From Alphaproteobacteria bacterium (GTDB lineage: Bacteria; Pseudomonadota; Alphaproteobacteria; CACIAM-22H2), in contig JAEULA010000114.1 in NCBI GenBank assembly GCA_016793165.1, positions 1-64,000 on the forward strand: 64,000 nucleotides of DNA. The letters are read 5' to 3'. The notes below the pieces were generated by a model that saw nothing but the letters and a program-made list of their open reading frames with translations, was not told the origin of the DNA and did not search any database. Both the position numbers and the translations under genes were made by a program. Shown piece by piece: positions 1 through 64,000 of the stretch (its first letter is position 1; each line of letters opens with the position of its first letter).

Positions 1-327
1 GTCGCCGGGTGCGAGGAATGCCTTGAGCGCCATGTTGAAGCCGGGCTCGACGCCGGGCAGGAAGACCAGCGCCTCGGGTGCGACGCGCCAGCCGTACATG
101 CGCTGCAGCATCGCGACGAGGGTCGCGCGCAGCTCGTCGCGTGCCGCGCCGTAGCCGAAGACGGGATGCGCGATGCGGCGCTGCAGCGCGGCGACGATCT
201 CTGGCGCCACGGCGAAGTCCATGTCCGCCACCCACATCGGCAGCACGTCGGCCGGGTAGCGGCTCCATTTGTTGCTGCCGGTGTTGCGACGATCGATCGG
301 CGTGTCGAAGTCGAAGCCCATGTCCAT
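1..327 (-). CDS. PatB/MalY-family PLP-dependent C-S lyase (aminotransferase fold), partial
   Basis: The first 109 residues are visible; the gene runs off the left edge. The N-terminus reads FDFDTPIDRRNTGSNKWSRY followed by LPMWVADMDF, the diagnostic start of the MalY/PatB group of fold-type I PLP enzymes (cystathionine beta-lyase-like C-S lyases). The catalytic lysine lies outside the window. ATG at 327 is six bases after the stop of the upstream NTPase/FGE-like gene; a second in-frame ATG sits at 321. It is probably the last visible member of the minus-strand operon that starts near 8713, which also holds a rhodanese, so sulfur handling is a shared theme. The family call is firm; the substrate is unknown. 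Confidence 0.85.
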   Translation of the reverse strand, partial: MDMGFDFDTPIDRRNTGSNKWSRYPADVLPMWVADMDFAVAPEIVAALQRRIAHPVFGYGAARDELRATLVAMLQRMYGWRVAPEALVFLPGVEPGFNMALKAFLAPGD

Positions 328-332
328 CCCGT

Positions 333-2225
333 TCAGTTGACGTCGCGCGCGACGACGATGCGGAAGCCGTTACCGCGCCAGAAGCCGTCGGGCTCGAGAC
401 TGCCGCGATAGGTGCAGCACGCCTTCTCCTTGCCGCTGGAAAAGCAGCCTCCGCGCAGCACCCGGCGGACGCGTGGGCCGGCCGCGGGATCCTCGCGGCC
501 GTCATCGGCGTAGGGATAGCTGAAGGCGGGCGTGCCCATGTCCTCGCCCCACAGCGTCGTGCACCATTCCCAGACCTGGCCGCACATGTCGTCGGCGCCG
601 CAGGCCGAACGGCCGCGCGGGAAGAGCCCGACGGTGCAGGTGTCGTTGAGCCCCGCCTCCTCGGAATTGCAGCGATCGGCGGCCCAGCCACCCTGCCATG
701 CGTACACGATCGCATCCGGTGCATCGGGCCGGTCGCCGCGCGCGGCGCGCTCCCATTCGGGTTCGGTCGGCAGGCGCACTCGTTCGCCGCGCCCGAGGCG
801 TCCCTCGGCGCGCCAGCGCGCGGCGAGCCAGTCGCAGAAGGCGCGGGCATCGCGCCAGGTGAGGTCGACCGCCGGCGCGCTCGCGCGCTCGGGCTGTAGG
901 CCGTCGACGCTGCGCCAGCGGCGGTCCGTCTCCTGCACGAAGCGCCGATAGATGTCGTTGGTCACGGGATAGCGGCCGATGCGGAAGGGCGCGACGCGAG
1001 CACGGTGCGCCGGCGCGGAGTTTGGGTGCAGCGCCGAGCCCATCGCGAACACGCCGCCGGGGACCTCGACCAGCGCGAGCAGGTCGCGCGGATCGCCCCA
1101 GCGCGCCAGGGTACGGCCCGCCTCCTCGCGCAGGGCGAGCGACAGGCGTCCGTCCTCGACGATGCGCAGCAGGGACGGCGCGATCGCTTCGGCGAGGGGC
1201 GGGCGGCCGCCCGCCTCGTCGGCCAGGATCGACGCGGCGAGCACGGCGCCGGCGAGCCCCGTGTCGGCGTCGAGCGCGACGAGTCCACGGAGCAGGTCGT
1301 CGATCGGCTTGTCGCCGGCCCGCAGTCGCCGCGCGAGCAGCCGGATCGTGTCGGCGGCGCCGATCGGATCGCGGGCGAAGAGGTCCAGCGCTTCGGCGAG
1401 CGGCCGACGCGCGAGGTCGCGGGCGTCGAGGTGCGGCGCGAGAAACCCGGGGGCGGCGCCGCGCTCGCGGGCGGTGGCGATCCACGCCTCGACGACGGCC
1501 TCGGTGCCGCCTTCGACGCCGAGAGCGCGGCCGAGCGCATTGAGGCCCGGATTGGCCGGGCGGTTGCCGCATTGCGACGCCGGCAGCGGCATCAGGTCGT
1601 GGACCTTGAAGCCCGTCGGTATCGTCCAGCCTCGGCAGACATCCGCATCGCCGAGCACGAGCACGCGGAGATCCGCGTGCCGCCCGGCCAGGGCCGCGAG
1701 CGCCGCGAGCAGCGCGGGGCCGTCGTCGCGCGCGCGGTCGATGGCGTCGACGATCATGAAGGTGGGCTCGTCCGCCGTGACGAGGCCGTCGAGCGGAAGA
1801 TCGCCCGTCCGCATGCGCGGCACCGTGGCCAGGACGGGCGCCATCGGCCCGAGCGTCCAGCGCTCCGTCTCGACTCGGCCCTCGTCGTTGCGGGGCACGT
1901 CGCGCGTCAGCGCTGCGATATCGAGATCGCGCGCGCCGACGACCTCTCCGGCGAGATGCGCGGCCAGGTATCGCGCGAAGCTCGTCTTGCCGCTGCCCCG
2001 CGGCCCGGTGAGCAGAACCAGCCGCTCCTGCTGCACCAGTTCCAGGGCGGTGAAATGCACCGGCACCTGCCGCGGCGCGTCGGGATCGCGAAAGGCGCGC
2101 AGCCCCTTCGCCGCCTTGTCCTCGTGGGTGAAGCGGACCAGCAGCGGGATCCAGCCCGCGCGCAGGCCCGCATGGGCCGCGGCCAGCTCGCGGCAGCGCT
2201 CGACGGTGGGGGCACTCCAGGTCAT
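333..2225 (-). CDS. P-loop NTPase with C-terminal formylglycine-generating-enzyme-like (SUMF1/EgtB/PvdO) domain
   Basis: 630 aa. The N-terminal part is a STAND/AAA-like P-loop module: Walker A GPRGSGKTS at residues 74-82 and a Walker B-like TFMIVDAID at 155-163. A helical middle ends in the motif AGRTLARWGDPRDLL (about 369-383), which in this class precedes the effector domain. Residues about 384-626 form an FGE-sulfatase domain (VPGGVFAMGS, RLPTEPEWERAARG, GQVWEW, RRVLRGGCF, GNGFR). Counting back from GNGFR, Cys604 aligns with the second copper cysteine of true FGE, but the first is a lysine, so sulfatase activation is doubtful. ATG 2225 is chosen because the residues upstream are uncharged by any motif. 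The stop is 6 bp before patB-like. Possible roles are signalling or defence; the substrate is unknown. Confidence 0.8.
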   Translation of the reverse strand: MTWSAPTVERCRELAAAHAGLRAGWIPLLVRFTHEDKAAKGLRAFRDPDAPRQVPVHFTALELVQQERLVLLTGPRGSGKTSFARYLAAHLAGEVVGARDLDIAALTRDVPRNDEGRVETERWTLGPMAPVLATVPRMRTGDLPLDGLVTADEPTFMIVDAIDRARDDGPALLAALAALAGRHADLRVLVLGDADVCRGWTIPTGFKVHDLMPLPASQCGNRPANPGLNALGRALGVEGGTEAVVEAWIATARERGAAPGFLAPHLDARDLARRPLAEALDLFARDPIGAADTIRLLARRLRAGDKPIDDLLRGLVALDADTGLAGAVLAASILADEAGGRPPLAEAIAPSLLRIVEDGRLSLALREEAGRTLARWGDPRDLLALVEVPGGVFAMGSALHPNSAPAHRARVAPFRIGRYPVTNDIYRRFVQETDRRWRSVDGLQPERASAPAVDLTWRDARAFCDWLAARWRAEGRLGRGERVRLPTEPEWERAARGDRPDAPDAIVYAWQGGWAADRCNSEEAGLNDTCTVGLFPRGRSACGADDMCGQVWEWCTTLWGEDMGTPAFSYPYADDGREDPAAGPRVRRVLRGGCFSSGKEKACCTYRGSLEPDGFWRGNGFRIVVARDVN

Positions 2226-2257
2226 CGGCGGTCGGATGCTCGGGTCATGCTTCGTCC

Positions 2258-2641
2258 TCAGCGGAACAGCCTCGCGACCTCGGGATCGTGGAAGCGCTGG
2301 ATCTCGAGCGCATAACCCGCCGGATCCTCGAAGAAGAAGTGGTCGCAGAACGTGCCGCGCTTGATCTCGGTGAGGTTCGCGACGCCGGCCGCCTTCAGCT
2401 TGGCGTGCCAGCCCGCGACGTCCTCGCTCACGATCGTGAACAGCACGGCGCTCTTCGGCTGATGGCGCAGATGGCCGCGGTTGCCGTCGACGATGCCGAA
2501 ATAGGAGTTCGGCGCGACGCGGTAGATGCGGGCCATCCTCTGGTCGAGCGCCAGCTCGAAGCCGAGCACCTGCTCGTAGAACGGCACCACCTTCATGATG
2601 TCGTCGTAGTAGAAGAATGTGATCGCGTAGTCCTTTTCCAT
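2258..2641 (-). CDS. VOC (glyoxalase/bleomycin-resistance) superfamily protein
   Basis: 127 aa, the usual length of a single VOC module. Typical features are the opening strand FFYYDDIMKVVPFYEQVLGF (residues about 9-28), central NSYFGIVD, and the closing FCDHFFFEDPAGYALEIQRF, whose glutamate is the common C-terminal metal ligand. VOC proteins include glyoxalase I, extradiol dioxygenases and epimerases; nothing here separates these options. It lies between a solute-binding-protein gene (18 bp away) and the NTPase/FGE-like gene (32 bp away) on the same strand, so co-transcription is likely. Confidence 0.8.
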   Translation of the reverse strand: MEKDYAITFFYYDDIMKVVPFYEQVLGFELALDQRMARIYRVAPNSYFGIVDGNRGHLRHQPKSAVLFTIVSEDVAGWHAKLKAAGVANLTEIKRGTFCDHFFFEDPAGYALEIQRFHDPEVARLFR

Positions 2642-2659
2642 CGTCGCATCCTGTCCGGT

Positions 2660-4069
2660 TCAGGCGGGAATGCCGAGCACGCCCTTGGGATCGAGCGTCA
2701 GGCCGCGGCAGGCGGGCTTCGCGGCGAAGACGTCGACGGGGTGGAAGAGATAGAGCCAGGGCGGGTCGGCATTGAGCCGCGCCAGGCATCGCCCATAGGC
2801 CGCCGCGCGCGCCGCCGGCAGGACCGCGCGGTTGGCGTCGCGGATCATCGCCTCGAGTCCCGCGTCGTGATGGCCCTGCCACCACACCGCCTTCACCTGG
2901 CTGGAGATCTTGTCGTTGAGGATGCGGTAGGTGCTGTGCGGCGAGGAGTCGAAGATGGCCATGTCGCCGATCTTCTTGGCGCCGACCTCGCGCGCGTAGG
3001 CGGGGCGGTCCTCCTGGATGTCGAGCCGCGCGCGCAAGCCGATCGCGGCGAGCGAGTCCTGCACGACGCGGCTCACCTCGACCGCCTTCTCGGGCATGTA
3101 CTCCGGCGTGCGGATCACGAGCTCGCCGCCGATGTCGCAGCGATCGAGCAGCGCCTTCGCCCGGGCTCGGTCGAAGGGGATCGCGGCGAGCCGCGCGTCG
3201 GCATGGCCGAGATGATGCGGGCTGACCACGGTCGACGCGCGCACCGCGAGGCCGTGGAAGATCTCCTCGATGATGGCCCGCACGTCGACGGCATGGTTGA
3301 CCGCGAGGCGCGCCTCGGGCGCGGTGAACAACCCGCGCAAGCAGTTGAGGTAGTAGATGACAGAGAGCGTGTTGCTCTGCCTCCCCCAGGTGAGCGCGTC
3401 GTCGAAGGCGAGGCGCGTCGAGGCGCGCTCGAGATTGGCGGCGGCATCGACCTGCCCTGCGCGCAGGGCCGCGAGCCGCTCGTCCGCCGCGGGCACGCAG
3501 TGTGCGACGATGCGGCGGTAGCCGTCGCCGGCGCCGACGCGCTCGAGCGTGACGCTCCGCTTCGCCGCGAACTCCATGACGCGATAGGGGCCCGTGCCGA
3601 GCGTCGCGCTGCCGTCGGGCGCGGTCCGCGCGATGTAGAACTCGGAGAAGATGTCGAGGATGTCGGCGATCGGCTCGGGATTCACCAGCGCGATGCTGCC
3701 GGCGGTCGGGATCGAGAACCGCGCATCGGCGAGATAGCGCGCGTAGGACCATTTCATCCCGAATGTGTCGACCGCGCCGAGGATGCCGTCGATGTAGGCA
3801 AGGATGTCCTCGGCGGTGCAGGGCTTGCCGTCGTGGAATGTCGCGCCCGGACGGATGTCGAAGCGCCAGCGCCGCCCGTCCTCCGCATGCGTCCAGGAGC
3901 CGAGCAGCCCGGGCCCGACCTGGCCGCCGGGTCGCCAGCGCAGCAGCGGCTCGAAGACGAGGTTCTTGAGCGTCAGGATGCTGGTGTCGTCGGTGACGCG
4001 GTTGGCGGGGAAGAAGTCGACCTTCTCCAGCGCGATCGTGATCTGCTCCATGCCCCGGTCTCGCCTCAT
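2660..4069 (-). CDS. ABC transporter family-5 substrate-binding protein lacking a signal peptide
   Basis: 469 aa, SBP_bac_5 (DppA/OppA type) domain throughout: VFEPLLRWRPGG, WRFDIRPGATFHDGKPCTAE, LGTGPYRV, ARLAVNHAVDVRAI. ATG at 4069 overlaps the permease stop as ATGA, so translation is coupled; ATG 4051 is an alternative. With either start the protein enters the mature domain almost at once (MEQITIALEKVDFFPANR), with no hydrophobic leader or lipobox. Family members are normally periplasmic. Either secretion is lost and the protein acts inside the cell, or an N-terminal part was lost. A second family-5 binding protein with a normal signal peptide is encoded upstream (6176-7744). Confidence 0.85.
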   Translation of the reverse strand: MRRDRGMEQITIALEKVDFFPANRVTDDTSILTLKNLVFEPLLRWRPGGQVGPGLLGSWTHAEDGRRWRFDIRPGATFHDGKPCTAEDILAYIDGILGAVDTFGMKWSYARYLADARFSIPTAGSIALVNPEPIADILDIFSEFYIARTAPDGSATLGTGPYRVMEFAAKRSVTLERVGAGDGYRRIVAHCVPAADERLAALRAGQVDAAANLERASTRLAFDDALTWGRQSNTLSVIYYLNCLRGLFTAPEARLAVNHAVDVRAIIEEIFHGLAVRASTVVSPHHLGHADARLAAIPFDRARAKALLDRCDIGGELVIRTPEYMPEKAVEVSRVVQDSLAAIGLRARLDIQEDRPAYAREVGAKKIGDMAIFDSSPHSTYRILNDKISSQVKAVWWQGHHDAGLEAMIRDANRAVLPAARAAAYGRCLARLNADPPWLYLFHPVDVFAAKPACRGLTLDPKGVLGIPA

Positions 4070-4902
4070 CGGACGTTGCGCTTGCGCGGATTGAACCAGT
4101 CGGCAAGCCCGTCGCCGATCAGGTTGAAGCACAGGACCGCGAGCAGGATGGCGATGCCGGGCGCCAGCGCCACCCAAGGCGCCTCCCGCACGTATTGCAT
4201 GTTGCCCGCGACGTCGGCTCCCCATTCCGGGATCGGCGGCTGCGCGCCCAGCCCGAGGAAGCCGAGGCTCGCGGTCTGCAGGATGGCGCTGCCCAGCGAC
4301 AGCGAGGCCTGGACCAGCAGCGGCCCGATGCCGTTGCGCAGGATGTAGCGCAGCAGCAGCCGCGGCGTGGAGACGCCGATCGCCATCGCCGCCTCGACAT
4401 AGGGCCGGACCGAGATCGCCAGCGCCTGGCCGCGGGCGACGCGCGCGAATTGCGGTGCGAGCGTGATGGCGACGGCGAGCATCGCCGTCGAGAGGCTCGG
4501 ACCGAAGGACGCCGCGAGCGCGATCGCGAGGACCAGGGAAGGAAATGAGAGCAGCGCGTCGACGATGCGCATGACGATCATGTCGGTCGCGCCGCCGGCG
4601 AAGCCCGCCACGGTCCCGAATGCGACGCCGACGGCGAAGGCGAGGATCACGACGCCGAGCCCGATCGCCAGCGTGAAGCGGCCGCCGTAGAGCACGCGCG
4701 ACAGCACGTCGCGACCGAAGAAGTCGGTGCCGAGCGGGTGGGCGAGGCTCGGTGCGGCGAGCTTGCGGCCGATGTCGATCGCGATCGGCGATTCCGCGAT
4801 CAGGAGCGGCGCCAGCGCGATCGCCAGCAGCATGAGCAGCAGCACCGCGCCGCCGACGGCGCCGAGGCGGTTGCGTTGCAGGAAGTGGCCGAGCTCGCCC
4901 AT
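4066..4902 (-). CDS. Dipeptide/oligopeptide-type ABC transporter permease (DppC/OppC family)
   Basis: 278 aa inner-membrane permease. A first transmembrane helix lies near residues 15-37 (GAVLLLMLLAIALAPLLI). This is followed by the DppC landmark HPLGTDFFGRDVLSRVLYGG and the BPD_transp_1 core with the EAA-type loop EAAMAIGVSTPRLLLRYILR. It pairs with the DppB-type permease, whose stop is 6 bp upstream of this ATG, and its own stop overlaps the next binding-protein gene. The ATPase subunits expected for this transporter are not in the window. Confidence 0.92.
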   Translation of the reverse strand: MGELGHFLQRNRLGAVGGAVLLLMLLAIALAPLLIAESPIAIDIGRKLAAPSLAHPLGTDFFGRDVLSRVLYGGRFTLAIGLGVVILAFAVGVAFGTVAGFAGGATDMIVMRIVDALLSFPSLVLAIALAASFGPSLSTAMLAVAITLAPQFARVARGQALAISVRPYVEAAMAIGVSTPRLLLRYILRNGIGPLLVQASLSLGSAILQTASLGFLGLGAQPPIPEWGADVAGNMQYVREAPWVALAPGIAILLAVLCFNLIGDGLADWFNPRKRNVR

Positions 4903-4908
4903 CGCCGC

Positions 4909-5919
4909 TCAGCCCATCCGGCGGCGGATGCGCGGATCGACCAGGCCGTACAGCAGGTCGACCAGCAGCGAGACGAGCATGAACATCAGCGCGAAGAGCA
5001 GCGTCGCGCCCTGGATCACGGGGTAGTCGCGGTTCTTGATCGCCTCGAACATGAAGCGGCCGACCCCCGGCCAGGCGAAGACCGTCTCGGTCAGGATCGC
5101 GCCGCCCAGCATTTCCGCGAACTTCAGGCCGACGACGGTGATCGCCGGCAGCAACGCGTTGCGCAGCCCGTGGCCGAACAGCACCGCCTGCTCCTTGAGG
5201 CCTTTGGCTCGCGCGGTGCGGATGTAGTCCTCGGTCAGCACCTCGATCATCGTGTTGCGCACGAAGCGGCCCAGCGTCGCGCCGAGGAACGCCGCGAGCA
5301 CGACGGTCGGCAGGACAAGATGCGCGAGCGCGTCGCCGAGCAGTTCCCAGTCGCGCCAGATCACGGCGTCGAGGACCGCGAAGCCGGTCAGCGGATCGAC
5401 GATGAAGAACGGGCTGGCGCGGCCGGAGACCGGCAGCCAGCCGAGCCAGATCCCGAAGACCAGCTGAAGGATCAGCGCGAAGAGGAAGGCGGGGATCGAG
5501 ACGCCGACCAGCGATGCCACGCGAACGACATGGTCGATCATCGAGTCGGAGCGGATGGCCGAGAGCACGCCGATCGGGATGCCGATCGCGACCGCAACCA
5601 GCGTGGCCAGGATCGACAGCTCCAGCGTCGCCGGCAGCCGCAGCAGGATCTCCTGCAGCACGGGCTGTCCGGACTTCATCGAGCGGCCCAGGTCGCCATG
5701 GAACAGGCCGGCGACGTAGCTGAAGAGCTGGGCGGGCGCCGGCTCGTCGAGGCGGAGCTGCGCGCGCAGCATGTCGATCTGCTCGCGCGTGGCGCCGGGC
5801 CCGAGCAGCGTCACCGCCGGATCGCCGGGGATGATGCGCGCGAGCGCGAAGATGATGAGCAGCACCAGGGCCAGCACCGGCCCCAGCGCGATCAGCCGCG
5901 AGACGGCGTAACGGGTCAT
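4909..5919 (-). CDS. Dipeptide/oligopeptide-type ABC transporter permease (DppB/OppB family)
   Basis: 336 aa. The N-terminus MTRYAVSRLIALGPVLALVL followed by FALARIIPGDP is the conserved DppB start, and the core holds the EAA-type loop (DYIRTARAKGLKEQAVLFGHGLRNAL split over about residues 220-250) and the C-terminal YGLVDPRIR signature. ATG 5919 gives the standard family length. It lies 256 bp downstream of the binding-protein gene ending at 6176; that gap contains an imperfect inverted repeat (6005-6038), a common arrangement that lets binding protein be made in excess over permease. Confidence 0.92.
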   Translation of the reverse strand: MTRYAVSRLIALGPVLALVLLIIFALARIIPGDPAVTLLGPGATREQIDMLRAQLRLDEPAPAQLFSYVAGLFHGDLGRSMKSGQPVLQEILLRLPATLELSILATLVAVAIGIPIGVLSAIRSDSMIDHVVRVASLVGVSIPAFLFALILQLVFGIWLGWLPVSGRASPFFIVDPLTGFAVLDAVIWRDWELLGDALAHLVLPTVVLAAFLGATLGRFVRNTMIEVLTEDYIRTARAKGLKEQAVLFGHGLRNALLPAITVVGLKFAEMLGGAILTETVFAWPGVGRFMFEAIKNRDYPVIQGATLLFALMFMLVSLLVDLLYGLVDPRIRRRMG

Positions 5920-6175
5920 CGCGGCGCGCACCGCGCCGGGAGCCCGGACGCCCGCGTGGCCGCGCTCCCTCGAGCAGGGCACGCGCTCGCGACCGTCCCG
6001 CGGCTCGAACGTCCCCTTCCGCGAGGCGGAGGGTTCGATTGCGGACATGCCGAGCGCGATCGCCGCCGCCGCGATGCGAGGGACGAAGCGGAACGGGAGC
6101 CGCGCCGCTTCGATCCAGGCGCGATCGCAGATCTCATGCGGGGAGCGGCGTCCGCGGCCCGGGCGGCGGGCGGGC
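5920..6175. other. 256-bp intercistronic gap with imperfect stem-loop
   Basis: No convincing gene is seen here. TCGAAC at 6005-6010 pairs with GTTCGA at 6033-6038, enclosing TCCGC/GCGGA around a GAG loop, with a bulge between the two stems. On the minus strand this follows the binding-protein cistron and precedes the permease cistron. It is probably an mRNA-stabilising or attenuating hairpin; the lack of a U-tract argues against full termination. Confidence 0.4.
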
Positions 6176-7744
6176 TCACTCCTTCGAGACGCTCCAGTAC
6201 TCGCTGAGCGGCGGCGCGCTGTTGACGACCAGGCCCTTCACGTTGGCGCGCTTGAAGACGATCAGCTTGTTGGAGAACAGATAGGCGCCCGGCACGCGCT
6301 CCATCAGCTTCTCCTGGATCTCGAAATAGAGCTGCTTGCGCTGGTCGAAATCGACCGTCGTCTGCGCGCGCTTGATCAGCGCGTCGAGGGCGGCATCCTG
6401 CGGCATGCGGAAGGTCATGGCGCTGTCCGCCAGCTCGGAGAGGTAGCCGATGGTGATGTGCGCGTCGGGGTCGTTGTACCAGGGCTGCCGGCCGTCGAGC
6501 GCCAGCTCGAACTTGCCCTGGGTGTGCAGCGCCCGGTAGCTCGGGAACTCGGTCTGCTGCACGTCGACGCCGACGCCGACCGCGGCGAAGTTCGCCTGGA
6601 TGAAGGTCGCGATCGCGCCCCACAGGCTGCCCTGGAACGAATAGAGCGTGAACTTGAGGTCGCCGGGTTTGACGCCGGCCTCGGCGAGGAGGGCGCGCGC
6701 CTTCGCCGGATCGTACGTCGGGGCCAGCTCCTTCACCTTCGGATTGAAGGCCCAGCTGTTGCTGGTGAGCGGCCCGTAGACGCGCTCCGCCGTGCCGCCC
6801 AGCACGCCCGACAGCAGCCCGTCGTAGTCGATGGCATGGGCCAGCGCGCGCCGCACGCGCACGTCGCGCGTCGGGCCGTCGGCGCGGCGGTTGTTGAACT
6901 CGAGCTGGCGGATGATCTGGCTCGAGACCTCGATGATCTCGACGTTCCGGTTGGCGCCCAGCGCCTTGATGTCCTCGGTCGGGATCGCGGCGAGCTGGCC
7001 GTTCTGCTGCACGATGTCGACGCCGCCGTTCTCGAGCTCGAGCCGCCGCGTCGAGGCCTGCGGGATGATGCGATAGATGATCCGCTGCAGCTTGGGCGCG
7101 CCGCGGAAATAGCCCTCGTTCGCCGCCAGCACGACGTTGGTGTCGGGCGTGTAGCTGACGAACTTGAACGGCCCCGTGCCGACGGGATTGACGTTGAACT
7201 TGTCGGCGAACCGTTTCGCCGCGGCCGGGCTGACGATCGCGGCCTGCGGCTGGGCGAGCAGCGACAGGAAGACCGGCATCGGCTCGTTCAGCGAGATGCG
7301 AACCTCGAGGGGGCCGACGACCGCGATCTCCGAGATCAGGCCGAGCGTCGCCTTCATGTAGGGATTGGTGTCGCGGGTGCGTTCGAGCGAGAACTTCACG
7401 GCCTCGGCGTCGAGCTTCGTGTCGTCGTGGAACCTGACGCCGTCGCGCAGCTTGAACGTGAACGCCTTGCCGTCGGGCGACACGGCCCAGGACTGCGCCA
7501 GCCGCCCCTCGAGCTTGTCGAATTTCGGCGGCGCCCAGGCGACCAGCGTGTCGAAAACGTTGAGGATGATCTCGCTGCCGATCGGCTCGGCGCGGTTGGT
7601 GCCCGGCTCGAGATTGGCGGGATCGGCATTGACCGCGACGATCAGCGTCCTTGCCGGGTCGACGCGCTGGGCCCAGGCGCTGGTCGCGGCAATCGACATC
7701 GTGAGCAGGGACGCGATCAGCGTCCGGCGCGAAAAGCTCGTCAT
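6176..7744 (-). CDS. ABC transporter family-5 (peptide/nickel-type) substrate-binding protein
   Basis: 522 aa. It has a Sec signal peptide (SRRTLIASLLTMSIAATSAWA, residues 5-25, cleaved before QR) and a full SBP_bac_5 domain: NVFDTLVAWAPPKFDKLEGR, FKLRDGVRFHDDTKLDAEAV, VGTGPFKFVSY, RRALAHAIDYDGLL. It binds the solute in the periplasm and delivers it to the DppBC-type permeases encoded downstream. ATG 7744 is preceded by AGGAGAACGCAG, a good ribosome binding site. The rhodanese gene lies 111 bp upstream on the same strand. The ligand is unknown; the family includes di- and oligopeptide, nickel, opine and glutathione binders. Confidence 0.92.
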   Translation of the reverse strand: MTSFSRRTLIASLLTMSIAATSAWAQRVDPARTLIVAVNADPANLEPGTNRAEPIGSEIILNVFDTLVAWAPPKFDKLEGRLAQSWAVSPDGKAFTFKLRDGVRFHDDTKLDAEAVKFSLERTRDTNPYMKATLGLISEIAVVGPLEVRISLNEPMPVFLSLLAQPQAAIVSPAAAKRFADKFNVNPVGTGPFKFVSYTPDTNVVLAANEGYFRGAPKLQRIIYRIIPQASTRRLELENGGVDIVQQNGQLAAIPTEDIKALGANRNVEIIEVSSQIIRQLEFNNRRADGPTRDVRVRRALAHAIDYDGLLSGVLGGTAERVYGPLTSNSWAFNPKVKELAPTYDPAKARALLAEAGVKPGDLKFTLYSFQGSLWGAIATFIQANFAAVGVGVDVQQTEFPSYRALHTQGKFELALDGRQPWYNDPDAHITIGYLSELADSAMTFRMPQDAALDALIKRAQTTVDFDQRKQLYFEIQEKLMERVPGAYLFSNKLIVFKRANVKGLVVNSAPPLSEYWSVSKE

Positions 7745-7855
7745 CTGCGTTCTCCTGGCGGGTCTGGCCGTCACGTCGACGGCGCCATCGTGATCAATTC
7801 GCGGGCGCAGGCAAGCGCGCCGTCGCCTCGGGCGCATGTCTGCGGCGAAGGGCGC

Positions 7856-8713
7856 TCAGCCGGGTCGCGCGCCGATCGCGACCGGACGGGCCGGATCGGA
7901 GCTCCAGGCCGACCAGGAGCCGCAGAACAGCGCCGCCTCGATGCCGATGATCGCAAGGGCCGCGATGTCGTGCGTTGCCGAGATGCCGACGCCGCAATAG
8001 ACGGCCACCGGCCCTGTTCCGTCGGCGCCGAGCGCGCCGTAGAGCGCCGCCAGCGTGCCCGCGTCCGTGAATGTGCCGTCGTCGCCGAGATTGTCGGCCG
8101 CCGGCGCGCTGACTGCCCCGGGGATGTGGCCGCGCGGCGCCTGGCCCGCGGGCACGGCCCCGCCGATGTAGTTGGGCCTGATGCGCGAGTCGAGCAGCAC
8201 CGCCTTGCGTGCCATTTGCGCCGCCGCGTCGGCATCGATCTGCGGCAGATGGCCGGCGGTCAGCTCGACGTCGCCCGCCGTGGGCGAGGGCGAGGCTGCG
8301 ACGATCGGCAGGCCGGCGGCGAGCCAGCGCGCGAAGCCGCCGTCGAGCATGCGCACATCGGCGATGCCCGCCCAGCGCAGCACCCACCAGGCGCGCGCCG
8401 CGACCAGGCATCGATCATGGTCGTAGACCACGACGCGGCTGTCGCGGCGCAGGCCCCAGCGACGCGCATGCCGCTGCAGCTCGGCGATCGCCGGCAACGG
8501 TCGCGCACCGCCGTGCCTGGACGGCGCGCCCGCGAGCTCGGCCGGCAGCTCGACATCGACGGCACCGGGAATGCGCGGCTCGCCCCGGTAGGTCGGCGTG
8601 CCGCCCGGCTGCGTGTTGCGGATGGCGAGCACGACCGGCGGCGACGGGGCGGCGAGCTCGCGCGCCAGCCCATCGGCGGTGACAAGGATGCGGGCTCGAT
8701 GGTCGACGGTCAT
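7856..8713 (-). CDS. Sulfurtransferase with two rhodanese domains (3-mercaptopyruvate/thiosulfate type)
   Basis: 285 aa. An inactive N-terminal rhodanese domain carries IPGAVDVELPAEL and VVVYDHD, followed by WWVLRWAGIADVRMLDGGF. The catalytic C-terminal domain has VLLDSRIRPNYIGG, RGHIPGAVSAP and the active-site loop YCGVGISATHD with Cys240, followed by the GSWSAWSSDP signature of tandem-domain sulfurtransferases. The loop CGVGISA fits the thiosulfate/mercaptopyruvate group. It is the first gene of the minus-strand operon; with a PatB-type C-S lyase at the other end of the cluster, a sulfur-containing substrate for the transporter is possible, by inference. Confidence 0.9.
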   Translation of the reverse strand: MTVDHRARILVTADGLARELAAPSPPVVLAIRNTQPGGTPTYRGEPRIPGAVDVELPAELAGAPSRHGGARPLPAIAELQRHARRWGLRRDSRVVVYDHDRCLVAARAWWVLRWAGIADVRMLDGGFARWLAAGLPIVAASPSPTAGDVELTAGHLPQIDADAAAQMARKAVLLDSRIRPNYIGGAVPAGQAPRGHIPGAVSAPAADNLGDDGTFTDAGTLAALYGALGADGTGPVAVYCGVGISATHDIAALAIIGIEAALFCGSWSAWSSDPARPVAIGARPG

Positions 8714-8967
8714 GGCGATGGCGGAAGGCTGGAGAACGACGACGTGGTGCTTATCACGGCGTCGTACCCGCCCCAACCCTTCCCCGCCGCTTCACTCCGG
8801 GAGCAGGGAAGTGGCGGCTCGGCGTCGCGACCGCTCCGCTGCGGCGCGCCCCGGGTCGTGTCGGGGCGCGGCGGTCGTGCGTGCGATGCGATCTTCGGGG
8901 CGATGTGGGGCCTTCGGGGAGAATGCTGATAGCTTCCCTGCCGCATCAGCTCGAGGCCGCACCGATC
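8714..8967. other. 254-bp divergent intergenic region with nested inverted repeats
   Basis: No gene is supported between the rhodanese and the flavin oxidoreductase. A long imperfect palindrome lies at 8828-8877: CGACCGC/GCGGTCG (8828-8834 with 8871-8877) encloses CGCGCCCC/GGGGCGCG (8845-8852 with 8863-8870), with a 10-nt left bulge. A weaker stem (CTCC G GGAG with flanking CTTC/GAAG) lies at about 8788-8812. These are likely a genome-wide intergenic repeat or transcript structure. Promoters for both flanking genes must also lie here, but no clear -35/-10 pair stands out. Confidence 0.45.
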
Positions 8968-10995
8968 ATGTCCGCCGCACCGCCCTTTCCCCACCTCTGG
9001 CAGCCGCTCACGATCGGCCGCGTCGACGTGAAGAACCGCGTGATGATCACCGGGCACACGCTGCTCTACGGCGAGAACGGTCTCGTGAGCGATCGGCACA
9101 TCGCCTATTTCGCCGAGCGTGCGCGCGGCGGTGCCGGGCTGATCGTCATAGAGCAGCAGGCCGCGCACGTCTCGGGCCGGAACTATCTCCAGGGCTGCAC
9201 CGCCTACGATCCGGCGATCGTGCCGCGCTATGCGAAGCTTGCCGAGGCGTGTCACGTTCACGGCGCAAGAGTCTTCGCCCAGCTCTTCTGCGGCGGGGCG
9301 CAGGGCGCCGGCACGATGTACATCGACGACTGGCGGCCCTTGCTGGCGCCGTCAGCCGTCGCCTCGACGCAGTTCCAGGAGCTGCCGGCGGCGATGGAGC
9401 CGCCCGACATCCGCGCGGTGATCGACGGCTTCGTGGGCTCGGCGCGCCACTGTCGCGCCGCCGGGCTCGACGGCGTCGAGGTTCACGCCGCGCACAGCCA
9501 GCTGCTCGGCGCCTTTCTCAGCCCGGCCTTCAACCGCCGGCACGACGGCTACGGCGGCGGCGTCGCGCAGCGCTGCCGCATCGTGCTCGAGATCGGCGAG
9601 GCGATCCGCAAGGCGGTCGGTTCCGACCTGGCGGTCGGCCTGCGGTTGTCGGCGAGCGAGTTCCTGCCCAAGGGCGCCGGCATCACGCTGGAGCAGACGG
9701 AGGAGCAGGTCGAGATCTTCAGCCGCAGCGGCCTGTTCGACTTCTTCGACGTCTCCGGTGGCGGCTATTTCGCCAAGCACGTCTCGGTCACGCCGATGAC
9801 CTCGGACCAGCCCGAGGGATTCCTGGCGCCGGCCGCGAAGCGGCTCAAGGCGGTCGCCGGCAACCGCGCGAAGGTCTTCGTGGTCGGGCGCATCTGGAAC
9901 CTGGCGCTTGCCGACGAGATCGTCGCCGCGGGCGCCGCCGACATGGTGGCGATGACGCGCGCGCACATGGCCGATCCGTTCGTGGTCGAGAAGGCGCGCA
10001 GCGGCCGCGCCGATGCGATCGTCCATTGCGTGGGCGCCATGGTGTGCGTGCGGCGGCTCGGCGAGCAGAACCACGTCACATGCCTCGTCAATCCCGCGAT
10101 GGGGCGCGAGGCGCGCTGGGGCGCGGGGACGCTGTCGCCCGTGGCCGCCGGTGCCGCGAAGCGGGTCCTGGTCGTCGGCGGCGGCCCTGCAGGGCTCCGC
10201 GCTGCGGCGCGCGCGGCCGAGCGCGGCCATTCGGTGCGACTGATCGAGCGGGCTGCGACGCTGGGCGGTCGACTGCGCCGGCTCGCGGCGCTGCCGCTGC
10301 GCGGTCGCTGGCAGGTGGCGATCGACGACCTCGTCAAGACGGCGCGCGGTGCGGGTGTCGCGCTTGAGCTCGGCCGCGAGGCGTCGGCCGCGGATGTCGC
10401 GGCCGCCGACCGGATCGTCGTCGCGACCGGCGCGACATGGGATCGGAGCGGCTTCAGCGCCTATCGCCCCGAGCGTGACGGCATCCCCGGGGCCGGGCAG
10501 GCGAACGTCGTCGACATCGGCGACGCGATCGATCGCGCCCTCGCGGCACCGGAATCGCTCGGGCGGCGGGTGGTGATCCTGGACGAGACGCAGGACGCGC
10601 TGCCGGCCGGGCTCGCCGAGATCCTCGGTCGGGCCGGCGTGCAGGTGGAGATCCTCACGCCGGGGCTGTTCTTCGGCGACGCGCTGGCGCGCAGCTACGA
10701 CCTGCCGGCGATCATGCGGCGGCTGCGAACGGTCGGCGTCGTGGTCACGCCGCAGCATTTCGTCGAGCGCATCGACGGCGCGGTCGTGCACGCCTACGGG
10801 ATCTGGGACGGCGCCGCGCGCGCCATCGAAGATGTCGACACGCTCGTACTGTCGCTGTCGCGCTTGCCGGTCGACTCGCTGTGGCGCGAGTACGAGGGAC
10901 GCGGCGCCGACATCCGTCGCGTCGGTGATGCCCTGGCGCCGCGCTCGATCGAGGCGGTGATCTACGAGGGCGAGAAGGCCGGGCGCGACGTCTGA
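8968..10995 (+). CDS. DgcA/trimethylamine-dehydrogenase-like FMN, Fe-S and FAD/NAD oxidoreductase
   Basis: 675 aa. The N-terminal old-yellow-enzyme barrel (about 8-345) has LTIGRVDVKNRVMITGHTLL and DGVEVHAAHSQLLGAFLSP. An Fe-S segment at 350-376 holds Cys354, Cys360 and Cys372, and a C-terminal dinucleotide domain begins with VLVVGGGPAGL (400-410). The closest known relatives are dimethylglycine and N-methylproline (stachydrine) demethylases, and trimethylamine dehydrogenase. Position 357, the second cluster cysteine in trimethylamine dehydrogenase, is alanine. ATG 8968 gives the normal N-terminus; an in-frame ATG at 8923 would add 15 residues. Likely role: oxidative N-demethylation of a methylated amine. 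The gene stands alone. Confidence 0.85.
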   Translation: MSAAPPFPHLWQPLTIGRVDVKNRVMITGHTLLYGENGLVSDRHIAYFAERARGGAGLIVIEQQAAHVSGRNYLQGCTAYDPAIVPRYAKLAEACHVHGARVFAQLFCGGAQGAGTMYIDDWRPLLAPSAVASTQFQELPAAMEPPDIRAVIDGFVGSARHCRAAGLDGVEVHAAHSQLLGAFLSPAFNRRHDGYGGGVAQRCRIVLEIGEAIRKAVGSDLAVGLRLSASEFLPKGAGITLEQTEEQVEIFSRSGLFDFFDVSGGGYFAKHVSVTPMTSDQPEGFLAPAAKRLKAVAGNRAKVFVVGRIWNLALADEIVAAGAADMVAMTRAHMADPFVVEKARSGRADAIVHCVGAMVCVRRLGEQNHVTCLVNPAMGREARWGAGTLSPVAAGAAKRVLVVGGGPAGLRAAARAAERGHSVRLIERAATLGGRLRRLAALPLRGRWQVAIDDLVKTARGAGVALELGREASAADVAAADRIVVATGATWDRSGFSAYRPERDGIPGAGQANVVDIGDAIDRALAAPESLGRRVVILDETQDALPAGLAEILGRAGVQVEILTPGLFFGDALARSYDLPAIMRRLRTVGVVVTPQHFVERIDGAVVHAYGIWDGAARAIEDVDTLVLSLSRLPVDSLWREYEGRGADIRRVGDALAPRSIEAVIYEGEKAGRDV

Positions 10996-11017
10996 GCGGC
11001 GCGGCGCCGGCGGAGCG

Positions 11018-11755
11018 TCAGCAAAAGAACAGGCCGCCGGCGATCGGGATGCTGGCGCCGGTGACGTAGCTGGAGCGGTCGCCGGCGAGGAACTCGACGA
11101 CCATCGCGACCTCGTCGGGCGTGCCGATCCGGCCCATCGGCACGTCGGCGACTCGCGGCGGCGGGAAGGCGCGCGTCATCTCGGTGTCGATGATCCCCGG
11201 CGCGACGCAGTTGCAGCGGATCCCGAGCGGGCCACCGTGCCGCGCGAAATGCCGGTTCAGGCTCTCGAGCGCGCCCTTGGAGGCGCTGTATTCCGGCGCC
11301 ACGACGAGGCTGCCGCGATGCGCCGCCATCGACGAGATCAGAACGATGCGGCCGTCGCGCCGTCGCTCCATCGCGGGCCAGGCCGCGGCGACGAGCGCGT
11401 AGGCGCCGTCGAGATTGACCCGGAGTACGCGCTGCCAGTCGCCCGCCGGCGACACCGGACCGCCGATCGTCGCGATCCCGGCGCAGGGCACGACGATGTC
11501 CAGGCGCCCGAGGGCACGGACCGGTTCGGCGATCGCCCGCTCGAGCGCGTCGCGATCCGTGACGTCGACGGCGAGCGGCGTGAAGCGGCCGCCGGACTCG
11601 GCGATGCGCGTGCCGGTTTCACTCTGGTCCCCGAGGTCGCATCCCAGGATGTCGGCACCTGCCGCGGCCAGACGCTCGGCCACCGCCCGTCCGATCCCTT
11701 GCGCCGAGCCGCTGACCAGCGCCACGCGGCCCGCAAGTTCACCGGCCGCGCTCAC
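11018..11755 (-). CDS. Short-chain dehydrogenase/reductase (SDR)
   Basis: 245 aa classical SDR: TGxxxGxG-type VSGSAQGIGRAVAERL near residues 13-28, an acidic residue after the second strand (GCDLGD) suggesting NAD preference, VNLDGAY, ISSMAAHRG, catalytic YSASKGALESLNRH, and the family C-terminus YVTGASIPIAGGLFF. The start is GTG at 11755, overlapping the stop of the 62-aa ORF as GTGA, so it is translationally coupled to the dehydrogenase-complex operon. It may oxidise a hydroxy compound feeding the 2-oxoacid dehydrogenase; the substrate is unknown. Confidence 0.88.
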   Translation of the reverse strand: MSAAGELAGRVALVSGSAQGIGRAVAERLAAAGADILGCDLGDQSETGTRIAESGGRFTPLAVDVTDRDALERAIAEPVRALGRLDIVVPCAGIATIGGPVSPAGDWQRVLRVNLDGAYALVAAAWPAMERRRDGRIVLISSMAAHRGSLVVAPEYSASKGALESLNRHFARHGGPLGIRCNCVAPGIIDTEMTRAFPPPRVADVPMGRIGTPDEVAMVVEFLAGDRSSYVTGASIPIAGGLFFC

Positions 11756-11940
11756 GATTTCGCCTCGGGCGGCCGCGGCTCGAGCGGTGCGCGCGTCCGC
11801 ATGGCGGACCACTCGTCGCGCTCGCGAGACCGGATCGGCCGGTACCGCGACGGTGCGTCGGGGCTCCAGTCCGGCAGCCACGGCGCCACGCCGGTCGCGC
11901 GCAGCGCTCCGGCGCCGCCGGGAGCGACGTCGTACGTCAT
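11752..11940 (-). CDS. Small protein of unknown function (62 aa), translationally coupled
   Basis: The 62-aa ORF starts MTYDVAPGGAGALRATGVAP and ends RAPLEPRPPEAKS; it is proline- and arginine-rich with no transmembrane segment and no cysteine. I do not recognise a family. Reality is supported by geometry: its ATG overlaps the E1-beta stop (ATGA at 11940-11937) and its TGA overlaps the GTG of the SDR (11755-11752), so it exactly bridges two real genes with four-base overlaps at each end. It could be an adaptor or subunit of the dehydrogenase or the SDR, or a remnant of a longer gene. Confidence 0.6.
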   Translation of the reverse strand: MTYDVAPGGAGALRATGVAPWLPDWSPDAPSRYRPIRSRERDEWSAMRTRAPLEPRPPEAKS

Positions 11941-12929
11941 GACGGCCGCCGGCCCGTCATGTGCCGGGCCATGGCGACGATGTCGGCGGCGGTCGGGACG
12001 GCGTGCTTCTCCAACACCGGGGAGAAGGGCTTGGGAACATGCGCGGCATTGAGGCGTCGCACCGGGCCGTCGAGATGACCGAAGCGGTGCTCGGCGATCG
12101 TCGCGGCGATGTCCGCGGCCATCGAGCAGCGCGGCGTCGCCTCGTCGACGACGAGCGCGCGGCTGGTCTTCTCCACCGAGGCGAAGATCGTATCGGTGTC
12201 CAGCGGCGAGAGCGTGCGCGGGTCGATCACCTCGAGCGAGATGCCGTCCGCCTCCAGCGTCGCCGCGGCCTCGAGGCTCTTGTGCACCATGCTGCCGATC
12301 GCGACGCAGCTGATGTCGCGTCCGGCGCGGGCGATGCGCGCCTGGCCGAACGGGATCGCGAGCTCGGCGTCGTCCGACACCTCGCCCTTGATCGCGTAGA
12401 GCATCTTGTATTCGAAGAACATCACCGGATCGTCGCCGCGGATCGCCGTCTTCAGCAGGCCCTTGGCGTCGGCCGGCGTCGACGGCACGACGACGTGGAG
12501 GCCGGGGACGTGGACGAACCAGCTCTCGAGGGCCTGGGTATGCTGCGCGGCCGTGCCGCGCCCCATGCCGCAGGGCGAGCGGATCACGAGCGGCATGCGC
12601 GCCTGTCCGCCGGTCATGTAGCGCAGCTTCGCCGCCTGATTGACGATCTCGTCCATGCAGACGGTCATGAAGTCCTGGAACATGATCTCGCAGACGACCG
12701 GCCCGCCGGTCATCGCCGCGCCGACGGCCATGCCGATGAATCCGGGCTCCGAGATGGGCGTCTGCACGATGCGGTCGCGGTGCTCGACGGCGATCCGCTG
12801 ATGCACGCCGAAGACGCCGCCCTGGGCGACCAGGTCCTCGCCCATGATGAACAGGTCGGGGAAGCGCCCGATCTCCTCGATCAAGGCCTCCTGCACCGCT
12901 TCGCGGAAGGTGATCTCACGCATGGCCAT
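11937..12929 (-). CDS. 2-oxoacid dehydrogenase E1 component, beta subunit (pyruvate/acetoin dehydrogenase type)
   Basis: 330 aa. The N-terminus MAMREITFREAVQEALIEEI, GEDLVAQGGVFGVHQRI, ISEPGFIGMAVGAAMTGGPV, the LRYMTGGQARMPLVIR segment and C-terminal VIDPRTLSPLDTDTI are all diagnostic of the transketolase-like E1-beta chain. It pairs with the E1-alpha chain encoded 17 bp upstream to decarboxylate a 2-oxoacid (or cleave acetoin) using thiamine diphosphate. ATG 12929 follows a strong AGGAGAT. The size of the two chains fits pyruvate/acetoin rather than the larger branched-chain E1-alpha. Confidence 0.93.
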   Translation of the reverse strand: MAMREITFREAVQEALIEEIGRFPDLFIMGEDLVAQGGVFGVHQRIAVEHRDRIVQTPISEPGFIGMAVGAAMTGGPVVCEIMFQDFMTVCMDEIVNQAAKLRYMTGGQARMPLVIRSPCGMGRGTAAQHTQALESWFVHVPGLHVVVPSTPADAKGLLKTAIRGDDPVMFFEYKMLYAIKGEVSDDAELAIPFGQARIARAGRDISCVAIGSMVHKSLEAAATLEADGISLEVIDPRTLSPLDTDTIFASVEKTSRALVVDEATPRCSMAADIAATIAEHRFGHLDGPVRRLNAAHVPKPFSPVLEKHAVPTAADIVAMARHMTGRRPS

Positions 12930-12946
12930 GGGGATCTCCTCGCGCG

Positions 12947-13936
12947 TCAGGCTGCGGTGACGTCGCGCGCGAGCGCGTCGGCGTCGGGGAAGGGGCTGGC
13001 CAGGGCGAATGCGACGGCCTGCTTGATCTCGCCTTCGACCGCGGCGTCGATCGCGGCGCGGTGCGCCGGCGTCAGGATGCCGGCCTGCGCGAGCTGGCGG
13101 CCGAGATGATCGATCGGATCGGTGCGCTCGCGCAGCGCCTTGACCTCGTCGCGCGTCCGATAGACCTGCATGTCGGACGTCGTGTGGCCGTAGTAGCGCT
13201 GGGTCTTGCACTCGAGCAGCGTCGGGCCGTCGCCCGCGCGCGCCCGGGCGACCGCGGCGGCCGTCGCGTGGTAGACGGCTCGCACGTCGTTGCCGTCGAC
13301 CGTGACGCCCGGAACGCCATACGGCGCGGCGAAGGCCGCGATGTCCGCGGCCGCGATGTTCTCGCGCGCCGGTACCCATTGCGCGTACTCGTTGTGCTCG
13401 CACAGGAAGATCACCGGCAGCTTCCAAAGGGCGGCCATGTTCATGACCTCGTGGAAGGTGCCGCGCGAGGCGGCGCCGTCGCCGAAGAAGGCGACCGCGA
13501 CCTGGTCGGTGCCCCGCCGCCGGGCCATCAGCGCCGCGCCGGCGGCGATGCCGTAGCTCGATCCGACGATGCCGTTGGCCCCCAGCATGCCGATCGAGAA
13601 GTCGGCGATGTGCTGCGAGCCGCCCTTGCCGGCGCAGTAGCCGTCGCGGCGCCCGAAGAGCTCGGCGAACATGCGGTCCATGCGCGCGCCCTTGGCCAGG
13701 CAATGGCCGTGGCCGCGATGGGTCGACACGATGAAGTCGTCGCGCCGCAGGGCGTGGCACACGCCGACCGGCGTCGCCTCCTCGCCGATGCATACGTGGA
13801 GCGCGCCGTAGAGGTCGCCGGTCGTCGAATGGTAGATCGCGGTCTCCTCGAAGCGCCGGATGCGCAGCATCTCGGTGAAGAGGTGCAGGAGCGTCTCCGC
13901 CGGCAGGTCGTTGGCGGCTTTCGGCTTGCGTGCCAT
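12947..13936 (-). CDS. 2-oxoacid dehydrogenase E1 component, alpha subunit (pyruvate/acetoin dehydrogenase type)
   Basis: 329 aa. The thiamine-diphosphate motif runs from GDGAASRGTFHEVMNMAALW to PVIFLCEHN (about residues 169-198). Further landmarks are IRRFEETA, GALHVCIGEEATPVG, THRGHGHCLAKG, GKGGSQH and the phosphorylation-loop-like RYYGHTTSD. Acetoin-dehydrogenase and pyruvate-dehydrogenase alpha chains both look like this. The gene lies between E2 (15 bp upstream) and E1-beta, the order E2-E1alpha-E1beta. No E3 (dihydrolipoamide dehydrogenase) is encoded in the window, so the complex must borrow one from elsewhere. Confidence 0.93.
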   Translation of the reverse strand: MARKPKAANDLPAETLLHLFTEMLRIRRFEETAIYHSTTGDLYGALHVCIGEEATPVGVCHALRRDDFIVSTHRGHGHCLAKGARMDRMFAELFGRRDGYCAGKGGSQHIADFSIGMLGANGIVGSSYGIAAGAALMARRRGTDQVAVAFFGDGAASRGTFHEVMNMAALWKLPVIFLCEHNEYAQWVPARENIAAADIAAFAAPYGVPGVTVDGNDVRAVYHATAAAVARARAGDGPTLLECKTQRYYGHTTSDMQVYRTRDEVKALRERTDPIDHLGRQLAQAGILTPAHRAAIDAAVEGEIKQAVAFALASPFPDADALARDVTAA

Positions 13937-13951
13937 GCGTCGGCTCCGGGT

Positions 13952-15076
13952 TCAGGTGAAGATCTTGTCGGGGTCGCCGAGCGTCCCGGCGAGGTCCGCG
14001 AGGAATCGCGCGCCGGTCTCGCCGTCGAGGGCGCGATGGTCGAACACCAGAGTGAGGGTCACTTCGCGACGATCGCCGGTCGCGCGCACGCGCCCCGCAG
14101 CCAGGATTGCGACCTGCGGCTGGTTGATGATCGGCTGGAACGCGTCGACGCCGGTCGCTCCGAGGTTGGAGAGCGTGAAGGTTCCGTCGGCCTGCGCCTG
14201 GCCCTGCAGCGTGCCGTCCCGCGCCGCTGCTGCCAGCGCGCCGATTTCCGCATCGAGGCTCGCCAGCGACTTCGACTGGATCGCGCGGAGCACGGGCACG
14301 GCGAGTCCGTCGTCCAGGGCGACGGCGACGGCGAGGTCGATGGCGGACACTTCGCGGATCGAGTCGTCGGCGTACCAGGCATTGAGCCGCGGATGCGCCG
14401 GCAACGTGATCGCCAGCGCGCGGGCGAAAAGGGCTGTCCACGTCGCAGGGGCGTGCGCGCGACGCGCGGCATCGACGCGCGTGACGTCGACGTGGCGGGT
14501 CAGCGGCACCATCGGCACCTCGCGCCAGGCCCGCGCCATGCGCTCGGCGATCCGTCGCCGGGCCGTCGACGGCGCGACGTGGCGGATTCCGGGCACGCGG
14601 GCGCGGGCGGCCGCGCGCTCGACATCGGCGCGCACGACCAGATCGTCGGGCCCCGTGCCGTCGATTCCACGCAGGTCGACGCCGAGGCGAAGGGCGGTGC
14701 TGCGGGCAAGCGGCGACGCCAGGATCCGGCGGGCGGCCGGAGCGACGGGAGCGGGGGCCGTCGGCGGAGTCATGGCGCCGTGGTCCGGCGGCGCGGGTGT
14801 CCCGTGGCGCGCCGCCGCAGCCTCGACGAGGGTGTCGCCGGTGTCGCCGACGAAGGCGATCGCCGTGCCGACGGCGACCTCGGCCCCGATCTCGACGGCA
14901 TGAAGCAGGATCGTGCCGTCGCCCGGCGACTCGACTTCGATCGACACCTTGTCGCTCTCGACGACGGCGATGGGGTCGCCGCGCGACACGCGCGCGCCGA
15001 GCGGCTTCAGCCACTCGACGACTTTCCCGCTCTCCATCGTGTGGCCGAGATTGGGCATTCCGATCTTCATCGCCAT
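13952..15076 (-). CDS. Dihydrolipoamide acyltransferase (E2) of a 2-oxoacid dehydrogenase complex
   Basis: 374 aa, short for an E2, with one lipoyl domain. Residues 1-80 form the lipoyl domain with the lipoylated lysine in VVESDKVSIEVESPG. A proline/alanine linker follows, then a peripheral-subunit-binding domain (ILASPLARSTALRLGVDL through GPDDLVVRADVE, about 118-155), then the acyltransferase core ending in VFDHRALDGETGARFLADL, which contains the HxxxDG catalytic motif. ATG 15076 has GAGGG about 8 bases upstream. It is the first gene of the operon; its promoter must lie in the 445-bp region shared with the plus-strand SDR. Confidence 0.93.
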   Translation of the reverse strand: MAMKIGMPNLGHTMESGKVVEWLKPLGARVSRGDPIAVVESDKVSIEVESPGDGTILLHAVEIGAEVAVGTAIAFVGDTGDTLVEAAAARHGTPAPPDHGAMTPPTAPAPVAPAARRILASPLARSTALRLGVDLRGIDGTGPDDLVVRADVERAAARARVPGIRHVAPSTARRRIAERMARAWREVPMVPLTRHVDVTRVDAARRAHAPATWTALFARALAITLPAHPRLNAWYADDSIREVSAIDLAVAVALDDGLAVPVLRAIQSKSLASLDAEIGALAAAARDGTLQGQAQADGTFTLSNLGATGVDAFQPIINQPQVAILAAGRVRATGDRREVTLTLVFDHRALDGETGARFLADLAGTLGDPDKIFT

Positions 15077-15343
15077 CGATCAGCCCTCGCGAACGCGCCT
15101 CATGGCGTCGGCCGCTGCGGTCCGGGCCCGGCATCGAGGGCCGGCGGCATGTCGATTCGGCTGGCCGAGTGCGTCGAAGGCGTCGTCGCGACCGCAAATG
15201 GCCTGGTCGGGGCCCGACCGTCGGGGGTGCCGCCATCGCCTCGGCAGGCGGCCCGGGACATCATGACGTGCGCGGACATCATCGGCCCCGCCGGCGCGAG
15301 GCGTGGGCCGGCTTGCGCGTTGTCCGTCGCATCGCGTCCTCCC

Positions 15344-15413
15344 CATCGTCCGACGCCCGTCGTCGGGCGCCCATCGTCCGCCGCTCATCGTCCGGCGCCC
15401 AGCGTCGGGCGGC
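15344..15413. repeat. Five tandem 14-bp direct repeats
   Basis: Units begin at 15344, 15358, 15372, 15386 and 15400. The consensus is CATCGTCCGGCGCC; units 1, 3 and 4 share CATCGTCCG exactly, while units 2 and 5 differ at a few positions. The array sits directly upstream of the AT-rich island in the divergent promoter region, so it may be an iterated regulator-binding site. It could also be a simple slippage repeat. Confidence 0.75.
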
Positions 15414-15430
15414 TCGGTTCGGCCGAGCCG
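15410..15430. repeat. Perfect inverted repeat (8-bp stem, 5-nt loop)
   Basis: CGGCTCGG at 15410-15417 pairs with CCGAGCCG at 15423-15430 around the loop TTCGG. It abuts the tandem repeats on one side and the AT-rich island on the other. There is no T-run, so an operator or transcript structure is more likely than a terminator. Confidence 0.6.
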
Positions 15431-15436
15431 GTCGTC

Positions 15437-15462
15437 AAAACGTATTATTGATATAACATTAG
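15437..15462. promoter_or_regulatory. AT-rich island: candidate promoter and GntR operator
   Basis: This is the most AT-rich run in the neighbourhood. It contains TATTAT (15443-15448) and TATAAC (15452-15457), both near the -10 consensus, and the interrupted palindrome TTAT-TGAT-ATAA (15445-15456). It lies 60-80 bases upstream of the SDR start. The HutC-type GntR protein encoded at 16322 is the obvious candidate ligand, by position only. Confidence 0.4.
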
Positions 15463-15521
15463 GAGCGCCCTAGGCTGCGAGTCAACGCGCGGCGGCCGTG
15501 GCGCCGACGGGGAGGATGGGG

Positions 15522-16307
15522 ATGCTCGATTTCGGCCTCGCGCGACGCGCGTTCCTGGTGACCGGCGCCGCCGAGGGGATCGGGCGCTGCTGCGCCGAGC
15601 GGCTGCTGGCGCAGGGCGCGCGTGTCGCGGCCGTCGACCAGGCGGAGATCGCGCCGTTCGATGCGACGCCGGAGACCTTCGCGTCGTTCCGTCTCGACGT
15701 CGTCGACCGCGCGGCGACCCGGTCGGCCATCGCGGCCGCCGAGTCGCGACTCGGGCCGATCGCGGGTGTCGTCGCCTGCGCGGGCACGGCGCGCTCGGCC
15801 GCGGCGCTCGACATGACCGACGAGGCCTGGGACCACGTGCTCGACGTCAATCTCAAGGGCAGCTTCGTCACCTGCACCGAGGCGGCGCACGCGATGGCGC
15901 CGCGACGCGCCGGGTCGATTGTGACCCTGGCGTCGGTCGACGGGATCGGCGGCCATGCTGCGCGCGCCAATTACAGCGCCTCCAAATTCGGCGTCGTCGG
16001 CCTCACCCAGACCCTCGCGATCGAGTGGGGACATCTCGGCATCCGCGTCAACGCGCTGGCGCCCAACGTGATCGGCACGCGTCGTGTCCTGGCGGCGCTC
16101 CCGGAGTCGTTCCGCGAGGACGTCGTCGTGCAGCGCACGCCGCTCGGCCGGCTGGGCACGACCGATGAAGTGGCCTGGGCGGCGATGTTCCTGCTGTCCG
16201 ATGCGGCGTCCTACGTCACGGGCGCCGTGCTGCCGGTCGACGGCGGGCTCACGGCGGGACCGTTCACCGCGCAATCCGGTCGCGATCTCGCGCTGCCGGG
16301 CCGCTGA
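15522..16307 (+). CDS. Short-chain dehydrogenase/reductase (SDR)
   Basis: 261 aa classical SDR: FLVTGAAEGIGRCCAERLLA at the N-terminus, acidic AAVDQAE after strand 2 (NAD preference), VVACAGTARS, VNLKGSFVTC, LASVDGIGGHAARANYSASK with the Tyr-Lys pair, and YVTGAVLPVDGGLTAGP. ATG 15522 is favoured because GGAGG ends six bases before it; ATG 15516 would overlap that site. It is the first gene of a plus-strand operon with a GntR regulator 14 bp downstream and a D-aminoacylase, across from the 2-oxoacid dehydrogenase operon. The substrate is unknown. Confidence 0.88.
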   Translation: MLDFGLARRAFLVTGAAEGIGRCCAERLLAQGARVAAVDQAEIAPFDATPETFASFRLDVVDRAATRSAIAAAESRLGPIAGVVACAGTARSAAALDMTDEAWDHVLDVNLKGSFVTCTEAAHAMAPRRAGSIVTLASVDGIGGHAARANYSASKFGVVGLTQTLAIEWGHLGIRVNALAPNVIGTRRVLAALPESFREDVVVQRTPLGRLGTTDEVAWAAMFLLSDAASYVTGAVLPVDGGLTAGPFTAQSGRDLALPGR

Positions 16308-16321
16308 GGAGCCGCCGCGTC

Positions 16322-17158
16322 ATGCACGAGCCGGCGCCGCCGCTCTACCACCAGGTCTATCGACGGCTGCGCGAGCAGATCTTCAACGGGCCGTTGCATG
16401 TCGGTGAGCGCCTGCCTGCCGAGGACGAGCTCGCGCTGCGCTTCAAGGTCTCCCGCATCACGCTGCGGCACGCGCTGCGGCTGCTCGCCGACGAAGGCCT
16501 GATCGCGCGTCGGCAGGGACGCGGCACCTTCGTCGCCGGCGCGACGCGGCCGATGATCGCGAGCCTCCACGCCACCGCGCCGGTGCGGGCGGCCGCCAAT
16601 ATCGGTGCGAGCACGCGGGTGCGGCTGATCTCCGCGGGCGATGTCCGCGCGACGGCGCAGGTCGCGCAGCTGCTGGCCCTGGATGTCGGGACCCGCGTGC
16701 GGAAGGTCGTGCGCCTGCGCCTCCATGGCGACGCGCCGGTCGCGTTGATCACGACGTACGTGCCGGCGGACATCGGTCGCCGGATCGATCGCGAGGCGCT
16801 CGAGCGCGCGACCGTCCTCGAGCACATCCAGGCGGCCGGATTCGAGCCGGCCTTCGCGGAGCACGCGATCTCGGCGGTTCCCGCCGACGACCTCGCCGCG
16901 CGCCATCTCACCGTGCGGCGGGGCGATGCGCTGCTGGCCGAGCGCCGGACCGTCTTCACCCGGAGCTGGCGGCCGATCGAGCTGCTCGTCTCGGCATGCC
17001 GGCCGGACCGCTACGAGTTCCGGGTGTCTCTGACCCTGACCGACGCGCCCGACGTCGGGCCGCGCGGCGCGGACGACGTCGGCGACATCATCCGCAATGA
17101 AACGCTGCTGCGGGAGACGATCGATCGTCCCGCGCGGCTGGAAAGGACGACACGATGA
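16322..17158 (+). CDS. GntR-family transcriptional regulator, HutC subfamily
   Basis: 278 aa. The N-terminal winged helix-turn-helix (about residues 7-75) reads YHQVYRRLREQIFNGPL, GERLPAEDELALRFKVSRIT, ALRLLADEGLIARRQGRGTF. The C-terminal UTRA ligand-binding domain (about 95-245) includes VRKVVRLRLHGDAPVALITT and ends in a strand-rich VFTRSWRPIELLVSACRPDR, typical of HutC proteins. It is likely a repressor relieved by a pathway metabolite, controlling its own operon and possibly the divergent dehydrogenase operon. The stop overlaps the ATG of the deacylase gene by four bases. Confidence 0.9.
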   Translation: MHEPAPPLYHQVYRRLREQIFNGPLHVGERLPAEDELALRFKVSRITLRHALRLLADEGLIARRQGRGTFVAGATRPMIASLHATAPVRAAANIGASTRVRLISAGDVRATAQVAQLLALDVGTRVRKVVRLRLHGDAPVALITTYVPADIGRRIDREALERATVLEHIQAAGFEPAFAEHAISAVPADDLAARHLTVRRGDALLAERRTVFTRSWRPIELLVSACRPDRYEFRVSLTLTDAPDVGPRGADDVGDIIRNETLLRETIDRPARLERTTR

Positions 17159-18888
17159 CCTACGACCTCAAGATCAAGGGCGGGCTGATCGTCGACGGCA
17201 CCGGCGCGCCGGCCTTCGCGGGCGACGTCGGCGTGCGCGACGGGCGGATCGTCGCGCTCGGCGACGCGCCGGACGCCGCCGCCCGCACCGTCGCGGCCGA
17301 CGGACTCGTGGTCGCGCCCGGCTTCGTCGACATCCACACGCACTACGACGCCCAGGTGCTGTGGGACCCGATGATGACGATCTCGCCGTGGCACGGCGTG
17401 ACGAGCGTCGTCGTCGGATCGTGCGGCTTCGGCGTGGCGCCGACGCGGCCCGAGCATCGCGGGCTGATCCTGCGCATCCTCGAGCGCGTCGAGGCGATGA
17501 GCCTCGCGGCGCTGGAGGCGGGGCTCGGACCGCAATGGCCCTTCGTGACCTTCCCCGAGTATCTCGATGCGATCGAGCGGCGCGGCACCGGGATAAACAT
17601 CGGCGTGATGGCCGGCCACACGCCGATCCGGCTGCACGTCATGGGCGAAGCGGCGGTGGAGCGGGCCGCGACGCCGACCGAGATCGCGGCGATGCGCACG
17701 CTGCTCGACGGCGCCATGGCGGCCGGTGCGCTGGGCTTCGCGACGTCGGCCTCGCCGCTCCATGTCGGCCACGCGGGCAAGCCGGTGCCCAGCCGCCTCG
17801 CCGACGACGCGGAGATGATCGCCATGGCCCGCGCGCTGGCCGCCTGCGGCCGCGGCGTCTTCCACTACAACGGCAGCCGCGAGCCGTCCTTCGCGATGCA
17901 CGAGACGCTGCATCGCGAGTCGGGCCGTCCCGTCGTCTGGACGCCGCTGCTCTCCGGCCAGCTCGGCGCCGGCGGCCATCGCAAGTCGCTCCTGCGCGCG
18001 GCCGAGGACAGGCGGCGTGGCCTCGAGATCGTGCCCCAGGTCGCCTGCCGGCCGATCGTCAGCGAATGGAATTTCGCTTCGCCGGTGCTGCTCGACACCT
18101 GGTCGCTGTTCGCGCCGACGCGTGCCGCGCCGGACGAGGCCGCGATGTGCCGGATCTACGCCGACCCCGCCTTCCGCGCCGCCTTCCGCGACGAGATGGC
18201 GGGGCGCGGCGGCCGCGATGCCGATTTCGCGGGCGGGGCGGCGGAGGGCGAGTCGCGCCGGCGATCCCTGGCGCTGACGGAGATCGCCTACTGCCCCGAG
18301 CAGCCCGCGCTCGAGGGCCGCGGGCTGTGGGCCGTCGCCGCCGAGCGCGGCGTGCCGCCCACGGACCTGGCCCTCGACCTCGCGCTCGCCTCGGGCCTTC
18401 GCGCGCGCTTCCGCACGCCGATCGTCAACTACGACGAGGCCGAGGTCGAGGAACTGATCACCGATCCCCATGTCGTCCTGGGCCTCGGCGACGGCGGGGC
18501 GCATATGAGCCAGCTTTGCGACGCGTGCTACGCGACCCATCTGCTGGGCCACTGGGTCCGCGAGAAGCGCGCGCTGAGCCTGGAGCATGCGATCCACATG
18601 ATCACCGGACGGACCGCGGCGCTCTACGGGATCGAGGATCGCGGCCGCCTCGCGCCCGGATTGCCCGCGGACATCGTCGTCTTCGATCGCGACCGCGTCG
18701 CGGCCGGGCCGCTCGAGCGCATCCACGACCTTCCGGGCGGCGCCGATCGCCTCGTCTCGCAACCCCGCGGCGTGCACGCGGTCGTCTGCAACGGCGCCGT
18801 CCTGCCGCCTCCCGGCGAAGGCTGGTCGGCCGAGCGGAAGCTGCCGGGCCGGCTGCTGCGCGGAGGCCGCGCCACGCCGCGGGGCTAG
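17155..18888 (+). CDS. N-acyl-D-amino-acid deacylase-like amidohydrolase
   Basis: 577 aa, amidohydrolase-3/D-aminoacylase group. The N-terminal beta-sandwich starts DLKIKGGLIVDGTGAPAFAG; the first metal motif is HTHYD at 61-65 and the metal-bridging cysteine expected in D-aminoacylase is Cys90 in VVGSCGFG. The late barrel motif is VLGLGDGGAHMSQLCD, with the catalytic aspartate, and the C-terminus has GIEDRGRLAPGLPADIVVFD. Members hydrolyse N-acyl-D-amino acids or related amides using zinc. It is longer than typical D-aminoacylase (about 480-500 aa), the extra length lying mainly between residues 330 and 390. It is coupled to the GntR gene. Confidence 0.88.
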   Translation: MTYDLKIKGGLIVDGTGAPAFAGDVGVRDGRIVALGDAPDAAARTVAADGLVVAPGFVDIHTHYDAQVLWDPMMTISPWHGVTSVVVGSCGFGVAPTRPEHRGLILRILERVEAMSLAALEAGLGPQWPFVTFPEYLDAIERRGTGINIGVMAGHTPIRLHVMGEAAVERAATPTEIAAMRTLLDGAMAAGALGFATSASPLHVGHAGKPVPSRLADDAEMIAMARALAACGRGVFHYNGSREPSFAMHETLHRESGRPVVWTPLLSGQLGAGGHRKSLLRAAEDRRRGLEIVPQVACRPIVSEWNFASPVLLDTWSLFAPTRAAPDEAAMCRIYADPAFRAAFRDEMAGRGGRDADFAGGAAEGESRRRSLALTEIAYCPEQPALEGRGLWAVAAERGVPPTDLALDLALASGLRARFRTPIVNYDEAEVEELITDPHVVLGLGDGGAHMSQLCDACYATHLLGHWVREKRALSLEHAIHMITGRTAALYGIEDRGRLAPGLPADIVVFDRDRVAAGPLERIHDLPGGADRLVSQPRGVHAVVCNGAVLPPPGEGWSAERKLPGRLLRGGRATPRG

Positions 18889-18925
18889 GCGCGTCGCCCG
18901 GCGCGGCCGGTGTGCCGTCGCCCGG

Positions 18926-19627
18926 TCAGCGCGCGGCCGCGGCAGCCGGCGAAGCGACGCCGCCCAGCACCTTCAGAACGTCGGACGTCGGCATCACGTC
19001 GGCGTACTTCTCCGACATGTCGAACAGATTGACGGCATGCGAGACCGCGCTGCGGTCGTACACGGCGTCCTGCGGGACCAGCACGCGGAAATTGTAGGCG
19101 AAGGCGTCGACGACCGTGCCGCGCACGCAGCCGGACGTCGTGCACCCCGTGACGATCAGCGTGTCGGCGCGCAGGTCGATCAGGTAGCTGGCGAGCGGCG
19201 TGCCGAAGAAGGCGCTGGGATGCTTCTTGGGCAGCAGGATGTCGCCGTCGCGCGGCGCGATGTCGGCGTGGAACTCGTAGCCCTTGCGCGGGATCGTCAT
19301 GATGCTCGGCACCTTCTCGGCGAGGCGGCCGGCATCGAAGCTCTCCTTCGGCGCGACATAGGGGTAGAGCACCGGCCAGGAGCGCCTGCGGAACTCCGCG
19401 AGCAGCGTGGCGATGTGGCCGACGGCGCGCCATCCGACCTCGCCGCAGCTCGTCGGGAACTCCTTGATCGATTCCCAGAACGGTCGCGACACCGTCCCGA
19501 CCGTCCGGTACTGCACGTCGATGATCAGCAGCGCGGGCCGCGTGCCGATGCCCGAGGGCTTGCCGAAGCCCGCCGCCCGATAGGCGCGCTGCTCGTCCTC
19601 GCTGATGATTCCGTCCCATGGACGCAT
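18926..19627 (-). CDS. Isochorismatase-fold cysteine hydrolase (N-carbamoylsarcosine-amidase-like)
   Basis: 233 aa. The Asp-Lys-Cys triad is visible: Asp37 in PALLIIDVQYR, Lys134/135 in LLPKKHPSAFFGT and Cys167 in VTGCTTSGCVRGT, with the cis-peptide motif before the cysteine. The N-terminus WDGIISEDEQRAYRAAGFG matches the N-carbamoylsarcosine amidase subgroup, which releases carbon dioxide and ammonia from N-carbamoyl amino acids. That fits the hydantoinase-like gene 133 bp upstream on the same strand, since a hydantoinase would supply N-carbamoyl substrates; the exact substrate is inference. The gene converges on the deacylase gene. Confidence 0.88.
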   Translation of the reverse strand: MRPWDGIISEDEQRAYRAAGFGKPSGIGTRPALLIIDVQYRTVGTVSRPFWESIKEFPTSCGEVGWRAVGHIATLLAEFRRRSWPVLYPYVAPKESFDAGRLAEKVPSIMTIPRKGYEFHADIAPRDGDILLPKKHPSAFFGTPLASYLIDLRADTLIVTGCTTSGCVRGTVVDAFAYNFRVLVPQDAVYDRSAVSHAVNLFDMSEKYADVMPTSDVLKVLGGVASPAAAAAR

Positions 19628-19732
19628 GTCGTGTCTCCTTCTCGTGTCGTCGTCCCGCCTCGAACGCGTGCGGCGGGAAGCGGCGCCGCGCGGGGCTCGG
19701 CGACGCTCGTCGCCCGGCCGCTTCGCGGCTTG

Positions 19733-19754
19733 TCCCTCCCGATTCGGGGAGGGA
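19733..19754. terminator. Perfect inverted repeat after the hydantoinase-like gene
   Basis: TCCCTCCC (19733-19740) and GGGAGGGA (19747-19754) form an 8-bp stem around GATTCG, ending six bases past the hydantoinase-like stop. No U-tract follows on the minus strand. The flanking text (GGCCGCTTCGCGGCTTGTCC at 19716-19735) has its own small CGCTTCGCGG fold. The unit may be a dispersed intergenic repeat or a rho-independent-like 3' end. Confidence 0.45.
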
Positions 19755-19759
19755 GGGGT

Positions 19760-21124
19760 TCAGGCCATTGGTCGCGCGAGGAATCTGCCGTGCCCCTGGG
19801 GGCCGACGATCCTGCCGTCGCGCATCACATCGGTGCCGCGCACCATGGTCAGCACGGGCCAGCCCTTCAGCGTCCAGCCGTCATAAAGGCTGTAGTCCGA
19901 CCAGGAGCCGAGATCGGCGGCGCGCACGACGCGCGAGAGCCCGAGGTCGACGACGGTGAGGTCGGCATCGGCGCCGATCGCGATGCGGCCCTTGCGGCCG
20001 TCGATGCCGAAGATCTCGGCCGGCCTGCTGCCGGCCACCTGCGCGATGCGCTGCAGGCTCAGCCCGCGCTTGTGGTAGCCCTCGCTGAGCAGCACCGGCA
20101 GGATCATCGCCGTCCCGGGGAAGCCCTGCGAGGCCTGCCAGATTCCCTTCTCCTTGGTCGCGCGCTTGCGCGGGACGTGGTCGGAGGCGACGACGTCGAT
20201 CGCCCCGTCGGCGATGCCGGCCCACATCGCCTCGACGTCCTCCTGCGTGCGAAGCGGCGGGTTCGCCTTGCCGATCGGCCCGAGGTCGCTGTCCATCGTG
20301 TGGGTCAGGTATTGCGGGCAGGTCTCGACCAGCACGCGGTCGTAGCGCTGGCGATGGAAGCGGATCTCGTCGAGCCCCGACTTGCAGGACAGGTGCACGA
20401 TGTAGATGCGCGCGCCGAACTGCCGCGCGAAGACCATCGCGCGCACGATGCTCTCGGTCTCGGTGAAGTCCGGCTTGGACAGGCTCCAGTCCTTCAGCGT
20501 CGCCCGGCCTTCGGCCATGAACCGCGTCTTCATCCGCTTCACGATCTCGATGTTCTCGGGATGGATGACGAGGACGACGTCCTTCAGGCGCGCGGATTCC
20601 TGCATCAGGTCGTAGAGGAACCCGTCGTCGGTCCCGTCGAGCCCCATGTAGCGGCCTTCCTCGCCCTTGAAGTTCATGAAGTACTTGAACGAGTTCACGC
20701 CGAACTCGCCGACATACCGGCCCATCTCGGCGAGGTGCTGCTCGGACGCGGTCGAGAAGTGGAAGCCGAAATCGACATGCGCGCGCGCCTCGGCGTCGCG
20801 CTTCGCGCCGGCGAAGATCTCGCTGTAGGGATTGCTCGTCAGGAAATAGGCGATGACCGTCGAGATCCCTCCGATGGCCGCGGACGCCGTCTCGGTGGCG
20901 TATTCGGTGAGCGGCTCGGCGAATCCGAAATGCAGATGCGCGTCGATGAGGCCGGGGAAGACGTGCTTGCCCGCGGCGTCGACCACGCGGCGCGCGGTCG
21001 GCGTCTCCTCGCCCGGCGCCGCGATGCCGACGATCCGTCCGTCGCGGATCAGGATCGTCGCGGGCACGGTCCCGCGCTCGGGGAATACCACGGTGCCGCC
21101 CCGGACGGCGCAATCGATGTCCAT
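19760..21124 (-). CDS. Dihydropyrimidinase/hydantoinase-like metal-dependent amidohydrolase
   Basis: 454 aa, the normal length for hydantoinases. Metal ligands can be read in order: His63 and His65 in DAHLHFGF, Lys147 (to be carboxylated) in NSFKYFMN, histidines in VLVIHPENIE and YIVHLSCKSG, and aspartate in VVASDHVPRKR. The C-terminus KGRIAIGADADLTVVDL closes the beta-sandwich. These enzymes hydrolyse cyclic diamides (dihydropyrimidines, hydantoins) to N-carbamoyl amino acids. The N-carbamoylsarcosine-amidase-like gene downstream would complete hydrolysis. Allantoinase or dihydroorotase-like use is possible. Confidence 0.88.
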   Translation of the reverse strand: MDIDCAVRGGTVVFPERGTVPATILIRDGRIVGIAAPGEETPTARRVVDAAGKHVFPGLIDAHLHFGFAEPLTEYATETASAAIGGISTVIAYFLTSNPYSEIFAGAKRDAEARAHVDFGFHFSTASEQHLAEMGRYVGEFGVNSFKYFMNFKGEEGRYMGLDGTDDGFLYDLMQESARLKDVVLVIHPENIEIVKRMKTRFMAEGRATLKDWSLSKPDFTETESIVRAMVFARQFGARIYIVHLSCKSGLDEIRFHRQRYDRVLVETCPQYLTHTMDSDLGPIGKANPPLRTQEDVEAMWAGIADGAIDVVASDHVPRKRATKEKGIWQASQGFPGTAMILPVLLSEGYHKRGLSLQRIAQVAGSRPAEIFGIDGRKGRIAIGADADLTVVDLGLSRVVRAADLGSWSDYSLYDGWTLKGWPVLTMVRGTDVMRDGRIVGPQGHGRFLARPMA

Positions 21125-21199
21125 CGCTCGTCTCTTCCTTGCTGTTCGCCGCGCGGTCCGCCCGCGGCCGGCGCCGCAAGGTGCCACTCCTGGAAAGGC

Positions 21200-21232
21200 G
21201 GTTCCAGGTTCCGCTGCCCGGAACCTGGAACC
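21200..21232. terminator. Perfect 14-bp stem-loop downstream of the esterase gene
   Basis: GGTTCCAGGTTCCG (21200-21213) and CGGAACCTGGAACC (21219-21232) form a perfect 14-bp stem with a CTGCC loop. A second GC stem, GGCCGGC/GCCGGCC, follows at about 21238-21254. It lies between two minus-strand genes, after the esterase stop (21264). There is no U-tract, so it is an unusual terminator, an mRNA-stability element or a dispersed palindrome. Confidence 0.65.
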
Positions 21233-21263
21233 GGTCGGCCGGCCGTGCCGGCCGGGTGCTCGG

Positions 21264-22364
21264 CTATCGTCCGAGATGCCTGTCGAAGAAGCGCGCGATC
21301 TCCTCGAACGCCTCGCGGGTCTCGGGCGCGTTGACGTCGCGCCCGTATTGCGCATGCGACTGTCCCTCGTAGACGTGCAGGTCCGCGACGACGCCGGCCT
21401 GGCGCAGCTTGCGGTGGGTGCGCACCGTGTTCGACAGGAACAGGTCGCGCGTGCCCGAGGTCAGGATGGTCGGCGGGAAGCGGCTCATGTCGCCGTAGAT
21501 CGGCGACAGCTGCGGGTTCCGCATGTCGACGCCGTTGGCGTAGAGCACCGCGGCCTTGCCGAGCCAGCCCTTCCACGAGACGAGCGCGTTGTCGACGTAC
21601 TCGTTTGTGAAATAGGTGTCGCCGACCTCGGCGAGATCGGACCACGGCGTGCCCGGGGCGATGGCGCCCGGCAGCGGCAGCTTCTCGTCCTTGGCGCGCA
21701 GGACCATCGCCAGCGTCATCGCGCCGCCGGTCGAGGTGCCGAAGATGGCCATGTTCGTGGGCTTCGCCATCCGCGTCGCCGCCTTCCAAGCGGCCATCGC
21801 GTCGTCCATGGCGGCCGGGAAGGGATGGTCGGGCGGCATGCGGTAGTCGACCGAGAGCACGCGGAACCCGCCGAAGCCGGCCATCAGGATGGCCTCGCGC
21901 GTTGCGGCCTCGCCGGGCCCGAACACGTAGCCGCCGCCATGCACGTGCACGAGCAGGCGATTGCGGTTGCGCGGCGGGATGTTCGCCGGCACGACCCAAT
22001 AGGCCTTCACGCCGCCGACGGTCGTCGGCTCGACCTTGACGTTGAACTTCTCGCGCAGCGCCGGGAGCGTGGCGATGTTCGCCGCCGCATTGGCGTTGAT
22101 CAGCTCCTTCCACTCCGCGGCATTGCGCGGGTTGGCGTTCCACGTCGGCGCGTAGGCCTGTCCGATGACGGCCTGCATCGCGGGGCTGACCTCCTCCTTC
22201 GGCACGGCCAGCGTCCTGGCGGGGATCTGGACCGTCCGGGCCTGAGGCGCGGCCGGCGCGGTGGCCGTGGTCTGCGATCCGTCGCTCGCGCAGGCCGTCA
22301 GGGCCAGGGCCAGGATGGGGACGAGGCGACTCCACCGCGTCCGAGGGACTCCGACTCTCGACAT
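21264..22364 (-). CDS. Hormone-sensitive-lipase-type alpha/beta hydrolase, predicted lipoprotein
   Basis: 366 aa. The N-terminus has a lipoprotein signal with lipobox LTAC (ILALALTACASDG), so the protein is predicted to be membrane-anchored outside the cytoplasm. Esterase motifs are the oxyanion HGGGYVFGPGE, the nucleophile elbow GTSTGGAM (serine in GxSxG), aspartate in SGTRDLFLS and histidine in YEGQSHAQYG. ATG 22364 is chosen because GGAGG lies five bases upstream; ATG 22376 would place the site inside the gene. Likely an ester or lactone hydrolase acting in the periplasm; the substrate is unknown. Confidence 0.9.
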   Translation of the reverse strand: MSRVGVPRTRWSRLVPILALALTACASDGSQTTATAPAAPQARTVQIPARTLAVPKEEVSPAMQAVIGQAYAPTWNANPRNAAEWKELINANAAANIATLPALREKFNVKVEPTTVGGVKAYWVVPANIPPRNRNRLLVHVHGGGYVFGPGEAATREAILMAGFGGFRVLSVDYRMPPDHPFPAAMDDAMAAWKAATRMAKPTNMAIFGTSTGGAMTLAMVLRAKDEKLPLPGAIAPGTPWSDLAEVGDTYFTNEYVDNALVSWKGWLGKAAVLYANGVDMRNPQLSPIYGDMSRFPPTILTSGTRDLFLSNTVRTHRKLRQAGVVADLHVYEGQSHAQYGRDVNAPETREAFEEIARFFDRHLGR

Positions 22365-22518
22365 CGTTTCCTCCATGATCTCGGGCTTCCCGATCGCGCC
22401 GCCCCGCCCGTCGGGCATGTTGCGGTGCGCCCACATCCTGAGCGCGTGCGCGCGGCATGGAAACGGCCAAGAGGTGGGCGGTGGTGCGGTGTCCGGTCGG
22501 GCCGGCCGCGACCCCCGG

Positions 22519-23523
<1,005 letters not shown>

Positions 23524-23527
23524 CGGC

Positions 23528-24838
23528 TCACCGCGTCGCGTCGGCGCCGGCGAGCAATGCGCCGAGCGTCTCGGCGACGGCGAGCAGCCGCGCATCGCGA
23601 TAGCGCGGCGCGACCAGCTGCAGGCCGATCGGCAGACCGGCCGGCCCGACGAGCCCCGGCACGGTGACGCAGGGTGCGTGCAGCAGCGTCCACAGTCCGT
23701 TGAAGATCGGATCGCCGGTGAACGTAAGGCCGAGCGGCGCCTCGCCGTTGGCCGCCGGCGTCAGCAGGGCGTCGAAGGCGCCGGCGAGCCGATCGAACTC
23801 GATGCGCGCGACGGCGGCGCGGTCGAGCGCGTCGCGCAGCGCGCCGTGGCCGCGCTGGCGGGCATCGGCCATGCGCTTGACGATGCCCGGCGACAGCAGG
23901 TCCGGCCTCGCGCGTTCGAGATCGAGGAAGGCGACGCGGCCCTCGACGCGCATCACCGTCTCCTTGAGATCGTTCAGCGCCGCGAGCGCGGGTCCCAATG
24001 CCACATCCTCGACCTGCGCGCCGGCGGCACGGAGCCGTCGTTCGGCGGTCGCCATCGCGTCGCGCATGCCAGGCTCGGCGCGCGACCAGTACTCCGTGCG
24101 GCAGATCCCGATGCGCAGCGATCCGGCTGCCGGCGCCGGCGCGGTCGTGCCGTCGGCGACCTCGAAGACATCCGCGAGCAGGCGCAGGTCGGCGGCGCTT
24201 CGCGCATACCAGCCGATCGTGTCGAGCGTCGGGGAGAAGGGCTTCGCGCCTTCGGAACTCACCAGCCCGTGGGTCGGCTTGAAGCCGTAGACGCCGCAGA
24301 ACGCGCCGGGTCGTATGATCGAGCCGCCGGTCTGCGTGCCGAAGGACAGCGGAACCATGTCGGCGGCGACCGCGGCGGCGGAGCCGCTCGACGAGCCGCC
24401 GGGGGTACGCGCGAAGTCGTGCGGGTTCACCGTGACCGGGTTGCGGCCGTGCGAGGCGAACTCGACCGTCTCGGTCTTGCCCAGGATGACCGCGCCCGCC
24501 GCGCGCAGGATCGTCACGCAGGCGGCGTCGCGCGCGGGCCGATGGCCGCGGAAGATGCGCGAGTTGTGCTGCGTCGGCATGTCGGCGGTGTCGATGATGT
24601 CCTTGATGCCGACGGGCACGCCGTGCAGCGGGCCCAGTTTGCCCGCGTCGAGCAGGCGGCGCGTGTCGGCCTCGCGCGCCGCGGCGATCGCCTGCGCCGG
24701 GTCGATCCAGCACCAGGCCTTCACCTCGGCATCGCGCGCGGCGATCCGCGCCAGGCAGGCGCGTACCAGCGCTTCGCTGGTCAGGTCGCCCGCGGCGATG
24801 CGGCGTGCGGCGTCGACGGCGGTCAGGCGGTTGGGCAT
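23528..24838 (-). CDS. Amidase-signature family hydrolase
   Basis: 436 aa. The Ser-cisSer-Lys triad is Lys79 in GVPVGIKDI, Ser150 in RTPGGSSSGSAAAVAAD and Ser173 in TQTGGSIIRP. The N-terminal helical region and the C-terminal VPGLVGPAGLPIGLQLVAPR are standard for the amidase signature family. It cleaves an amide bond in an unknown small substrate. ATG 24838 overlaps the end of the GatC-like gene by 16 bp, and the COG0523 gene follows five bases after its stop, so the four genes form one operon. Confidence 0.92.
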   Translation of the reverse strand: MPNRLTAVDAARRIAAGDLTSEALVRACLARIAARDAEVKAWCWIDPAQAIAAAREADTRRLLDAGKLGPLHGVPVGIKDIIDTADMPTQHNSRIFRGHRPARDAACVTILRAAGAVILGKTETVEFASHGRNPVTVNPHDFARTPGGSSSGSAAAVAADMVPLSFGTQTGGSIIRPGAFCGVYGFKPTHGLVSSEGAKPFSPTLDTIGWYARSAADLRLLADVFEVADGTTAPAPAAGSLRIGICRTEYWSRAEPGMRDAMATAERRLRAAGAQVEDVALGPALAALNDLKETVMRVEGRVAFLDLERARPDLLSPGIVKRMADARQRGHGALRDALDRAAVARIEFDRLAGAFDALLTPAANGEAPLGLTFTGDPIFNGLWTLLHAPCVTVPGLVGPAGLPIGLQLVAPRYRDARLLAVAETLGALLAGADATR

Positions 24839-25026
24839 CGGCGGGCTCCCGGTATCGCGAGGATGGCGGCCGGCTCGACCTCCTTCGCCCGCCAGCGCGG
24901 GATCCGCGCGACGGTCTGCTCGAGGCTCTCCGTCTGCGCGCGCAGGCGCTCGAGCGCCGCCGCGTCCAGGTCGGCCAGGCCGAGGCGCGCGGCCATCGCG
25001 CGGATCTCGTCGTGGGTCCAGCTCAT
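24823..25026 (-). CDS. GatC/AtzG-like small amidase partner (67 aa)
   Basis: 67 aa. The pattern IRAMAARLGLADLDAAALER (residues 8-27), a central amphipathic helix, then KEVEPAAILAIP matches the fold layout of GatC-related small proteins, such as AtzG that pairs with the amidase AtzE in cyanuric acid breakdown. Its ATG overlaps the upstream amidase stop as ATGA (25026-25023) and its end overlaps the downstream amidase start, so it sits exactly between two amidases, with which it probably forms a complex. The family assignment rests on pattern and context, not on an alignment. Confidence 0.72.
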   Translation of the reverse strand: MSWTHDEIRAMAARLGLADLDAAALERLRAQTESLEQTVARIPRWRAKEVEPAAILAIPGARRCPTA

Positions 25027-26444
25027 GAGTCGTCTCCCATCGGCCGGCGATCGCGCCACGGCGTCGCCCTTTCGTAGGCGGCGGCGACGCGCAGCACCGT
25101 CGCCTCGTCCCAGAATCGCCCGGCGATCTGGAGATTGAGCGGCAGGCCCTCGGGCGAGAAGCCGTTGCACAGCGACAGCGCCGGATGGCCGGACAGGTTG
25201 AACGCGGCCATCGCCGACTGGCCGGTGAACGCGACGACCGCCTCGCCGTCCTCGAAGCGCGGGGCGATGCGCGTGGCGCCGCAGCAGACGACCGCGTCGC
25301 AGGCGGAGATCGCGTCGTCGAGGGACGCGGCCAACTCGCGCCGCCAGCGCATCGCGCGCAGGTAGTCGGCGGCCCGCAGCAGCGCCCCGCCCATCATCTT
25401 GTCGCGCAGCGCGCGCCCCATCTCGGCATGGCGCTCGACGAAGTCCCGCTCGTGGATCGAATAGGACTCGGCCGCGTTGACGACGCGCGAGCAGGCGCGG
25501 AAGTCGTTGAGGCCGGCGTCGAGCTCGAGCTCGACGATCGTCGCGCCGAGCCGACGGAACACGTCGATCGCCGCCTCGAAGCCGGCGACGATCGCCGGCT
25601 CGCCCGCCACGTCGCGCGTGTGGAAGCGACGGATCACGCCGAGGCGGAGCCCCGCGACGCCCTGGCCGAGCCCGGCGGAGAAGTCGGGCACCGGCCGGTC
25701 CGCGCAGGCCGGATCCGCCGCGTCGTGCCCGGCGATGACCTGCAGCAGGATCGCGGCATCCTCGACCGTCCAGGCCAAGGGGCCGATGTGGTCCTGCGTC
25801 CAGCAGTTGGGCTGCACGCCGGCGCGGCTCACGCGGCCGTAGGTCGGCTTGAGGCCGACGACGCCGCAGCCCGCGGCGGGCAGGCGCACCGAGCCGCCGG
25901 TGTCGGAGCCGAGCGCGGCCATCGCGGTGCCTGCCGCCACCGCCGCGCCGGGGCCCGTGCTCGAGCCGCCGGTGAATCGCGTGGTGTCCCAGGGATTGCG
26001 CGCCGGCTCGAAGGGCAGGTCGAAATGCACCGCGCCGGTGCCGGTGCCGTACTCGTAGGTGTTGAGCTTTCCCAGCAGGATCGCGCCGGCATCGCGCAGC
26101 CGCGCGTGCGCCGTGGCGTCGACGTCCGGCACGTGGTCGAGCATGAGGCGCGAGGCCGCCGTCGTGCGGATGCCGCGGGTGTAGAAATTGTCCTTCAGCC
26201 CGTACGGAATGCCGTGCAGGGGCCCGCGCCAGTCGCCGCGCATGATCGCGGCCTCGGTATCGCGCGCGGCCGCGCGGGCGCGATCGGCGAGCACCGTGAT
26301 GTAGCTGTGGATGCGCGGGTCGACGCGCGCGATGCGGTCGAGATGGGCATCGACCAGCTCGACCGGCGACAGCCGGCGCGCCCGGATCAGGCGGCCCGCC
26401 TCGGCGACGGTGAGGAAATGCAGGGCGGTGGCGGTGCTCGTCAT
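25023..26444 (-). CDS. Amidase-signature family hydrolase (GatA/AtzE-like)
   Basis: 473 aa. Catalytic residues are Lys84 in GIPYGLKDNFYTRG, Ser162 in FTGGSSTGPGAAVAAG and Ser185 in GSDTGGSVRLPA. Length and the FSPEGLPLNLQIAGRFWDEA C-terminus fit the GatA/AtzE branch. It is the first gene of the minus-strand amidase operon, followed by the coupled GatC-like gene, so this is the more likely partner of that small protein. The gene is divergent from the AtuA-like gene with 176 bp between. The substrate is unknown; it is only about as related to the second amidase as two distant family members are. Confidence 0.92.
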   Translation of the reverse strand: MTSTATALHFLTVAEAGRLIRARRLSPVELVDAHLDRIARVDPRIHSYITVLADRARAAARDTEAAIMRGDWRGPLHGIPYGLKDNFYTRGIRTTAASRLMLDHVPDVDATAHARLRDAGAILLGKLNTYEYGTGTGAVHFDLPFEPARNPWDTTRFTGGSSTGPGAAVAAGTAMAALGSDTGGSVRLPAAGCGVVGLKPTYGRVSRAGVQPNCWTQDHIGPLAWTVEDAAILLQVIAGHDAADPACADRPVPDFSAGLGQGVAGLRLGVIRRFHTRDVAGEPAIVAGFEAAIDVFRRLGATIVELELDAGLNDFRACSRVVNAAESYSIHERDFVERHAEMGRALRDKMMGGALLRAADYLRAMRWRRELAASLDDAISACDAVVCCGATRIAPRFEDGEAVVAFTGQSAMAAFNLSGHPALSLCNGFSPEGLPLNLQIAGRFWDEATVLRVAAAYERATPWRDRRPMGDDS

Positions 26445-26620
26445 GTCTCGCGGCTAGCGATAGCACGGCCGCGCGCGCGGTATCGACATCGCGCAGCGCA
26501 CGACGCCAATTCCGTTTCTGCGGGCGAAGAAAGCGGCCTAACGTGCCGTCGAAACGATCGACCGTCATCGGCCCTGCCGCGCGGGCGGTCGGGGTTGCGG
26601 GCCATCGAGGGAGTCGCGGC

Positions 26621-27979
26621 GTGCGCGAGTTCAAGTTGCTGTCGACGAGCGGGCTGCTCGGCTACGGATTTCCCGAGGCTTCGCTCCAGGCCGGGCTCGC
26701 GCGCGAGCCCGACATGCTCGGCGTCGACGGCGGCAGCACGGATCCCGGCCCCTACTATCTCGGCTCCGGCAAGTGCCTGAGCTCGCGCCTGGCGATGAAG
26801 CGCGACATCGGCCTGATGCTCCGCGGCGCGATCGCCAATCGCATCCCGCTCGTGATCGGCAGCTGCGGTGGAGCCGGCGGCGAGCCGCATCTCCAGGCCG
26901 TGGTCGAGATCGTTCGCGAACTCGCCCGCGAGCACGGCCTGCATTTCAGGATGGCGGTCATCCATTCCGAGCAGGACAAGGCGACGCTGAAGTCGCGCCT
27001 GGCGGCGGGTCGCATCAAGGCGCTGCGCAACGCGCCGCATCTCGACGATGCGGCGATCGACCGGGCGACGCGCATCGTCGGCATGATGGGCGCCGAGCCG
27101 TTCATGAAGGCGCTCGACGCCGGCGCGCAGGTCGTTCTCGCGGGGCGCGGCAGCGATCCCGCCCCCTGGGCCGGCAGCGCGATGCGCGCGCAGCTGCCGC
27201 CGGGCCCGGCCTGGTACGCGGGTAAGATGCTGGAATGCGGTGCCACCGCCTCGGTGCCCAAGGGGCACGACTGCCTGATCGCGACCGTGCGCGAGGATTC
27301 GGTCGAGGTCGAGCCGACTAATCCGATCCGGCGCTGCACGCCGCTGTCGGTGGCCAACCACTCGCTCCACGAGAATGCGAGCCCGATCCATCACATCGAG
27401 CCCGGCGGCATCCTGGACACCGAGCACTGCCGCTTCGAGGCGGTGAGCGATCGCGCAGTGCGCATCTCGGGCATGCGCTGGCTGCCGCAGCCCTACACGG
27501 TCAAGCTCGAGGGCGCCGAGCTCGCCGGCTATCGCGCGGCGACGGTCTGCGGCACGCGCGACCCGCTGCTCATCGGCCAGTTCGACTCCTTCCTCGTCAC
27601 GGTCCGGGCGTCGGTGCAGGAGAAGGTCGCGGCCTTCGGGATCGCGCCCGACCAGTACAAGCTGGTCTTCCGCGTCTACGGCCAGTCCGGCGTGATGGGA
27701 CCGGCCGAGATCGTGAAGGAGATCCGCTCGCACGAGCTCGGCATCCTGGTCGAGGCACTGGCCGACCGGCAGGAGGTCGCCAATGCGGTGCTGTCGGTGG
27801 CGCGCGTGACGCTGCTGCACACCGACTTCCCGGGGCGGCTCTGCCGCGAGGGCAACATGGCCTTCCCGTTCTCGCCCTCGGACATGGAGCTCGCGCCGTC
27901 CTACCGCTTCAGCGTCTTCCATGTCGTCGAGCCCGACGACCCCTGCGAGATGTTCCCCATCGAGTACGAGACGATCTGA
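26621..27979 (+). CDS. AtuA-like family protein (acyclic terpene utilization AtuA/DUF1446)
   Basis: 452 aa. The N-terminal segment LLGYGFPEASLQAGLAREPD, GVDGGSTDPGPYYLGSGK, IGSCGGAGGEPHLQA is conserved in the AtuA/DUF1446 family; the central MGAEPFMKALDAGAQVVLAG and C-terminal VNHS/ENASPIHHIEPGG regions agree. The biochemical role is not established; relatives sit in acyclic terpene, leucine and other catabolic operons. The start is GTG 26621, with GAGGGAG seven bases upstream; an ATG at 26543 would add a poorly conserved leader. It is coupled (TGATG) to the DUF4387 gene, the common genomic partner of this family. Confidence 0.82.
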   Translation: MREFKLLSTSGLLGYGFPEASLQAGLAREPDMLGVDGGSTDPGPYYLGSGKCLSSRLAMKRDIGLMLRGAIANRIPLVIGSCGGAGGEPHLQAVVEIVRELAREHGLHFRMAVIHSEQDKATLKSRLAAGRIKALRNAPHLDDAAIDRATRIVGMMGAEPFMKALDAGAQVVLAGRGSDPAPWAGSAMRAQLPPGPAWYAGKMLECGATASVPKGHDCLIATVREDSVEVEPTNPIRRCTPLSVANHSLHENASPIHHIEPGGILDTEHCRFEAVSDRAVRISGMRWLPQPYTVKLEGAELAGYRAATVCGTRDPLLIGQFDSFLVTVRASVQEKVAAFGIAPDQYKLVFRVYGQSGVMGPAEIVKEIRSHELGILVEALADRQEVANAVLSVARVTLLHTDFPGRLCREGNMAFPFSPSDMELAPSYRFSVFHVVEPDDPCEMFPIEYETI

Positions 27980-28290
27980 TGCCCCGGATCCGCGACATCG
28001 CCAAGGTCTGCAAGAGCAAGAACGCCGGCCCGTTCGAGCTCACCCTGGACGTGGTGTTCGACACCGCCGAGCTGTTCGAGAAGGTGCGCGCCGCCGGCGT
28101 GCTGGGGCCGGCCCTGATCGCGCGGCTCTACGACGTCGCCGAGGCCGACGTGCTGTTCACGCCCTATCCCGCCGGCTTCGCCTTCAAGGCGACGATCCCG
28201 CGCCGGATCCCGTCGGGCGACATCGGCGACACCGACATCTACGGCGCCCAGCAGCACGCGCCGCTGCTCGACGTCGAGATCCCGATCTAG
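27979..28290 (+). CDS. DUF4387 family protein
   Basis: 103 aa. DUF4387 hallmarks are AKVCKSKNAGPFELTLDVVF near the start and SGDIGDTDIYGAQQHAPLLD at the end. The function is unknown. Its ATG shares a base with the TGA of the AtuA-like gene, so the two are translated together and probably act as a complex. No signal peptide or membrane segment is seen. It converges on the deacetylase pair after 64 bp, in which CCCGCC/GGCGGG (28300-28313) is the only notable palindrome. Confidence 0.85.
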   Translation: MPRIRDIAKVCKSKNAGPFELTLDVVFDTAELFEKVRAAGVLGPALIARLYDVAEADVLFTPYPAGFAFKATIPRRIPSGDIGDTDIYGAQQHAPLLDVEIPI

Positions 28291-28354
28291 CGCAACGGAC
28301 CCGCCGTGGCGGGACGCGCCGCGCTCCGGTGCGGCCGGGGCGCCGTCGCGCCGG

Positions 28355-29266
28355 TCAGGGGGACGCGGGACCCGTCGCAAGCACGTGGCGTGCGACCTCG
28401 GCGGTCGTGGTGCGCCACACCTCGGCATGACCGGCGAGCCGCTCGAGGGCCGCGTCCAGGTAGCGGATCCGATGCGGCATGCCGATCAGCCAGGGATGCA
28501 GGTGGAGCGCGAAGAAGCGCCCCGAGGCGGCACCTTCGTCCCACAGCGTGGCGAAGGCCTCGCCGACGATGTCCGGATAGCGCGGCGTGAGCAGCCGGCG
28601 GTGCCAGAGCAGCTGCACATCGTCCCACTCGGACTGGTTCGGGATCGAGACGAAGGGGCGGCCGACGGTCATGAGATAGGGCTGGTCGTCGTTGGGCCAG
28701 TCGACGACATGGGTGAGCCCGGCCTCGGCCAGCAGTGCCGGGGTGCGGGTGGACTCGCCGTAGTCCTGTCCCGCCCAGCCCTCCGGGCGCGTGCCGGTCG
28801 CGCGATGCAGCGCCTCGATCGCTCCCGCGATGAAGTCGCGCTCCTCGGCTCCGCTCATGCGGCTCGTCAGCATGCGCGTGGCGTGGTCGCCGTGGCCGAT
28901 GAACGACGCGCCGCGTTCGAGGCAGGCGTCGATCAGCTGCGGATAATGCCCGGCGACCGCCGAGCCCGCCGCGACGGTGGCCTTGATGGCGTAGCGGTCG
29001 AGCAGCTCGAGAACGCGGAACACGCCGATGCGGTTGCCGTACTCGCGCCAGGTGTAGGCGCGGTACTCGGGCGTGAAGGTGCCGTAGATGTCCTTGAAGC
29101 GCGGATCGCGGACGGCGTCGGCGGGGGGCTCGAGCTCCCAGTGCTCGAGATAGAGCACGACGCACGATGCGACGCGCGCGCCGCCGGGCCAGCGCAGCGC
29201 CGGGCGCTCGGGCAGCGGCGAATAGGGATAGAGCGCGTGGTCCATGCCCCGCTTGCGCGTGGTCAC
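28355..29266 (-). CDS. Polysaccharide-deacetylase-fold amidohydrolase (PuuE/allantoinase-like)
   Basis: 303 aa, NodB-like barrel. Landmarks are RVASCVVLYLEHWELEPPAD, YTWREYGNRIGVFRVLELLD, FIGHGDHATRMLT, GWAGQDYGESTRTPALLAEA and FALHLHPWLIGMPHRIRYLD. The segment REYGNRxGVFRxLELLD is typical of the PuuE allantoinase-like subgroup rather than of peptidoglycan or chitin deacetylases, and no signal peptide is present, so a cytoplasmic amide hydrolase of small N-compounds is likely. The start is GTG 29266, overlapping the upstream gene's stop as GTGA; ATG 29245 is an internal alternative. Confidence 0.82.
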   Translation of the reverse strand: MTTRKRGMDHALYPYSPLPERPALRWPGGARVASCVVLYLEHWELEPPADAVRDPRFKDIYGTFTPEYRAYTWREYGNRIGVFRVLELLDRYAIKATVAAGSAVAGHYPQLIDACLERGASFIGHGDHATRMLTSRMSGAEERDFIAGAIEALHRATGTRPEGWAGQDYGESTRTPALLAEAGLTHVVDWPNDDQPYLMTVGRPFVSIPNQSEWDDVQLLWHRRLLTPRYPDIVGEAFATLWDEGAASGRFFALHLHPWLIGMPHRIRYLDAALERLAGHAEVWRTTTAEVARHVLATGPASP

Positions 29267-30204
29267 TGCGCGGCCCCTGCGCGCCGGTCGCGCGGCGCGC
29301 GCCGCGGCGCCTCGTTCGCGAGATGCCGCTCGATCAGCGGCAGGTGATGGGCGATGTACCAGTCCGCGATTTCCTCGCCGGTCGCCTTCCACACGCCCTC
29401 GTGCCCCAGGATGTAGGCGAGCGCGCGATCGAGATGCCGGATCCGGTGCGGCTGTCCCATCATGTAGGGGTGCAGGGCGATGCACATCACGCGGCCGCTC
29501 TCCGCACCCTCGCGCCAGACCACGTCGAAGTGGTCGGTGATCATGCGCGCGAATTCCTCGGCCTCGATCGCGTGGCGATAGACCATCGCGTCGTTGATAT
29601 CCATCTGGTACGGGATCGTGATCAGCCGCCCCGAGCGCGTCTTCATCGGGAACGGCTGATCGTCGTGGTACCAGTCGCAGTAGTACTTGATGCCGGCCTC
29701 GGCGACGAGGTCGGGCGTGTTGTGCGTGAAGGTCGCCGCGGGCGAGAACCAGCCCGCGAAGTCGCGGCCCGTGAGGCGCCGATGCGTGGCGATGCAGTCG
29801 GCGATGACCGCGCGCTCCTCGGCCTCGCTCATGCCCCAGTGGTACTGCGTGTTGTAGATGCCGTGGCACATGACGTCCCAGCGCCGCCGCTCCATCGCGG
29901 CGAGGATCTCCGGGTAGTGCTCGAACACGGCCATGCTCAGCGACACGGTGCAGCGGATGTCGTGGCGGTCCATGACCTCGAACATCCGCCACAGGCCGAC
30001 GCGATTTCCGTAGTCCTTGCCGCCGTAGCCGAGCACGTCGGGATGCGGCGAGCGCGGCCAGGGATCACGGGATCGGATCGGATCCGGCAGGTACTCGTAA
30101 TGTTCGATGTTGGGCACGACCCACAGGGCGACGCGCGCGTCGCCCGGCCAGCGCAGGCGGGGGCGCGTGCCGATCGGCGAATAGACGACTCGGTCCGGTT
30201 CCAT
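29263..30204 (-). CDS. Polysaccharide-deacetylase-fold amidohydrolase (PuuE/allantoinase-like), second copy
   Basis: 313 aa, paralogue of the downstream gene, with which it overlaps by four bases. Shared landmarks are RWPGDARVALWVVPNIEHYE, YGNRVGLWRMFEVMDRHDIR, CHGIYNTQYHWGMSEAEERA, GWFSPAATFTHNTPDLVAEA and IALHPYMMGQPHRIRHLDRA. It lacks a signal peptide. The pair may form a hetero-oligomer or act on related substrates. The gene is divergent from the oxygenase/MmgE operon, 83 bp apart. Confidence 0.82.
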   Translation of the reverse strand: MEPDRVVYSPIGTRPRLRWPGDARVALWVVPNIEHYEYLPDPIRSRDPWPRSPHPDVLGYGGKDYGNRVGLWRMFEVMDRHDIRCTVSLSMAVFEHYPEILAAMERRRWDVMCHGIYNTQYHWGMSEAEERAVIADCIATHRRLTGRDFAGWFSPAATFTHNTPDLVAEAGIKYYCDWYHDDQPFPMKTRSGRLITIPYQMDINDAMVYRHAIEAEEFARMITDHFDVVWREGAESGRVMCIALHPYMMGQPHRIRHLDRALAYILGHEGVWKATGEEIADWYIAHHLPLIERHLANEAPRRAPRDRRAGAAQ

Positions 30205-30287
30205 GCGCGATCCGCGATTGTCGATGCGAAGGCAGCGTGCCACGTTTCGCCGCGACGCGGGAAGCAAGCAGCGCAGGGCACGACGTC

Positions 30288-31286
30288 ATGACCGAGATCC
30301 ACGAGCCGCCGGCCGTTCCGGTGATCGACTGTTCGGCGTTCGGGTCCGACGACGTCGCGGCGAGGCGGCGCACGGCGCGCGCCGTCGCGGAGGCCTGCGA
30401 GCGGATCGGATTTCTCGTCGTCACCGGGCATGGCGTCGCGCAGGAGGTGGTCGACCGCGCCTTCGCCGTCGGCCTGTCCTTCTTCGACGCCGACGCGCAG
30501 GCCAAGCGGCGGGCGGCGCCGCCGCAGTCGATCGTGCCGCGCGGCTATCACGGCTTCGCCTCGAAGCGGCTGTCGCGCACGATCGGCATCGAGACCCCGC
30601 CCGACCTGCGCGAGCAGTTCTATCTCGGCCCGCTCGACGACTTCGCCGATCGCTACGCGGCCATCCCCGAGGCGGGCGCGTTCTACCGGCCCAACATCTG
30701 GCCCGACGAGCCGGCGGCCTTCCGGCCGGTGATGACGGAGCTCTACCGCGCGCTCGAGGGCCTGAGCGGCCGGCTGATGCGCGGCTTCGCGCTCGGCCTG
30801 GGCATCGACGAGCGGTTCTTCGACGACAAGATCGACGCGCATTTCAGCACCTGCGCGATCAACCACTATCCCGCGCCGACGCGGCCGCCCGAGCCGGGCC
30901 AGCTGCGCGCCGGCGCGCACAGCGATTTCGGGAGCCTGACGATCCTGCTGACCGACGATGCGCCGGGCGGCCTGCAGGTCGAGGCGGCTCCGGGCGTCTG
31001 GCACGACGTGCGGCCGGCGCGCGGCCAGTTCGTCGTGAACATCGGCGACATGATGGCGCGCTGGACCAACGACCGCTGGCGCTCGACGATGCACCGCGTC
31101 GTCAATCCGCCCACCTCGCTGGCGAGCCGGAGCCGCCGGCAGTCGATCGCGTATTTCCTGCATCCCAACTACGACGCGACGGTCGCCTGCATCCCGACCT
31201 GCGTGGCGCCGGGCGCGGCGCCGACCTACGCGCCGATCCGCGCCGGCGACCACATGCGCATGAAGATGGAACGGCGGATCGGATGA
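30288..31286 (+). CDS. 2-oxoglutarate/Fe(II)-dependent oxygenase (isopenicillin-N-synthase-like family)
   Basis: 332 aa. The iron triad is His211, Asp213 (GAHSDFGSLTILLTD) and His269 (STMHRVVNPP); 2-oxoglutarate-binding RxS is Arg284-Ser286 in RSRRQSIAYFLHP. The N-terminal VPVIDCSAF and RIGFLVVTGHGV are the DIOX_N domain. Family members hydroxylate, desaturate or cyclise small molecules. ATG 30288 gives the normal domain start. Its TGA overlaps the ATG of the MmgE/PrpD gene, so the two are coupled, which suggests they act in one pathway. Confidence 0.9.
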   Translation: MTEIHEPPAVPVIDCSAFGSDDVAARRRTARAVAEACERIGFLVVTGHGVAQEVVDRAFAVGLSFFDADAQAKRRAAPPQSIVPRGYHGFASKRLSRTIGIETPPDLREQFYLGPLDDFADRYAAIPEAGAFYRPNIWPDEPAAFRPVMTELYRALEGLSGRLMRGFALGLGIDERFFDDKIDAHFSTCAINHYPAPTRPPEPGQLRAGAHSDFGSLTILLTDDAPGGLQVEAAPGVWHDVRPARGQFVVNIGDMMARWTNDRWRSTMHRVVNPPTSLASRSRRQSIAYFLHPNYDATVACIPTCVAPGAAPTYAPIRAGDHMRMKMERRIG

Positions 31287-32659
31287 CCGGCCTTGCGGAA
31301 CGCGCGGCGGCATGGCTCGCGGAGCTGCGCTGCGAGGACCTGCCGGCGGACATCGTCGCCGACGCGAAGCTGCGGATCCTCGACACGCTGGGCCTGATCC
31401 TCGGCGCCACGGCCTCGCCGATCGGGCGCGCGGTGCGCGCCGGCGCACTCGCGATGGGGCAGGGCGACGAGGCGCGGATGCTCGGCTACGGCGACCGCAC
31501 GACGGCAATGGCCGCGGCGCTGGTCAACGGCACGCTCGCCCATGCCGCGGATTTCGACGACACCCACAACCGCTCGGTCATGCACGCCAGCGCCCCGACC
31601 GTCGCGACCGCGATGGCGCTGATCGGACCCTGCGCGCTGTCCGGGCGCGAGCTGATCGCGGTCGTCGCCGGCGGCATCGAGCTGAATTGCCGCCTCGGCA
31701 TGGTGACGCCCGGGGCCTTCCATCGCTCCGGCTTCCATCCGACCGGCGTCATCGGCGCACTGGTCGCGGCCATGATGGCGGGCCGGCTCTACGGCCTGGC
31801 GCCGCGCGTGACGGCCTCGGCCGTCGGCATCGCCGGCAGCCAGGCGGCAGGCCTGCTCGAGGCCTACGAGGACGGCAGCTGGGCGAAGACCTTGCATCCG
31901 GGTTGGGCCGGGCATTGCGGCATCGCCGCGGCGCTGCTCGCGCGTGCGGGCTTCACCGGCCCGGCCTCCGTGCTCGAGGGGCGCTTCGGCGTCTACCGCG
32001 CGCATGTCCAGGACCCGCGGACGCCGATCGAGCTGACGCGGATCACCGACCGGCTCGGCACGCAGTGGGAGGCGCGCGAGAACTCGTTCAAGCCGTATCC
32101 GTGCGCGCACGCGATCCACCCCTTCATCGATGCCGCCATCGGGCTGCACGCCGGGGGGCTGCGCGCGGCGCAGATCGACCGGGTCTCGCTGCCGCTGTCG
32201 CCCTATCTGATGCCGGTGATCGCGGAGCCGCGCGCCGCGAAGCTGCGGCCGGTGACGCCGACGCATGCCCGCGCAAGCCTCGCGTTCTGCGTCGCCGCGG
32301 CCCTCGTGCACGGCCGTTTCGACGAGACCCTGCTCGACGACGCGGCGCTCGCGGACTCCGCGGTGCTGGAGCTCGCCGGGCGGATCGACTGCGTGCCCGA
32401 CCCGTCGCCGCCGCCGTCGGGCCAGTTCCGCGGCATCGTCGAGGTCGCGACGCGCGACGGCCGGCGCGTCGCCGGCAGGCTCGACCACAATCGCGGCAGC
32501 CGCGAGAACCCGATGTCGCGTGCCGAGCTCGAGGCGAAGTTCCGCGCGGGTGCCGCCGTCGTGTTCGACGCCGCGCGCGCCGACGCGATCATCGCGGCGA
32601 TCGACGGGCTGGAGGCGGCCGGCGACGCGGCGGCCCTGGTGCGGCTCTGCGTGCCGTAG
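31283..32659 (+). CDS. MmgE/PrpD family protein (copy 1 of 4)
   Basis: 458 aa. Typical landmarks are KLRILDTLGLILGA, LVNGTLAHAADFDDTHNRSV, SGFHPTGVIGALVAAMMAGR, AGSQAAGLLEAYEDGSWAKT, LHPGWAGHCGIAAALLARAG, KPYPCAHAIHPFIDAAI and NPMSRAELEAKFRAGAA. The superfamily contains 2-methylcitrate dehydratase, cis-aconitate decarboxylase and iminodisuccinate epimerase; the exact reaction cannot be told. It starts inside the oxygenase stop (ATGA) and converges on the nitroreductase fusion gene, leaving four bases between the stops. Confidence 0.9.
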   Translation: MTGLAERAAAWLAELRCEDLPADIVADAKLRILDTLGLILGATASPIGRAVRAGALAMGQGDEARMLGYGDRTTAMAAALVNGTLAHAADFDDTHNRSVMHASAPTVATAMALIGPCALSGRELIAVVAGGIELNCRLGMVTPGAFHRSGFHPTGVIGALVAAMMAGRLYGLAPRVTASAVGIAGSQAAGLLEAYEDGSWAKTLHPGWAGHCGIAAALLARAGFTGPASVLEGRFGVYRAHVQDPRTPIELTRITDRLGTQWEARENSFKPYPCAHAIHPFIDAAIGLHAGGLRAAQIDRVSLPLSPYLMPVIAEPRAAKLRPVTPTHARASLAFCVAAALVHGRFDETLLDDAALADSAVLELAGRIDCVPDPSPPPSGQFRGIVEVATRDGRRVAGRLDHNRGSRENPMSRAELEAKFRAGAAVVFDAARADAIIAAIDGLEAAGDAAALVRLCVP

Positions 32660-32663
32660 CGGC

Positions 32664-34037
32664 TCACCGCGACGCGGACTTCGCCACGCGCGCGACGTAG
32701 AGCCGCGCGAACCGGCGCAGCCAGCCGTCGACGCGGGTGGCGTCGCCCGCCGCGGCCAGCGAGATGCCGAACTCCTCGACGATCGCGAAATGCGCGGCGA
32801 GCCGCGTGCGGACGGTCGCCGCCGGCAGCGGCGCGAAGGGCCCCTGGTTGGGGACCATCTCGCGCGAGAGGCGGCGGCGATAGTAGAGCCCGTAGCGCGA
32901 ACGGCTGTTGCGGGCGCTGATCACGGCGATGCCGCCCGGCTTCAGCACGCGCGCGACCTCGGCCAGGATCGTCGAGGTCTCGGGCATGTGCTCGAGCACC
33001 TGCGGCAGGAATGCCGCGTCGATGCTGGCGTCGGCATGGGGAAGTCGTCCGGCGGCGAACAGTTCGGCATGGACGTTCGCGCCGGACAGGCCTTCCTGGC
33101 GCAGCCGCTCCAGGATGAAGAGGTGGTTGTGCGGCGACAGCTCGGCGAGGTGCAGGTGCACGCCGGCCCCGTAGCGGCGCCGCAGCTCGGTGGAGTAGGT
33201 GCCGCCCCAAGGCATCACCTCCAGCAGATGCGCCCCGTCGGGCAGGTCGGGCAGCGTCGCGATCTCGAGTGTGGTCGCGTCGCCCTGGCGGCGGGACCGG
33301 TAGACGCCGGCGAGCGGCGACTTGGCCCAGACCGCGTAGCCGCGGAAATCCGCGATGCGATCCCAGCCCCAGGCCGCGGGATTCCACTCGGCGAAGGGAT
33401 TGTCTGAGTTGCGGATCCGCCAATACGGATAGGCGGGCGCCGGCCTTGCGGGATACAGCGCGTGGGCCGGGCGCTCAAACCGGTTCCATGACCGCGTCTC
33501 CGCCGGCGGACGGCGCGGGGCCTTGATCTTGGGCGCCGACGGCTTCGGCCGGCCGATCGCGAGCGCGCCCTGGATCTCGAAGGTGCCCGGAACGCCCAGC
33601 ATCGCGGCAAGGGCGTCGGTATCGCCGATGCCGGCATTCCAGATGCACGCGTAGCCGCGCAGATGGGCGCTCAGCATCATGTGATAGCAGGCGCCGGCCA
33701 CGCTCTGGACGATGGAGAACTTGTCGTGCGTCCAGCCCTTCTGGAAGCACAGGTAGATGAGCGCCGAGCAATGGGCGAAATGCAGGTTGCCGCCGGAGAT
33801 GTCGCGTGCCCGCAGCTTCAACTCGGGCTCGCTCACGACGATGAAATGCCAGTTCTGGTGGTTGCAGGACGACGGCGCCTCGACGCCGTCGCACAGGATC
33901 GCCTCGATCTCGGCGCGATCGATGGGGCTGCCGTCGAATTCGCGGCAGGAAAATCGCGCGGCCAGCCGGGCGAGGATGGCATCGGCCGGCGTCCCGGGAA
34001 TCGAGGCCGGGGGCGGCGGCGGTGCGGACGGGTTCAT
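32664..34037 (-). CDS. Nitroreductase-methyltransferase fusion protein
   Basis: 457 aa with two domains. Residues about 18-165 are nitroreductase-like: RFSCREFDGSPIDRAEIEAI, APSSCNHQNWHFIVVSEPE and GYACIWNAGIGDTDALAAML match FMN-binding segments. After a proline-rich linker (166-200) and a connector, residues about 266-400 are a class I SAM methyltransferase: degenerate motif I LLEVMPWGG, then QVLEHMPETSTILAEVARVL and KPGGIAVISARNS. ATG 34037 has AAGG about nine bases upstream; ATG 34079 lacks such a site. The frame is open across the junction, so this is a true fusion in this sequence. The substrate is unknown; it is divergent from livK. Confidence 0.85.
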   Translation of the reverse strand: MNPSAPPPPPASIPGTPADAILARLAARFSCREFDGSPIDRAEIEAILCDGVEAPSSCNHQNWHFIVVSEPELKLRARDISGGNLHFAHCSALIYLCFQKGWTHDKFSIVQSVAGACYHMMLSAHLRGYACIWNAGIGDTDALAAMLGVPGTFEIQGALAIGRPKPSAPKIKAPRRPPAETRSWNRFERPAHALYPARPAPAYPYWRIRNSDNPFAEWNPAAWGWDRIADFRGYAVWAKSPLAGVYRSRRQGDATTLEIATLPDLPDGAHLLEVMPWGGTYSTELRRRYGAGVHLHLAELSPHNHLFILERLRQEGLSGANVHAELFAAGRLPHADASIDAAFLPQVLEHMPETSTILAEVARVLKPGGIAVISARNSRSRYGLYYRRRLSREMVPNQGPFAPLPAATVRTRLAAHFAIVEEFGISLAAAGDATRVDGWLRRFARLYVARVAKSASR

Positions 34038-34122
34038 CGGGCTGGCCTTAAATTGCGTCGGTCGCGGGTCATGGACCATAGTCGCACGCGAAGGTCGCCG
34101 GCATCGCGCGGGTTCGCAGGTG

Positions 34123-34150
34123 TTGACTTGCCGCATCCCGCGGACATGAT
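34123..34150 (+). promoter_or_regulatory. Candidate sigma-70 promoter for the liv operon
   Basis: TTGACT (34123-34128), a 16-bp spacer and CATGAT (34145-34150) match five of six and roughly four of six consensus positions. It lies 46 bases upstream of the livK-like ATG in the 158-bp divergent gap. The spacing is acceptable; the -10 match is moderate. Confidence 0.4.
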
Positions 34151-34195
34151 CGCGTCCTTCTGACACTTGCCATTCGGCGGGAAGGGACGGCGACG

Positions 34196-35365
34196 ATGAA
34201 GCTCATTCGATCCATCATGGCGGGCGCGGCGCTGATCGCCTTCGGTGCGGCGGGCGCCCTGGCGCAGGAGACCCTGAAGATCGGCGCCATCGGCAGCCTG
34301 TCCGGCGGCGGCACCGCCTGGGGCCTCGCGATCCAGCGCGGCACCGAGCTCGCGATCGACGAGGTCAACTCGACCGGCGGCCTCAAGGTCGGCGACAAGT
34401 CCTACAAGATCGAGATGATCATGTACGACGACCAGTACAACGCGCAGGGCGGCAAGACCGCCGCGGAGCGGCTGGTCCACCAGGACAAGGTGAAGTTCAT
34501 CATCGGCCCGATCGGCTCGGGCCCCGTCCTGTCGACGGTCTCCGTGACGACGCCGGCCGAGGTGCTCGTGCTCTCGAACGGCTATGCGCCGGGCATCCTG
34601 CGCAACGAGGCCAAGGCGCCCTACAACTTCCGCATGACCAACACGAACGACGAGTACTCGGAGGCGTTCGTGAAGTGGGTCAAGGAGGGCCTGCCCAACG
34701 CCAAGAAGATCGGCTTCATCGTCCCCAACGACGCGATCGGCCAGCAGGTCGCGCCGGGCCTGAAGAAGATCTACGAGGCCGCCGGCTTCGAGGTTTTCTA
34801 CGAGATGTACGAGCGCGGCTCGAAGGAATTCATCCCGCTGCTCACCCGCATGATCGCGGCGCGCGTCGACACCTTCGACGTCAACTTCAATGCGCCGGGC
34901 GAGGCCGGGCTGCTGGTGCGCCAGGCGCGCCAGGCGGGCTTCCGCGGCCCGATCATCCAGGCCGGCGGCCCGTCGGTGCCGGAGATCTTCGAGGTCGCGG
35001 GCGGCCTCGCCAAGGGCTTCCTGTCCTACGAGATGTTCGACTTCTCGTCGGAGGTCGGCCAGAAGCTGACCAAGGCCTACGAGGCGAAGTACGGCAAGGG
35101 CATCATCAACTCGCAGCTGCCGGCCTTCTACAACGCCACGCGGATCCTGTTCGAGGCGCTCAAGCGCGCCGGCACGACCACCGACGTCAAGAAGGTGCGC
35201 GACCAGGTCGAGGCGCTCGAGGGCTGGGATACCGGAATCTACGGGCCGGTGCGCTGGACGGGCACGGAGAAGTACGGCGTCAAGCACCAGCTGCTGCTGC
35301 CCTTCTTCATCGTCGAGCTGCAGGAAGACGGCACGACAAAGACCCGCGCCCGGGTCGTTCCCTGA
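34196..35365 (+). CDS. livK: Branched-chain-amino-acid-type ABC transporter substrate-binding protein
   Basis: 389 aa. The Sec signal peptide MKLIRSIMAGAALIAFGAAG ends at ALA before QE. The mature protein is a Peripla_BP_6 (LivK/J type) protein: LKIGAIGSLSGGGTAWGLAI, ELAIDEVNSTGGLKVG, KFIIGPIGSGPVLS, RMTNTNDEYSEAFVKWV. It is the first gene of a complete five-gene transporter. Despite the name, this family binds many ligands (amino acids, amides, urea, aromatic acids); the enzymes around it hint at amide- or amine-type ligands, by inference. Confidence 0.92.
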   Translation: MKLIRSIMAGAALIAFGAAGALAQETLKIGAIGSLSGGGTAWGLAIQRGTELAIDEVNSTGGLKVGDKSYKIEMIMYDDQYNAQGGKTAAERLVHQDKVKFIIGPIGSGPVLSTVSVTTPAEVLVLSNGYAPGILRNEAKAPYNFRMTNTNDEYSEAFVKWVKEGLPNAKKIGFIVPNDAIGQQVAPGLKKIYEAAGFEVFYEMYERGSKEFIPLLTRMIAARVDTFDVNFNAPGEAGLLVRQARQAGFRGPIIQAGGPSVPEIFEVAGGLAKGFLSYEMFDFSSEVGQKLTKAYEAKYGKGIINSQLPAFYNATRILFEALKRAGTTTDVKKVRDQVEALEGWDTGIYGPVRWTGTEKYGVKHQLLLPFFIVELQEDGTTKTRARVVP

Positions 35366-35389
35366 TCTGAGTCGGGACGGCGATAGATC

Positions 35390-35421
35390 GCGCGCCGCCG
35401 GGCGAAGGTCCGGCGGCGCGC
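35390..35421 (+). repeat. Stem-loop between livK and livH (12-bp perfect stem)
   Basis: GCGCGCCGCCGG (35390-35401) pairs with CCGGCGGCGCGC (35410-35421) around an 8-nt loop. It lies 24 bases after the binding-protein stop and before the permease gene. With no T-run it is more likely a partial attenuator or 3'-end stabiliser that raises binding-protein level relative to the membrane subunits. Confidence 0.75.
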
Positions 35422-35439
35422 TGCGCTTCAGGCTCCGAC

Positions 35440-36369
35440 ATGCTCGACGCCCTCTTCGGCCCCATCGGCCTGTTCTTCACCAATCCGATCCTGCTCGGGC
35501 AGATGATCGTGAACGGCGTCAGCCTGTCCGCGATCTACGTGCTCGTGGCGCTGGGCTTCACGCTGCTGTTCGGCATCATGCGGGTCGTCAACTTCGCGCA
35601 CGGCGAGTTCGCGATGCTCGGGGGCTTCTCGCTCTACTACCTGTACGGCGGCTTCACGATCCCCTGGCTCGGCCTGACCATCAAGCTGCCCTGGCTGATC
35701 GCCGTGCCGCTGGCGGCCCTCGCGGTGGCCGTCCCGGCGCTGGTGCTGGAGCGCCTCGTCTTCCGCTGGTTCTACCAGCGCATGTTCCAGAGCATGATCG
35801 GCCTGATGGGGCTGAGCATGATCATGGTGTTCGGCAGCCTGCTGATCTGGGACGCGCATGAGCGCCAGGTGCCGGCCGCCTTCACGCGGATGATCGAGCT
35901 CGGCGAGGTGCTGCTGCCGCTCGACCGCCTCGTCGTGATCGGCGTGGCGATGGCGACGCTGGCGGCCTTCTACCTGTTCATCACCCATACCCGCGCCGGG
36001 CTCGCGATGCGCGCCGCGGCGCAGGACCTGGAGATCGCCGAGACCCAGGGGATCGACACGCGCAGCATCTACCGCATCGCCTTCTTCGTCGCCGTGCTGC
36101 TCGCGGCGCTGGCCGGCGCGCTGTTCGCGCAGACCTACACGGTGTCGCCCTTCATGGGCGAGCGCCCGCTGATGGTCGCCTTCATCGTCGTCATCCTCGG
36201 CGGCATGGGCAGCATCCCCGGCGCGGCGCTGGGCGGCATCATCCTCGGCTTCACCGAGAGCTTCCTCGGCACGATGTACGGCGCCGCGGTCTCGGCCTTC
36301 GCGTCGTTCGGCGTGGTGATCCTGCTGCTGATCTTCCGCCCCTGGGGCCTGCTGGGGACACCGGAATAG
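35440..36369 (+). CDS. livH: Branched-chain-amino-acid-type ABC transporter permease LivH
   Basis: 309 aa, multi-pass membrane protein. Diagnostic stretches are SLSAIYVLVALGFTLLFGIM, RVVNFAHGEFAMLGG, IDTRSIYRIAFFVAVLLAAL and VVILGGMGSIPGAALGGIIL. It forms the translocation channel with LivM. ATG 35440 follows the 74-bp gap with the stem-loop; livM begins two bases after its stop. Confidence 0.95.
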   Translation: MLDALFGPIGLFFTNPILLGQMIVNGVSLSAIYVLVALGFTLLFGIMRVVNFAHGEFAMLGGFSLYYLYGGFTIPWLGLTIKLPWLIAVPLAALAVAVPALVLERLVFRWFYQRMFQSMIGLMGLSMIMVFGSLLIWDAHERQVPAAFTRMIELGEVLLPLDRLVVIGVAMATLAAFYLFITHTRAGLAMRAAAQDLEIAETQGIDTRSIYRIAFFVAVLLAALAGALFAQTYTVSPFMGERPLMVAFIVVILGGMGSIPGAALGGIILGFTESFLGTMYGAAVSAFASFGVVILLLIFRPWGLLGTPE

Positions 36370-36371
36370 CC

Positions 36372-37349
36372 ATGACGAGCGCGAGCCTCGCCGCCGCGCG
36401 CGGCGCCACCGGCCGCTCGAGCGGCCACCGATGGGCGATCGCCGCCGTGGCGGCGGCGCTGGCGCTGTGGCCGCTGCTGACCCAGGACAAGTTCTTCCTG
36501 CATGTCGGCACGCGGCTCTGCTTCGCGGCGATCGGCGCCGCGAGCCTCCACCTGATCATCCGCACCGGCCACGTCTCGCTGGGCCACACGGCGTTCATGG
36601 GCGTGGGCGCCTACACGAGCGTCTACCTCGTGATGCAGCTGAAGCTGCCGTTCCTGGCCGGGCTCGTGGCCGCGACCGGGGCGTCGGCGCTCCTCGCGCT
36701 TGCGATCGGCCCGGTGATCCTGCGCCTGACGGGCAAGTACTTCGTGCTGATCACCTTCCTGCTCGGCGAGATCGCGCGCATGGTCTATGTCGACTGGCGC
36801 AGCGTCACCGGCGGCGCCAACGGGATCTTCGAGATCCCGCCGCCCGCGCCGGTCTTCGCCGAAAAGCTCTGGTACTACTATCTCGCGCTGGCCGCGGCGG
36901 CGGCGGTCGTCGCCTTCTGCGGGCGGCTGCTGAACTCCGAGGTCGGCCGCGCGATGGAGTCGATCCGCGAGGGCGAGCGGCTCGCCGAATGCTCCGGCGT
37001 CCCGGTGATCCGCACGAAGATCACCGTCTTCGTCATCGCCTGCGCGCTGGTCGGCTTCCAGGGCTCGCTCCAGGCGCATTACGAGACGCTGATCAGCCCG
37101 CAGCTCTACTCCTCGCTGGAGTCGCTGAACTACGTGATCATGAACGTGATCGGCGGCATGCACACGCTCGTGGGGCCGCTGGTCGGGGCCGCGTTCATGA
37201 TCATCGTGCCGGAGCTGCTGCGCGACTACGTCAACGCACAGCACATCCTGTTCGGCATCATCCTGATCGTCGTCATGGCGGGCCTGCCGACCGGGCTCGT
37301 CGGCATGGGATCGAAGCTGATCGCGGCGCTGCGCGGGGGCTCGCGATGA
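36372..37349 (+). CDS. livM: Branched-chain-amino-acid-type ABC transporter permease LivM
   Basis: 325 aa membrane protein. LivM features are IRTGHVSLGHTAFMGVGAYT, LRLTGKYFVLITFLLGEIAR, VDWRSVTGGANGIFEIP, ESIREGERLAECSGVPVI and NYVIMNVIGGMHTLVGPLVG. It pairs with LivH. Its TGA overlaps the livG ATG (ATGA at 37346-37349). Confidence 0.95.
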   Translation: MTSASLAAARGATGRSSGHRWAIAAVAAALALWPLLTQDKFFLHVGTRLCFAAIGAASLHLIIRTGHVSLGHTAFMGVGAYTSVYLVMQLKLPFLAGLVAATGASALLALAIGPVILRLTGKYFVLITFLLGEIARMVYVDWRSVTGGANGIFEIPPPAPVFAEKLWYYYLALAAAAAVVAFCGRLLNSEVGRAMESIREGERLAECSGVPVIRTKITVFVIACALVGFQGSLQAHYETLISPQLYSSLESLNYVIMNVIGGMHTLVGPLVGAAFMIIVPELLRDYVNAQHILFGIILIVVMAGLPTGLVGMGSKLIAALRGGSR

Positions 37350-38125
37350 GCACGCTGCTGGAGGTCGAGGGCCTTTCGCGCAACTTCGGCGGCCTGGCCG
37401 CGGTCAGCGGGTTGGGGCTCGATGTCCAGGAGCGCGAGGTCTTCGGCATCATCGGCCCGAACGGCGCGGGCAAGACGACCGCGATCAACCTGATCAGCGG
37501 CGTGATCAAGCCGTCGTCGGGCGTCGTGCGCTTCCGCGGCGAGGCGGTCACCGGCCTGCCGCCGCACCGCCTGGTGCGCAAGGGCCTGGCGCGGACCTTC
37601 CAGGCGACGACGGTCTACGGCCAGCGCAGCGTGTACGAGAACTGCCTCCGCGGCGCGTATCTCCATCTCTATCCCGGCTTCCTCGGCACATTCCTGCACA
37701 CGGCGGCCGCGCGCGCGATGCGCGCCGAGGCCGATGCGCGCATCGAGGAGGTGCTGGGATGGCTCGGGCTGACGGCGGCGGCCGACACGATCGCGAGCAA
37801 CCTGCCCTACGGCGCGCAGAAGACGCTCGGCCTCGCCATCGCCCTGGTCGCGCAGCCGTCGCTGGTCATGCTCGACGAGCCCGCAGCCGGGCTGTCGGCC
37901 GAGGAGGCCGACCATGTGCGCGACACGATCCGCCGGCTGCGCGAGCGCGGCATCGCCGTCGTCGTGATCGACCACAACATGCGCTTCATGCGCGACATCT
38001 GCGACCGCATCTTCGTCATGCATCACGGCCAGGAGCTCGCCCGCGGCACGCCCGACGAGGTGCTCTCCGATCCCACCGTGATCCAGGCTTACCTCGGCCG
38101 GGCCTATGCCAAACCTGAAGCTTGA
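37346..38125 (+). CDS. livG: Branched-chain-amino-acid-type ABC transporter ATP-binding protein LivG
   Basis: 259 aa. Walker A is GPNGAGKTT in FGIIGPNGAGKTTAINLISG, and Walker B LVMLDEPAAGLS is present. The LSxGxQ region is altered: ASNLPYGAQKTLGLAIAL, the LPYGxQ form usual in LivG. The C-terminal IFVMHHGQELARGTPDEVLS, VIQAYLG is standard. It overlaps livF by 20 bases. Confidence 0.95.
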   Translation: MSTLLEVEGLSRNFGGLAAVSGLGLDVQEREVFGIIGPNGAGKTTAINLISGVIKPSSGVVRFRGEAVTGLPPHRLVRKGLARTFQATTVYGQRSVYENCLRGAYLHLYPGFLGTFLHTAAARAMRAEADARIEEVLGWLGLTAAADTIASNLPYGAQKTLGLAIALVAQPSLVMLDEPAAGLSAEEADHVRDTIRRLRERGIAVVVIDHNMRFMRDICDRIFVMHHGQELARGTPDEVLSDPTVIQAYLGRAYAKPEA

Positions 38126-38816
38126 CGGACTTCGCGTCCGCTACGGCGCGATCCTCGGCACCGACGGGGTCGGGTTCGAGCTCGCCTCCGGCGAGACGCT
38201 GGCCCTGATCGGCGCCAACGGCGCGGGCAAGTCGAGCACGCTCAAGGCGATCCTCGGCATGGTCGACTATCCGGAGGGCTCGATCACCCTCGACGGCCGG
38301 TCCCTCAAGGGGCTCAGGCCGTCGGAGATCGTGCGGCTCGGCATCGGCTACAGCCCGGAGGGCCGTCGCGTCTTCCCGCAGCTCTCGGTCTACGAGAACC
38401 TCAAGATCGGCGCCTACTCGCGCGATCGCGCCGAGGCGGCCGAGCGCGTCGAGCGCATCTACGCCTATTTTCCCCGGCTGAAGGAGCGCGCGCGCCAGAA
38501 CGCCGGCAGCCTGTCGGGCGGCGAGCAGCAGATGCTCGCGATCGGCCGCGCCCTGATGTCGCGTCCTTCGATCTTCCTTCTCGACGAGCCGTCGCTGGGG
38601 CTGGCGCCGGTGATCGTCGAGCGCATCGGCGACATTCTGCGCGAGATCCAGGCCGCCGAAGGCCTGTCGGTGATCCTCGCCGAGCAGAACGCGGCCTGGG
38701 CTCTGGCGATCGCCCGGCGCGCCGTCATCCTCGAGCTAGGCCGCGTGACGTTGACGGGTCCGGCGTCCGAACTGCTCGAGAACCCGCAGGTCCGCCGCGC
38801 CTATCTCGGGATCTGA
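38106..38816 (+). CDS. livF: Branched-chain-amino-acid-type ABC transporter ATP-binding protein LivF
   Basis: 236 aa. Walker A GANGAGKSSTLKAILGM, the LivF signature GIGYSPEGRRVFPQLSVYEN, ABC signature SLSGGEQQMLAIGRALMSRP and Walker B IFLLDEPSLGLAP are all present. It is the last gene of the liv operon; the deacetylase gene converges on it after a 25-bp gap. Confidence 0.95.
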   Translation: MPNLKLDGLRVRYGAILGTDGVGFELASGETLALIGANGAGKSSTLKAILGMVDYPEGSITLDGRSLKGLRPSEIVRLGIGYSPEGRRVFPQLSVYENLKIGAYSRDRAEAAERVERIYAYFPRLKERARQNAGSLSGGEQQMLAIGRALMSRPSIFLLDEPSLGLAPVIVERIGDILREIQAAEGLSVILAEQNAAWALAIARRAVILELGRVTLTGPASELLENPQVRRAYLGI

Positions 38817-38841
38817 CCCGGCCGGCGCCCGCCGCGCCCGC

Positions 38842-39735
38842 TCACGAGCCCGGCACGATCCCCTTCGGCAGCGCGGCGCAATAGCGGGCGATCTCGCCGG
38901 GCGTGGTGATCCAGAGGTCGCTGCGGTGCTCGAGCACGTGCGCCAACGCCCCGCGCAGCGCGTGCAGCCGGAACGGCTGGCCGATGATGAACGGATGCAG
39001 CGAGACGCCGAAGACGAGCGTGCGCTTGCGCGACTGCAGCAGCATCTCGTCGAACTGGTCGACGATCATCTCGGCGAACTCGCGCGCGCTGTGCTGACGG
39101 AAGACGAGCGCCGGCGAGTCGTTGAGCTCGAGCGGGTAGGGCACCGAGAGGATCGGACCGGAGCGCGTGCGCATCCAGAAGGGCTGGTCGTCGGCGGGCC
39201 AGTCCATCACGTAGTCGTAGCCGGCCTCCTTGAGCAGATCGAGCGTGACCCGGCTCTGCGCGAGATAGGGGCCGAGCCAGCCGCGCACCGGCTTCCCCGA
39301 GAGTCGCGCTAGCACCTCGGTGCATTCCGCGATCAGCCGCGCCTCGTCCTCTTCCCAGAGCGTGTCCTGGCGCTCGGCATTGGTCCGGCCGTGGCCGACA
39401 TACTCGTCGCCGCGGCGGTTCAGCCGCTCGACGATCTCGGGGCAGTACTCGAGCGCCGCGGAATTGATGTTGTGCGAGGCGGGCAGCTCGAACTCGTCGA
39501 GCAGGTCGAGGAGGTTCCAGATCCCGACCCGGTTGCCGTAATCGCGCCAGGCGTAGTTGCGCTGGTTCTGCGGCGCGGTTCCCGTCGCGCTGTCCGAGCC
39601 CAGGCCCGCGTTGAACGCGAAATGCTCGATGTTGTTGCAGATCGTGACCGCGAGCCGCTTGCCGTTCGGCCACACGTAGTCGGGGCGGCGATCGATCGGA
39701 ACGAAGTCGTAGCGGTTGTGGGCGGGAAGCTTCAT
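38842..39735 (-). CDS. Polysaccharide-deacetylase-fold amidohydrolase (PuuE/allantoinase-like), third copy
   Basis: 297 aa. It shows the same subgroup pattern as the pair at 28355-30204: YVWPNGKRLAVTICNNIEHF, YAWRDYGNRVGIWNLLDLLD, EYVGHGRTNAERQDTLWEED, GWLGPYLAQSRVTLDLLKEA and FGVSLHPFIIGQPFRLHALR. No signal peptide is seen, so a cytoplasmic amide hydrolase is likely. Placement directly behind the liv operon and divergent from an MmgE/PrpD operon mirrors the first pair, which faces an oxygenase/MmgE operon. ATG 39735 gives the common family start. Confidence 0.82.
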   Translation of the reverse strand: MKLPAHNRYDFVPIDRRPDYVWPNGKRLAVTICNNIEHFAFNAGLGSDSATGTAPQNQRNYAWRDYGNRVGIWNLLDLLDEFELPASHNINSAALEYCPEIVERLNRRGDEYVGHGRTNAERQDTLWEEDEARLIAECTEVLARLSGKPVRGWLGPYLAQSRVTLDLLKEAGYDYVMDWPADDQPFWMRTRSGPILSVPYPLELNDSPALVFRQHSAREFAEMIVDQFDEMLLQSRKRTLVFGVSLHPFIIGQPFRLHALRGALAHVLEHRSDLWITTPGEIARYCAALPKGIVPGS

Positions 39736-39883
39736 GGCGTGTCGACTGGGGCTGGAGTCCGGAGCGGCGCGACGTGGCCGGCACCTTGACAGTGCCCATT
39801 CTCGCCCGTCAACTCGCCGCGCCTCGACATTGCGCGCACGACGTCGCGTCCGGTGCCGAGGCCTGCGATCGAGAGGAAGCGCG
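39736..39883. promoter_or_regulatory. Divergent intergenic region with a consensus -35 element
   Basis: 148 bp between the deacetylase and the MmgE/PrpD gene. A perfect TTGACA lies at 39786-39791 on the plus strand, but no good -10 follows at 16-18 bp (TCAACT at 39809-39814 is weak). GAGAGGAAG shortly before 39884 is the likely ribosome binding site of the MmgE/PrpD gene. Confidence 0.3.
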
Positions 39884-41302
39884 ATGGACACCACGAACCC
39901 GACCGGGCCGCGCGAGCCCGCGACGAGCCCGGAACCGACGGCCGACGGCGTGCGCGCCCTCGTGCGCTGGGCGGCGACGCTCGAGGCCGCGGCGATCCCG
40001 GAGGCCGCGCGGCGGCGCAGCTATCTCATCCTCTGCGACGATATCGCTGCGATCGTCGCGGCGCGCGACGAGGCCGAAGTGGCGGCGCTCCAGGTCCGGA
40101 TGGCGGCCTCGGGCGGCGTCGCCGAAGCGACCGTATTCCGCGGCGGCCGCCCCCGCACCGATCGCTATTCGGCCGCCGTCGCCAACGGCGCCGCCTGCGA
40201 CTGGTGCGAGCTCGACGAGGGTTACCGCAAGGCGACGTGCCATGCCGGGCTCTACACGGTTCCCGCGCTCGTCGCCGAGGCCGAGGCGACCGGCCGGTCG
40301 GTCGAGGACGTGATGCGCGCGCTCACGATCGGATACGAGGTCGCAGCGCGCTTCGCCCGCGCGTTCCACTTCAAGAAGCTGACGCTGCATCCGCATGCGA
40401 GCCTCGCCGCCATCGGCGCCGCGGCCGGGATCGCGGCGCTGCGCCGCGTGCCCGAGGCGCAGTTCCTCGCGGCGGTGACCGCCGCCGCAACGATGGTCGC
40501 GCCCGGGCCGTTCAACCACGCCGTCACGGGCGCCCTCGTGCGCAACGTGTGGCCCGCCGCCGGCGCGTGGTGCGGCATGCGCGCGGTCGACTGGGCGGAA
40601 TGCGGTATCGGCGGTCTCGCGCAGTCGCCCTACCACGTCTTCGTCGACGCCTTCGGGGCCGAGGCGCGCCCCGCGGAGTTCACCGCCGGGCTCGGCGGCG
40701 AATGGGCGGTGGGCGACGGCTATCACAAGCTCCACGCCTGCTGTCAGTACTCGCATTCGGCCGTCGAGGCGACGCTCGACCTGCTCGGGCGTGCCGCGCG
40801 CCGGCCCGAGGCGGGTGCGATCCGGCGCATCACCGTTGAGACCCATCGCCTGGGCCAGACGCTGGACAACCGGTCGCCCGCGACGACGCTCGCCGCCAAG
40901 TTCTCGATGGCGCATATCGTCGCGGCGACCTGCGCGCTCGGCCATGCCGGCGCCGAGGCCTTCGCCGGCTCCACGCTCGCCGATCCGACGATCGCGGGGC
41001 TGCGCGAGCGCGTGACGCTCGCCCCGTTCCTGCCCGAGCAGGCCTGGCCGCTCGACCGGCCCGCGCGCGTCACGCTGGATCTCACCGACGGCACGCGGCT
41101 GCAGGGCGAGTGCCTCAGCGCGCGCGGCGGACCCGACCGGCCGTTCTCGACCGAGGAGATCCTGGCGAAGATCGGCAAGATCACCGCGGGCGTCTATCCG
41201 GCGATGGCCGGCGTGGCGCAACGCCTGATCGCGCTCGATCCGGCGACGGCGCGGCAATCCTGGCGCGACACGGTCGGCGAGATCACCGGAGTGACGGCGT
41301 GA
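39884..41302 (+). CDS. MmgE/PrpD family protein (copy 2 of 4)
   Basis: 472 aa. Landmarks are SYLILCDDIAAIVAARDE, AAVANGAACDWCELDEGYRK, LTIGYEVAARFARAF, LHPHASLAAIGAAAGIAALR, KLHACCQYSHSAVEATLDLL and FSTEEILAKIGKITAGVYPA. The usual HAxDFDDT active-site region of MmgE/PrpD is replaced by ACDWCELDEGYRKA, so substrate or reaction may differ from copies 1 and 3. Reaction unknown. GAGAGGAAG precedes ATG 39884. Its TGA overlaps the ATG of the flavoprotein gene. Confidence 0.87.
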   Translation: MDTTNPTGPREPATSPEPTADGVRALVRWAATLEAAAIPEAARRRSYLILCDDIAAIVAARDEAEVAALQVRMAASGGVAEATVFRGGRPRTDRYSAAVANGAACDWCELDEGYRKATCHAGLYTVPALVAEAEATGRSVEDVMRALTIGYEVAARFARAFHFKKLTLHPHASLAAIGAAAGIAALRRVPEAQFLAAVTAAATMVAPGPFNHAVTGALVRNVWPAAGAWCGMRAVDWAECGIGGLAQSPYHVFVDAFGAEARPAEFTAGLGGEWAVGDGYHKLHACCQYSHSAVEATLDLLGRAARRPEAGAIRRITVETHRLGQTLDNRSPATTLAAKFSMAHIVAATCALGHAGAEAFAGSTLADPTIAGLRERVTLAPFLPEQAWPLDRPARVTLDLTDGTRLQGECLSARGGPDRPFSTEEILAKIGKITAGVYPAMAGVAQRLIALDPATARQSWRDTVGEITGVTA

Positions 41303-42684
41303 TGGGCGGCTGGGACATCGAGACCGATCTGCTCGTCGTCGGCGCCGGCGCCTGCGGCTTCGCCGCGGCGATCGCCGCGCGCGACGCGGGCCTGCAGGTC
41401 GCCATCGTCGAGAAGCTGGACCGCGCTGGCGGCAACTCCGCCCTCAGCACCGGCTCGGTACCGGCGGCGAATTCGCGCTTCCAGCGCGAAGCGGGCATCA
41501 AGGACTCGCCCGAGCGCATGATCGAGGACCTGATGCGCCAGGGCGGGCCGCACGAATGCCCGGAGATCACGCGCGCGCTGTCCGAGCAGTCGGCGTCGCT
41601 GGTCGAGTGGCTCGTCGACGTCGCCGCGGCGCGCATGTCGCTGATCACCGACTACTGCCATGTCGGGCACAGCGTGCCGCGGCTGCATGCCCCGCGCTCG
41701 CGGCGCGGAAAGGACCTGGTCGACGACCTCGTCGCCGCGGTCGAGTCGCGCAGCGTGCCGATCGCGGTCGGCAATCCCGTCAAGGAGCTGGTCGCCGACG
41801 CCGGCGGCGCCGTGACCGGGGCGGTCGTCGTCGACAAGTCGGGCGCCGCGAGCCGCATCGGCGCGCGCAAGATCCTGCTCGCCACCAACGGCTACGCCGC
41901 CAACAAGACGCTGGTGCGCGAGTTCTGCCCGGAGATCGCCGGCGCGGAGTATTTCGGCGCGCTGGGCAGCACCGGCGACGCGGTGACCTGGGGCCGCGGT
42001 CTCGGCGCCGGCCTCGCCAACATCGGCGCCTATCAGGGCTATGCCGCGGTCGCCTATCCGCAGGGCAGCCTGCTGTCGTGGACCACCATCGAGAAGGGCG
42101 GGATCCTGGTCTCGCAGGACGGCACGCGCTTCGGCGACGAGAGCATCGGCTATTCCGGCTACGCGAAGAACGTGATGGCGCAGGGCGAGTTCGCCTACGC
42201 CGTCTTCGATCGCCGCATCTTCGACGTCACGAGCAAGGAGGAGGAGTTCGTCGAACTCGCCAAGCACGGCGGCGTGAAGACCGCCGACACGCCGGCAGCG
42301 CTCGCCCGGTTCTTCGACGTCGATGCCACAGGGCTGGCGGCCACGCTCGAGGCCTACCGCCGCGCGGCGCGCGGCGAGGCCCCCGACCCGTTCGGGCGGC
42401 GCGAGTTCGGCTTGGCGCCACTGGAGGCGCCGCTGTTCGTCTGCCGCGTGAAGCCCGGACTGTTCCACACCCAGGGCGGCCTGCGCATCGACACCCGCGC
42501 GCGCGTGCTCAAGGCGGACGGCGCGGCGATTCCCAATCTCTTCGCCGGCGGCGGCGCGGCGGCGGGGATCAGCGGCCGCGACGGCGGCCGCGGGTATTCC
42601 TCCGGAAACGGCCTGCTGACCGCGCTCGGTCTCGGCCGCATCGCGGGGCTGACGGCGGCGGACGAGATCCGGAGCGGCCGGTGA
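41302..42684 (+). CDS. FAD-dependent oxidoreductase (soluble fumarate reductase/ketosteroid dehydrogenase-like)
   Basis: 460 aa, FAD_binding_2 family. The dinucleotide-binding motif is LLVVGAGACGFAAAIAARDA (10-29), with VEKLDRAGGNSALSTGSVPA next, a central substrate cap, and the C-terminal FAD contact IPNLFAGGGAAAGISGRDGG followed by YSSGNGLLTALGLGRIAG. Members reduce or dehydrogenate C-C bonds (fumarate, urocanate, steroids). There is no signal peptide or heme domain, so it is cytoplasmic. It is sandwiched by overlaps between two MmgE/PrpD genes (TGATG at its start, GTGA at its end), so the three proteins almost certainly share a pathway. Confidence 0.88.
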   Translation: MGGWDIETDLLVVGAGACGFAAAIAARDAGLQVAIVEKLDRAGGNSALSTGSVPAANSRFQREAGIKDSPERMIEDLMRQGGPHECPEITRALSEQSASLVEWLVDVAAARMSLITDYCHVGHSVPRLHAPRSRRGKDLVDDLVAAVESRSVPIAVGNPVKELVADAGGAVTGAVVVDKSGAASRIGARKILLATNGYAANKTLVREFCPEIAGAEYFGALGSTGDAVTWGRGLGAGLANIGAYQGYAAVAYPQGSLLSWTTIEKGGILVSQDGTRFGDESIGYSGYAKNVMAQGEFAYAVFDRRIFDVTSKEEEFVELAKHGGVKTADTPAALARFFDVDATGLAATLEAYRRAARGEAPDPFGRREFGLAPLEAPLFVCRVKPGLFHTQGGLRIDTRARVLKADGAAIPNLFAGGGAAAGISGRDGGRGYSSGNGLLTALGLGRIAGLTAADEIRSGR

Positions 42685-44060
42685 GCGAGACGCTGGCGCG
42701 GCGCCTCGCCGGCTTCGCCCTCGGCCTCGACCTCGCGGCGATCCCGGACGCGGTCGTCGAATCGGCGAAGCTGCATCTCCTCGACTCCCTCGGCGTCGGT
42801 CTCGCGGCGTCGTCGCTGCCCGGAAATGCCGGCTGGGGCGACGCCGTCGCGGGGCTGGGCGAGGGCGGCGCCAGCACGGCGCTCGGCCGGGGGGCGCCGA
42901 TGCCCTGTGCATCCGCGGCCCTGCTCAACGGCAGCCTGATCCACAGTCTCGAGTTCGACGCCACCCATGTCGCCTCGATCGTCCATGGCGGCGCGGTGAT
43001 CGCGCCGACCGCGCTCGCGGTCGCGGAGGCGCGCGGCTGCAGCGGCGCGGAACTGCTGCGCGCCTTCATCGCGGGCTGGGAGGTGTTCATCCGCCTCGGC
43101 CTCGCCTCGCCCGGGCGATTCCAGGCCGAAGGCTTCCAGATCACCGCGGTCGGCGGCGCCTTCGTGGCGGCGCTCATGACCGCGATGCTCGAGCGCCGCG
43201 ACGTCGCGACCACCGTCAATGCCGTCGGCATCGCCGGAAGCCAGGCGAGCGGCGTGTTCGAATTCCTCGCCGAGGGTGCCAGCGTGAAGGGCCTGCATCC
43301 CGGCTGGGCGGCGCATGCCGGAATCGTCGCGGCCGCGATGGCCGCAGGCGGCATGACCGGCCCGAGCACGATCCTCGACGGCCGCTTCGGGTTCTATCGG
43401 ACGTTCGCGCGCGACCCCGAGGCGCCGGCGCGGCTCGCCGGCCTGCTCGACGATCTCGGCCGGACATGGCGGCTGCCCGAGACCGCGCTCAAGGCCTACG
43501 CGACCTGCCACTACATCCATCCCTTCCTCGAGGCGCTCGGCGTCCTGATCGAGCGCGTCGGCGGCGCCGACCGGATCGTGTCGGCGCATTGCCACGTGCC
43601 GGCCGAGCAGGCGCCGCTGATCGCCGAGCCCTGGCCCGCGAAGCAGAGCCCGCGCTCGGGCTACGACGCCAAGTGGAGCCTGCCCTATTGCCTCGCGGCC
43701 CTGCTGGTCGACGGCAAGGTCGCGCTCGAGACCTTCGTCGGGGCGCCACGCCCCGAGCTCGTCGCGCGCGCGGCGTCGATGACGTGGGCGCCGTGGCGCG
43801 ACAGCGGGTTCCCGGCGCGGTTCGCGGCCCGGCTCGACGTCCGGCTCGCCGACGGTTCGACCATGAGCCACGCGGTCGACGACGTGCGCGGCGGCCCGTC
43901 GCGGCCGTTTCCGCGCGAGACGATCCTGGCGAAGTTCCGCGACAACGCGGGCCGTCGCCTGGCGCCGCGCGCGGTCGATGACGTCGTCGCTGGAGTCGAG
44001 GGGCTCGGGTCGGCCTCAAGCCTCCGCGACGTCACGACGGCGCTGCGCGCGCTCGCTTGA
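42681..44060 (+). CDS. MmgE/PrpD family protein (copy 3 of 4)
   Basis: 459 aa. Landmarks are KLHLLDSLGVGLAASSLPGN, LLNGSLIHSLEFDATHVASI, FQITAVGGAFVAALMTAMLE, GIAGSQASGVFEFLAEGASV, KGLHPGWAAHAGIVAAAMAA and ALKAYATCHYIHPFLEALGV. It resembles copy 1 more than copy 2 in the active-site and glycine-rich regions. The start is GTG 42681, overlapping the flavoprotein stop (GTGA). It converges on the aspartoacylase-like gene with 14 bases between stops. Dehydratase, decarboxylase or epimerase roles are all possible. Confidence 0.9.
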   Translation: MSETLARRLAGFALGLDLAAIPDAVVESAKLHLLDSLGVGLAASSLPGNAGWGDAVAGLGEGGASTALGRGAPMPCASAALLNGSLIHSLEFDATHVASIVHGGAVIAPTALAVAEARGCSGAELLRAFIAGWEVFIRLGLASPGRFQAEGFQITAVGGAFVAALMTAMLERRDVATTVNAVGIAGSQASGVFEFLAEGASVKGLHPGWAAHAGIVAAAMAAGGMTGPSTILDGRFGFYRTFARDPEAPARLAGLLDDLGRTWRLPETALKAYATCHYIHPFLEALGVLIERVGGADRIVSAHCHVPAEQAPLIAEPWPAKQSPRSGYDAKWSLPYCLAALLVDGKVALETFVGAPRPELVARAASMTWAPWRDSGFPARFAARLDVRLADGSTMSHAVDDVRGGPSRPFPRETILAKFRDNAGRRLAPRAVDDVVAGVEGLGSASSLRDVTTALRALA

Positions 44061-44074
44061 CCTTCGCGGCGGGC

Positions 44075-45082
44075 TCACAGCCGGCCGCAGCTGAAGGTCC
44101 AGTCGCCGGGATAGACGGTGGCGATGTGGCGCGTGTCGAGGATGATGCAGTCGAAGGGCGCGCGCAGCTCGTCGACCGTGTCGCCGAACGCGTCCTCGAT
44201 GCGCCCCATCGGCGTGCCGGCCTTCACCTTCGCGCCGAGATCCATGCCCGGCAGGTTGCGTAGGAAGCCGCCGCGCTGCGGGCGGATCCAGCGGCCGTCG
44301 CGCACGATCACCTGCTCGCGGTCGTCGACGGGCGGCGGGCCGTCGAGCATGTCCAGGCCGACCAGGATGCGGCGCGCGCCCGTGGTCGCAAGCTCGACGA
44401 AGTCGGGCCACAGCGTGCCGGCGCCGCCGGTCTCGATCGTCAGCACCGGCACGTCCATTGCGGCACCGGCGGCGCTGAGCATGCCGAGGCGGCCGAGGCG
44501 GGCGGCCTTCTCGTCGATCGTCTTGTCGACGATCGGCACGCCCTGGCCGAAGTGGCGCGCCATGCGCAGCTCGGCCTCGCGCACCGCGGTCTTGGTGCCC
44601 GGCACGCCGCCGAGCGCCACGTAGCGCGCCATGAAGGCGATGCCGCCTTCGTGGAAGTCGAGGATGACGTCCGACCGGCGGATCGCGTGCTCGTGGATCA
44701 CGTGCGCCGCGCGCTGGCTGAGGAAGCCGTCGGGATCGCCGGGCCAGATGCGGTTGAGGTTGAGATGCTCGTAGTCCAGATCGTTGCTGCGGCTGCGGCA
44801 GAAGAACGAGAACGGGCTCATGATCGGGATGCCGACAAGGGTCCCGCGCAGCATGTCCGGCGTGATCTCGCGCAGCAGGCGATGGATCGTCGCCGGGCCG
44901 TTGTACTCGTCGCCATGGATCGCGCCGGACAGCAGCACGACCGGGCCGTCGCGCCGCCCGGCGACGACCATCACGGGCACGGTGACCGGCGTGCCGTCGT
45001 TCATCTCGGCGACGGCGGCGCGGAACTTCGCGGTGTCGCCGCGGGCGACCGATGTTCCGAAGACGGTGACGGCGGTCGTCAT
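44075..45082 (-). CDS. Succinylglutamate desuccinylase/aspartoacylase family zinc hydrolase
   Basis: 335 aa, M14-like zinc amidohydrolase. Zinc ligands are His56 and Glu59 in SGAIHGDEYNGPA and His144 in LDFHEGG; the catalytic glutamate is Glu217 in LTIETGG. Other family features are NLNRIWPGDPDGFLSQRAAH. The family removes acyl groups from N-acyl amino acids such as succinylglutamate or acetylaspartate. ATG 45082 has AGGAG eight bases upstream; GTG 45091 would bring that site too close. It follows the MmgE/PrpD gene at 45133 on the same strand, and iminodisuccinate- or N-acyl-aspartate-type chemistry would link the two, by inference only. Confidence 0.87.
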   Translation of the reverse strand: MTTAVTVFGTSVARGDTAKFRAAVAEMNDGTPVTVPVMVVAGRRDGPVVLLSGAIHGDEYNGPATIHRLLREITPDMLRGTLVGIPIMSPFSFFCRSRSNDLDYEHLNLNRIWPGDPDGFLSQRAAHVIHEHAIRRSDVILDFHEGGIAFMARYVALGGVPGTKTAVREAELRMARHFGQGVPIVDKTIDEKAARLGRLGMLSAAGAAMDVPVLTIETGGAGTLWPDFVELATTGARRILVGLDMLDGPPPVDDREQVIVRDGRWIRPQRGGFLRNLPGMDLGAKVKAGTPMGRIEDAFGDTVDELRAPFDCIILDTRHIATVYPGDWTFSCGRL

Positions 45083-45132
45083 CTGGATCACTCCTGGTGG
45101 AAGGCCGGCCGCGGGACCGCGACCGGCGCGGT

Positions 45133-46425
45133 TCAGAGGCGCAACGGCTCGGACGCTGCGCCGCGCATCACGCGGTCGAGCGTCGCCGCGGCGTCCGGGA
45201 GGTGGCCCGCGAGCCGCAGGAACTTCGCGGCGACCTCGTCCTCGCGCATGGGGCGGGCGGGATCGCCGGGCACGGAGTCGACTTCGGTCGTCACCGTATC
45301 GAGCGCGGTGCGCATGATCAGGCGAGCGCCCCGTCGCCCGGCCGCGGTCATTGCCGGATCCTCGGCGAGTTCGACGAGTCCTTCCAGCCGCACCAGTCCG
45401 GGGTCGCCGAGGGCGCGATAGGCGTCCGGCGCCAGATCACCGAAGCGCAACCCCGCGGCGACGGCGAAGGACAGGCTGAATTGCGCGGCGATCGGGGTGC
45501 GCGGCGCGCGATTGGCGGCGTAGCGCAGCGCCTCGCCGTACGTCTCCAGGCGCAGGGCGACGACGGCATCGGTCGACTCCACCCGTGCGCGCGCGGCGAT
45601 CGCGGCCGCGGCGGCGTAATGGGCGTGGCGCACGCCGGCGAAGGGCTTGACGTAGCCGTCGGCGATCAGCCACGTGCCCGCCGCGCTGCGCTGCGCCGGA
45701 GTCTGGTGCAGCAGCGCGAGATGGCGCGCCTCCGCGAGGCCGCCCGCGGGCGCCTCCGAGCCCGCCTTCGCGGCCGCCGCGGCGAGGATGCCGAGAAGCG
45801 CGGCGTGTGCTGGATAGGCGTTGCGGCCCGTCATGCCGTGGGCGAGCGGACGGTAGAGGCTGAACGGGATCTGGCAGGCGGCGATGCGCACGGCTCGCGC
45901 GGGATCGGCGCCGGTGGCCAGGGCGCAGGCCGCCGCGGCGCCGAGCGCGTGCCACGAGCCGTCGACATGCATGCCGGGGCGAATGCGCCAGACCTCGCCG
46001 GCGCGCGCGCCGACTTCGTAGCCGAGCGCGAAGGCCTGCAGCAGGCCGCCGAAGGGCTGCGAATCAGCGAGCGCGAGCAGCGCCGGCACGATCGGAAGGG
46101 CGGGCCGGCCATGCGCCTGCGCGAGCCCCTCGTTCGCCTCGTCCCAGCACATCGCGGCCGCGCCGAGCGCGGCGGCGCCTGCCGGGCCGAGCGGGATCGC
46201 CGCGCCAGGCAACCGGATCGGACCGGGGAACCACGGCGCGAGGCTCTCGCCGAGGCGCTGCACCTCAGGATGCCGGAGCCCGGACGCGATGCAGCCGATC
46301 GAGTCCAACAGCAGCAGCCGTGCCTTGCGTTCGACCGCCGGCGGCAACGGCGCGCGCGCCCAGGCGATCACGTCGTCGAATTCGCATTGTCCTGCGGGGT
46401 CGCCGGCTTCCGTCGCGCTCGTCAT
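45133..46425 (-). CDS. MmgE/PrpD family protein (copy 4 of 4)
   Basis: 430 aa, the shortest of the four. Landmarks are RKARLLLLDSIGCIASGLRH, GAAAMCWDEANEGLAQAHGR, QAFALGYEVGARAGEVWRIR, HVDGSWHALGAAAACALATG, ADGYVKPFAGVRHAHYAAAA and ARPMREDEVAAKFLRLAGHL. CWDEANEGLAQAHGRP occupies the place of the usual HAxDFDDT-like segment, as in copy 2, indicating a second subtype. It lies 50 bp upstream of the aspartoacylase-like gene on the same strand and is divergent from the Pot-type operon (114 bp). Confidence 0.85.
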   Translation of the reverse strand: MTSATEAGDPAGQCEFDDVIAWARAPLPPAVERKARLLLLDSIGCIASGLRHPEVQRLGESLAPWFPGPIRLPGAAIPLGPAGAAALGAAAMCWDEANEGLAQAHGRPALPIVPALLALADSQPFGGLLQAFALGYEVGARAGEVWRIRPGMHVDGSWHALGAAAACALATGADPARAVRIAACQIPFSLYRPLAHGMTGRNAYPAHAALLGILAAAAAKAGSEAPAGGLAEARHLALLHQTPAQRSAAGTWLIADGYVKPFAGVRHAHYAAAAAIAARARVESTDAVVALRLETYGEALRYAANRAPRTPIAAQFSLSFAVAAGLRFGDLAPDAYRALGDPGLVRLEGLVELAEDPAMTAAGRRGARLIMRTALDTVTTEVDSVPGDPARPMREDEVAAKFLRLAGHLPDAAATLDRVMRGAASEPLRL

Positions 46426-46539
46426 CGCCGCGACGATAGACGATCTCGAGCGTTCCTTCGCGCACGACCTTCGGGCATCCTCGACGCGGCCGTCGGCGGC
46501 GGCGGCATCCAGGGACGACGTGGGACCATCCGGCCGGCC

Positions 46540-47625
46540 ATGCGGAGGGACGACATTCACGGGAAGTCGACGACGGAATCCCTTCGTGTCGAGGGGCTCA
46601 ACCTCTCCTACGGGCAGGTTGCGGCCCTCGTCGACATCGACCTCGAGGTCGCGCGCGGCGAGTTCGTCGCGCTGCTCGGGCCGTCCGGCTGCGGCAAGAC
46701 CTCCCTGTTGCGCGCCATCGCCGGATTCGTGCGGCCGCAGCGCGGCGCGATCTGGCTCGGCGGCCGCGACGTCGCACAGGTGCCGCCGCGGCGTCGCAAC
46801 ATCGGCATCGTCTTCCAGAGCTACGCGCTGTTTCCGCACATGAGCGTGTTCGACAACGTGCGCTTCGGGCTGGACAGCAGAGGCGTGGCGCGGGCCGAGG
46901 TCCTCGAGCGAACGAACCGGGCGCTCGCGCTGGTGGGCCTCGCCTCTCTCGCGGATCGCCGTCCGCGCCAGTTGTCGGGTGGACAGCAGCAGCGCGTGGC
47001 GCTCGCGCGCGCCATCGTGATCGAGCCCGACATCCTCCTCCTCGACGAGCCTCTCGCCGCGCTGGACAAGCAGCTGCGCGTGCAGATGCAGACGGAACTG
47101 AAGACGCTGCAGAAGACGGTCGGCGTGACCTCGGTCTTCGTGACGCATGATCGCGAGGAGGCCATGTCGATGGCCGATCGCATCGTCGTGATGCGCGACG
47201 GGCGCATTCGCCAGATCGCGACGCCCGAGGCGCTGTTCGCCGCCCCCGTCGACGCCTGGGTCGCCGACTTCATCGGCGCCGGCAATCTGCTCGCCGGCGA
47301 CCTGCGCCGCGATGGCGCCGGCCGCGCGACGCTGACGCTGGGGCCGGGCAGCGTCCTGGAGGCCGAGGCGCCGGGCGACGCCGCGCCGGACAGCGTGATC
47401 TTCGTCCCCTTCGATCGAGTCCATCTCGCCCCAGCGGAGGGCGCCGACGCGCTGCGCGTGACGTCGCGTCGCTTCCTCGGCCTCGCGGTCGAGCTCCATG
47501 TCGGCTATCCCGGCGGCGTCGTGCGCGCGCTGCTTCCCCCCGCCGCGGCGGAGCGTTTCCAGGTCGGAGCCCCGGTCGCGGTGCGGGCCGATCGCGACGA
47601 GTGCCGCCTGCTGCGGCGCGGTTGA
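46540..47625 (+). CDS. Spermidine/putrescine-type ABC transporter ATP-binding protein (PotA-like)
   Basis: 361 aa. Walker [17 protein letters not shown] (48-63), Q-loop [19 protein letters not shown], signature [20 protein letters not shown], Walker [13 protein letters not shown] and switch [16 protein letters not shown] are present. The C-terminal TOBE domain (about 275-360) supports the PotA/MalK branch. It is the first gene of a seven-gene operon, with a decarboxylase gene starting 20 bp after its stop. The clear ATPase start could be slightly downstream because the first 14 residues are unusual; ATG 46540 is the first in frame. Confidence 0.93.
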
Positions 47626-47645
47626 GAGGGGGCGGGGCGGGCACC

Positions 47646-49052
47646 ATGGCGAAGACCGGACGCGCGATGCTCGCCGAGCTGCTGATCCCCAGCGATCGCC
47701 TCGACGTGTCGGCCGCGGGCGCGCTGCGCATCGAGGGCCATGAGGCTGCGGCGCTGCTGGAACGCTTCGGATCGCCGCTGAACGTCGTCGTCGAGTCGAC
47801 GCTGCGCGAGAACTACCGGCGCATCCGGCGCGCCTTCGCCGAGCGCTGGCCGGCGCCGGTCAACGTCATGTACGCGATCAAGACCAACAACACGCTCGCG
47901 ATCCGCGCGGTGCTGTCGGAGGAGGGCGCGGGCGGCGATTGCTTCGGTCTCGGCGAGTTGCACGCGACGATGGTCGGCGGCGCCGATCCGGCTCGCGTCG
48001 TCATGAACGGCAGCAACAAGTCGCGCGCCGAGATCGCCGCGGCCGTCCGTCTCGGCATCACGCTCAACATCGACGGCGAGGCCGAGATCGCGATCGCGCA
48101 GGCGGAGGCGCGGGCGGCAGGCCGGACGGCTCGCGTCGCGCTGCGCCTGAAGCTGATGCCCGAGGGGCTCGACTCCTTCAGCCCCGTCTTCTTCAAGACC
48201 ACGGGTGGGATCCGCGACGCCGTGCGGCGGTCGAAATGGGGCTACAGCCCGGAGGCGGCGACGCCGCTGCTGCGCGCGATCGCGGCCGCGCCCGACCTGC
48301 GCTTCGCCGGGTACAGCTGTCACGTCGGCCGCTTCGCCGCCGATCCCCGGGCCTATGGCGTCGTCGCGCGGGCCATCGGCGAGGCGGTGCTCGCGCTGCA
48401 CGCCGCGACCGGCCTCTGGCCGGAAATTCTCGACATCGGCGGCGGCTGGGCTCGGCAGCGCGAACCCGAGTCGCGCGCCCCGGACCTCAACCCGCACGCC
48501 ATCGAGGATCACGCCGCGGCGAGCGTCGCGGGCCTGCTGGACGCGCTGCGGCCGACCGGCCGGGCCCTGCCGGCTCTGTGGCTCGAGCCGGGCCGCTACG
48601 TCGTGGGCAATGCGGTGGTCCTGCTCGCGCGCGTTGGCGCGATCAAGCGCGACTGCGGCCTGACCTGGGTGCATGTCGACGCGAGCACCAACGACCTGAT
48701 GCGGATCGAGACGAGCCAGGCCTGGTACCACGTGCTGCCGGCGAGCCGAATGGACGCCGACGACGTCGGCCCGGTTGAGATCGTCGGCGGCACGTGCATC
48801 CCCTCGCTGATCGGCGCAGGGCGCGAGATGCCCGGCCTCGCCGCCGGGGACTGCGTGGCCATCCTCGATGCGGGCATGTACGCCGAGGCGATCGCGAACC
48901 AGTTCAACGCCATCCCGCGACCGGCATGCGTGCTGGTCGCGCCGGGCCGCGCCGAGATCGTCAAGCGGCGCGAGACGATCGCGGATCTCTTCGCGACCCA
49001 TGTCGTGCCGGAGCGGCTCGCAGGCGCGACGCGGCAGGGCATCGATGTCTAG
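47646..49052 (+). CDS. PLP-dependent fold-III decarboxylase, DAPDC/ODC-like (paralogue 1)
   Basis: 468 aa. The PLP lysine is Lys79 in VNVMYAIKTNN; the barrel has GDCFGLGELHATMVGG, phosphate loop DIGGGWAR (GGG 265-267) and LEPGRYVVGN (314-317). The C-terminal sheet domain has GGTCIPS with Cys384 at the catalytic cysteine position of ODC/DAPDC and Tyr412 in DAGMYAEAIANQFNAIPRP. In ODC and DAPDC an acidic or E-S-x-D-type residue follows the cysteine and a tyrosine precedes the final Asn; here these are Ile-Pro and Phe420. An amino-acid decarboxylase (or racemase-like) role is likely with altered side-chain recognition. It overlaps the permease gene by eight bases. Confidence 0.88.
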   Translation: MAKTGRAMLAELLIPSDRLDVSAAGALRIEGHEAAALLERFGSPLNVVVESTLRENYRRIRRAFAERWPAPVNVMYAIKTNNTLAIRAVLSEEGAGGDCFGLGELHATMVGGADPARVVMNGSNKSRAEIAAAVRLGITLNIDGEAEIAIAQAEARAAGRTARVALRLKLMPEGLDSFSPVFFKTTGGIRDAVRRSKWGYSPEAATPLLRAIAAAPDLRFAGYSCHVGRFAADPRAYGVVARAIGEAVLALHAATGLWPEILDIGGGWARQREPESRAPDLNPHAIEDHAAASVAGLLDALRPTGRALPALWLEPGRYVVGNAVVLLARVGAIKRDCGLTWVHVDASTNDLMRIETSQAWYHVLPASRMDADDVGPVEIVGGTCIPSLIGAGREMPGLAAGDCVAILDAGMYAEAIANQFNAIPRPACVLVAPGRAEIVKRRETIADLFATHVVPERLAGATRQGIDV

Positions 49053-49917
49053 CGGCGGCGCGCCGCATTCCGCCGGGGCGGTCGGGAGCCTGCCGGCCCA
49101 CGTGCTGATGATCGCGCCCGTCGTCGTCTTCTATCTGCTGTTCCTCGTCGGGCCCTATTTCGCGCTCCTGCTGCTGAGCCTCTACAAGTTCAGCTCCTCG
49201 GCGCTCTACACGACGACGATCACGCTCGACAACTACCTGTCGGTGCTGGGGGACGGCTTCTACATGCGCATGCTCGGCGGGACGATCCTGCTCGGCATCG
49301 GCGTCACCGTCGTCACGTTGGTGCTCGGTTATCCGCTGGCGATGGCCATCGTGCGGGCGGGGCCGCGGATGAAGGCCTTCCTGCTGATCGTCGCGCTGTC
49401 GCCGCTGCTCGTGAACCTGATCGTGCGCACCTACGCCTGGCTCGTCCTTCTCGGCGACAAGGGCATCATCAACGCCTGGCTGATGACGATCGGACTGATC
49501 GCCGCGCCGCTGCCGATCAACAACAACTACGTCGCCGTGACGCTCGGCCTCGTGCACGTCACCCTGCCGCTGATGATCATCAGCCTGGTCGGGATCATGG
49601 AGCGCATCGACCCGAGCCTGCTGGAGGCGGCGGAAAGCCTGGGGGCCGGACCCTGGCGCATCCTGTCGCGGGTGCATTTCCACCTCGCGTTGCCCGGGGT
49701 CGGCACCGGCTCGCTGCTCGTCTTCTGCTCGGCGATCAGCGCCTTCGTCACGCCGCGGCTGCTCGGCGGCAACCGCGTGTCGACGATCAGCACGGTGGTC
49801 TACGAGAAATTCATGTTTTCGATGAACTGGCCGCTCGGCGCGACGCTGGTCTTTCTGCTGCTGGCGCTGAACTTCGCCGTGATCATGCTGCACGGCCGTC
49901 TGTTCCGGGAGAATTGA
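49045..49917 (+). CDS. Spermidine/putrescine-type ABC transporter permease (PotB-like)
   Basis: 290 aa. The first transmembrane helix is VLMIAPVVVFYLLFLVGPYF; the core motif LLEAAESLGAGPWRILSRVH is the EAA loop that contacts the ATPase, and IVRTYAWLVLLGDKGIIN is typical of PotB-type permeases. ATG 49045 overlaps the decarboxylase end, and its TGA shares a base with the next ATG. It forms the membrane channel with the next gene's product. Confidence 0.93.
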   Translation: MSSGGAPHSAGAVGSLPAHVLMIAPVVVFYLLFLVGPYFALLLLSLYKFSSSALYTTTITLDNYLSVLGDGFYMRMLGGTILLGIGVTVVTLVLGYPLAMAIVRAGPRMKAFLLIVALSPLLVNLIVRTYAWLVLLGDKGIINAWLMTIGLIAAPLPINNNYVAVTLGLVHVTLPLMIISLVGIMERIDPSLLEAAESLGAGPWRILSRVHFHLALPGVGTGSLLVFCSAISAFVTPRLLGGNRVSTISTVVYEKFMFSMNWPLGATLVFLLLALNFAVIMLHGRLFREN

Positions 49918-50708
49918 TGTTCGACCGTCTCGTCAGGCTCGCCGCCGGCTTCACCGTGCTGTTCCTGCTCGGGCCGCTGATCGTGATCGTCGGCGCGTCC
50001 TTCACGACGACGCCCTACGTCGCCTTCCCGCCGCACGGCTTCACGCTGAAATGGTACGAGCAGCTGCTGTCCAAGCCCGACTTCATGCGGTCGTTCGTCG
50101 ACAGCATCGTCCTCGGCGTGCTGGCGACTGCCGGCGCGGCCGCGGTCGGCATCCCTGCGGCGATCGGCCTGCAGCACGGCGGCGTGCGCGGCCGTGCGGC
50201 GCTGCGCAGCTTCGTGCTCGCACCGCTCACCCTGCCGACGATCGTGACAGGCGTGGCGCTGCTGCAGTTCTACTATGCCATCGATCTCGACGCGCCGATG
50301 ACCGGCCTGCTGATCGGGCACATGCTGATCACCATCCCGTTCTACGTGCGCACGGTGGGCGCGGCGCTGCTGGCGCTCGATCCGGCGATCCAGGAGGCGG
50401 CCGAAAGCCTCGGCGCCGGCGTGCTGCGCACGCATCTGAAGGTCACGCTGCCGGCCATCGCGCCGTCGATCTTCGCGGCGACGACCTTCGTCTTCATCAC
50501 GTCGTTCGACCAGGTGACGATCTCGGTCTTCCTCAGCAGCCCCGACGTGATGCCGCTGCCGATCCGGATCTACAATTACATCGAGTTCGCCGTCGACCCG
50601 ATGGTCGCGGCGATCTCTGCGGTGCTCATCGCGCTGTCCTTCGCCATCGTCGCGGCGATGCAGCGGCTGCTCGGGCTGAACCGGGCCTTCATCGGCGGCG
50701 GGAGCTGA
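49917..50708 (+). CDS. Spermidine/putrescine-type ABC transporter permease (PotC-like)
   Basis: 263 aa. Landmarks are FLLGPLIVIVGASFTTTPYV, FPPHGFTLKWYEQLLSKPDF and the EAA loop IQEAAESLGAGVLRTHLKVT, then FVFITSFDQVTISVFLSSPD, usual for PotC. The start is ATG 49917 (TGATG with the upstream gene). The methyltransferase gene begins five bases after its stop, so that gene is truly part of the transporter operon. Confidence 0.93.
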   Translation: MFDRLVRLAAGFTVLFLLGPLIVIVGASFTTTPYVAFPPHGFTLKWYEQLLSKPDFMRSFVDSIVLGVLATAGAAAVGIPAAIGLQHGGVRGRAALRSFVLAPLTLPTIVTGVALLQFYYAIDLDAPMTGLLIGHMLITIPFYVRTVGAALLALDPAIQEAAESLGAGVLRTHLKVTLPAIAPSIFAATTFVFITSFDQVTISVFLSSPDVMPLPIRIYNYIEFAVDPMVAAISAVLIALSFAIVAAMQRLLGLNRAFIGGGS

Positions 50709-50713
50709 CGCAC

Positions 50714-51784
50714 ATGACGGGCATGGGGAATGTTCGCGAACAGGCCGCCTTCCAGGATTTCGTCGGCGCCAGTCGCCGGTTCTGGAGCGAGCGCATGCTG
50801 CCGGTGCTGACGGCGGAGGCAGACGCCGCCCGGCGGGGCCCCGCGCCGATCGACGAGGCGACGCTGGCGGCGCGCCTCTCCGAACGGCCGACCTACGACT
50901 TCTTCTGCTGGCTTGAGCGCCACCTCCAGCGCATGAAGTACTCGGGACCGCGCGGCATCGTCGCCGCGCTCGACGCGCGGCGCGACGAGTTCGAGGCGAT
51001 GCTCGCCCGGCCGCTTCCCGACGGGGCGTTGCGGCTCGATCCCGATCTGGCGCTGCCCGGCTATTACGTCGACTGCGACATCCACCAGCAGCCCGGCGGC
51101 CTGTGGTCGGACCCGCTTGGCGGCGCGATCTACCGGGAGGCCGCGGGCGGTTCGGCGGGCGTGGTCGCCCGCAGCGGCCTGCATGATCGCTTCACGAGCG
51201 TCGTCGCGGCGGAGATGCCCGAGGGCTGGGCACGGCTCGTCGACCTCGGTTGCGGCTACGGCAAGAGCGCGCTGCCCTTCGCGCGATCGCGTCCCGAAGC
51301 GGTGACGGTCGGCGTCGACCTTGCCGCGCCGGCGCTGCGCCTTGCCGCCCAGCTGGCCGCGGACATGCAGGCGCGAAACCTTCGCTATCTGCAGGCTGAC
51401 GCGCGGGCCACGGGCTTGCCCGCCGGCGAGGCGGACGTCGTCACCTCGACGATGGTCCTGCACGAATTGCCGCCCGACGTCATCGAGGCGATGCTGCGCG
51501 AGGCCCATCGGCTGCTGCGCCCGGGCGGGCTCAGCATCCATCTCGATTTCCTGCCGGCGAACGACGCCTTCGCGCGGCTGCTGCATTTCGGCCATGGACG
51601 CCGGAACAACGAGCCGTTCATGGAGCCGCTGGCGCGCATGGATCTCGCGGCGGCGCATCGCGCGGCCGGGTTCGAGGCGTTTCGCGTCACGGCGTTCGAG
51701 GACGAGGACGGCGCGCTCGACCGCCCGCCCGACCGCAAGTGGCGGCTGCCGTGGGCCGTAGTCCTCGCGCGCAAGCCGTCCTGA
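50714..51784 (+). CDS. Class I SAM-dependent methyltransferase
   Basis: 356 aa. A helical N-terminal region of about 165 residues (WLERHLQRMKYSGPRGIVAA, GYYVDCDIHQQPGGLWSDPL) precedes the Rossmann methyltransferase domain: motif I LVDLGCGYGKSALPFA (175-190), motif II VGVDLAAPAL, motif IV STMVLHELPPDVIEAMLREA and HRLLRPGGLSIHLDF. The N-terminal half suggests a dedicated small-molecule substrate pocket rather than a protein or rRNA target. It lies between permease and binding-protein genes of a polyamine-type transporter with two decarboxylases, so an amine or amino-acid-derived methyl acceptor is likely, by inference. Confidence 0.85.
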   Translation: MTGMGNVREQAAFQDFVGASRRFWSERMLPVLTAEADAARRGPAPIDEATLAARLSERPTYDFFCWLERHLQRMKYSGPRGIVAALDARRDEFEAMLARPLPDGALRLDPDLALPGYYVDCDIHQQPGGLWSDPLGGAIYREAAGGSAGVVARSGLHDRFTSVVAAEMPEGWARLVDLGCGYGKSALPFARSRPEAVTVGVDLAAPALRLAAQLAADMQARNLRYLQADARATGLPAGEADVVTSTMVLHELPPDVIEAMLREAHRLLRPGGLSIHLDFLPANDAFARLLHFGHGRRNNEPFMEPLARMDLAAAHRAAGFEAFRVTAFEDEDGALDRPPDRKWRLPWAVVLARKPS

Positions 51785-51826
51785 GGGCAGACTGGTTCGA
51801 CCATCCGTTCATCCAAGGGGGAAGCC

Positions 51827-52864
51827 ATGAAGACCACGACACGATGGAATCGCCGACGGATCCTGGCGGCCGGCGCCGCCACCGGCCTCGCCGCCGGGCT
51901 CGGCGCACCGGCGATCGGGCAGGGGCGGCCGCGCATCGTCGTGCAGACCTTCGGCGGCCTGTTCGAGAAGACGATCCGCGAGAACGTGCTGGCGGATTTC
52001 GAGAAGGACCACGGCATCGACGTGACGCTGGCGATCGAGGACGACACGACACTGCTGCCCAAGCTCCGTGCGGCGCGCACTCGGGCCCCGTTCGACGTCT
52101 GCACGGTCGACAACAACATCGCCATTCTCGGCGCCGAGATGGGGTTGTGGGCGCCTGACCAGTCGGCGCAGATGCCGAACGCGGCCGACATCTACAAGAC
52201 GTCGAAGCCGCCGATGACCGCGAACTACGGCTGCATCGTCTACGAGTACGCGCTCGTCTACAGCCCCAAGAAGCTGCCGAACCCGACGTCATGGGGCGAT
52301 CTGTGGCAGGACGGCATCGTCGCGGGCGTTCCCCACATCACGCAGTCCTACGGCCTGACCTTCCTCTACATCGCGTCGATCCTGAACGGCGGCAGCGGGA
52401 AGAACCTCGATCCCGGATTCGCGGCGATCAAGCGGCTGAAGAAGTTCAAGGTCTACAAGAACGTCAGCGAGGGACTTTCCCTGTTCCAGCAGGGCGAGAT
52501 CGATGCCGCGCTGTACTACGGCCATCGCGGGCAGCAGATGATCGACATGGGCGTGCCGGTGCTGAAGACGCGCCCGAAGGAAGGCACCTGGGGCCAGCGC
52601 ACGGGCATGCAGATCCCCAAGAACACCGCCAATCTCGACGCCGCCCGCCTGTGGGTCAACACCACGCTCGGCGTTCCCTACCAGACCGCTTTCGCAAAGA
52701 ACCTCTACAGCCCGACCAACCGCAAGGTCGTGCTGCCGCCGGAGCTCGCGGCGAAGCACGTCTACGGCGAGGCGCATGTCGACTCGATCCGCGAGGTGCC
52801 GTGGGACGACCTGCTGCCGCAGCGCGACGCGCTGCTCGAGCGCTGGACGCGCGAGATCGGCTGA
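51827..52864 (+). CDS. Spermidine/putrescine-type ABC transporter substrate-binding protein (PotD-like)
   Basis: 345 aa. The N-terminus MKTTTRWNRRRILAAGAATG, with twin arginines and a hydrophobic stretch ending ...GAPAIGQG, looks like a Tat signal peptide. The mature domain is SBP_bac_6/8-like: IVVQTFGGLFEKTIRENVLA, LPNPTSWGDLWQDGIVAGVP and YLAPTNRKVVLPPELAAKHV-type C-terminal region. It binds the ligand for the PotABC-like subunits in the same operon. Ligand unknown; amines, amino acids and small organic acids are all known in this family. The second decarboxylase gene follows after 16 bp. Confidence 0.9.
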   Translation: MKTTTRWNRRRILAAGAATGLAAGLGAPAIGQGRPRIVVQTFGGLFEKTIRENVLADFEKDHGIDVTLAIEDDTTLLPKLRAARTRAPFDVCTVDNNIAILGAEMGLWAPDQSAQMPNAADIYKTSKPPMTANYGCIVYEYALVYSPKKLPNPTSWGDLWQDGIVAGVPHITQSYGLTFLYIASILNGGSGKNLDPGFAAIKRLKKFKVYKNVSEGLSLFQQGEIDAALYYGHRGQQMIDMGVPVLKTRPKEGTWGQRTGMQIPKNTANLDAARLWVNTTLGVPYQTAFAKNLYSPTNRKVVLPPELAAKHVYGEAHVDSIREVPWDDLLPQRDALLERWTREIG

Positions 52865-52880
52865 CGACGGGGCGCTCGCC

Positions 52881-54338
52881 ATGCGGAACCAGTCACGGCC
52901 TGCGACCGGAGCCGAACTGCTGGGGCAGATCCGCATGGCGAGCGACCGGCTCGCCGTCGACGCCGCCGGCGTCCTGACGGTCGACGGGACGGCCGTGCAC
53001 GTCCTCGTCGGGCGGTTCGGCTCGCCCCTGCACGTCGTCGTCGAGGCAACGCTGCGCGAGAACTATCGCCGCATCCGCCGCGCCTTCACCGCCTGCTGGC
53101 CCTCGCCGGTCAACGTCATGTACGCGATCAAGTGCAACAACAACCTCGCCATCCGCGCCGTGATGACGAGCGAGGGCGCCGGCGGCGACTGCTTCGGCCT
53201 GGGCGAGCTCTATGCCACGCTGGCTGGCGGCGCGGACCCGCGCCTGCTGGTGATGAACGGCAGCAACAAGAGCCTCGACGAGGTCGCGGCGGCGGTGGCG
53301 CTGGGCGTCACGATCAATGTCGACTCGGTCGACGAGATCGACTTCCTGCGCGAGGCCGTCCGACGCACCGGCAGGCGCGCGACGGTGAATCTCCGACTCA
53401 AGATCATGCCCGACGATCTCGAGGCCGCCCTGCTCGACGCCTATCGTACGCCCGAAGGGGCCGCCGAGAACGTGCGCCGGACCAAATGGGGTTTCACGAC
53501 CGAGGCGGCTGCGCCGCTGGTCGCGGCGCTGCGCGCGATCGAGGGCGTCACGCTCGAGGGCTACAGCGCGCATGTCGGCCATCTTTCCACGAAGCCGGCG
53601 GCCTTCGCGTCGGTGAGCGCGGGGCTGGGCCGCGCCGTACGCGTCCTGGAGCAGGCCACGGGATTCTCGCCGGCGAGCCTCGACATCGGCGGCGGCTGGG
53701 CGCAGACGCGCGAGCCCTCCGCACGCGCATTCGCGATCAACGCGTTCACGATCGAGGATTACGCGCGCGCCGCGACCGATGCGCTGAAGCAGGCGCTCGG
53801 CCGCACGCAGGACCTGCCGGCCCTGTCGCTGGAGCCCGGGCGGTACATCACCAGCAACGCCCAGCTCCTGCTGGCGAGCGTGGGCGCGCTCAAGCGCGAT
53901 GCGGGCCTCGCCTGGGCGCATGTCGATGCGAGCACCAACGACCTGCCGCGCATCGAATCCGGGCGGCACTGGTACCAGATCCTGCCCGCGACGCGGATGC
54001 ACGCCCCGCTCGACGAGACGATAGAGGTCGTCGGCAGCACCTGCTTCAAGTCCGTCCTCGGCGCGGCGCGGCGCATGCCGGCGCTGGCGCGCGGCGATAT
54101 CGTCGCCATTCTCGACACCGGCATGTACGCCGAGGTCTTCGGCAACCAGTTCAACGGAATCCCGCGACCGGCGACGGTGCTGCTCGGCGACGGCGGAGCC
54201 GAGGTGATCAAGCGCCGCGAGACGATCGCCGACGTCTTCGCGGCCCATCGGGTGCCCGAGCGCCTCGCCGCGCAGGCGCCGCGCCAGGCGGGCAGCGACG
54301 CCGTGCTGCGCTGGGCTGCGCAGGGCTTCGACGCCTGA
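52881..54338 (+). CDS. PLP-dependent fold-III decarboxylase, DAPDC/ODC-like (paralogue 2)
   Basis: 485 aa, clear paralogue of the gene at 47646: shared FGSPLxVVVExTLRENYRRI, NVMYAIKxNN (Lys84), GDCFGLGEL, VMNGSNKS, DIGGGWA (GGG 270-272) and LEPGRY (318-321). The C-terminal cysteine is Cys388 in VGSTCFKS; Tyr416 in LDTGMYAEVF is kept and Phe424 replaces the usual tyrosine of the YN pair. The acidic residue after the cysteine is again missing. It is the last gene of the operon. The two paralogues may form a heterodimer, since fold-III decarboxylases build active sites at a dimer interface, or may act on two substrates. Confidence 0.88.
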   Translation: MRNQSRPATGAELLGQIRMASDRLAVDAAGVLTVDGTAVHVLVGRFGSPLHVVVEATLRENYRRIRRAFTACWPSPVNVMYAIKCNNNLAIRAVMTSEGAGGDCFGLGELYATLAGGADPRLLVMNGSNKSLDEVAAAVALGVTINVDSVDEIDFLREAVRRTGRRATVNLRLKIMPDDLEAALLDAYRTPEGAAENVRRTKWGFTTEAAAPLVAALRAIEGVTLEGYSAHVGHLSTKPAAFASVSAGLGRAVRVLEQATGFSPASLDIGGGWAQTREPSARAFAINAFTIEDYARAATDALKQALGRTQDLPALSLEPGRYITSNAQLLLASVGALKRDAGLAWAHVDASTNDLPRIESGRHWYQILPATRMHAPLDETIEVVGSTCFKSVLGAARRMPALARGDIVAILDTGMYAEVFGNQFNGIPRPATVLLGDGGAEVIKRRETIADVFAAHRVPERLAAQAPRQAGSDAVLRWAAQGFDA

Positions 54339-54407
54339 CGCGTGTCCGGGGCGGGCGGGCCGGCCGCCGTCGGTCGCATGCTCGCGGCAGCTCCCGCGCC
54401 GCCAGGA

Positions 54408-55256
54408 TCAGGCCTCGCCGAGGAAGGCGCCGTAGGCGCGGCTCGCCTCGGCAAGGCCGGCCGGCGTCTCGAGTTCCCGCAGCAGGACGCGCCGGGAGGA
54501 CTTCACCAGGGCGTGCATCTCGTCGAGATAGCGATGCAGCGCGTCGCTCTCGGCCGAGGCGACGAGCGTCGGCACCGCGAGGCGCGCCAGGCGCTCGCGC
54601 TTGGGGTAGCGCGCCGCCGCCTTGTACGAGCGGTGATAGGTCGTCAGCGCCTTCAGGACCTCGACGACCTCGTCGTGCAGCGCAGCCGCCTCCGGAAGTC
54701 CGCGGGCGAGGCGCGCCTCCGCCGTCCGCTCGTACCAGGGCCAGAAGAGATGCTGGTCGCGCACGTAGTTCCATGCCCAGTGGAACTGGGTGCCGATCAG
54801 GTCGGGAGCCACGTCGGGCGCATTGCGCTCCAGGTGCACGGCCTGCCGCGAGGCGTCCCACAGCCCCATGCTCTCGAGGATCAGATGGGAGATGCGCTCG
54901 GGCGCGATCAGCGCGGCTTCGGTCGCGATGCTGGCGCCCGTATGCGTGCCGTAGAGATCGAACCGGTCGAGACCGAGCGCCGTCGCGGCGTCCAGCGTCG
55001 CGCGGGCGAAATCGGGGATCTCCGGTGCCGGCGCCGCGAGCGCCGAGGAGTCGCCGTTGCCGCGCGTATCGAGCGCGATGACGCGGCGCTGCGGCGCCAG
55101 GGCGCGCATCAGCGGGCGCAGCATCCGCGCCGATCCCGGCGATGCATGCAGCATCAGGAGCGGCCGACCGTCCGCGCGTCCCGCTTCCCAGTAGTGCACC
55201 TGGCCGTCGGCGACATCGACGAAGCGGCGACGCGGTTCGCTGATCGGCGGGATCAT
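54408..55256 (-). CDS. Alpha/beta-hydrolase-fold protein without the catalytic serine
   Basis: 282 aa. Fold landmarks are VHYWEAGRADGRPLLMLHAS, VIALDTRGNGDSS and the elbow DLYGTHTGASIATEAALIAP. The elbow reads G103-T-H-T-G107, so His105 stands where the nucleophilic Ser/Asp/Cys should be, and no histidine is found in the C-terminal segment (ELETPAGLAEASRAYGAFLG) where the catalytic base normally lies. The protein is otherwise full length and intact, so it is either a non-hydrolytic member, such as a binding or lyase-type protein, or uses different residues. It follows HyuB on the same strand after 46 bp. Confidence 0.82.
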   Translation of the reverse strand: MIPPISEPRRRFVDVADGQVHYWEAGRADGRPLLMLHASPGSARMLRPLMRALAPQRRVIALDTRGNGDSSALAAPAPEIPDFARATLDAATALGLDRFDLYGTHTGASIATEAALIAPERISHLILESMGLWDASRQAVHLERNAPDVAPDLIGTQFHWAWNYVRDQHLFWPWYERTAEARLARGLPEAAALHDEVVEVLKALTTYHRSYKAAARYPKRERLARLAVPTLVASAESDALHRYLDEMHALVKSSRRVLLRELETPAGLAEASRAYGAFLGEA

Positions 55257-55302
55257 CGGCGGCCGCCCGGCGGCCCGCGCCGCGGGCTGCGTGCGCCGGG
55301 CT

Positions 55303-57282
55303 TCATTCCGCGGCGGCCGTCAGCGGCCGCAGCAGATCGGCGACGGCGTGCCGGACCGCCGCCGGATCGATCGTGGCGGTGCCGGCATTCAGGCGCTGCT
55401 TGGCGGTCGCCAGGAGATAGGGCCGCAGCCCGGCCGGCGCGGCGAGCACCGCGTCGGCGAGCGCCGCACTCGCGGCATTCGGCCAGCGCCGTTCGTGCGC
55501 CTCGCGCTCGGGGCCGAAGGCGAAGGCGGCGGTGGCGCGCGCCGTGGCGGCCATGCGCGCGCGCTCGGCGCGCGTCGCGGCCTCGTCGACGCGGCCGTCG
55601 CGGATCACGACTCCGTAGGCCGAGCGCGCGAGCGCCGCGGACAGGAGCTCGTCGAGGACGTCGCGCAGCACGGCCGCCGGATCGCGCTTGAGCGGATCGC
55701 CGAAGCCGCCGCCCGACGGCGAGTTCATGCGCAGGACGTCGCCCTGCTTCATGGTCAGGACGCGGATGCGCCCGAGCTCCTCGCGCGCATTCTTGCTCTC
55801 GGGATTCAGCCATGTCGTGCCGTTGCGCCCGCAGCTGCCGCCCTGGGCGCCCCAGGGCTGGAAGCGGAAGCGATCCAGGCCGCGCACGGTGATGGTGAGC
55901 TCGACCGCGCGGTTCTCCAGTTCGATGCAGATCGCCGCGCCGCCGCGATGGCGGCCATGGCCGAAGCTGTCGGACTCGAGCGCATGCCGGCGCACGACCA
56001 GCGGCACCTCGGCCTCGACGGCTTCGATCGGCGTGCTCTTGAGGTAGCCGATCATCGCGTCGGTGGCGTCGACGCCGTCCTTGACCGTCCGTCCGCCGGA
56101 GCCGCCGCAGAACGGCTCGACGACGGAGACGCGCCGCTTGGCCGTGGCCGGATCCTGCCACGCCGCGGCGATGATCCCGGCCTGCCCGGCCCCGCAGGCC
56201 ACGAGGCCGCCCGGGATCGCCTGGGCGAGGCATCCCAGGACGACGTCGTAGACGCGCATCACGGCCACCCAGCGGTTGCCCATGGCCGCAGGAAAGGCGG
56301 CGTTCATCACCGTTCCCAGCGGCGCATGCGTCCGGATCGGCCGCTGCATGCCGCCGTTGATCGGGATCGTCGGCTCGACCGTCTGCATGTAGTTCGTCAG
56401 CGCCAGCGCCAGGAACGGGTGCGACTTGCCGGTGGTGACGAAGTTGAACGAGGCCTGGGCCTGCGGGTCGCTGCCGCTGAAGTCGACCTCGGCCTCGTCG
56501 CCGCGGATCGTCAGCTTGCCCTGGAGATAGACGACCTCGCCCGGCGCCATGCCCTCGAGATAGTCGGAGAAGGTGTAGACGCCGTCTTTCAGGCTCGCGA
56601 TCACGCCGCGCGCCTTCATCTCGGCGTAGTCCATGACGTCCTTGACCGACTCCTTGAAGACGTCGACGCCGACGCGGTCGCACAGCTCCTGGATGCGCCG
56701 GTCCAGCAGCTTCATCGCCGCGATCATCGCGCTCAGGTCGCCCCAGATCTCCTCGCCGATGCGCGAGTTGTCCATCAGCATCTCGACGAGCTCGCGGTGC
56801 ACCTCGCCGCGGCGGTAGAGCTTCATCGGCCGCAGCCGGAAGCCCTCCTGGAAGATCTCGGTGTTCGACGGCGAGATGCTGCCCGGCACCGCGCCGCCGA
56901 TGTCCGAGGCGTGGATGAACGACCACGCGAAGCACAGCAGCGTGCCGTCGCGGAAGATCGGACGCACCATGTGGATGTCCATGGAATGCGTCACGAGCCC
57001 GCCGGTCGAGAACGGGTCGTTGGAGATGATGACGTCGCCCGGTTCGAGCCGGGCCATGCCGATCGCGTCGACCATCGGCCGGACGGTATGGCCGACGCCC
57101 GAGGTGACACCGGTCTGGATCGGGCATGCGAAGAACTCGCCGTCGAGCGTGGCGAGCGAGACGCGGAAATCCTGCGTCTGCTTGACGAAGGTCGTGTGCG
57201 CCGTGCGGTAGGCGACGACCGCGGCTTCCTCGACGATCGAGGAGAGGCGGTTCTTCATGACTTCGGTGCGGACCGGGTCCAT
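55303..57282 (-). CDS. hyuB: Hydantoinase B/oxoprolinase family protein (HyuB)
   Basis: 659 aa. Diagnostic segments are NRLSSIVEEAAVVAYRTAHT, SNDPFSTGGLVTHSMDIHMV, RPIFRDGTLLCFAWSFIHAS, GGMQRPIRTHAPLGTVMNAA and RMNSPSGGGFGDPLKRDP. It pairs with HyuA in ATP-dependent hydrolysis of cyclic amides (5-oxoproline, N-methylhydantoin) or in acetone/acetophenone carboxylase-type enzymes; which one cannot be told here. ATG 57282 lies one base beyond the HyuA stop, so the two are coupled. No carboxylase gamma subunit gene is present, which favours the hydantoinase/oxoprolinase role. Confidence 0.93.
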   Translation of the reverse strand: MDPVRTEVMKNRLSSIVEEAAVVAYRTAHTTFVKQTQDFRVSLATLDGEFFACPIQTGVTSGVGHTVRPMVDAIGMARLEPGDVIISNDPFSTGGLVTHSMDIHMVRPIFRDGTLLCFAWSFIHASDIGGAVPGSISPSNTEIFQEGFRLRPMKLYRRGEVHRELVEMLMDNSRIGEEIWGDLSAMIAAMKLLDRRIQELCDRVGVDVFKESVKDVMDYAEMKARGVIASLKDGVYTFSDYLEGMAPGEVVYLQGKLTIRGDEAEVDFSGSDPQAQASFNFVTTGKSHPFLALALTNYMQTVEPTIPINGGMQRPIRTHAPLGTVMNAAFPAAMGNRWVAVMRVYDVVLGCLAQAIPGGLVACGAGQAGIIAAAWQDPATAKRRVSVVEPFCGGSGGRTVKDGVDATDAMIGYLKSTPIEAVEAEVPLVVRRHALESDSFGHGRHRGGAAICIELENRAVELTITVRGLDRFRFQPWGAQGGSCGRNGTTWLNPESKNAREELGRIRVLTMKQGDVLRMNSPSGGGFGDPLKRDPAAVLRDVLDELLSAALARSAYGVVIRDGRVDEAATRAERARMAATARATAAFAFGPEREAHERRWPNAASAALADAVLAAPAGLRPYLLATAKQRLNAGTATIDPAAVRHAVADLLRPLTAAAE

Positions 57283-57283
57283 C

Positions 57284-59338
57284 TCAGCTCTCCTTGACCA
57301 TCACGAGGTCGCCGTAGGGGCCGACCGAGGCGGTGAAGCCCGGCGGCACGAGGATCGTCGCGTTGTCCTGCTCGATGATCGCGAGCCCGGCGGCGCGCCA
57401 TCCCACCGGCAGCGAGTCGCGCGCGTAGATCGCGGTGCGATCGTGCCAGCGCCCGTCGTAACGCACGCGGCGATGACGCAGCGGCGCCGGCGCGGGCCCG
57501 TCGCCGCCGCCGCGCACCGGCTCGGCGCCGGGCTTTGGCAGCGCCGCGGCGAGGCGCAGGCGCAGCTCGTTGAAGGCGACGGCGCCGTCGGGGTCGTTGT
57601 GGCCGAACAGGCGCATGTGCTCGGCATGGAAGGCCGTGGCGTAGTCGGCCATCGGCCCGCGGGCCGCGACCGCGCGGCTCACGTCGGTGGACACCGTGAA
57701 GGACTGGGCCGTGTAGCGCATGTCGGCGATGGCCTGGTGCGCGACGCCGGTGAGGCTGCTCCGCTCGACCTGCTTGTCGAGCCACGCCTCGGCGCGAGCG
57801 CGCAGCTCGTCGAAGCGCCGCGCGATCGCCGGGGCGTCGATCGGCTTGCCCTGCACGGTTTCGACCGTGTCCTGGACGAGGTCGGAGACGAGGCAGCCAT
57901 AGGCGCAGAACACCGAGGGCCAGCGCGGCACCACGATGCGACGGATGCCGACCTCGTCGGCCAGCAGCGGACCATGGATGCCGCCCGCGCCGCCGAAGAT
58001 CATCAGCGTCAGCTCCGACGGCTCGACGCCGAGGCGCGCGAGGAAGGGCAGCACCTTGGAGAGCATGTTGGAGCTGGCGATCGCCAGGCAGCTCTCGGCG
58101 GCCGCGACGGGATCCGACTTCAGACGCTCGGCGATCGGCTGCAGGGCGGCCTGCGCGCGCTCGAGGCTGAGCGGCAGCCGCCCGCCGAGCAGGCCCTCGG
58201 TGCCGAGATAGCCGCACAGCAGGTAGGCGTCCGAGAGCGTCGCCTCGGTGCCGCCGCGGCCGTAGCAGGCCGGCCCCGGATTGGCGCCCGCGCTCTGCGG
58301 CCCGACCTTGAGCACCGGGCCGTCGAGCCAGGCGATCGAGCCGCCGCCGGCACCGATCGCCTCGATCGCGGTGACCGGCATCATCAACGGGAAGTCGCCG
58401 ACCGCGGCCTGGGCCGAGACCATCGACTCGCCGTTGCGGATCAGCGACATGTCCGTGCTCGTGCCGCCCATGTCCATGGTCAGGAGCGCGTCGATGCCGA
58501 GCAGCGATCCCAGCGTCTTGCCGGCCGTGACGCCCGCGGCCGGACCCGAGAGCAGCGTGTGCACCGGATAGTTGCGCGCCTCGCTCGCCGCCATCACGCC
58601 GCCGTTCGAGCGCGTGATGAACAGACGCCCGCGCTTCAGGCGCCCGGCGAGGTAGCGCTCGATCTCGCCGATGTAGTCGCCCATCTTCCGCCGCACGAAG
58701 GCGTTGAGCAGCGTGACGACGGCGCGCTCGTACTCGGATTGCTGCGGCCACACGTCGTGCGACATGACGACGTCCATGCCGGGGAGCACTTCGCGGATCG
58801 CCGCCGCCGCGGCGAGTTCGTGCGCCGGGTTGCGGTAGCTGTGGAGGAAGCACACGGCGATCGCGTCGACCTCGGCCTGGGCGGCGGCGCGCGCGGCGAC
58901 GCGGACGGATTCGAGGTCGATCGGCGTGTCGATCGCGCCGTCGGCGAGCGTGCGCTCCGCGATCTCGTGCACGCGCTCGCGCGGGATCAGCGGCACCACG
59001 CGCTGGTTGAAGAGGTCGACGGCCTTGTCCAGGCGCAGCCGCGCGATGCCGAGGATGTCGCGGAAGCCGGCGGTCGTGAGCAGCGCCAGCCGGCTGCCGG
59101 TGCGCTCGATCACCGTATTGGTCCCGACCGTCGTCCCGTGCACCACGATCACCGGCACCGAATCGTCGATCGCGTAGGCCCCGATCAGGTGCTCGAGCCC
59201 CTCGATCACGCCGAGGGCGTAGCGCGGCGGCGTCGACGGGACCTTGTACGTGCCGAGCGCCGTGTAGCCGGCGGCGTCGCCGCGCCAGATGGCGAAGTCC
59301 GTGAAGGTTCCGCCGATGTCGATGCCGATCCGGATCAT
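57284..59338 (-). CDS. hyuA: Hydantoinase/oxoprolinase family protein (HyuA)
   Basis: 684 aa. The N-terminus IRIGIDIGGTFTDFAIWRGD is the ASKHA-type phosphate loop. Further landmarks are VIVVHGTTVGTNTVIERTGS, LLTTAGFRDILGIARL, SNGGVMAASEARNYPVHTLL, SGPAAGVTAGKTLG, MDMGGTSTDMSLI and FGGAGGIHGPLLADEVG. It forms a complex with HyuB and supplies the ATP site. The gene is the first of the minus-strand unit and is divergent from the second Pot-type operon, with a 9-bp palindrome (59357-59379) between them. Confidence 0.94.
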   Translation of the reverse strand: MIRIGIDIGGTFTDFAIWRGDAAGYTALGTYKVPSTPPRYALGVIEGLEHLIGAYAIDDSVPVIVVHGTTVGTNTVIERTGSRLALLTTAGFRDILGIARLRLDKAVDLFNQRVVPLIPRERVHEIAERTLADGAIDTPIDLESVRVAARAAAQAEVDAIAVCFLHSYRNPAHELAAAAAIREVLPGMDVVMSHDVWPQQSEYERAVVTLLNAFVRRKMGDYIGEIERYLAGRLKRGRLFITRSNGGVMAASEARNYPVHTLLSGPAAGVTAGKTLGSLLGIDALLTMDMGGTSTDMSLIRNGESMVSAQAAVGDFPLMMPVTAIEAIGAGGGSIAWLDGPVLKVGPQSAGANPGPACYGRGGTEATLSDAYLLCGYLGTEGLLGGRLPLSLERAQAALQPIAERLKSDPVAAAESCLAIASSNMLSKVLPFLARLGVEPSELTLMIFGGAGGIHGPLLADEVGIRRIVVPRWPSVFCAYGCLVSDLVQDTVETVQGKPIDAPAIARRFDELRARAEAWLDKQVERSSLTGVAHQAIADMRYTAQSFTVSTDVSRAVAARGPMADYATAFHAEHMRLFGHNDPDGAVAFNELRLRLAAALPKPGAEPVRGGGDGPAPAPLRHRRVRYDGRWHDRTAIYARDSLPVGWRAAGLAIIEQDNATILVPPGFTASVGPYGDLVMVKES

Positions 59339-59356
59339 GCGTGCAAAGTCCCCCTC

Positions 59357-59379
59357 GCCCGTGCGCTCATCGCACGGGC
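59357..59379. promoter_or_regulatory. 9-bp perfect inverted repeat in the divergent hyuA/SBP promoter region
   Basis: GCCCGTGCG (59357-59365) and CGCACGGGC (59371-59379) flank CTCAT. It lies 19 bases upstream of hyuA and 131 bases upstream of the binding-protein gene. It may be an operator shared by the divergent operons or a leader hairpin on the hyuA transcript; no regulator gene is adjacent. Confidence 0.5.
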
Positions 59380-59509
59380 CCCGGCGTCATTGTGCGGAGC
59401 TTGTCGGATCGCATTCAAGGCTCGGTTGCGGCCGCCCCCGCGTCGGCCTTGTTCCGACCGGTCGCCGATGCCACGATCGGTGCGTCACAGGTCTGACCGG
59501 GGGGTAGCC

Positions 59510-60589
59510 ATGGCGAATGCATCGAGGAACGCATTGGGTCGGCGGCGGGTCCTGCGCGGGACGCTGGCGACGGGAACGGCCGTGCTGGCCGCGCCGATGA
59601 TCGCGCGCGCGGCCGCGAAGGAGATCCGGATCCTGTTTCCGGGCGGCACGTGGAAGGACTTCTTCGCGCAGGTCTTCGCCGATCCCTTCGCGAAGCAGAA
59701 GGGCGTCGAGTTCGTCTATCGCCTCGGCCTCAGCCACGAGCCGATGGTCCTGGCGCAGCGTCGCAACCCGCAATGGGACATCATCCACCAGTCGCAGTCG
59801 CGCTCGACCTGGCTCGGCGCCCAGGGCCTGCTGCGCGAGTGGAGCAAGGACCGCATTCCGAACACGGCGAAGGTCCATCCGTCCTTCGTCTACGACTACA
59901 ATGTCGGCAAGGTGCACACGCCCTACGGCATCTGCGTGAACACCAAGCGGATCAAGAAGCCGATCACGTCCTGGCTCGACCTCTGGGATCCGGAGTTCAA
60001 GGGCAAGGTCGGCTTCCCGGCCTGGCCGTGGATGGGCGAGGAGGTCTTCCACGCGCTGAACACGCTGCTCGGCGGCACCGCCGAGAACATCGACGCCGGC
60101 GTGGCGAAGGTGAAGGAGATGTTCCGCGCCAACCAGGCCAAGGTGATCAACAACGTCGAGCACACGCGCCAGCTGCTCGTCGCCGAGGAGGTCTGGATCT
60201 GCCCGTATTTCGGCGCGCGCACCGAGCAGGCGGCCGCCGCGGGTGCGCCGGTCGAGTTCGTGATGCCGAAGGAGGGCGGCCTGAGCTGGATCTGGAACAC
60301 GCCGATCATCGCCAACCGGCCGCAGGACAGCATCGCCCTGGCCGAGGAGTTCCTGAACACCACCCTCGACGCGGAGAAGCAGCTCGCGTTCTCGAAGCTG
60401 ACGCTCTATCCGCCGACCAACATCGAGGCGATGAAGAACCTGCCGGCCGACATGGCCAAGCTGCGCATCCCGATGGAGGAGGTCGACCGCATTGGCAAAC
60501 TGCAGCGCCAGACCGACTATCTCGCGCTGTTCTCCTACCGCGACCAGCACGTCGAGCGCTTCAACAAGGAGGTCATCGGCGGCGGCTGA
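59510..60589 (+). CDS. Spermidine/putrescine-type ABC transporter substrate-binding protein (PotD-like)
   Basis: 359 aa. The N-terminus NALGRRRVLRGTLATGTAVL then AAPMIARAAAKE has a twin-arginine motif and a hydrophobic core, so Tat export is likely. The mature domain is PotD/SBP_bac_8-like (YGICVNTKRIKKPITSWLDL, WDPEFKGKVGFPAWPWMGEE, WIWNTPIIANRPQDSIALAE). It is the first gene of the second complete Pot-type transporter. A strong stem-loop (60603-60639) separates it from the ATPase gene. Divergent HyuAB suggests a cyclic amide or related compound as ligand, by inference. Confidence 0.9.
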   Translation: MANASRNALGRRRVLRGTLATGTAVLAAPMIARAAAKEIRILFPGGTWKDFFAQVFADPFAKQKGVEFVYRLGLSHEPMVLAQRRNPQWDIIHQSQSRSTWLGAQGLLREWSKDRIPNTAKVHPSFVYDYNVGKVHTPYGICVNTKRIKKPITSWLDLWDPEFKGKVGFPAWPWMGEEVFHALNTLLGGTAENIDAGVAKVKEMFRANQAKVINNVEHTRQLLVAEEVWICPYFGARTEQAAAAGAPVEFVMPKEGGLSWIWNTPIIANRPQDSIALAEEFLNTTLDAEKQLAFSKLTLYPPTNIEAMKNLPADMAKLRIPMEEVDRIGKLQRQTDYLALFSYRDQHVERFNKEVIGGG

Positions 60590-60602
60590 TGACACGGCCG
60601 AC

Positions 60603-60639
60603 CGGTCCGGGACGCCGGCGCGACCGGCATCCCGGACCG
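60603..60639 (+). repeat. Stem-loop between binding-protein and ATPase genes
   Basis: CGGTCCGGGA (60603-60612) pairs with TCCCGGACCG (60630-60639); inside, GCCGG (60614-60618) pairs with CCGGC (60624-60628) after one C-A mismatch, leaving a CGCGA loop. It starts 14 bases after the binding-protein stop. It matches the position of the livK-livH hairpin, so a partial terminator or mRNA stabiliser setting subunit ratios is likely. Confidence 0.75.
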
Positions 60640-60673
60640 ATCGCCGGCCGATGGGACGGGGAGTAGGGGATTC

Positions 60674-61756
60674 GTGGCGTCAACGATCCTGAGCCTGCGC
60701 GACGTCACCAAGCGCTACGGCGCGACGCTGGCCGTCGGCCCGATCTCGCTTGAGGTCGAGACGGGCGAGTTCCTCACGCTGCTCGGCCCCTCGGGCTGCG
60801 GGAAGACGACCACGCTGCACATCATCGCCGGCCTGCTGCATCCCGACGAGGGGCGCGTGACCATGGGCGAGCGCGACCTCACACGCGTGGCGCCGCCCTA
60901 CCGCGACATGGGGCTGGTGTTCCAGAACTACGCCCTGTTCCCGCACAAGACGATCGCCGAGAACGTCGCCTTCGGCCTACGCATGCGCAATGTCGGCAAG
61001 CCGGAGATCGCGAGGCGCGTGGCCGCGATGCTCGATCTCGTGGGCTTGCCGGGCGTCGAGGGGCGCTTCCCCGACCAGCTCAGCGGCGGTCAGCGCCAGC
61101 GCGTCGCGCTGGCACGCGCGCTGGTGATCGAGCCGACGGTCCTGCTCCTCGACGAGCCGCTGTCGAATCTCGATGCCCTGCTGCGCAAGCGCATGCGCCT
61201 GGAGCTGCGCGACATCCAGCGCCGGCTCGGGATCACCACGATCTTCGTCACCCACGATCAGGACGAGGCGTTCGAGATGTCCGACCGGGTGGCGTTGCTC
61301 AATGCCGGCCGGATCGAGCAGCTCGGACCGCCCGAGGCGCTCTACGACGCGCCGGCGACGCGGTTCGTGGCCGAGTTCATCGGCGAGGCCTCGCTGCTCG
61401 AAGGCCGCATCGTCGGCCGCCGCGACGGCGAGGCCGCGATCGAGCTGCCGGGCGGCACCGTGGTCGCCGCCGCCGCCGGCCCCGGGACGCCGGGAGTCGG
61501 CCAGTCGGCCCTGCTGTTCGTGCGGCCGGAGCGGGTCAGCCTGGGCCCCGATCAGCCCGGCGCGGCGGGCCTGCGCGTGCGCGTCGAGCGGCGCGTATTC
61601 TCCGGCGAGGTCGTGTCCTTCGCGCTGCGCACCGAGAGCGGGCAGTCGCTCCTGTGCAAGAAGCCGAGCGTCGGGGAATACCGAGCGGTCGAGCCCGGCA
61701 CCTGGCTGCGGGCGACGCCGATCGAGTGCCGCGCGCTGGCCGCGGGCGCGCCATGA
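60674..61756 (+). CDS. Spermidine/putrescine-type ABC transporter ATP-binding protein (PotA-like)
   Basis: 360 aa. Walker [22 protein letters not shown]-loop MGLVFQNYALFPHKTIAENV, signature [20 protein letters not shown], Walker B VLLLDEPLSNLDALL and FVTHDQDEAFEMSDR are all present, followed by a TOBE domain (about 270-355). The start is GTG 60674 with AGGGG a few bases upstream. Its TGA overlaps the next ATG (ATGA at 61753-61756). Confidence 0.94.
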   Translation: MASTILSLRDVTKRYGATLAVGPISLEVETGEFLTLLGPSGCGKTTTLHIIAGLLHPDEGRVTMGERDLTRVAPPYRDMGLVFQNYALFPHKTIAENVAFGLRMRNVGKPEIARRVAAMLDLVGLPGVEGRFPDQLSGGQRQRVALARALVIEPTVLLLDEPLSNLDALLRKRMRLELRDIQRRLGITTIFVTHDQDEAFEMSDRVALLNAGRIEQLGPPEALYDAPATRFVAEFIGEASLLEGRIVGRRDGEAAIELPGGTVVAAAAGPGTPGVGQSALLFVRPERVSLGPDQPGAAGLRVRVERRVFSGEVVSFALRTESGQSLLCKKPSVGEYRAVEPGTWLRATPIECRALAAGAP

Positions 61757-62619
61757 CGGGCGCATCCGCGACCGGCGCCGGCAGCCATGTCCGCTGGTTC
61801 GCGCGGCTGCTGTTCGCGCCGATCGCCTCGATCTACCTGCTGTTCCTGCTCGCGCCGATCAGCTTCTTCCTCGCGCTCAGCGTCGCGAAATACGACCCGG
61901 GTGAGCTCTTCCTGCCCGTTCCGACGCTGGAGAACTACCGGCGGCTGCTGCTCGACGGCTTCTATCTGGCGGTGCTCGGGCGGACGCTGAAGATCGCCGC
62001 GCTCGTCACCGTATTCAGCCTCCTGATCGGTTATCCGCTCGCGCTGTTCCTGGCGCGGACGCGCTCGGCCTGGCGCGGCGTGCTCATGTTCCTCGTCATC
62101 GCGCCGCTGATGAGCGGCGTGATCGTGCGCACCTATGGCTGGATCGTGCTGTTCGGCAGCGAGGGCCTGATCAATGCGACGCTCCGGGCGCTCGGCCTCG
62201 TCTCGTCGCCGGTGCAGATGATGAACACGCAGTTCGCCGTCATCGTCGCGATGGTCCACATCCTGGTGCCGTACATGGTGTTCCCGATCTTCTCGGCGCT
62301 CGCCAGCATGGACCGCAACGTCGAGCGCGCCGCGAGCACGCTGGGCGCGCGGCCATGGCGCGTCTTCGTCGAGGTGACGCTGCCGCTGAGCCGGTCGGGC
62401 ATCGTCATGGGCAGCGCGCTGGTCTTCACGCTGACCGCCGGCGCCGTCGTGACGCCGGCGCTGATGGGCCCGCGCGACGCCAAGGTCCTGGGCCAGCTGA
62501 TCTACGAGCTCGTCAGCTCCACGCTCAACTGGCCGTTCGCCTCGGCGGCGGCGTCGCTGCTCGTGCTCTGCCAGTTCCTCGTGATCCTCGCCAAGTTCCG
62601 GAGCGGCCGCCGTGGCTGA
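61753..62619 (+). CDS. Spermidine/putrescine-type ABC transporter permease (PotB-like)
   Basis: 288 aa. Landmarks are FAPIASIYLLFLLAPISFFL, GVIVRTYGWIVLFGSEGLIN, the EAA-type loop VERAASTLGARPWRVFVEVT, and ALVFTLTAGAVVTPALMGPR. It pairs with the following PotC-like permease, whose GTG start lies within its last eight bases. Confidence 0.93.
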   Translation: MTGASATGAGSHVRWFARLLFAPIASIYLLFLLAPISFFLALSVAKYDPGELFLPVPTLENYRRLLLDGFYLAVLGRTLKIAALVTVFSLLIGYPLALFLARTRSAWRGVLMFLVIAPLMSGVIVRTYGWIVLFGSEGLINATLRALGLVSSPVQMMNTQFAVIVAMVHILVPYMVFPIFSALASMDRNVERAASTLGARPWRVFVEVTLPLSRSGIVMGSALVFTLTAGAVVTPALMGPRDAKVLGQLIYELVSSTLNWPFASAAASLLVLCQFLVILAKFRSGRRG

Positions 62620-63460
62620 GGGGCCCGATCGCCGGCTCGCGAGCGGCCTGCCCGCACCGCCGCGCGTCGACCTCGGGCCGGCGCTGCGGTTGGGCGCCGG
62701 GCTCGGGGTGACGCTGATCTACGTCTTCCTGCTGCTGCCGATCGCCATCGTCGTCGCCGCCTCGTTCAATCCGGGCCAGGCGAACAGCGTGCCGACCGGC
62801 GGCCTGTCGCTGCGCTGGTACCGCGAGTTCGCCGCCAGCGACGGCTTCGTCGGCGCCTTCCGCTTCAGCCTGCAGCTGGGCCTGGTCGCCGCTCTGCTCG
62901 CGACGGCCATCGGCCTGGTCACCGCCTACGGCATCGTCCGCTTCCTCGGCCGGCGACGCGCGATCGGCCAGGCGCTGGCCCTGATGCCGATGATGATCCC
63001 GCACATCCTCATCAGCCTGTCGCTGCTGCTGCTGCTCACCCAGGTCACCATCCCAGAGGTCGCGCTGCTGCTGATCGGCCACGTGATGATCTGCCTGCCC
63101 TTCACCATCGCGGGGATCATCGCCAGCCTCGAGGGCGTCGACCCGCAGCTCGAGCTCGCGGCCTGGACGCTGGGCGCGTCGCGGCTCCGGATCCTCTGGG
63201 AGGTCACGATCCCGCTGGTGGCGCCGGGGCTCGTGTCCTCGATGCTGTTCGCCTTCATCGTCTCCTTCGGCGACGTCTACATCTCGCTCTTCCTGTCGAG
63301 CCCTGGAAAGACGACTCTGCCGATCGAGATCTTCACCTACATGCTGTGGGACAGCTCGCCGGTTGTCGCGGCGATCACGACGGTGCAGATGCTGATGATC
63401 ATCGCGCTCGGACTGGCGATCGAGCGCCTCGTGGGTTTGCGCAAGGTCATGCGCCTGTAG
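62612..63460 (+). CDS. Spermidine/putrescine-type ABC transporter permease (PotC-like)
   Basis: 282 aa. Landmarks are VTLIYVFLLLPIAIVVAASF, GGLSLRWYREFAAS, the EAA-type loop LELAAWTLGASRLRILWEVT and FAFIVSFGDVYISLFLSSPG. The start is GTG 62612, giving an eight-base overlap with the upstream gene. The aspartoacylase-like gene begins 21 bases after its stop. Confidence 0.93.
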   Translation: MAEGPDRRLASGLPAPPRVDLGPALRLGAGLGVTLIYVFLLLPIAIVVAASFNPGQANSVPTGGLSLRWYREFAASDGFVGAFRFSLQLGLVAALLATAIGLVTAYGIVRFLGRRRAIGQALALMPMMIPHILISLSLLLLLTQVTIPEVALLLIGHVMICLPFTIAGIIASLEGVDPQLELAAWTLGASRLRILWEVTIPLVAPGLVSSMLFAFIVSFGDVYISLFLSSPGKTTLPIEIFTYMLWDSSPVVAAITTVQMLMIIALGLAIERLVGLRKVMRL

Positions 63461-63481
63461 AGCGGGCGAAGGGGGAGAATC

Positions 63482-64000
63482 ATGGCGACGATCGAGATCG
63501 GCACGGCACGCGCGCGGCCCTCCGCGCGCGTCGACGGCATGCTCAAGGTGGCGGACCTGCCGGACGGGCAGCCGATGCAGATACCGGTGACCATCGTCCA
63601 GGGACCCGCCGACGGGCCGGTGCTCTGGCTGCACGGTTGCGTGCACGGCAACGAATTCTGCGGCGCCTACATCATCCAGACCTTCCTGCGCGACCTCGAT
63701 CCGGCGGCGCTGCGCGGCACCGTCGTGGCGCTGCCCTTCCTCAACCTGACCGCCTCGCAGCGGAACCAGCGCATGAGCCCGTTCGAGGGCTACAACGTCG
63801 GCGACATGAACCGCTGCTTCCCGGGCAAGGAGGACGGCGGCCTCACGGACCAGATGGGCCATGCGGTGTGGACGCATCTCAAACGTCACGCCACGCATCT
63901 GGTCGACTTCCACACCGCGCTGACGCCCGACACGCACTGGTCGCTCGTCGCCGGCCACGAGGGCAAGGTGCGCACCGAGGGGCTCGCGATGGCGCGCGCC
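63482..64000 (+). CDS. Succinylglutamate desuccinylase/aspartoacylase family zinc hydrolase, partial
   Basis: 173 residues are visible; the gene runs off the right edge. Zinc ligands His55 and Glu58 are in LHGCVHGNEFCGAYI and His144 is in VDFHTALTP; NRCFPGKEDGGLTDQMGHAV matches the substrate-arm region of the family. It removes an acyl group from an N-acyl amino acid or similar. GGGGGAG lies about six bases before ATG 63482. Placement directly behind the PotBC-like permease genes suggests that the imported compound is an N-acylated amine or amino acid. A related gene at 44075 stands next to the other Pot-type operon. Confidence 0.87.
   Translation, partial: MATIEIGTARARPSARVDGMLKVADLPDGQPMQIPVTIVQGPADGPVLWLHGCVHGNEFCGAYIIQTFLRDLDPAALRGTVVALPFLNLTASQRNQRMSPFEGYNVGDMNRCFPGKEDGGLTDQMGHAVWTHLKRHATHLVDFHTALTPDTHWSLVAGHEGKVRTEGLAMARA

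Follow-up and report, generated by a model that had tools for sequence, protein, structure and literature searches.

We analyzed a 64,000-nucleotide stretch of alphaproteobacterial DNA (hereafter, the window), in which a single uninterrupted reading frame on the reverse strand, with its ATG at 34037 and its stop codon ending at 32664, encodes a 457-residue protein that joins a nitroreductase-like half to a methyltransferase-like half (Table 1). The genes grouped around it span about 18.9-44.0 kb and include three PuuE-like and three MmgE/PrpD genes; no GntR gene lies beside the fusion gene in the window. The hydantoinase/allantoinase-like amidohydrolase is 43% identical to its copy at another locus that carries the fusion (L012), and the CobW/ZigA-like GTPase is possibly a metal chaperone for the metal-dependent hydrolases. 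At 55303-57282 the window also encodes a relative, scoring below the cut-offs, of the caprolactamase beta subunit and acetophenone carboxylase delta, another family of cyclic-amide type.

Table 1. Features of the window around the fusion gene, in order of position.
Feature	Position	Strand	Basis or remark
Isochorismatase-family hydrolase and hydantoinase/allantoinase-like amidohydrolase	18926..21118	-	
CobW/ZigA-like GTPase	22519..23595	-	
Two amidases (PF01425)	23528..26444	-	
AtuA-family protein and DUF4387 protein	26603..28290	+	Pair also in 8 other loci
Second PuuE-like CE4 hydrolase	28355..29266	-	Start approximate
PuuE-like CE4 hydrolase	29263..30267	-	Candidate cyclic imide/ureide hydrolase
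2-Oxoglutarate/Fe(II) oxygenase (DIOX_N and 2OG-FeII_Oxy)	30291..31286	+	Profile match
MmgE/PrpD family protein	31283..32659	+	Profile match
Nitroreductase/methyltransferase-like fusion gene	32664..34037	-	ORF, Pfam, homologues, AlphaFold2 model, fold match
Class-I methyltransferase-fold domain, residues 216-457	32667..33392	-	Pfam, fold, motif comparison
Degenerate motif I EVMPWGGT, residues 273-280	33198-33221	-	
Ordered conserved joint, residues 177-250	33288..33509	-	Alignment and model
Nitroreductase-fold domain, residues 11-191	33465..34007	-	PF00881, invariants, fold, alignment to 3ge5 and 4dn2
LIV-type (branched-chain amino acid family) ABC transporter	34196..38816	+	Binding-protein gene divergent from fusion gene
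Third PuuE-like CE4 hydrolase	38842..39894	-	Start approximate
MmgE/PrpD, FAD-binding dehydrogenase (TcuA/flavocytochrome-c-like), MmgE/PrpD	39884..44027	+	

Pfam searches showed that both halves match known families above cut-off. PF00881 was found with an E value of 3e-19 (70.1 bits, cut-off 23.5), its alignment falling in two stretches, the best at residues 26-80, and Methyltransf_11 matched residues 279-373 (E value 5e-11); four of the six methyltransferase profiles, Methyltransf_11 included, start at residue 279, past the glycine-rich motif I. Every match to a named NCBIfam family was far below its cut-off. Identity as BluB (5,6-dimethylbenzimidazole synthase) was rejected, the TIGR02476 score being 30.7 bits against a cut-off of 150. 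The AlphaFold2 model (pLDDT 87.4, pTM 0.83) matched nitroreductases over residues 11-191 and class-I methyltransferases over residues 216-457, both with Z scores of about 19-20. A sequence-only reading of this DNA had proposed that an FMN nitroreductase-like half and a methyltransferase half share a single chain, and the reading frame, the profiles and the folds bear this out.

Searching with peptides drawn from each half and from the joint, we found 38 homologous loci, which are 48-67% identical over almost the full length and all encode both halves. The entire match lies within one open frame in 36 of these; at L034 the gene is cut by a contig end and encodes both halves up to residue 389, and at L041, in a MAG, there is a frame break. 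Close homologues lacking one half, which the sequence-only reading had held would speak against it, were not found in genome contigs, 385 genomes of the class, 398 genomes of the phylum or plasmids. The sole unfused match in the phylum genomes was a general nitroreductase (L048), and viral contigs yielded no match. With 38 other loci carrying it, a sequencing error or chance join was rejected, and the fusion is confirmed to be real.

Nearly all carriers bear the label Alphaproteobacteria, among them Paracoccaceae/Rhodobacteraceae, Thalassobaculum, Microvirga, Neomegalonema and Falsigemmobacter. The MAG that contains L034 is labelled Pseudomonadales, but the fusion gene of L034 clusters in the tree with that of L032, from Rhodobacterales. 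The fusion is rare, being found in one of the 385 sampled class genomes besides the window's own. Vertical inheritance in the host lineage was rejected, as no homologue was present in three genomes of the same genus or 19 of the same family. This patchy spread suggests horizontal transfer. Alternatively, the window's contig may be foreign or misplaced in its assembly, for which contamination is estimated at 7.8%.

Across 36 aligned sequences, the nitroreductase half contains invariant R28-x-S30-x-R32, P55-S-S-C-N59-x-Q61 and K172/R175/R176. Residues of the first two types are established FMN contacts in the nitroreductase superfamily, and this flavin-site signature could be aligned to the solved nitroreductases 3ge5 and 4dn2, so that FMN use by this half is predicted. 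Small FMN nitroreductases of the PF00881 family, such as these two, resemble the N-terminal half in fold, flavin-site signature and length, but they have no fused methyltransferase-fold domain and are 24-28% identical to it. The near structural relatives also include iodotyrosine deiodinase and cyclodipeptide oxidases. Between the halves, the sequence-only reading had placed a proline-rich linker; instead, the joint has a mean pairwise identity of 66%, is ordered in the AlphaFold2 model, and contains invariant N213, P214, W218, P220 and W223 as well as VWAKSP at 236-241. The proline-rich, disordered stretch is confined to the N-terminus (residues 1-17).

The C-terminal half shares its fold with class-I SAM methyltransferases (CmoM, MitM and TM1293, Z 18.8-19.7; SpnF is a further near relative) as well as the downstream motifs LP..D.S.D, LEH and LKPGG. 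However, it has lost the glycine-rich motif I, [DE]-x-G-x-G-x-G, and the adenine-contacting acid. The sequence-only reading had described motif I (LLEVMPWGG) as degenerate, and in all 36 aligned members it takes the form [ED]-x-[ML]-[PAG]-W-[GS]-G-T, with two of the three glycines replaced, one of them by an invariant tryptophan; five methyltransferases from the window's own genome have D-x-[GA]-x-G-x-G. The position of the adenine-contacting acid (328, assigned through sequence alignment alone) is acidic in just five of the 36 members. That the altered motif is itself conserved speaks for a change of function and against decay.

We considered whether the protein might nevertheless be a true bifunctional enzyme, in which the flavin half would reduce a ring and the second half would methylate the product with SAM despite the odd motif I. 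The fold closely matches those of the active enzymes CmoM and MitM, and the invariance of W277, G279 and T280 indicates that the site is under selection. In addition, E273 and the strand-2 acid E299, at positions normally in contact with SAM, are retained, so the second half may still bind SAM. On the other side, the degenerate motif and the mostly missing adenine-contacting acid make ordinary methylation doubtful, this half has diverged more rapidly than its flavin counterpart (mean pairwise identity of 52% versus 70%), and methyl addition would be ill-suited to the catabolic-looking cluster described below. Flavin redox plus methylation in one chain, as the sequence-only reading had it, is on this evidence unlikely, though it is the strongest of the competing explanations that we weighed. 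The two halves could also catalyse unrelated steps.

Recurrent neighbours were mapped over 6 kb on either side of the gene at each of 39 loci, and over 26 kb for the window. In 34 loci, the gene for a transporter binding protein lies divergently next to the fusion gene (DctP in 31, LivK in three). Genes of TRAP transporters predominate (DctP in 31 of the 39 loci, DctM and DctQ in 30 each), and a LIV-type ABC transporter takes their place in the window and two Microvirga loci, which form one clade (support 100/99), consistent with a single swap of transporter. Hydantoinase/allantoinase-like amidohydrolase genes are found in 30 of the 39 loci, PrpD and FAD dehydrogenase genes in 29 each, and PuuE-like, GntR and PrpB-like genes in 23, 21 and 19, respectively; L017 and L035 have few of these usual neighbours. 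AtuA and DUF4387 genes co-occur, in nine loci, which suggests a two-part enzyme. Linear amide hydrolases vary by lineage, an amidase, an asparaginase-like and a nitrilase-like gene being present in four loci each, and this alternation of three unrelated families points to a pathway that passes through an amide intermediate. The cluster amidohydrolase also has a homologue, with 56% identity, at L062, in a genome (G093) that is 82% complete and in which the fusion protein was not found.

This conserved set of uptake, hydrolase, dehydrogenase and hydratase/lyase-type genes with a GntR gene has a catabolic layout, which leaves little room for the natural-product or modification pathway at which the sequence-only reading had hinted. 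The near structural relatives do include dehydrogenases with the nitroreductase fold, for example the cyclodipeptide oxidase AlbA (PMC11055893), and the natural-product methyltransferases MitM and AtmM match the second half; however, the transporters are of uptake types, the remaining genes belong to hydrolase, dehydrogenase and hydratase/lyase families, and no biosynthetic core gene turned up among the conserved neighbours. We thus consider a biosynthetic role very improbable. Cyclodipeptide oxidase subunit A (AlbA, 8uc3; 9exv) has the nitroreductase fold in common with the fusion protein, at 25-27% identity and a TM-score to the target of up to 0.85. Its substrates are cyclic amides, and another protein contributes to its active site; AlbA functions as filaments with a separate AlbB and belongs to biosynthetic clusters (PMC11055893). 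The fusion protein, by contrast, is one chain in a catabolic-looking cluster; no small partner gene recurs among the clustered neighbour ORFs of at least 80 aa.

A palindrome, GTCAACNGTTGAC, was found with at most one mismatch at 32 sites in 25 of the 38 loci, against about 0.7 sites expected from base composition. In 23 of these 25 loci it immediately precedes the fusion gene, and the sites are intergenic (5808 in L008, 5807 in L012, 5883 in L018, and in 22 further loci); some loci have extra sites ahead of AtuA, PuuE, PrpB or GntR genes. Its presence tracks that of the GntR gene (20/21 loci with it versus 5/18 without, Fisher p 2e-5, a statistic that ignores shared ancestry). These patterns indicate that GTCAACNGTTGAC is probably the operator of a GntR protein that would regulate the cluster. 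In a separate, asparaginase-bearing clade of four loci, AAACTGTTTACAGTTT or its core AACTGTTTACAGTT replaces GTCAACNGTTGAC (L037, 5829-5977; L038, 5857-5971; L039, 5820-5989; L042, 5827-5968). Neither GTCAACNGTTGAC nor AAACTGTTTACAGTTT is present in the window, where the best GTCAACNGTTGAC site in the intergenic region has four mismatches, and the host genome contains no exact GTCAACNGTTGAC.

The combination of uptake, ring hydrolases, an amide hydrolase, a dehydrogenase and hydratase/lyase types leads us to infer that a cyclic imide or ureide is broken down, and we hypothesize, with a little better than even confidence, that the fusion protein performs a flavoenzyme step in this uptake and breakdown with a non-canonical methyltransferase-fold half. 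As an FMN-dependent oxidoreductase, it would reduce or dehydrogenate a small imported ring compound, either the cyclic imide or ureide itself or a precursor. The step is probably an early one, as the position of the gene next to a transporter gene suggests. The nitroreductase half would provide the flavin site and probably dimerise as nitroreductases do, and the joint and the methyltransferase-fold half would probably cap the substrate site or determine its shape; alternatively, they might bind a ligand that is not SAM in the canonical mode. The ring would then be opened by the PuuE-like and/or hydantoinase-like hydrolases, the linear amide or carbamoyl group removed by an amidase, asparaginase-like or nitrilase-like enzyme according to lineage, and the resulting acid routed through the FAD dehydrogenase, the hydratase-type MmgE/PrpD protein and the PrpB-like lyase.

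A precedent for this type of chemistry is nicotinate breakdown in Aspergillus, in which the CE4-type cyclic imide hydrolase HxnM, structurally related by its authors to HpPgdA and thereby to the allantoinase PuuE, works with the amidase HxnN (PMC9304392, PMC8478523). A CE4-type ring hydrolase and an amidase in a catabolic cluster are common to both systems, but the organism and pathway differ, and the PuuE-like proteins here score 131-161 bits for TIGR03212, far below the PuuE cut-off of 424.6. The hydantoinase-like proteins of the cluster are likewise far below the curated AllB cut-off.

A narrower possibility is that the cluster degrades substituted maleimides or succinimides, such as the tetrapyrrole-derived hematinic acid, with the flavin half as an ene-reductase that saturates the maleimide. 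The imide hydrolase-like, half-amide amidase, FAD dehydrogenase, hydratase-type and PrpB-like genes would suit the chemistry of substituted succinates, and the enone reductase CLA-ER is among the relatives of the nitroreductase half. Asp/Glu racemase-family genes are also present in nine loci, and this superfamily includes maleate isomerases. However, the D-hydantoinase-like and N-carbamoyl-amidase-like genes in the cluster fit a ureide equally, and our literature search found no such pathway described. This substrate class is thus distinctly improbable, and maleimides from tetrapyrroles as the substrate are speculation.

In its boldest form, the favoured cyclic imide/ureide reading holds that a repurposed, SAM-free methyltransferase fold forms the substrate site of the nitroreductase to which it is fused, and that the enzyme commits the substrate to an undescribed alphaproteobacterial pathway; we advance this version only tentatively, although we consider it more plausible than bifunctionality. 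We found no description of the fusion or the cluster in the largely open-access literature that we searched. Both superfamilies are well known, but a fusion of the two in which every member has one and the same strictly conserved motif I, damaged though it looks, provides a test case for the re-use of the methyltransferase fold. The apparently undescribed catabolic pathway is testable through the cluster and its palindrome in culturable strains, e.g. Thalassobaculum litoreum. If the SAM-free fold does form the substrate site, the fusion protein would represent a novel type of flavoenzyme, in a pathway for a cyclic imide or ureide that is widespread in nature.
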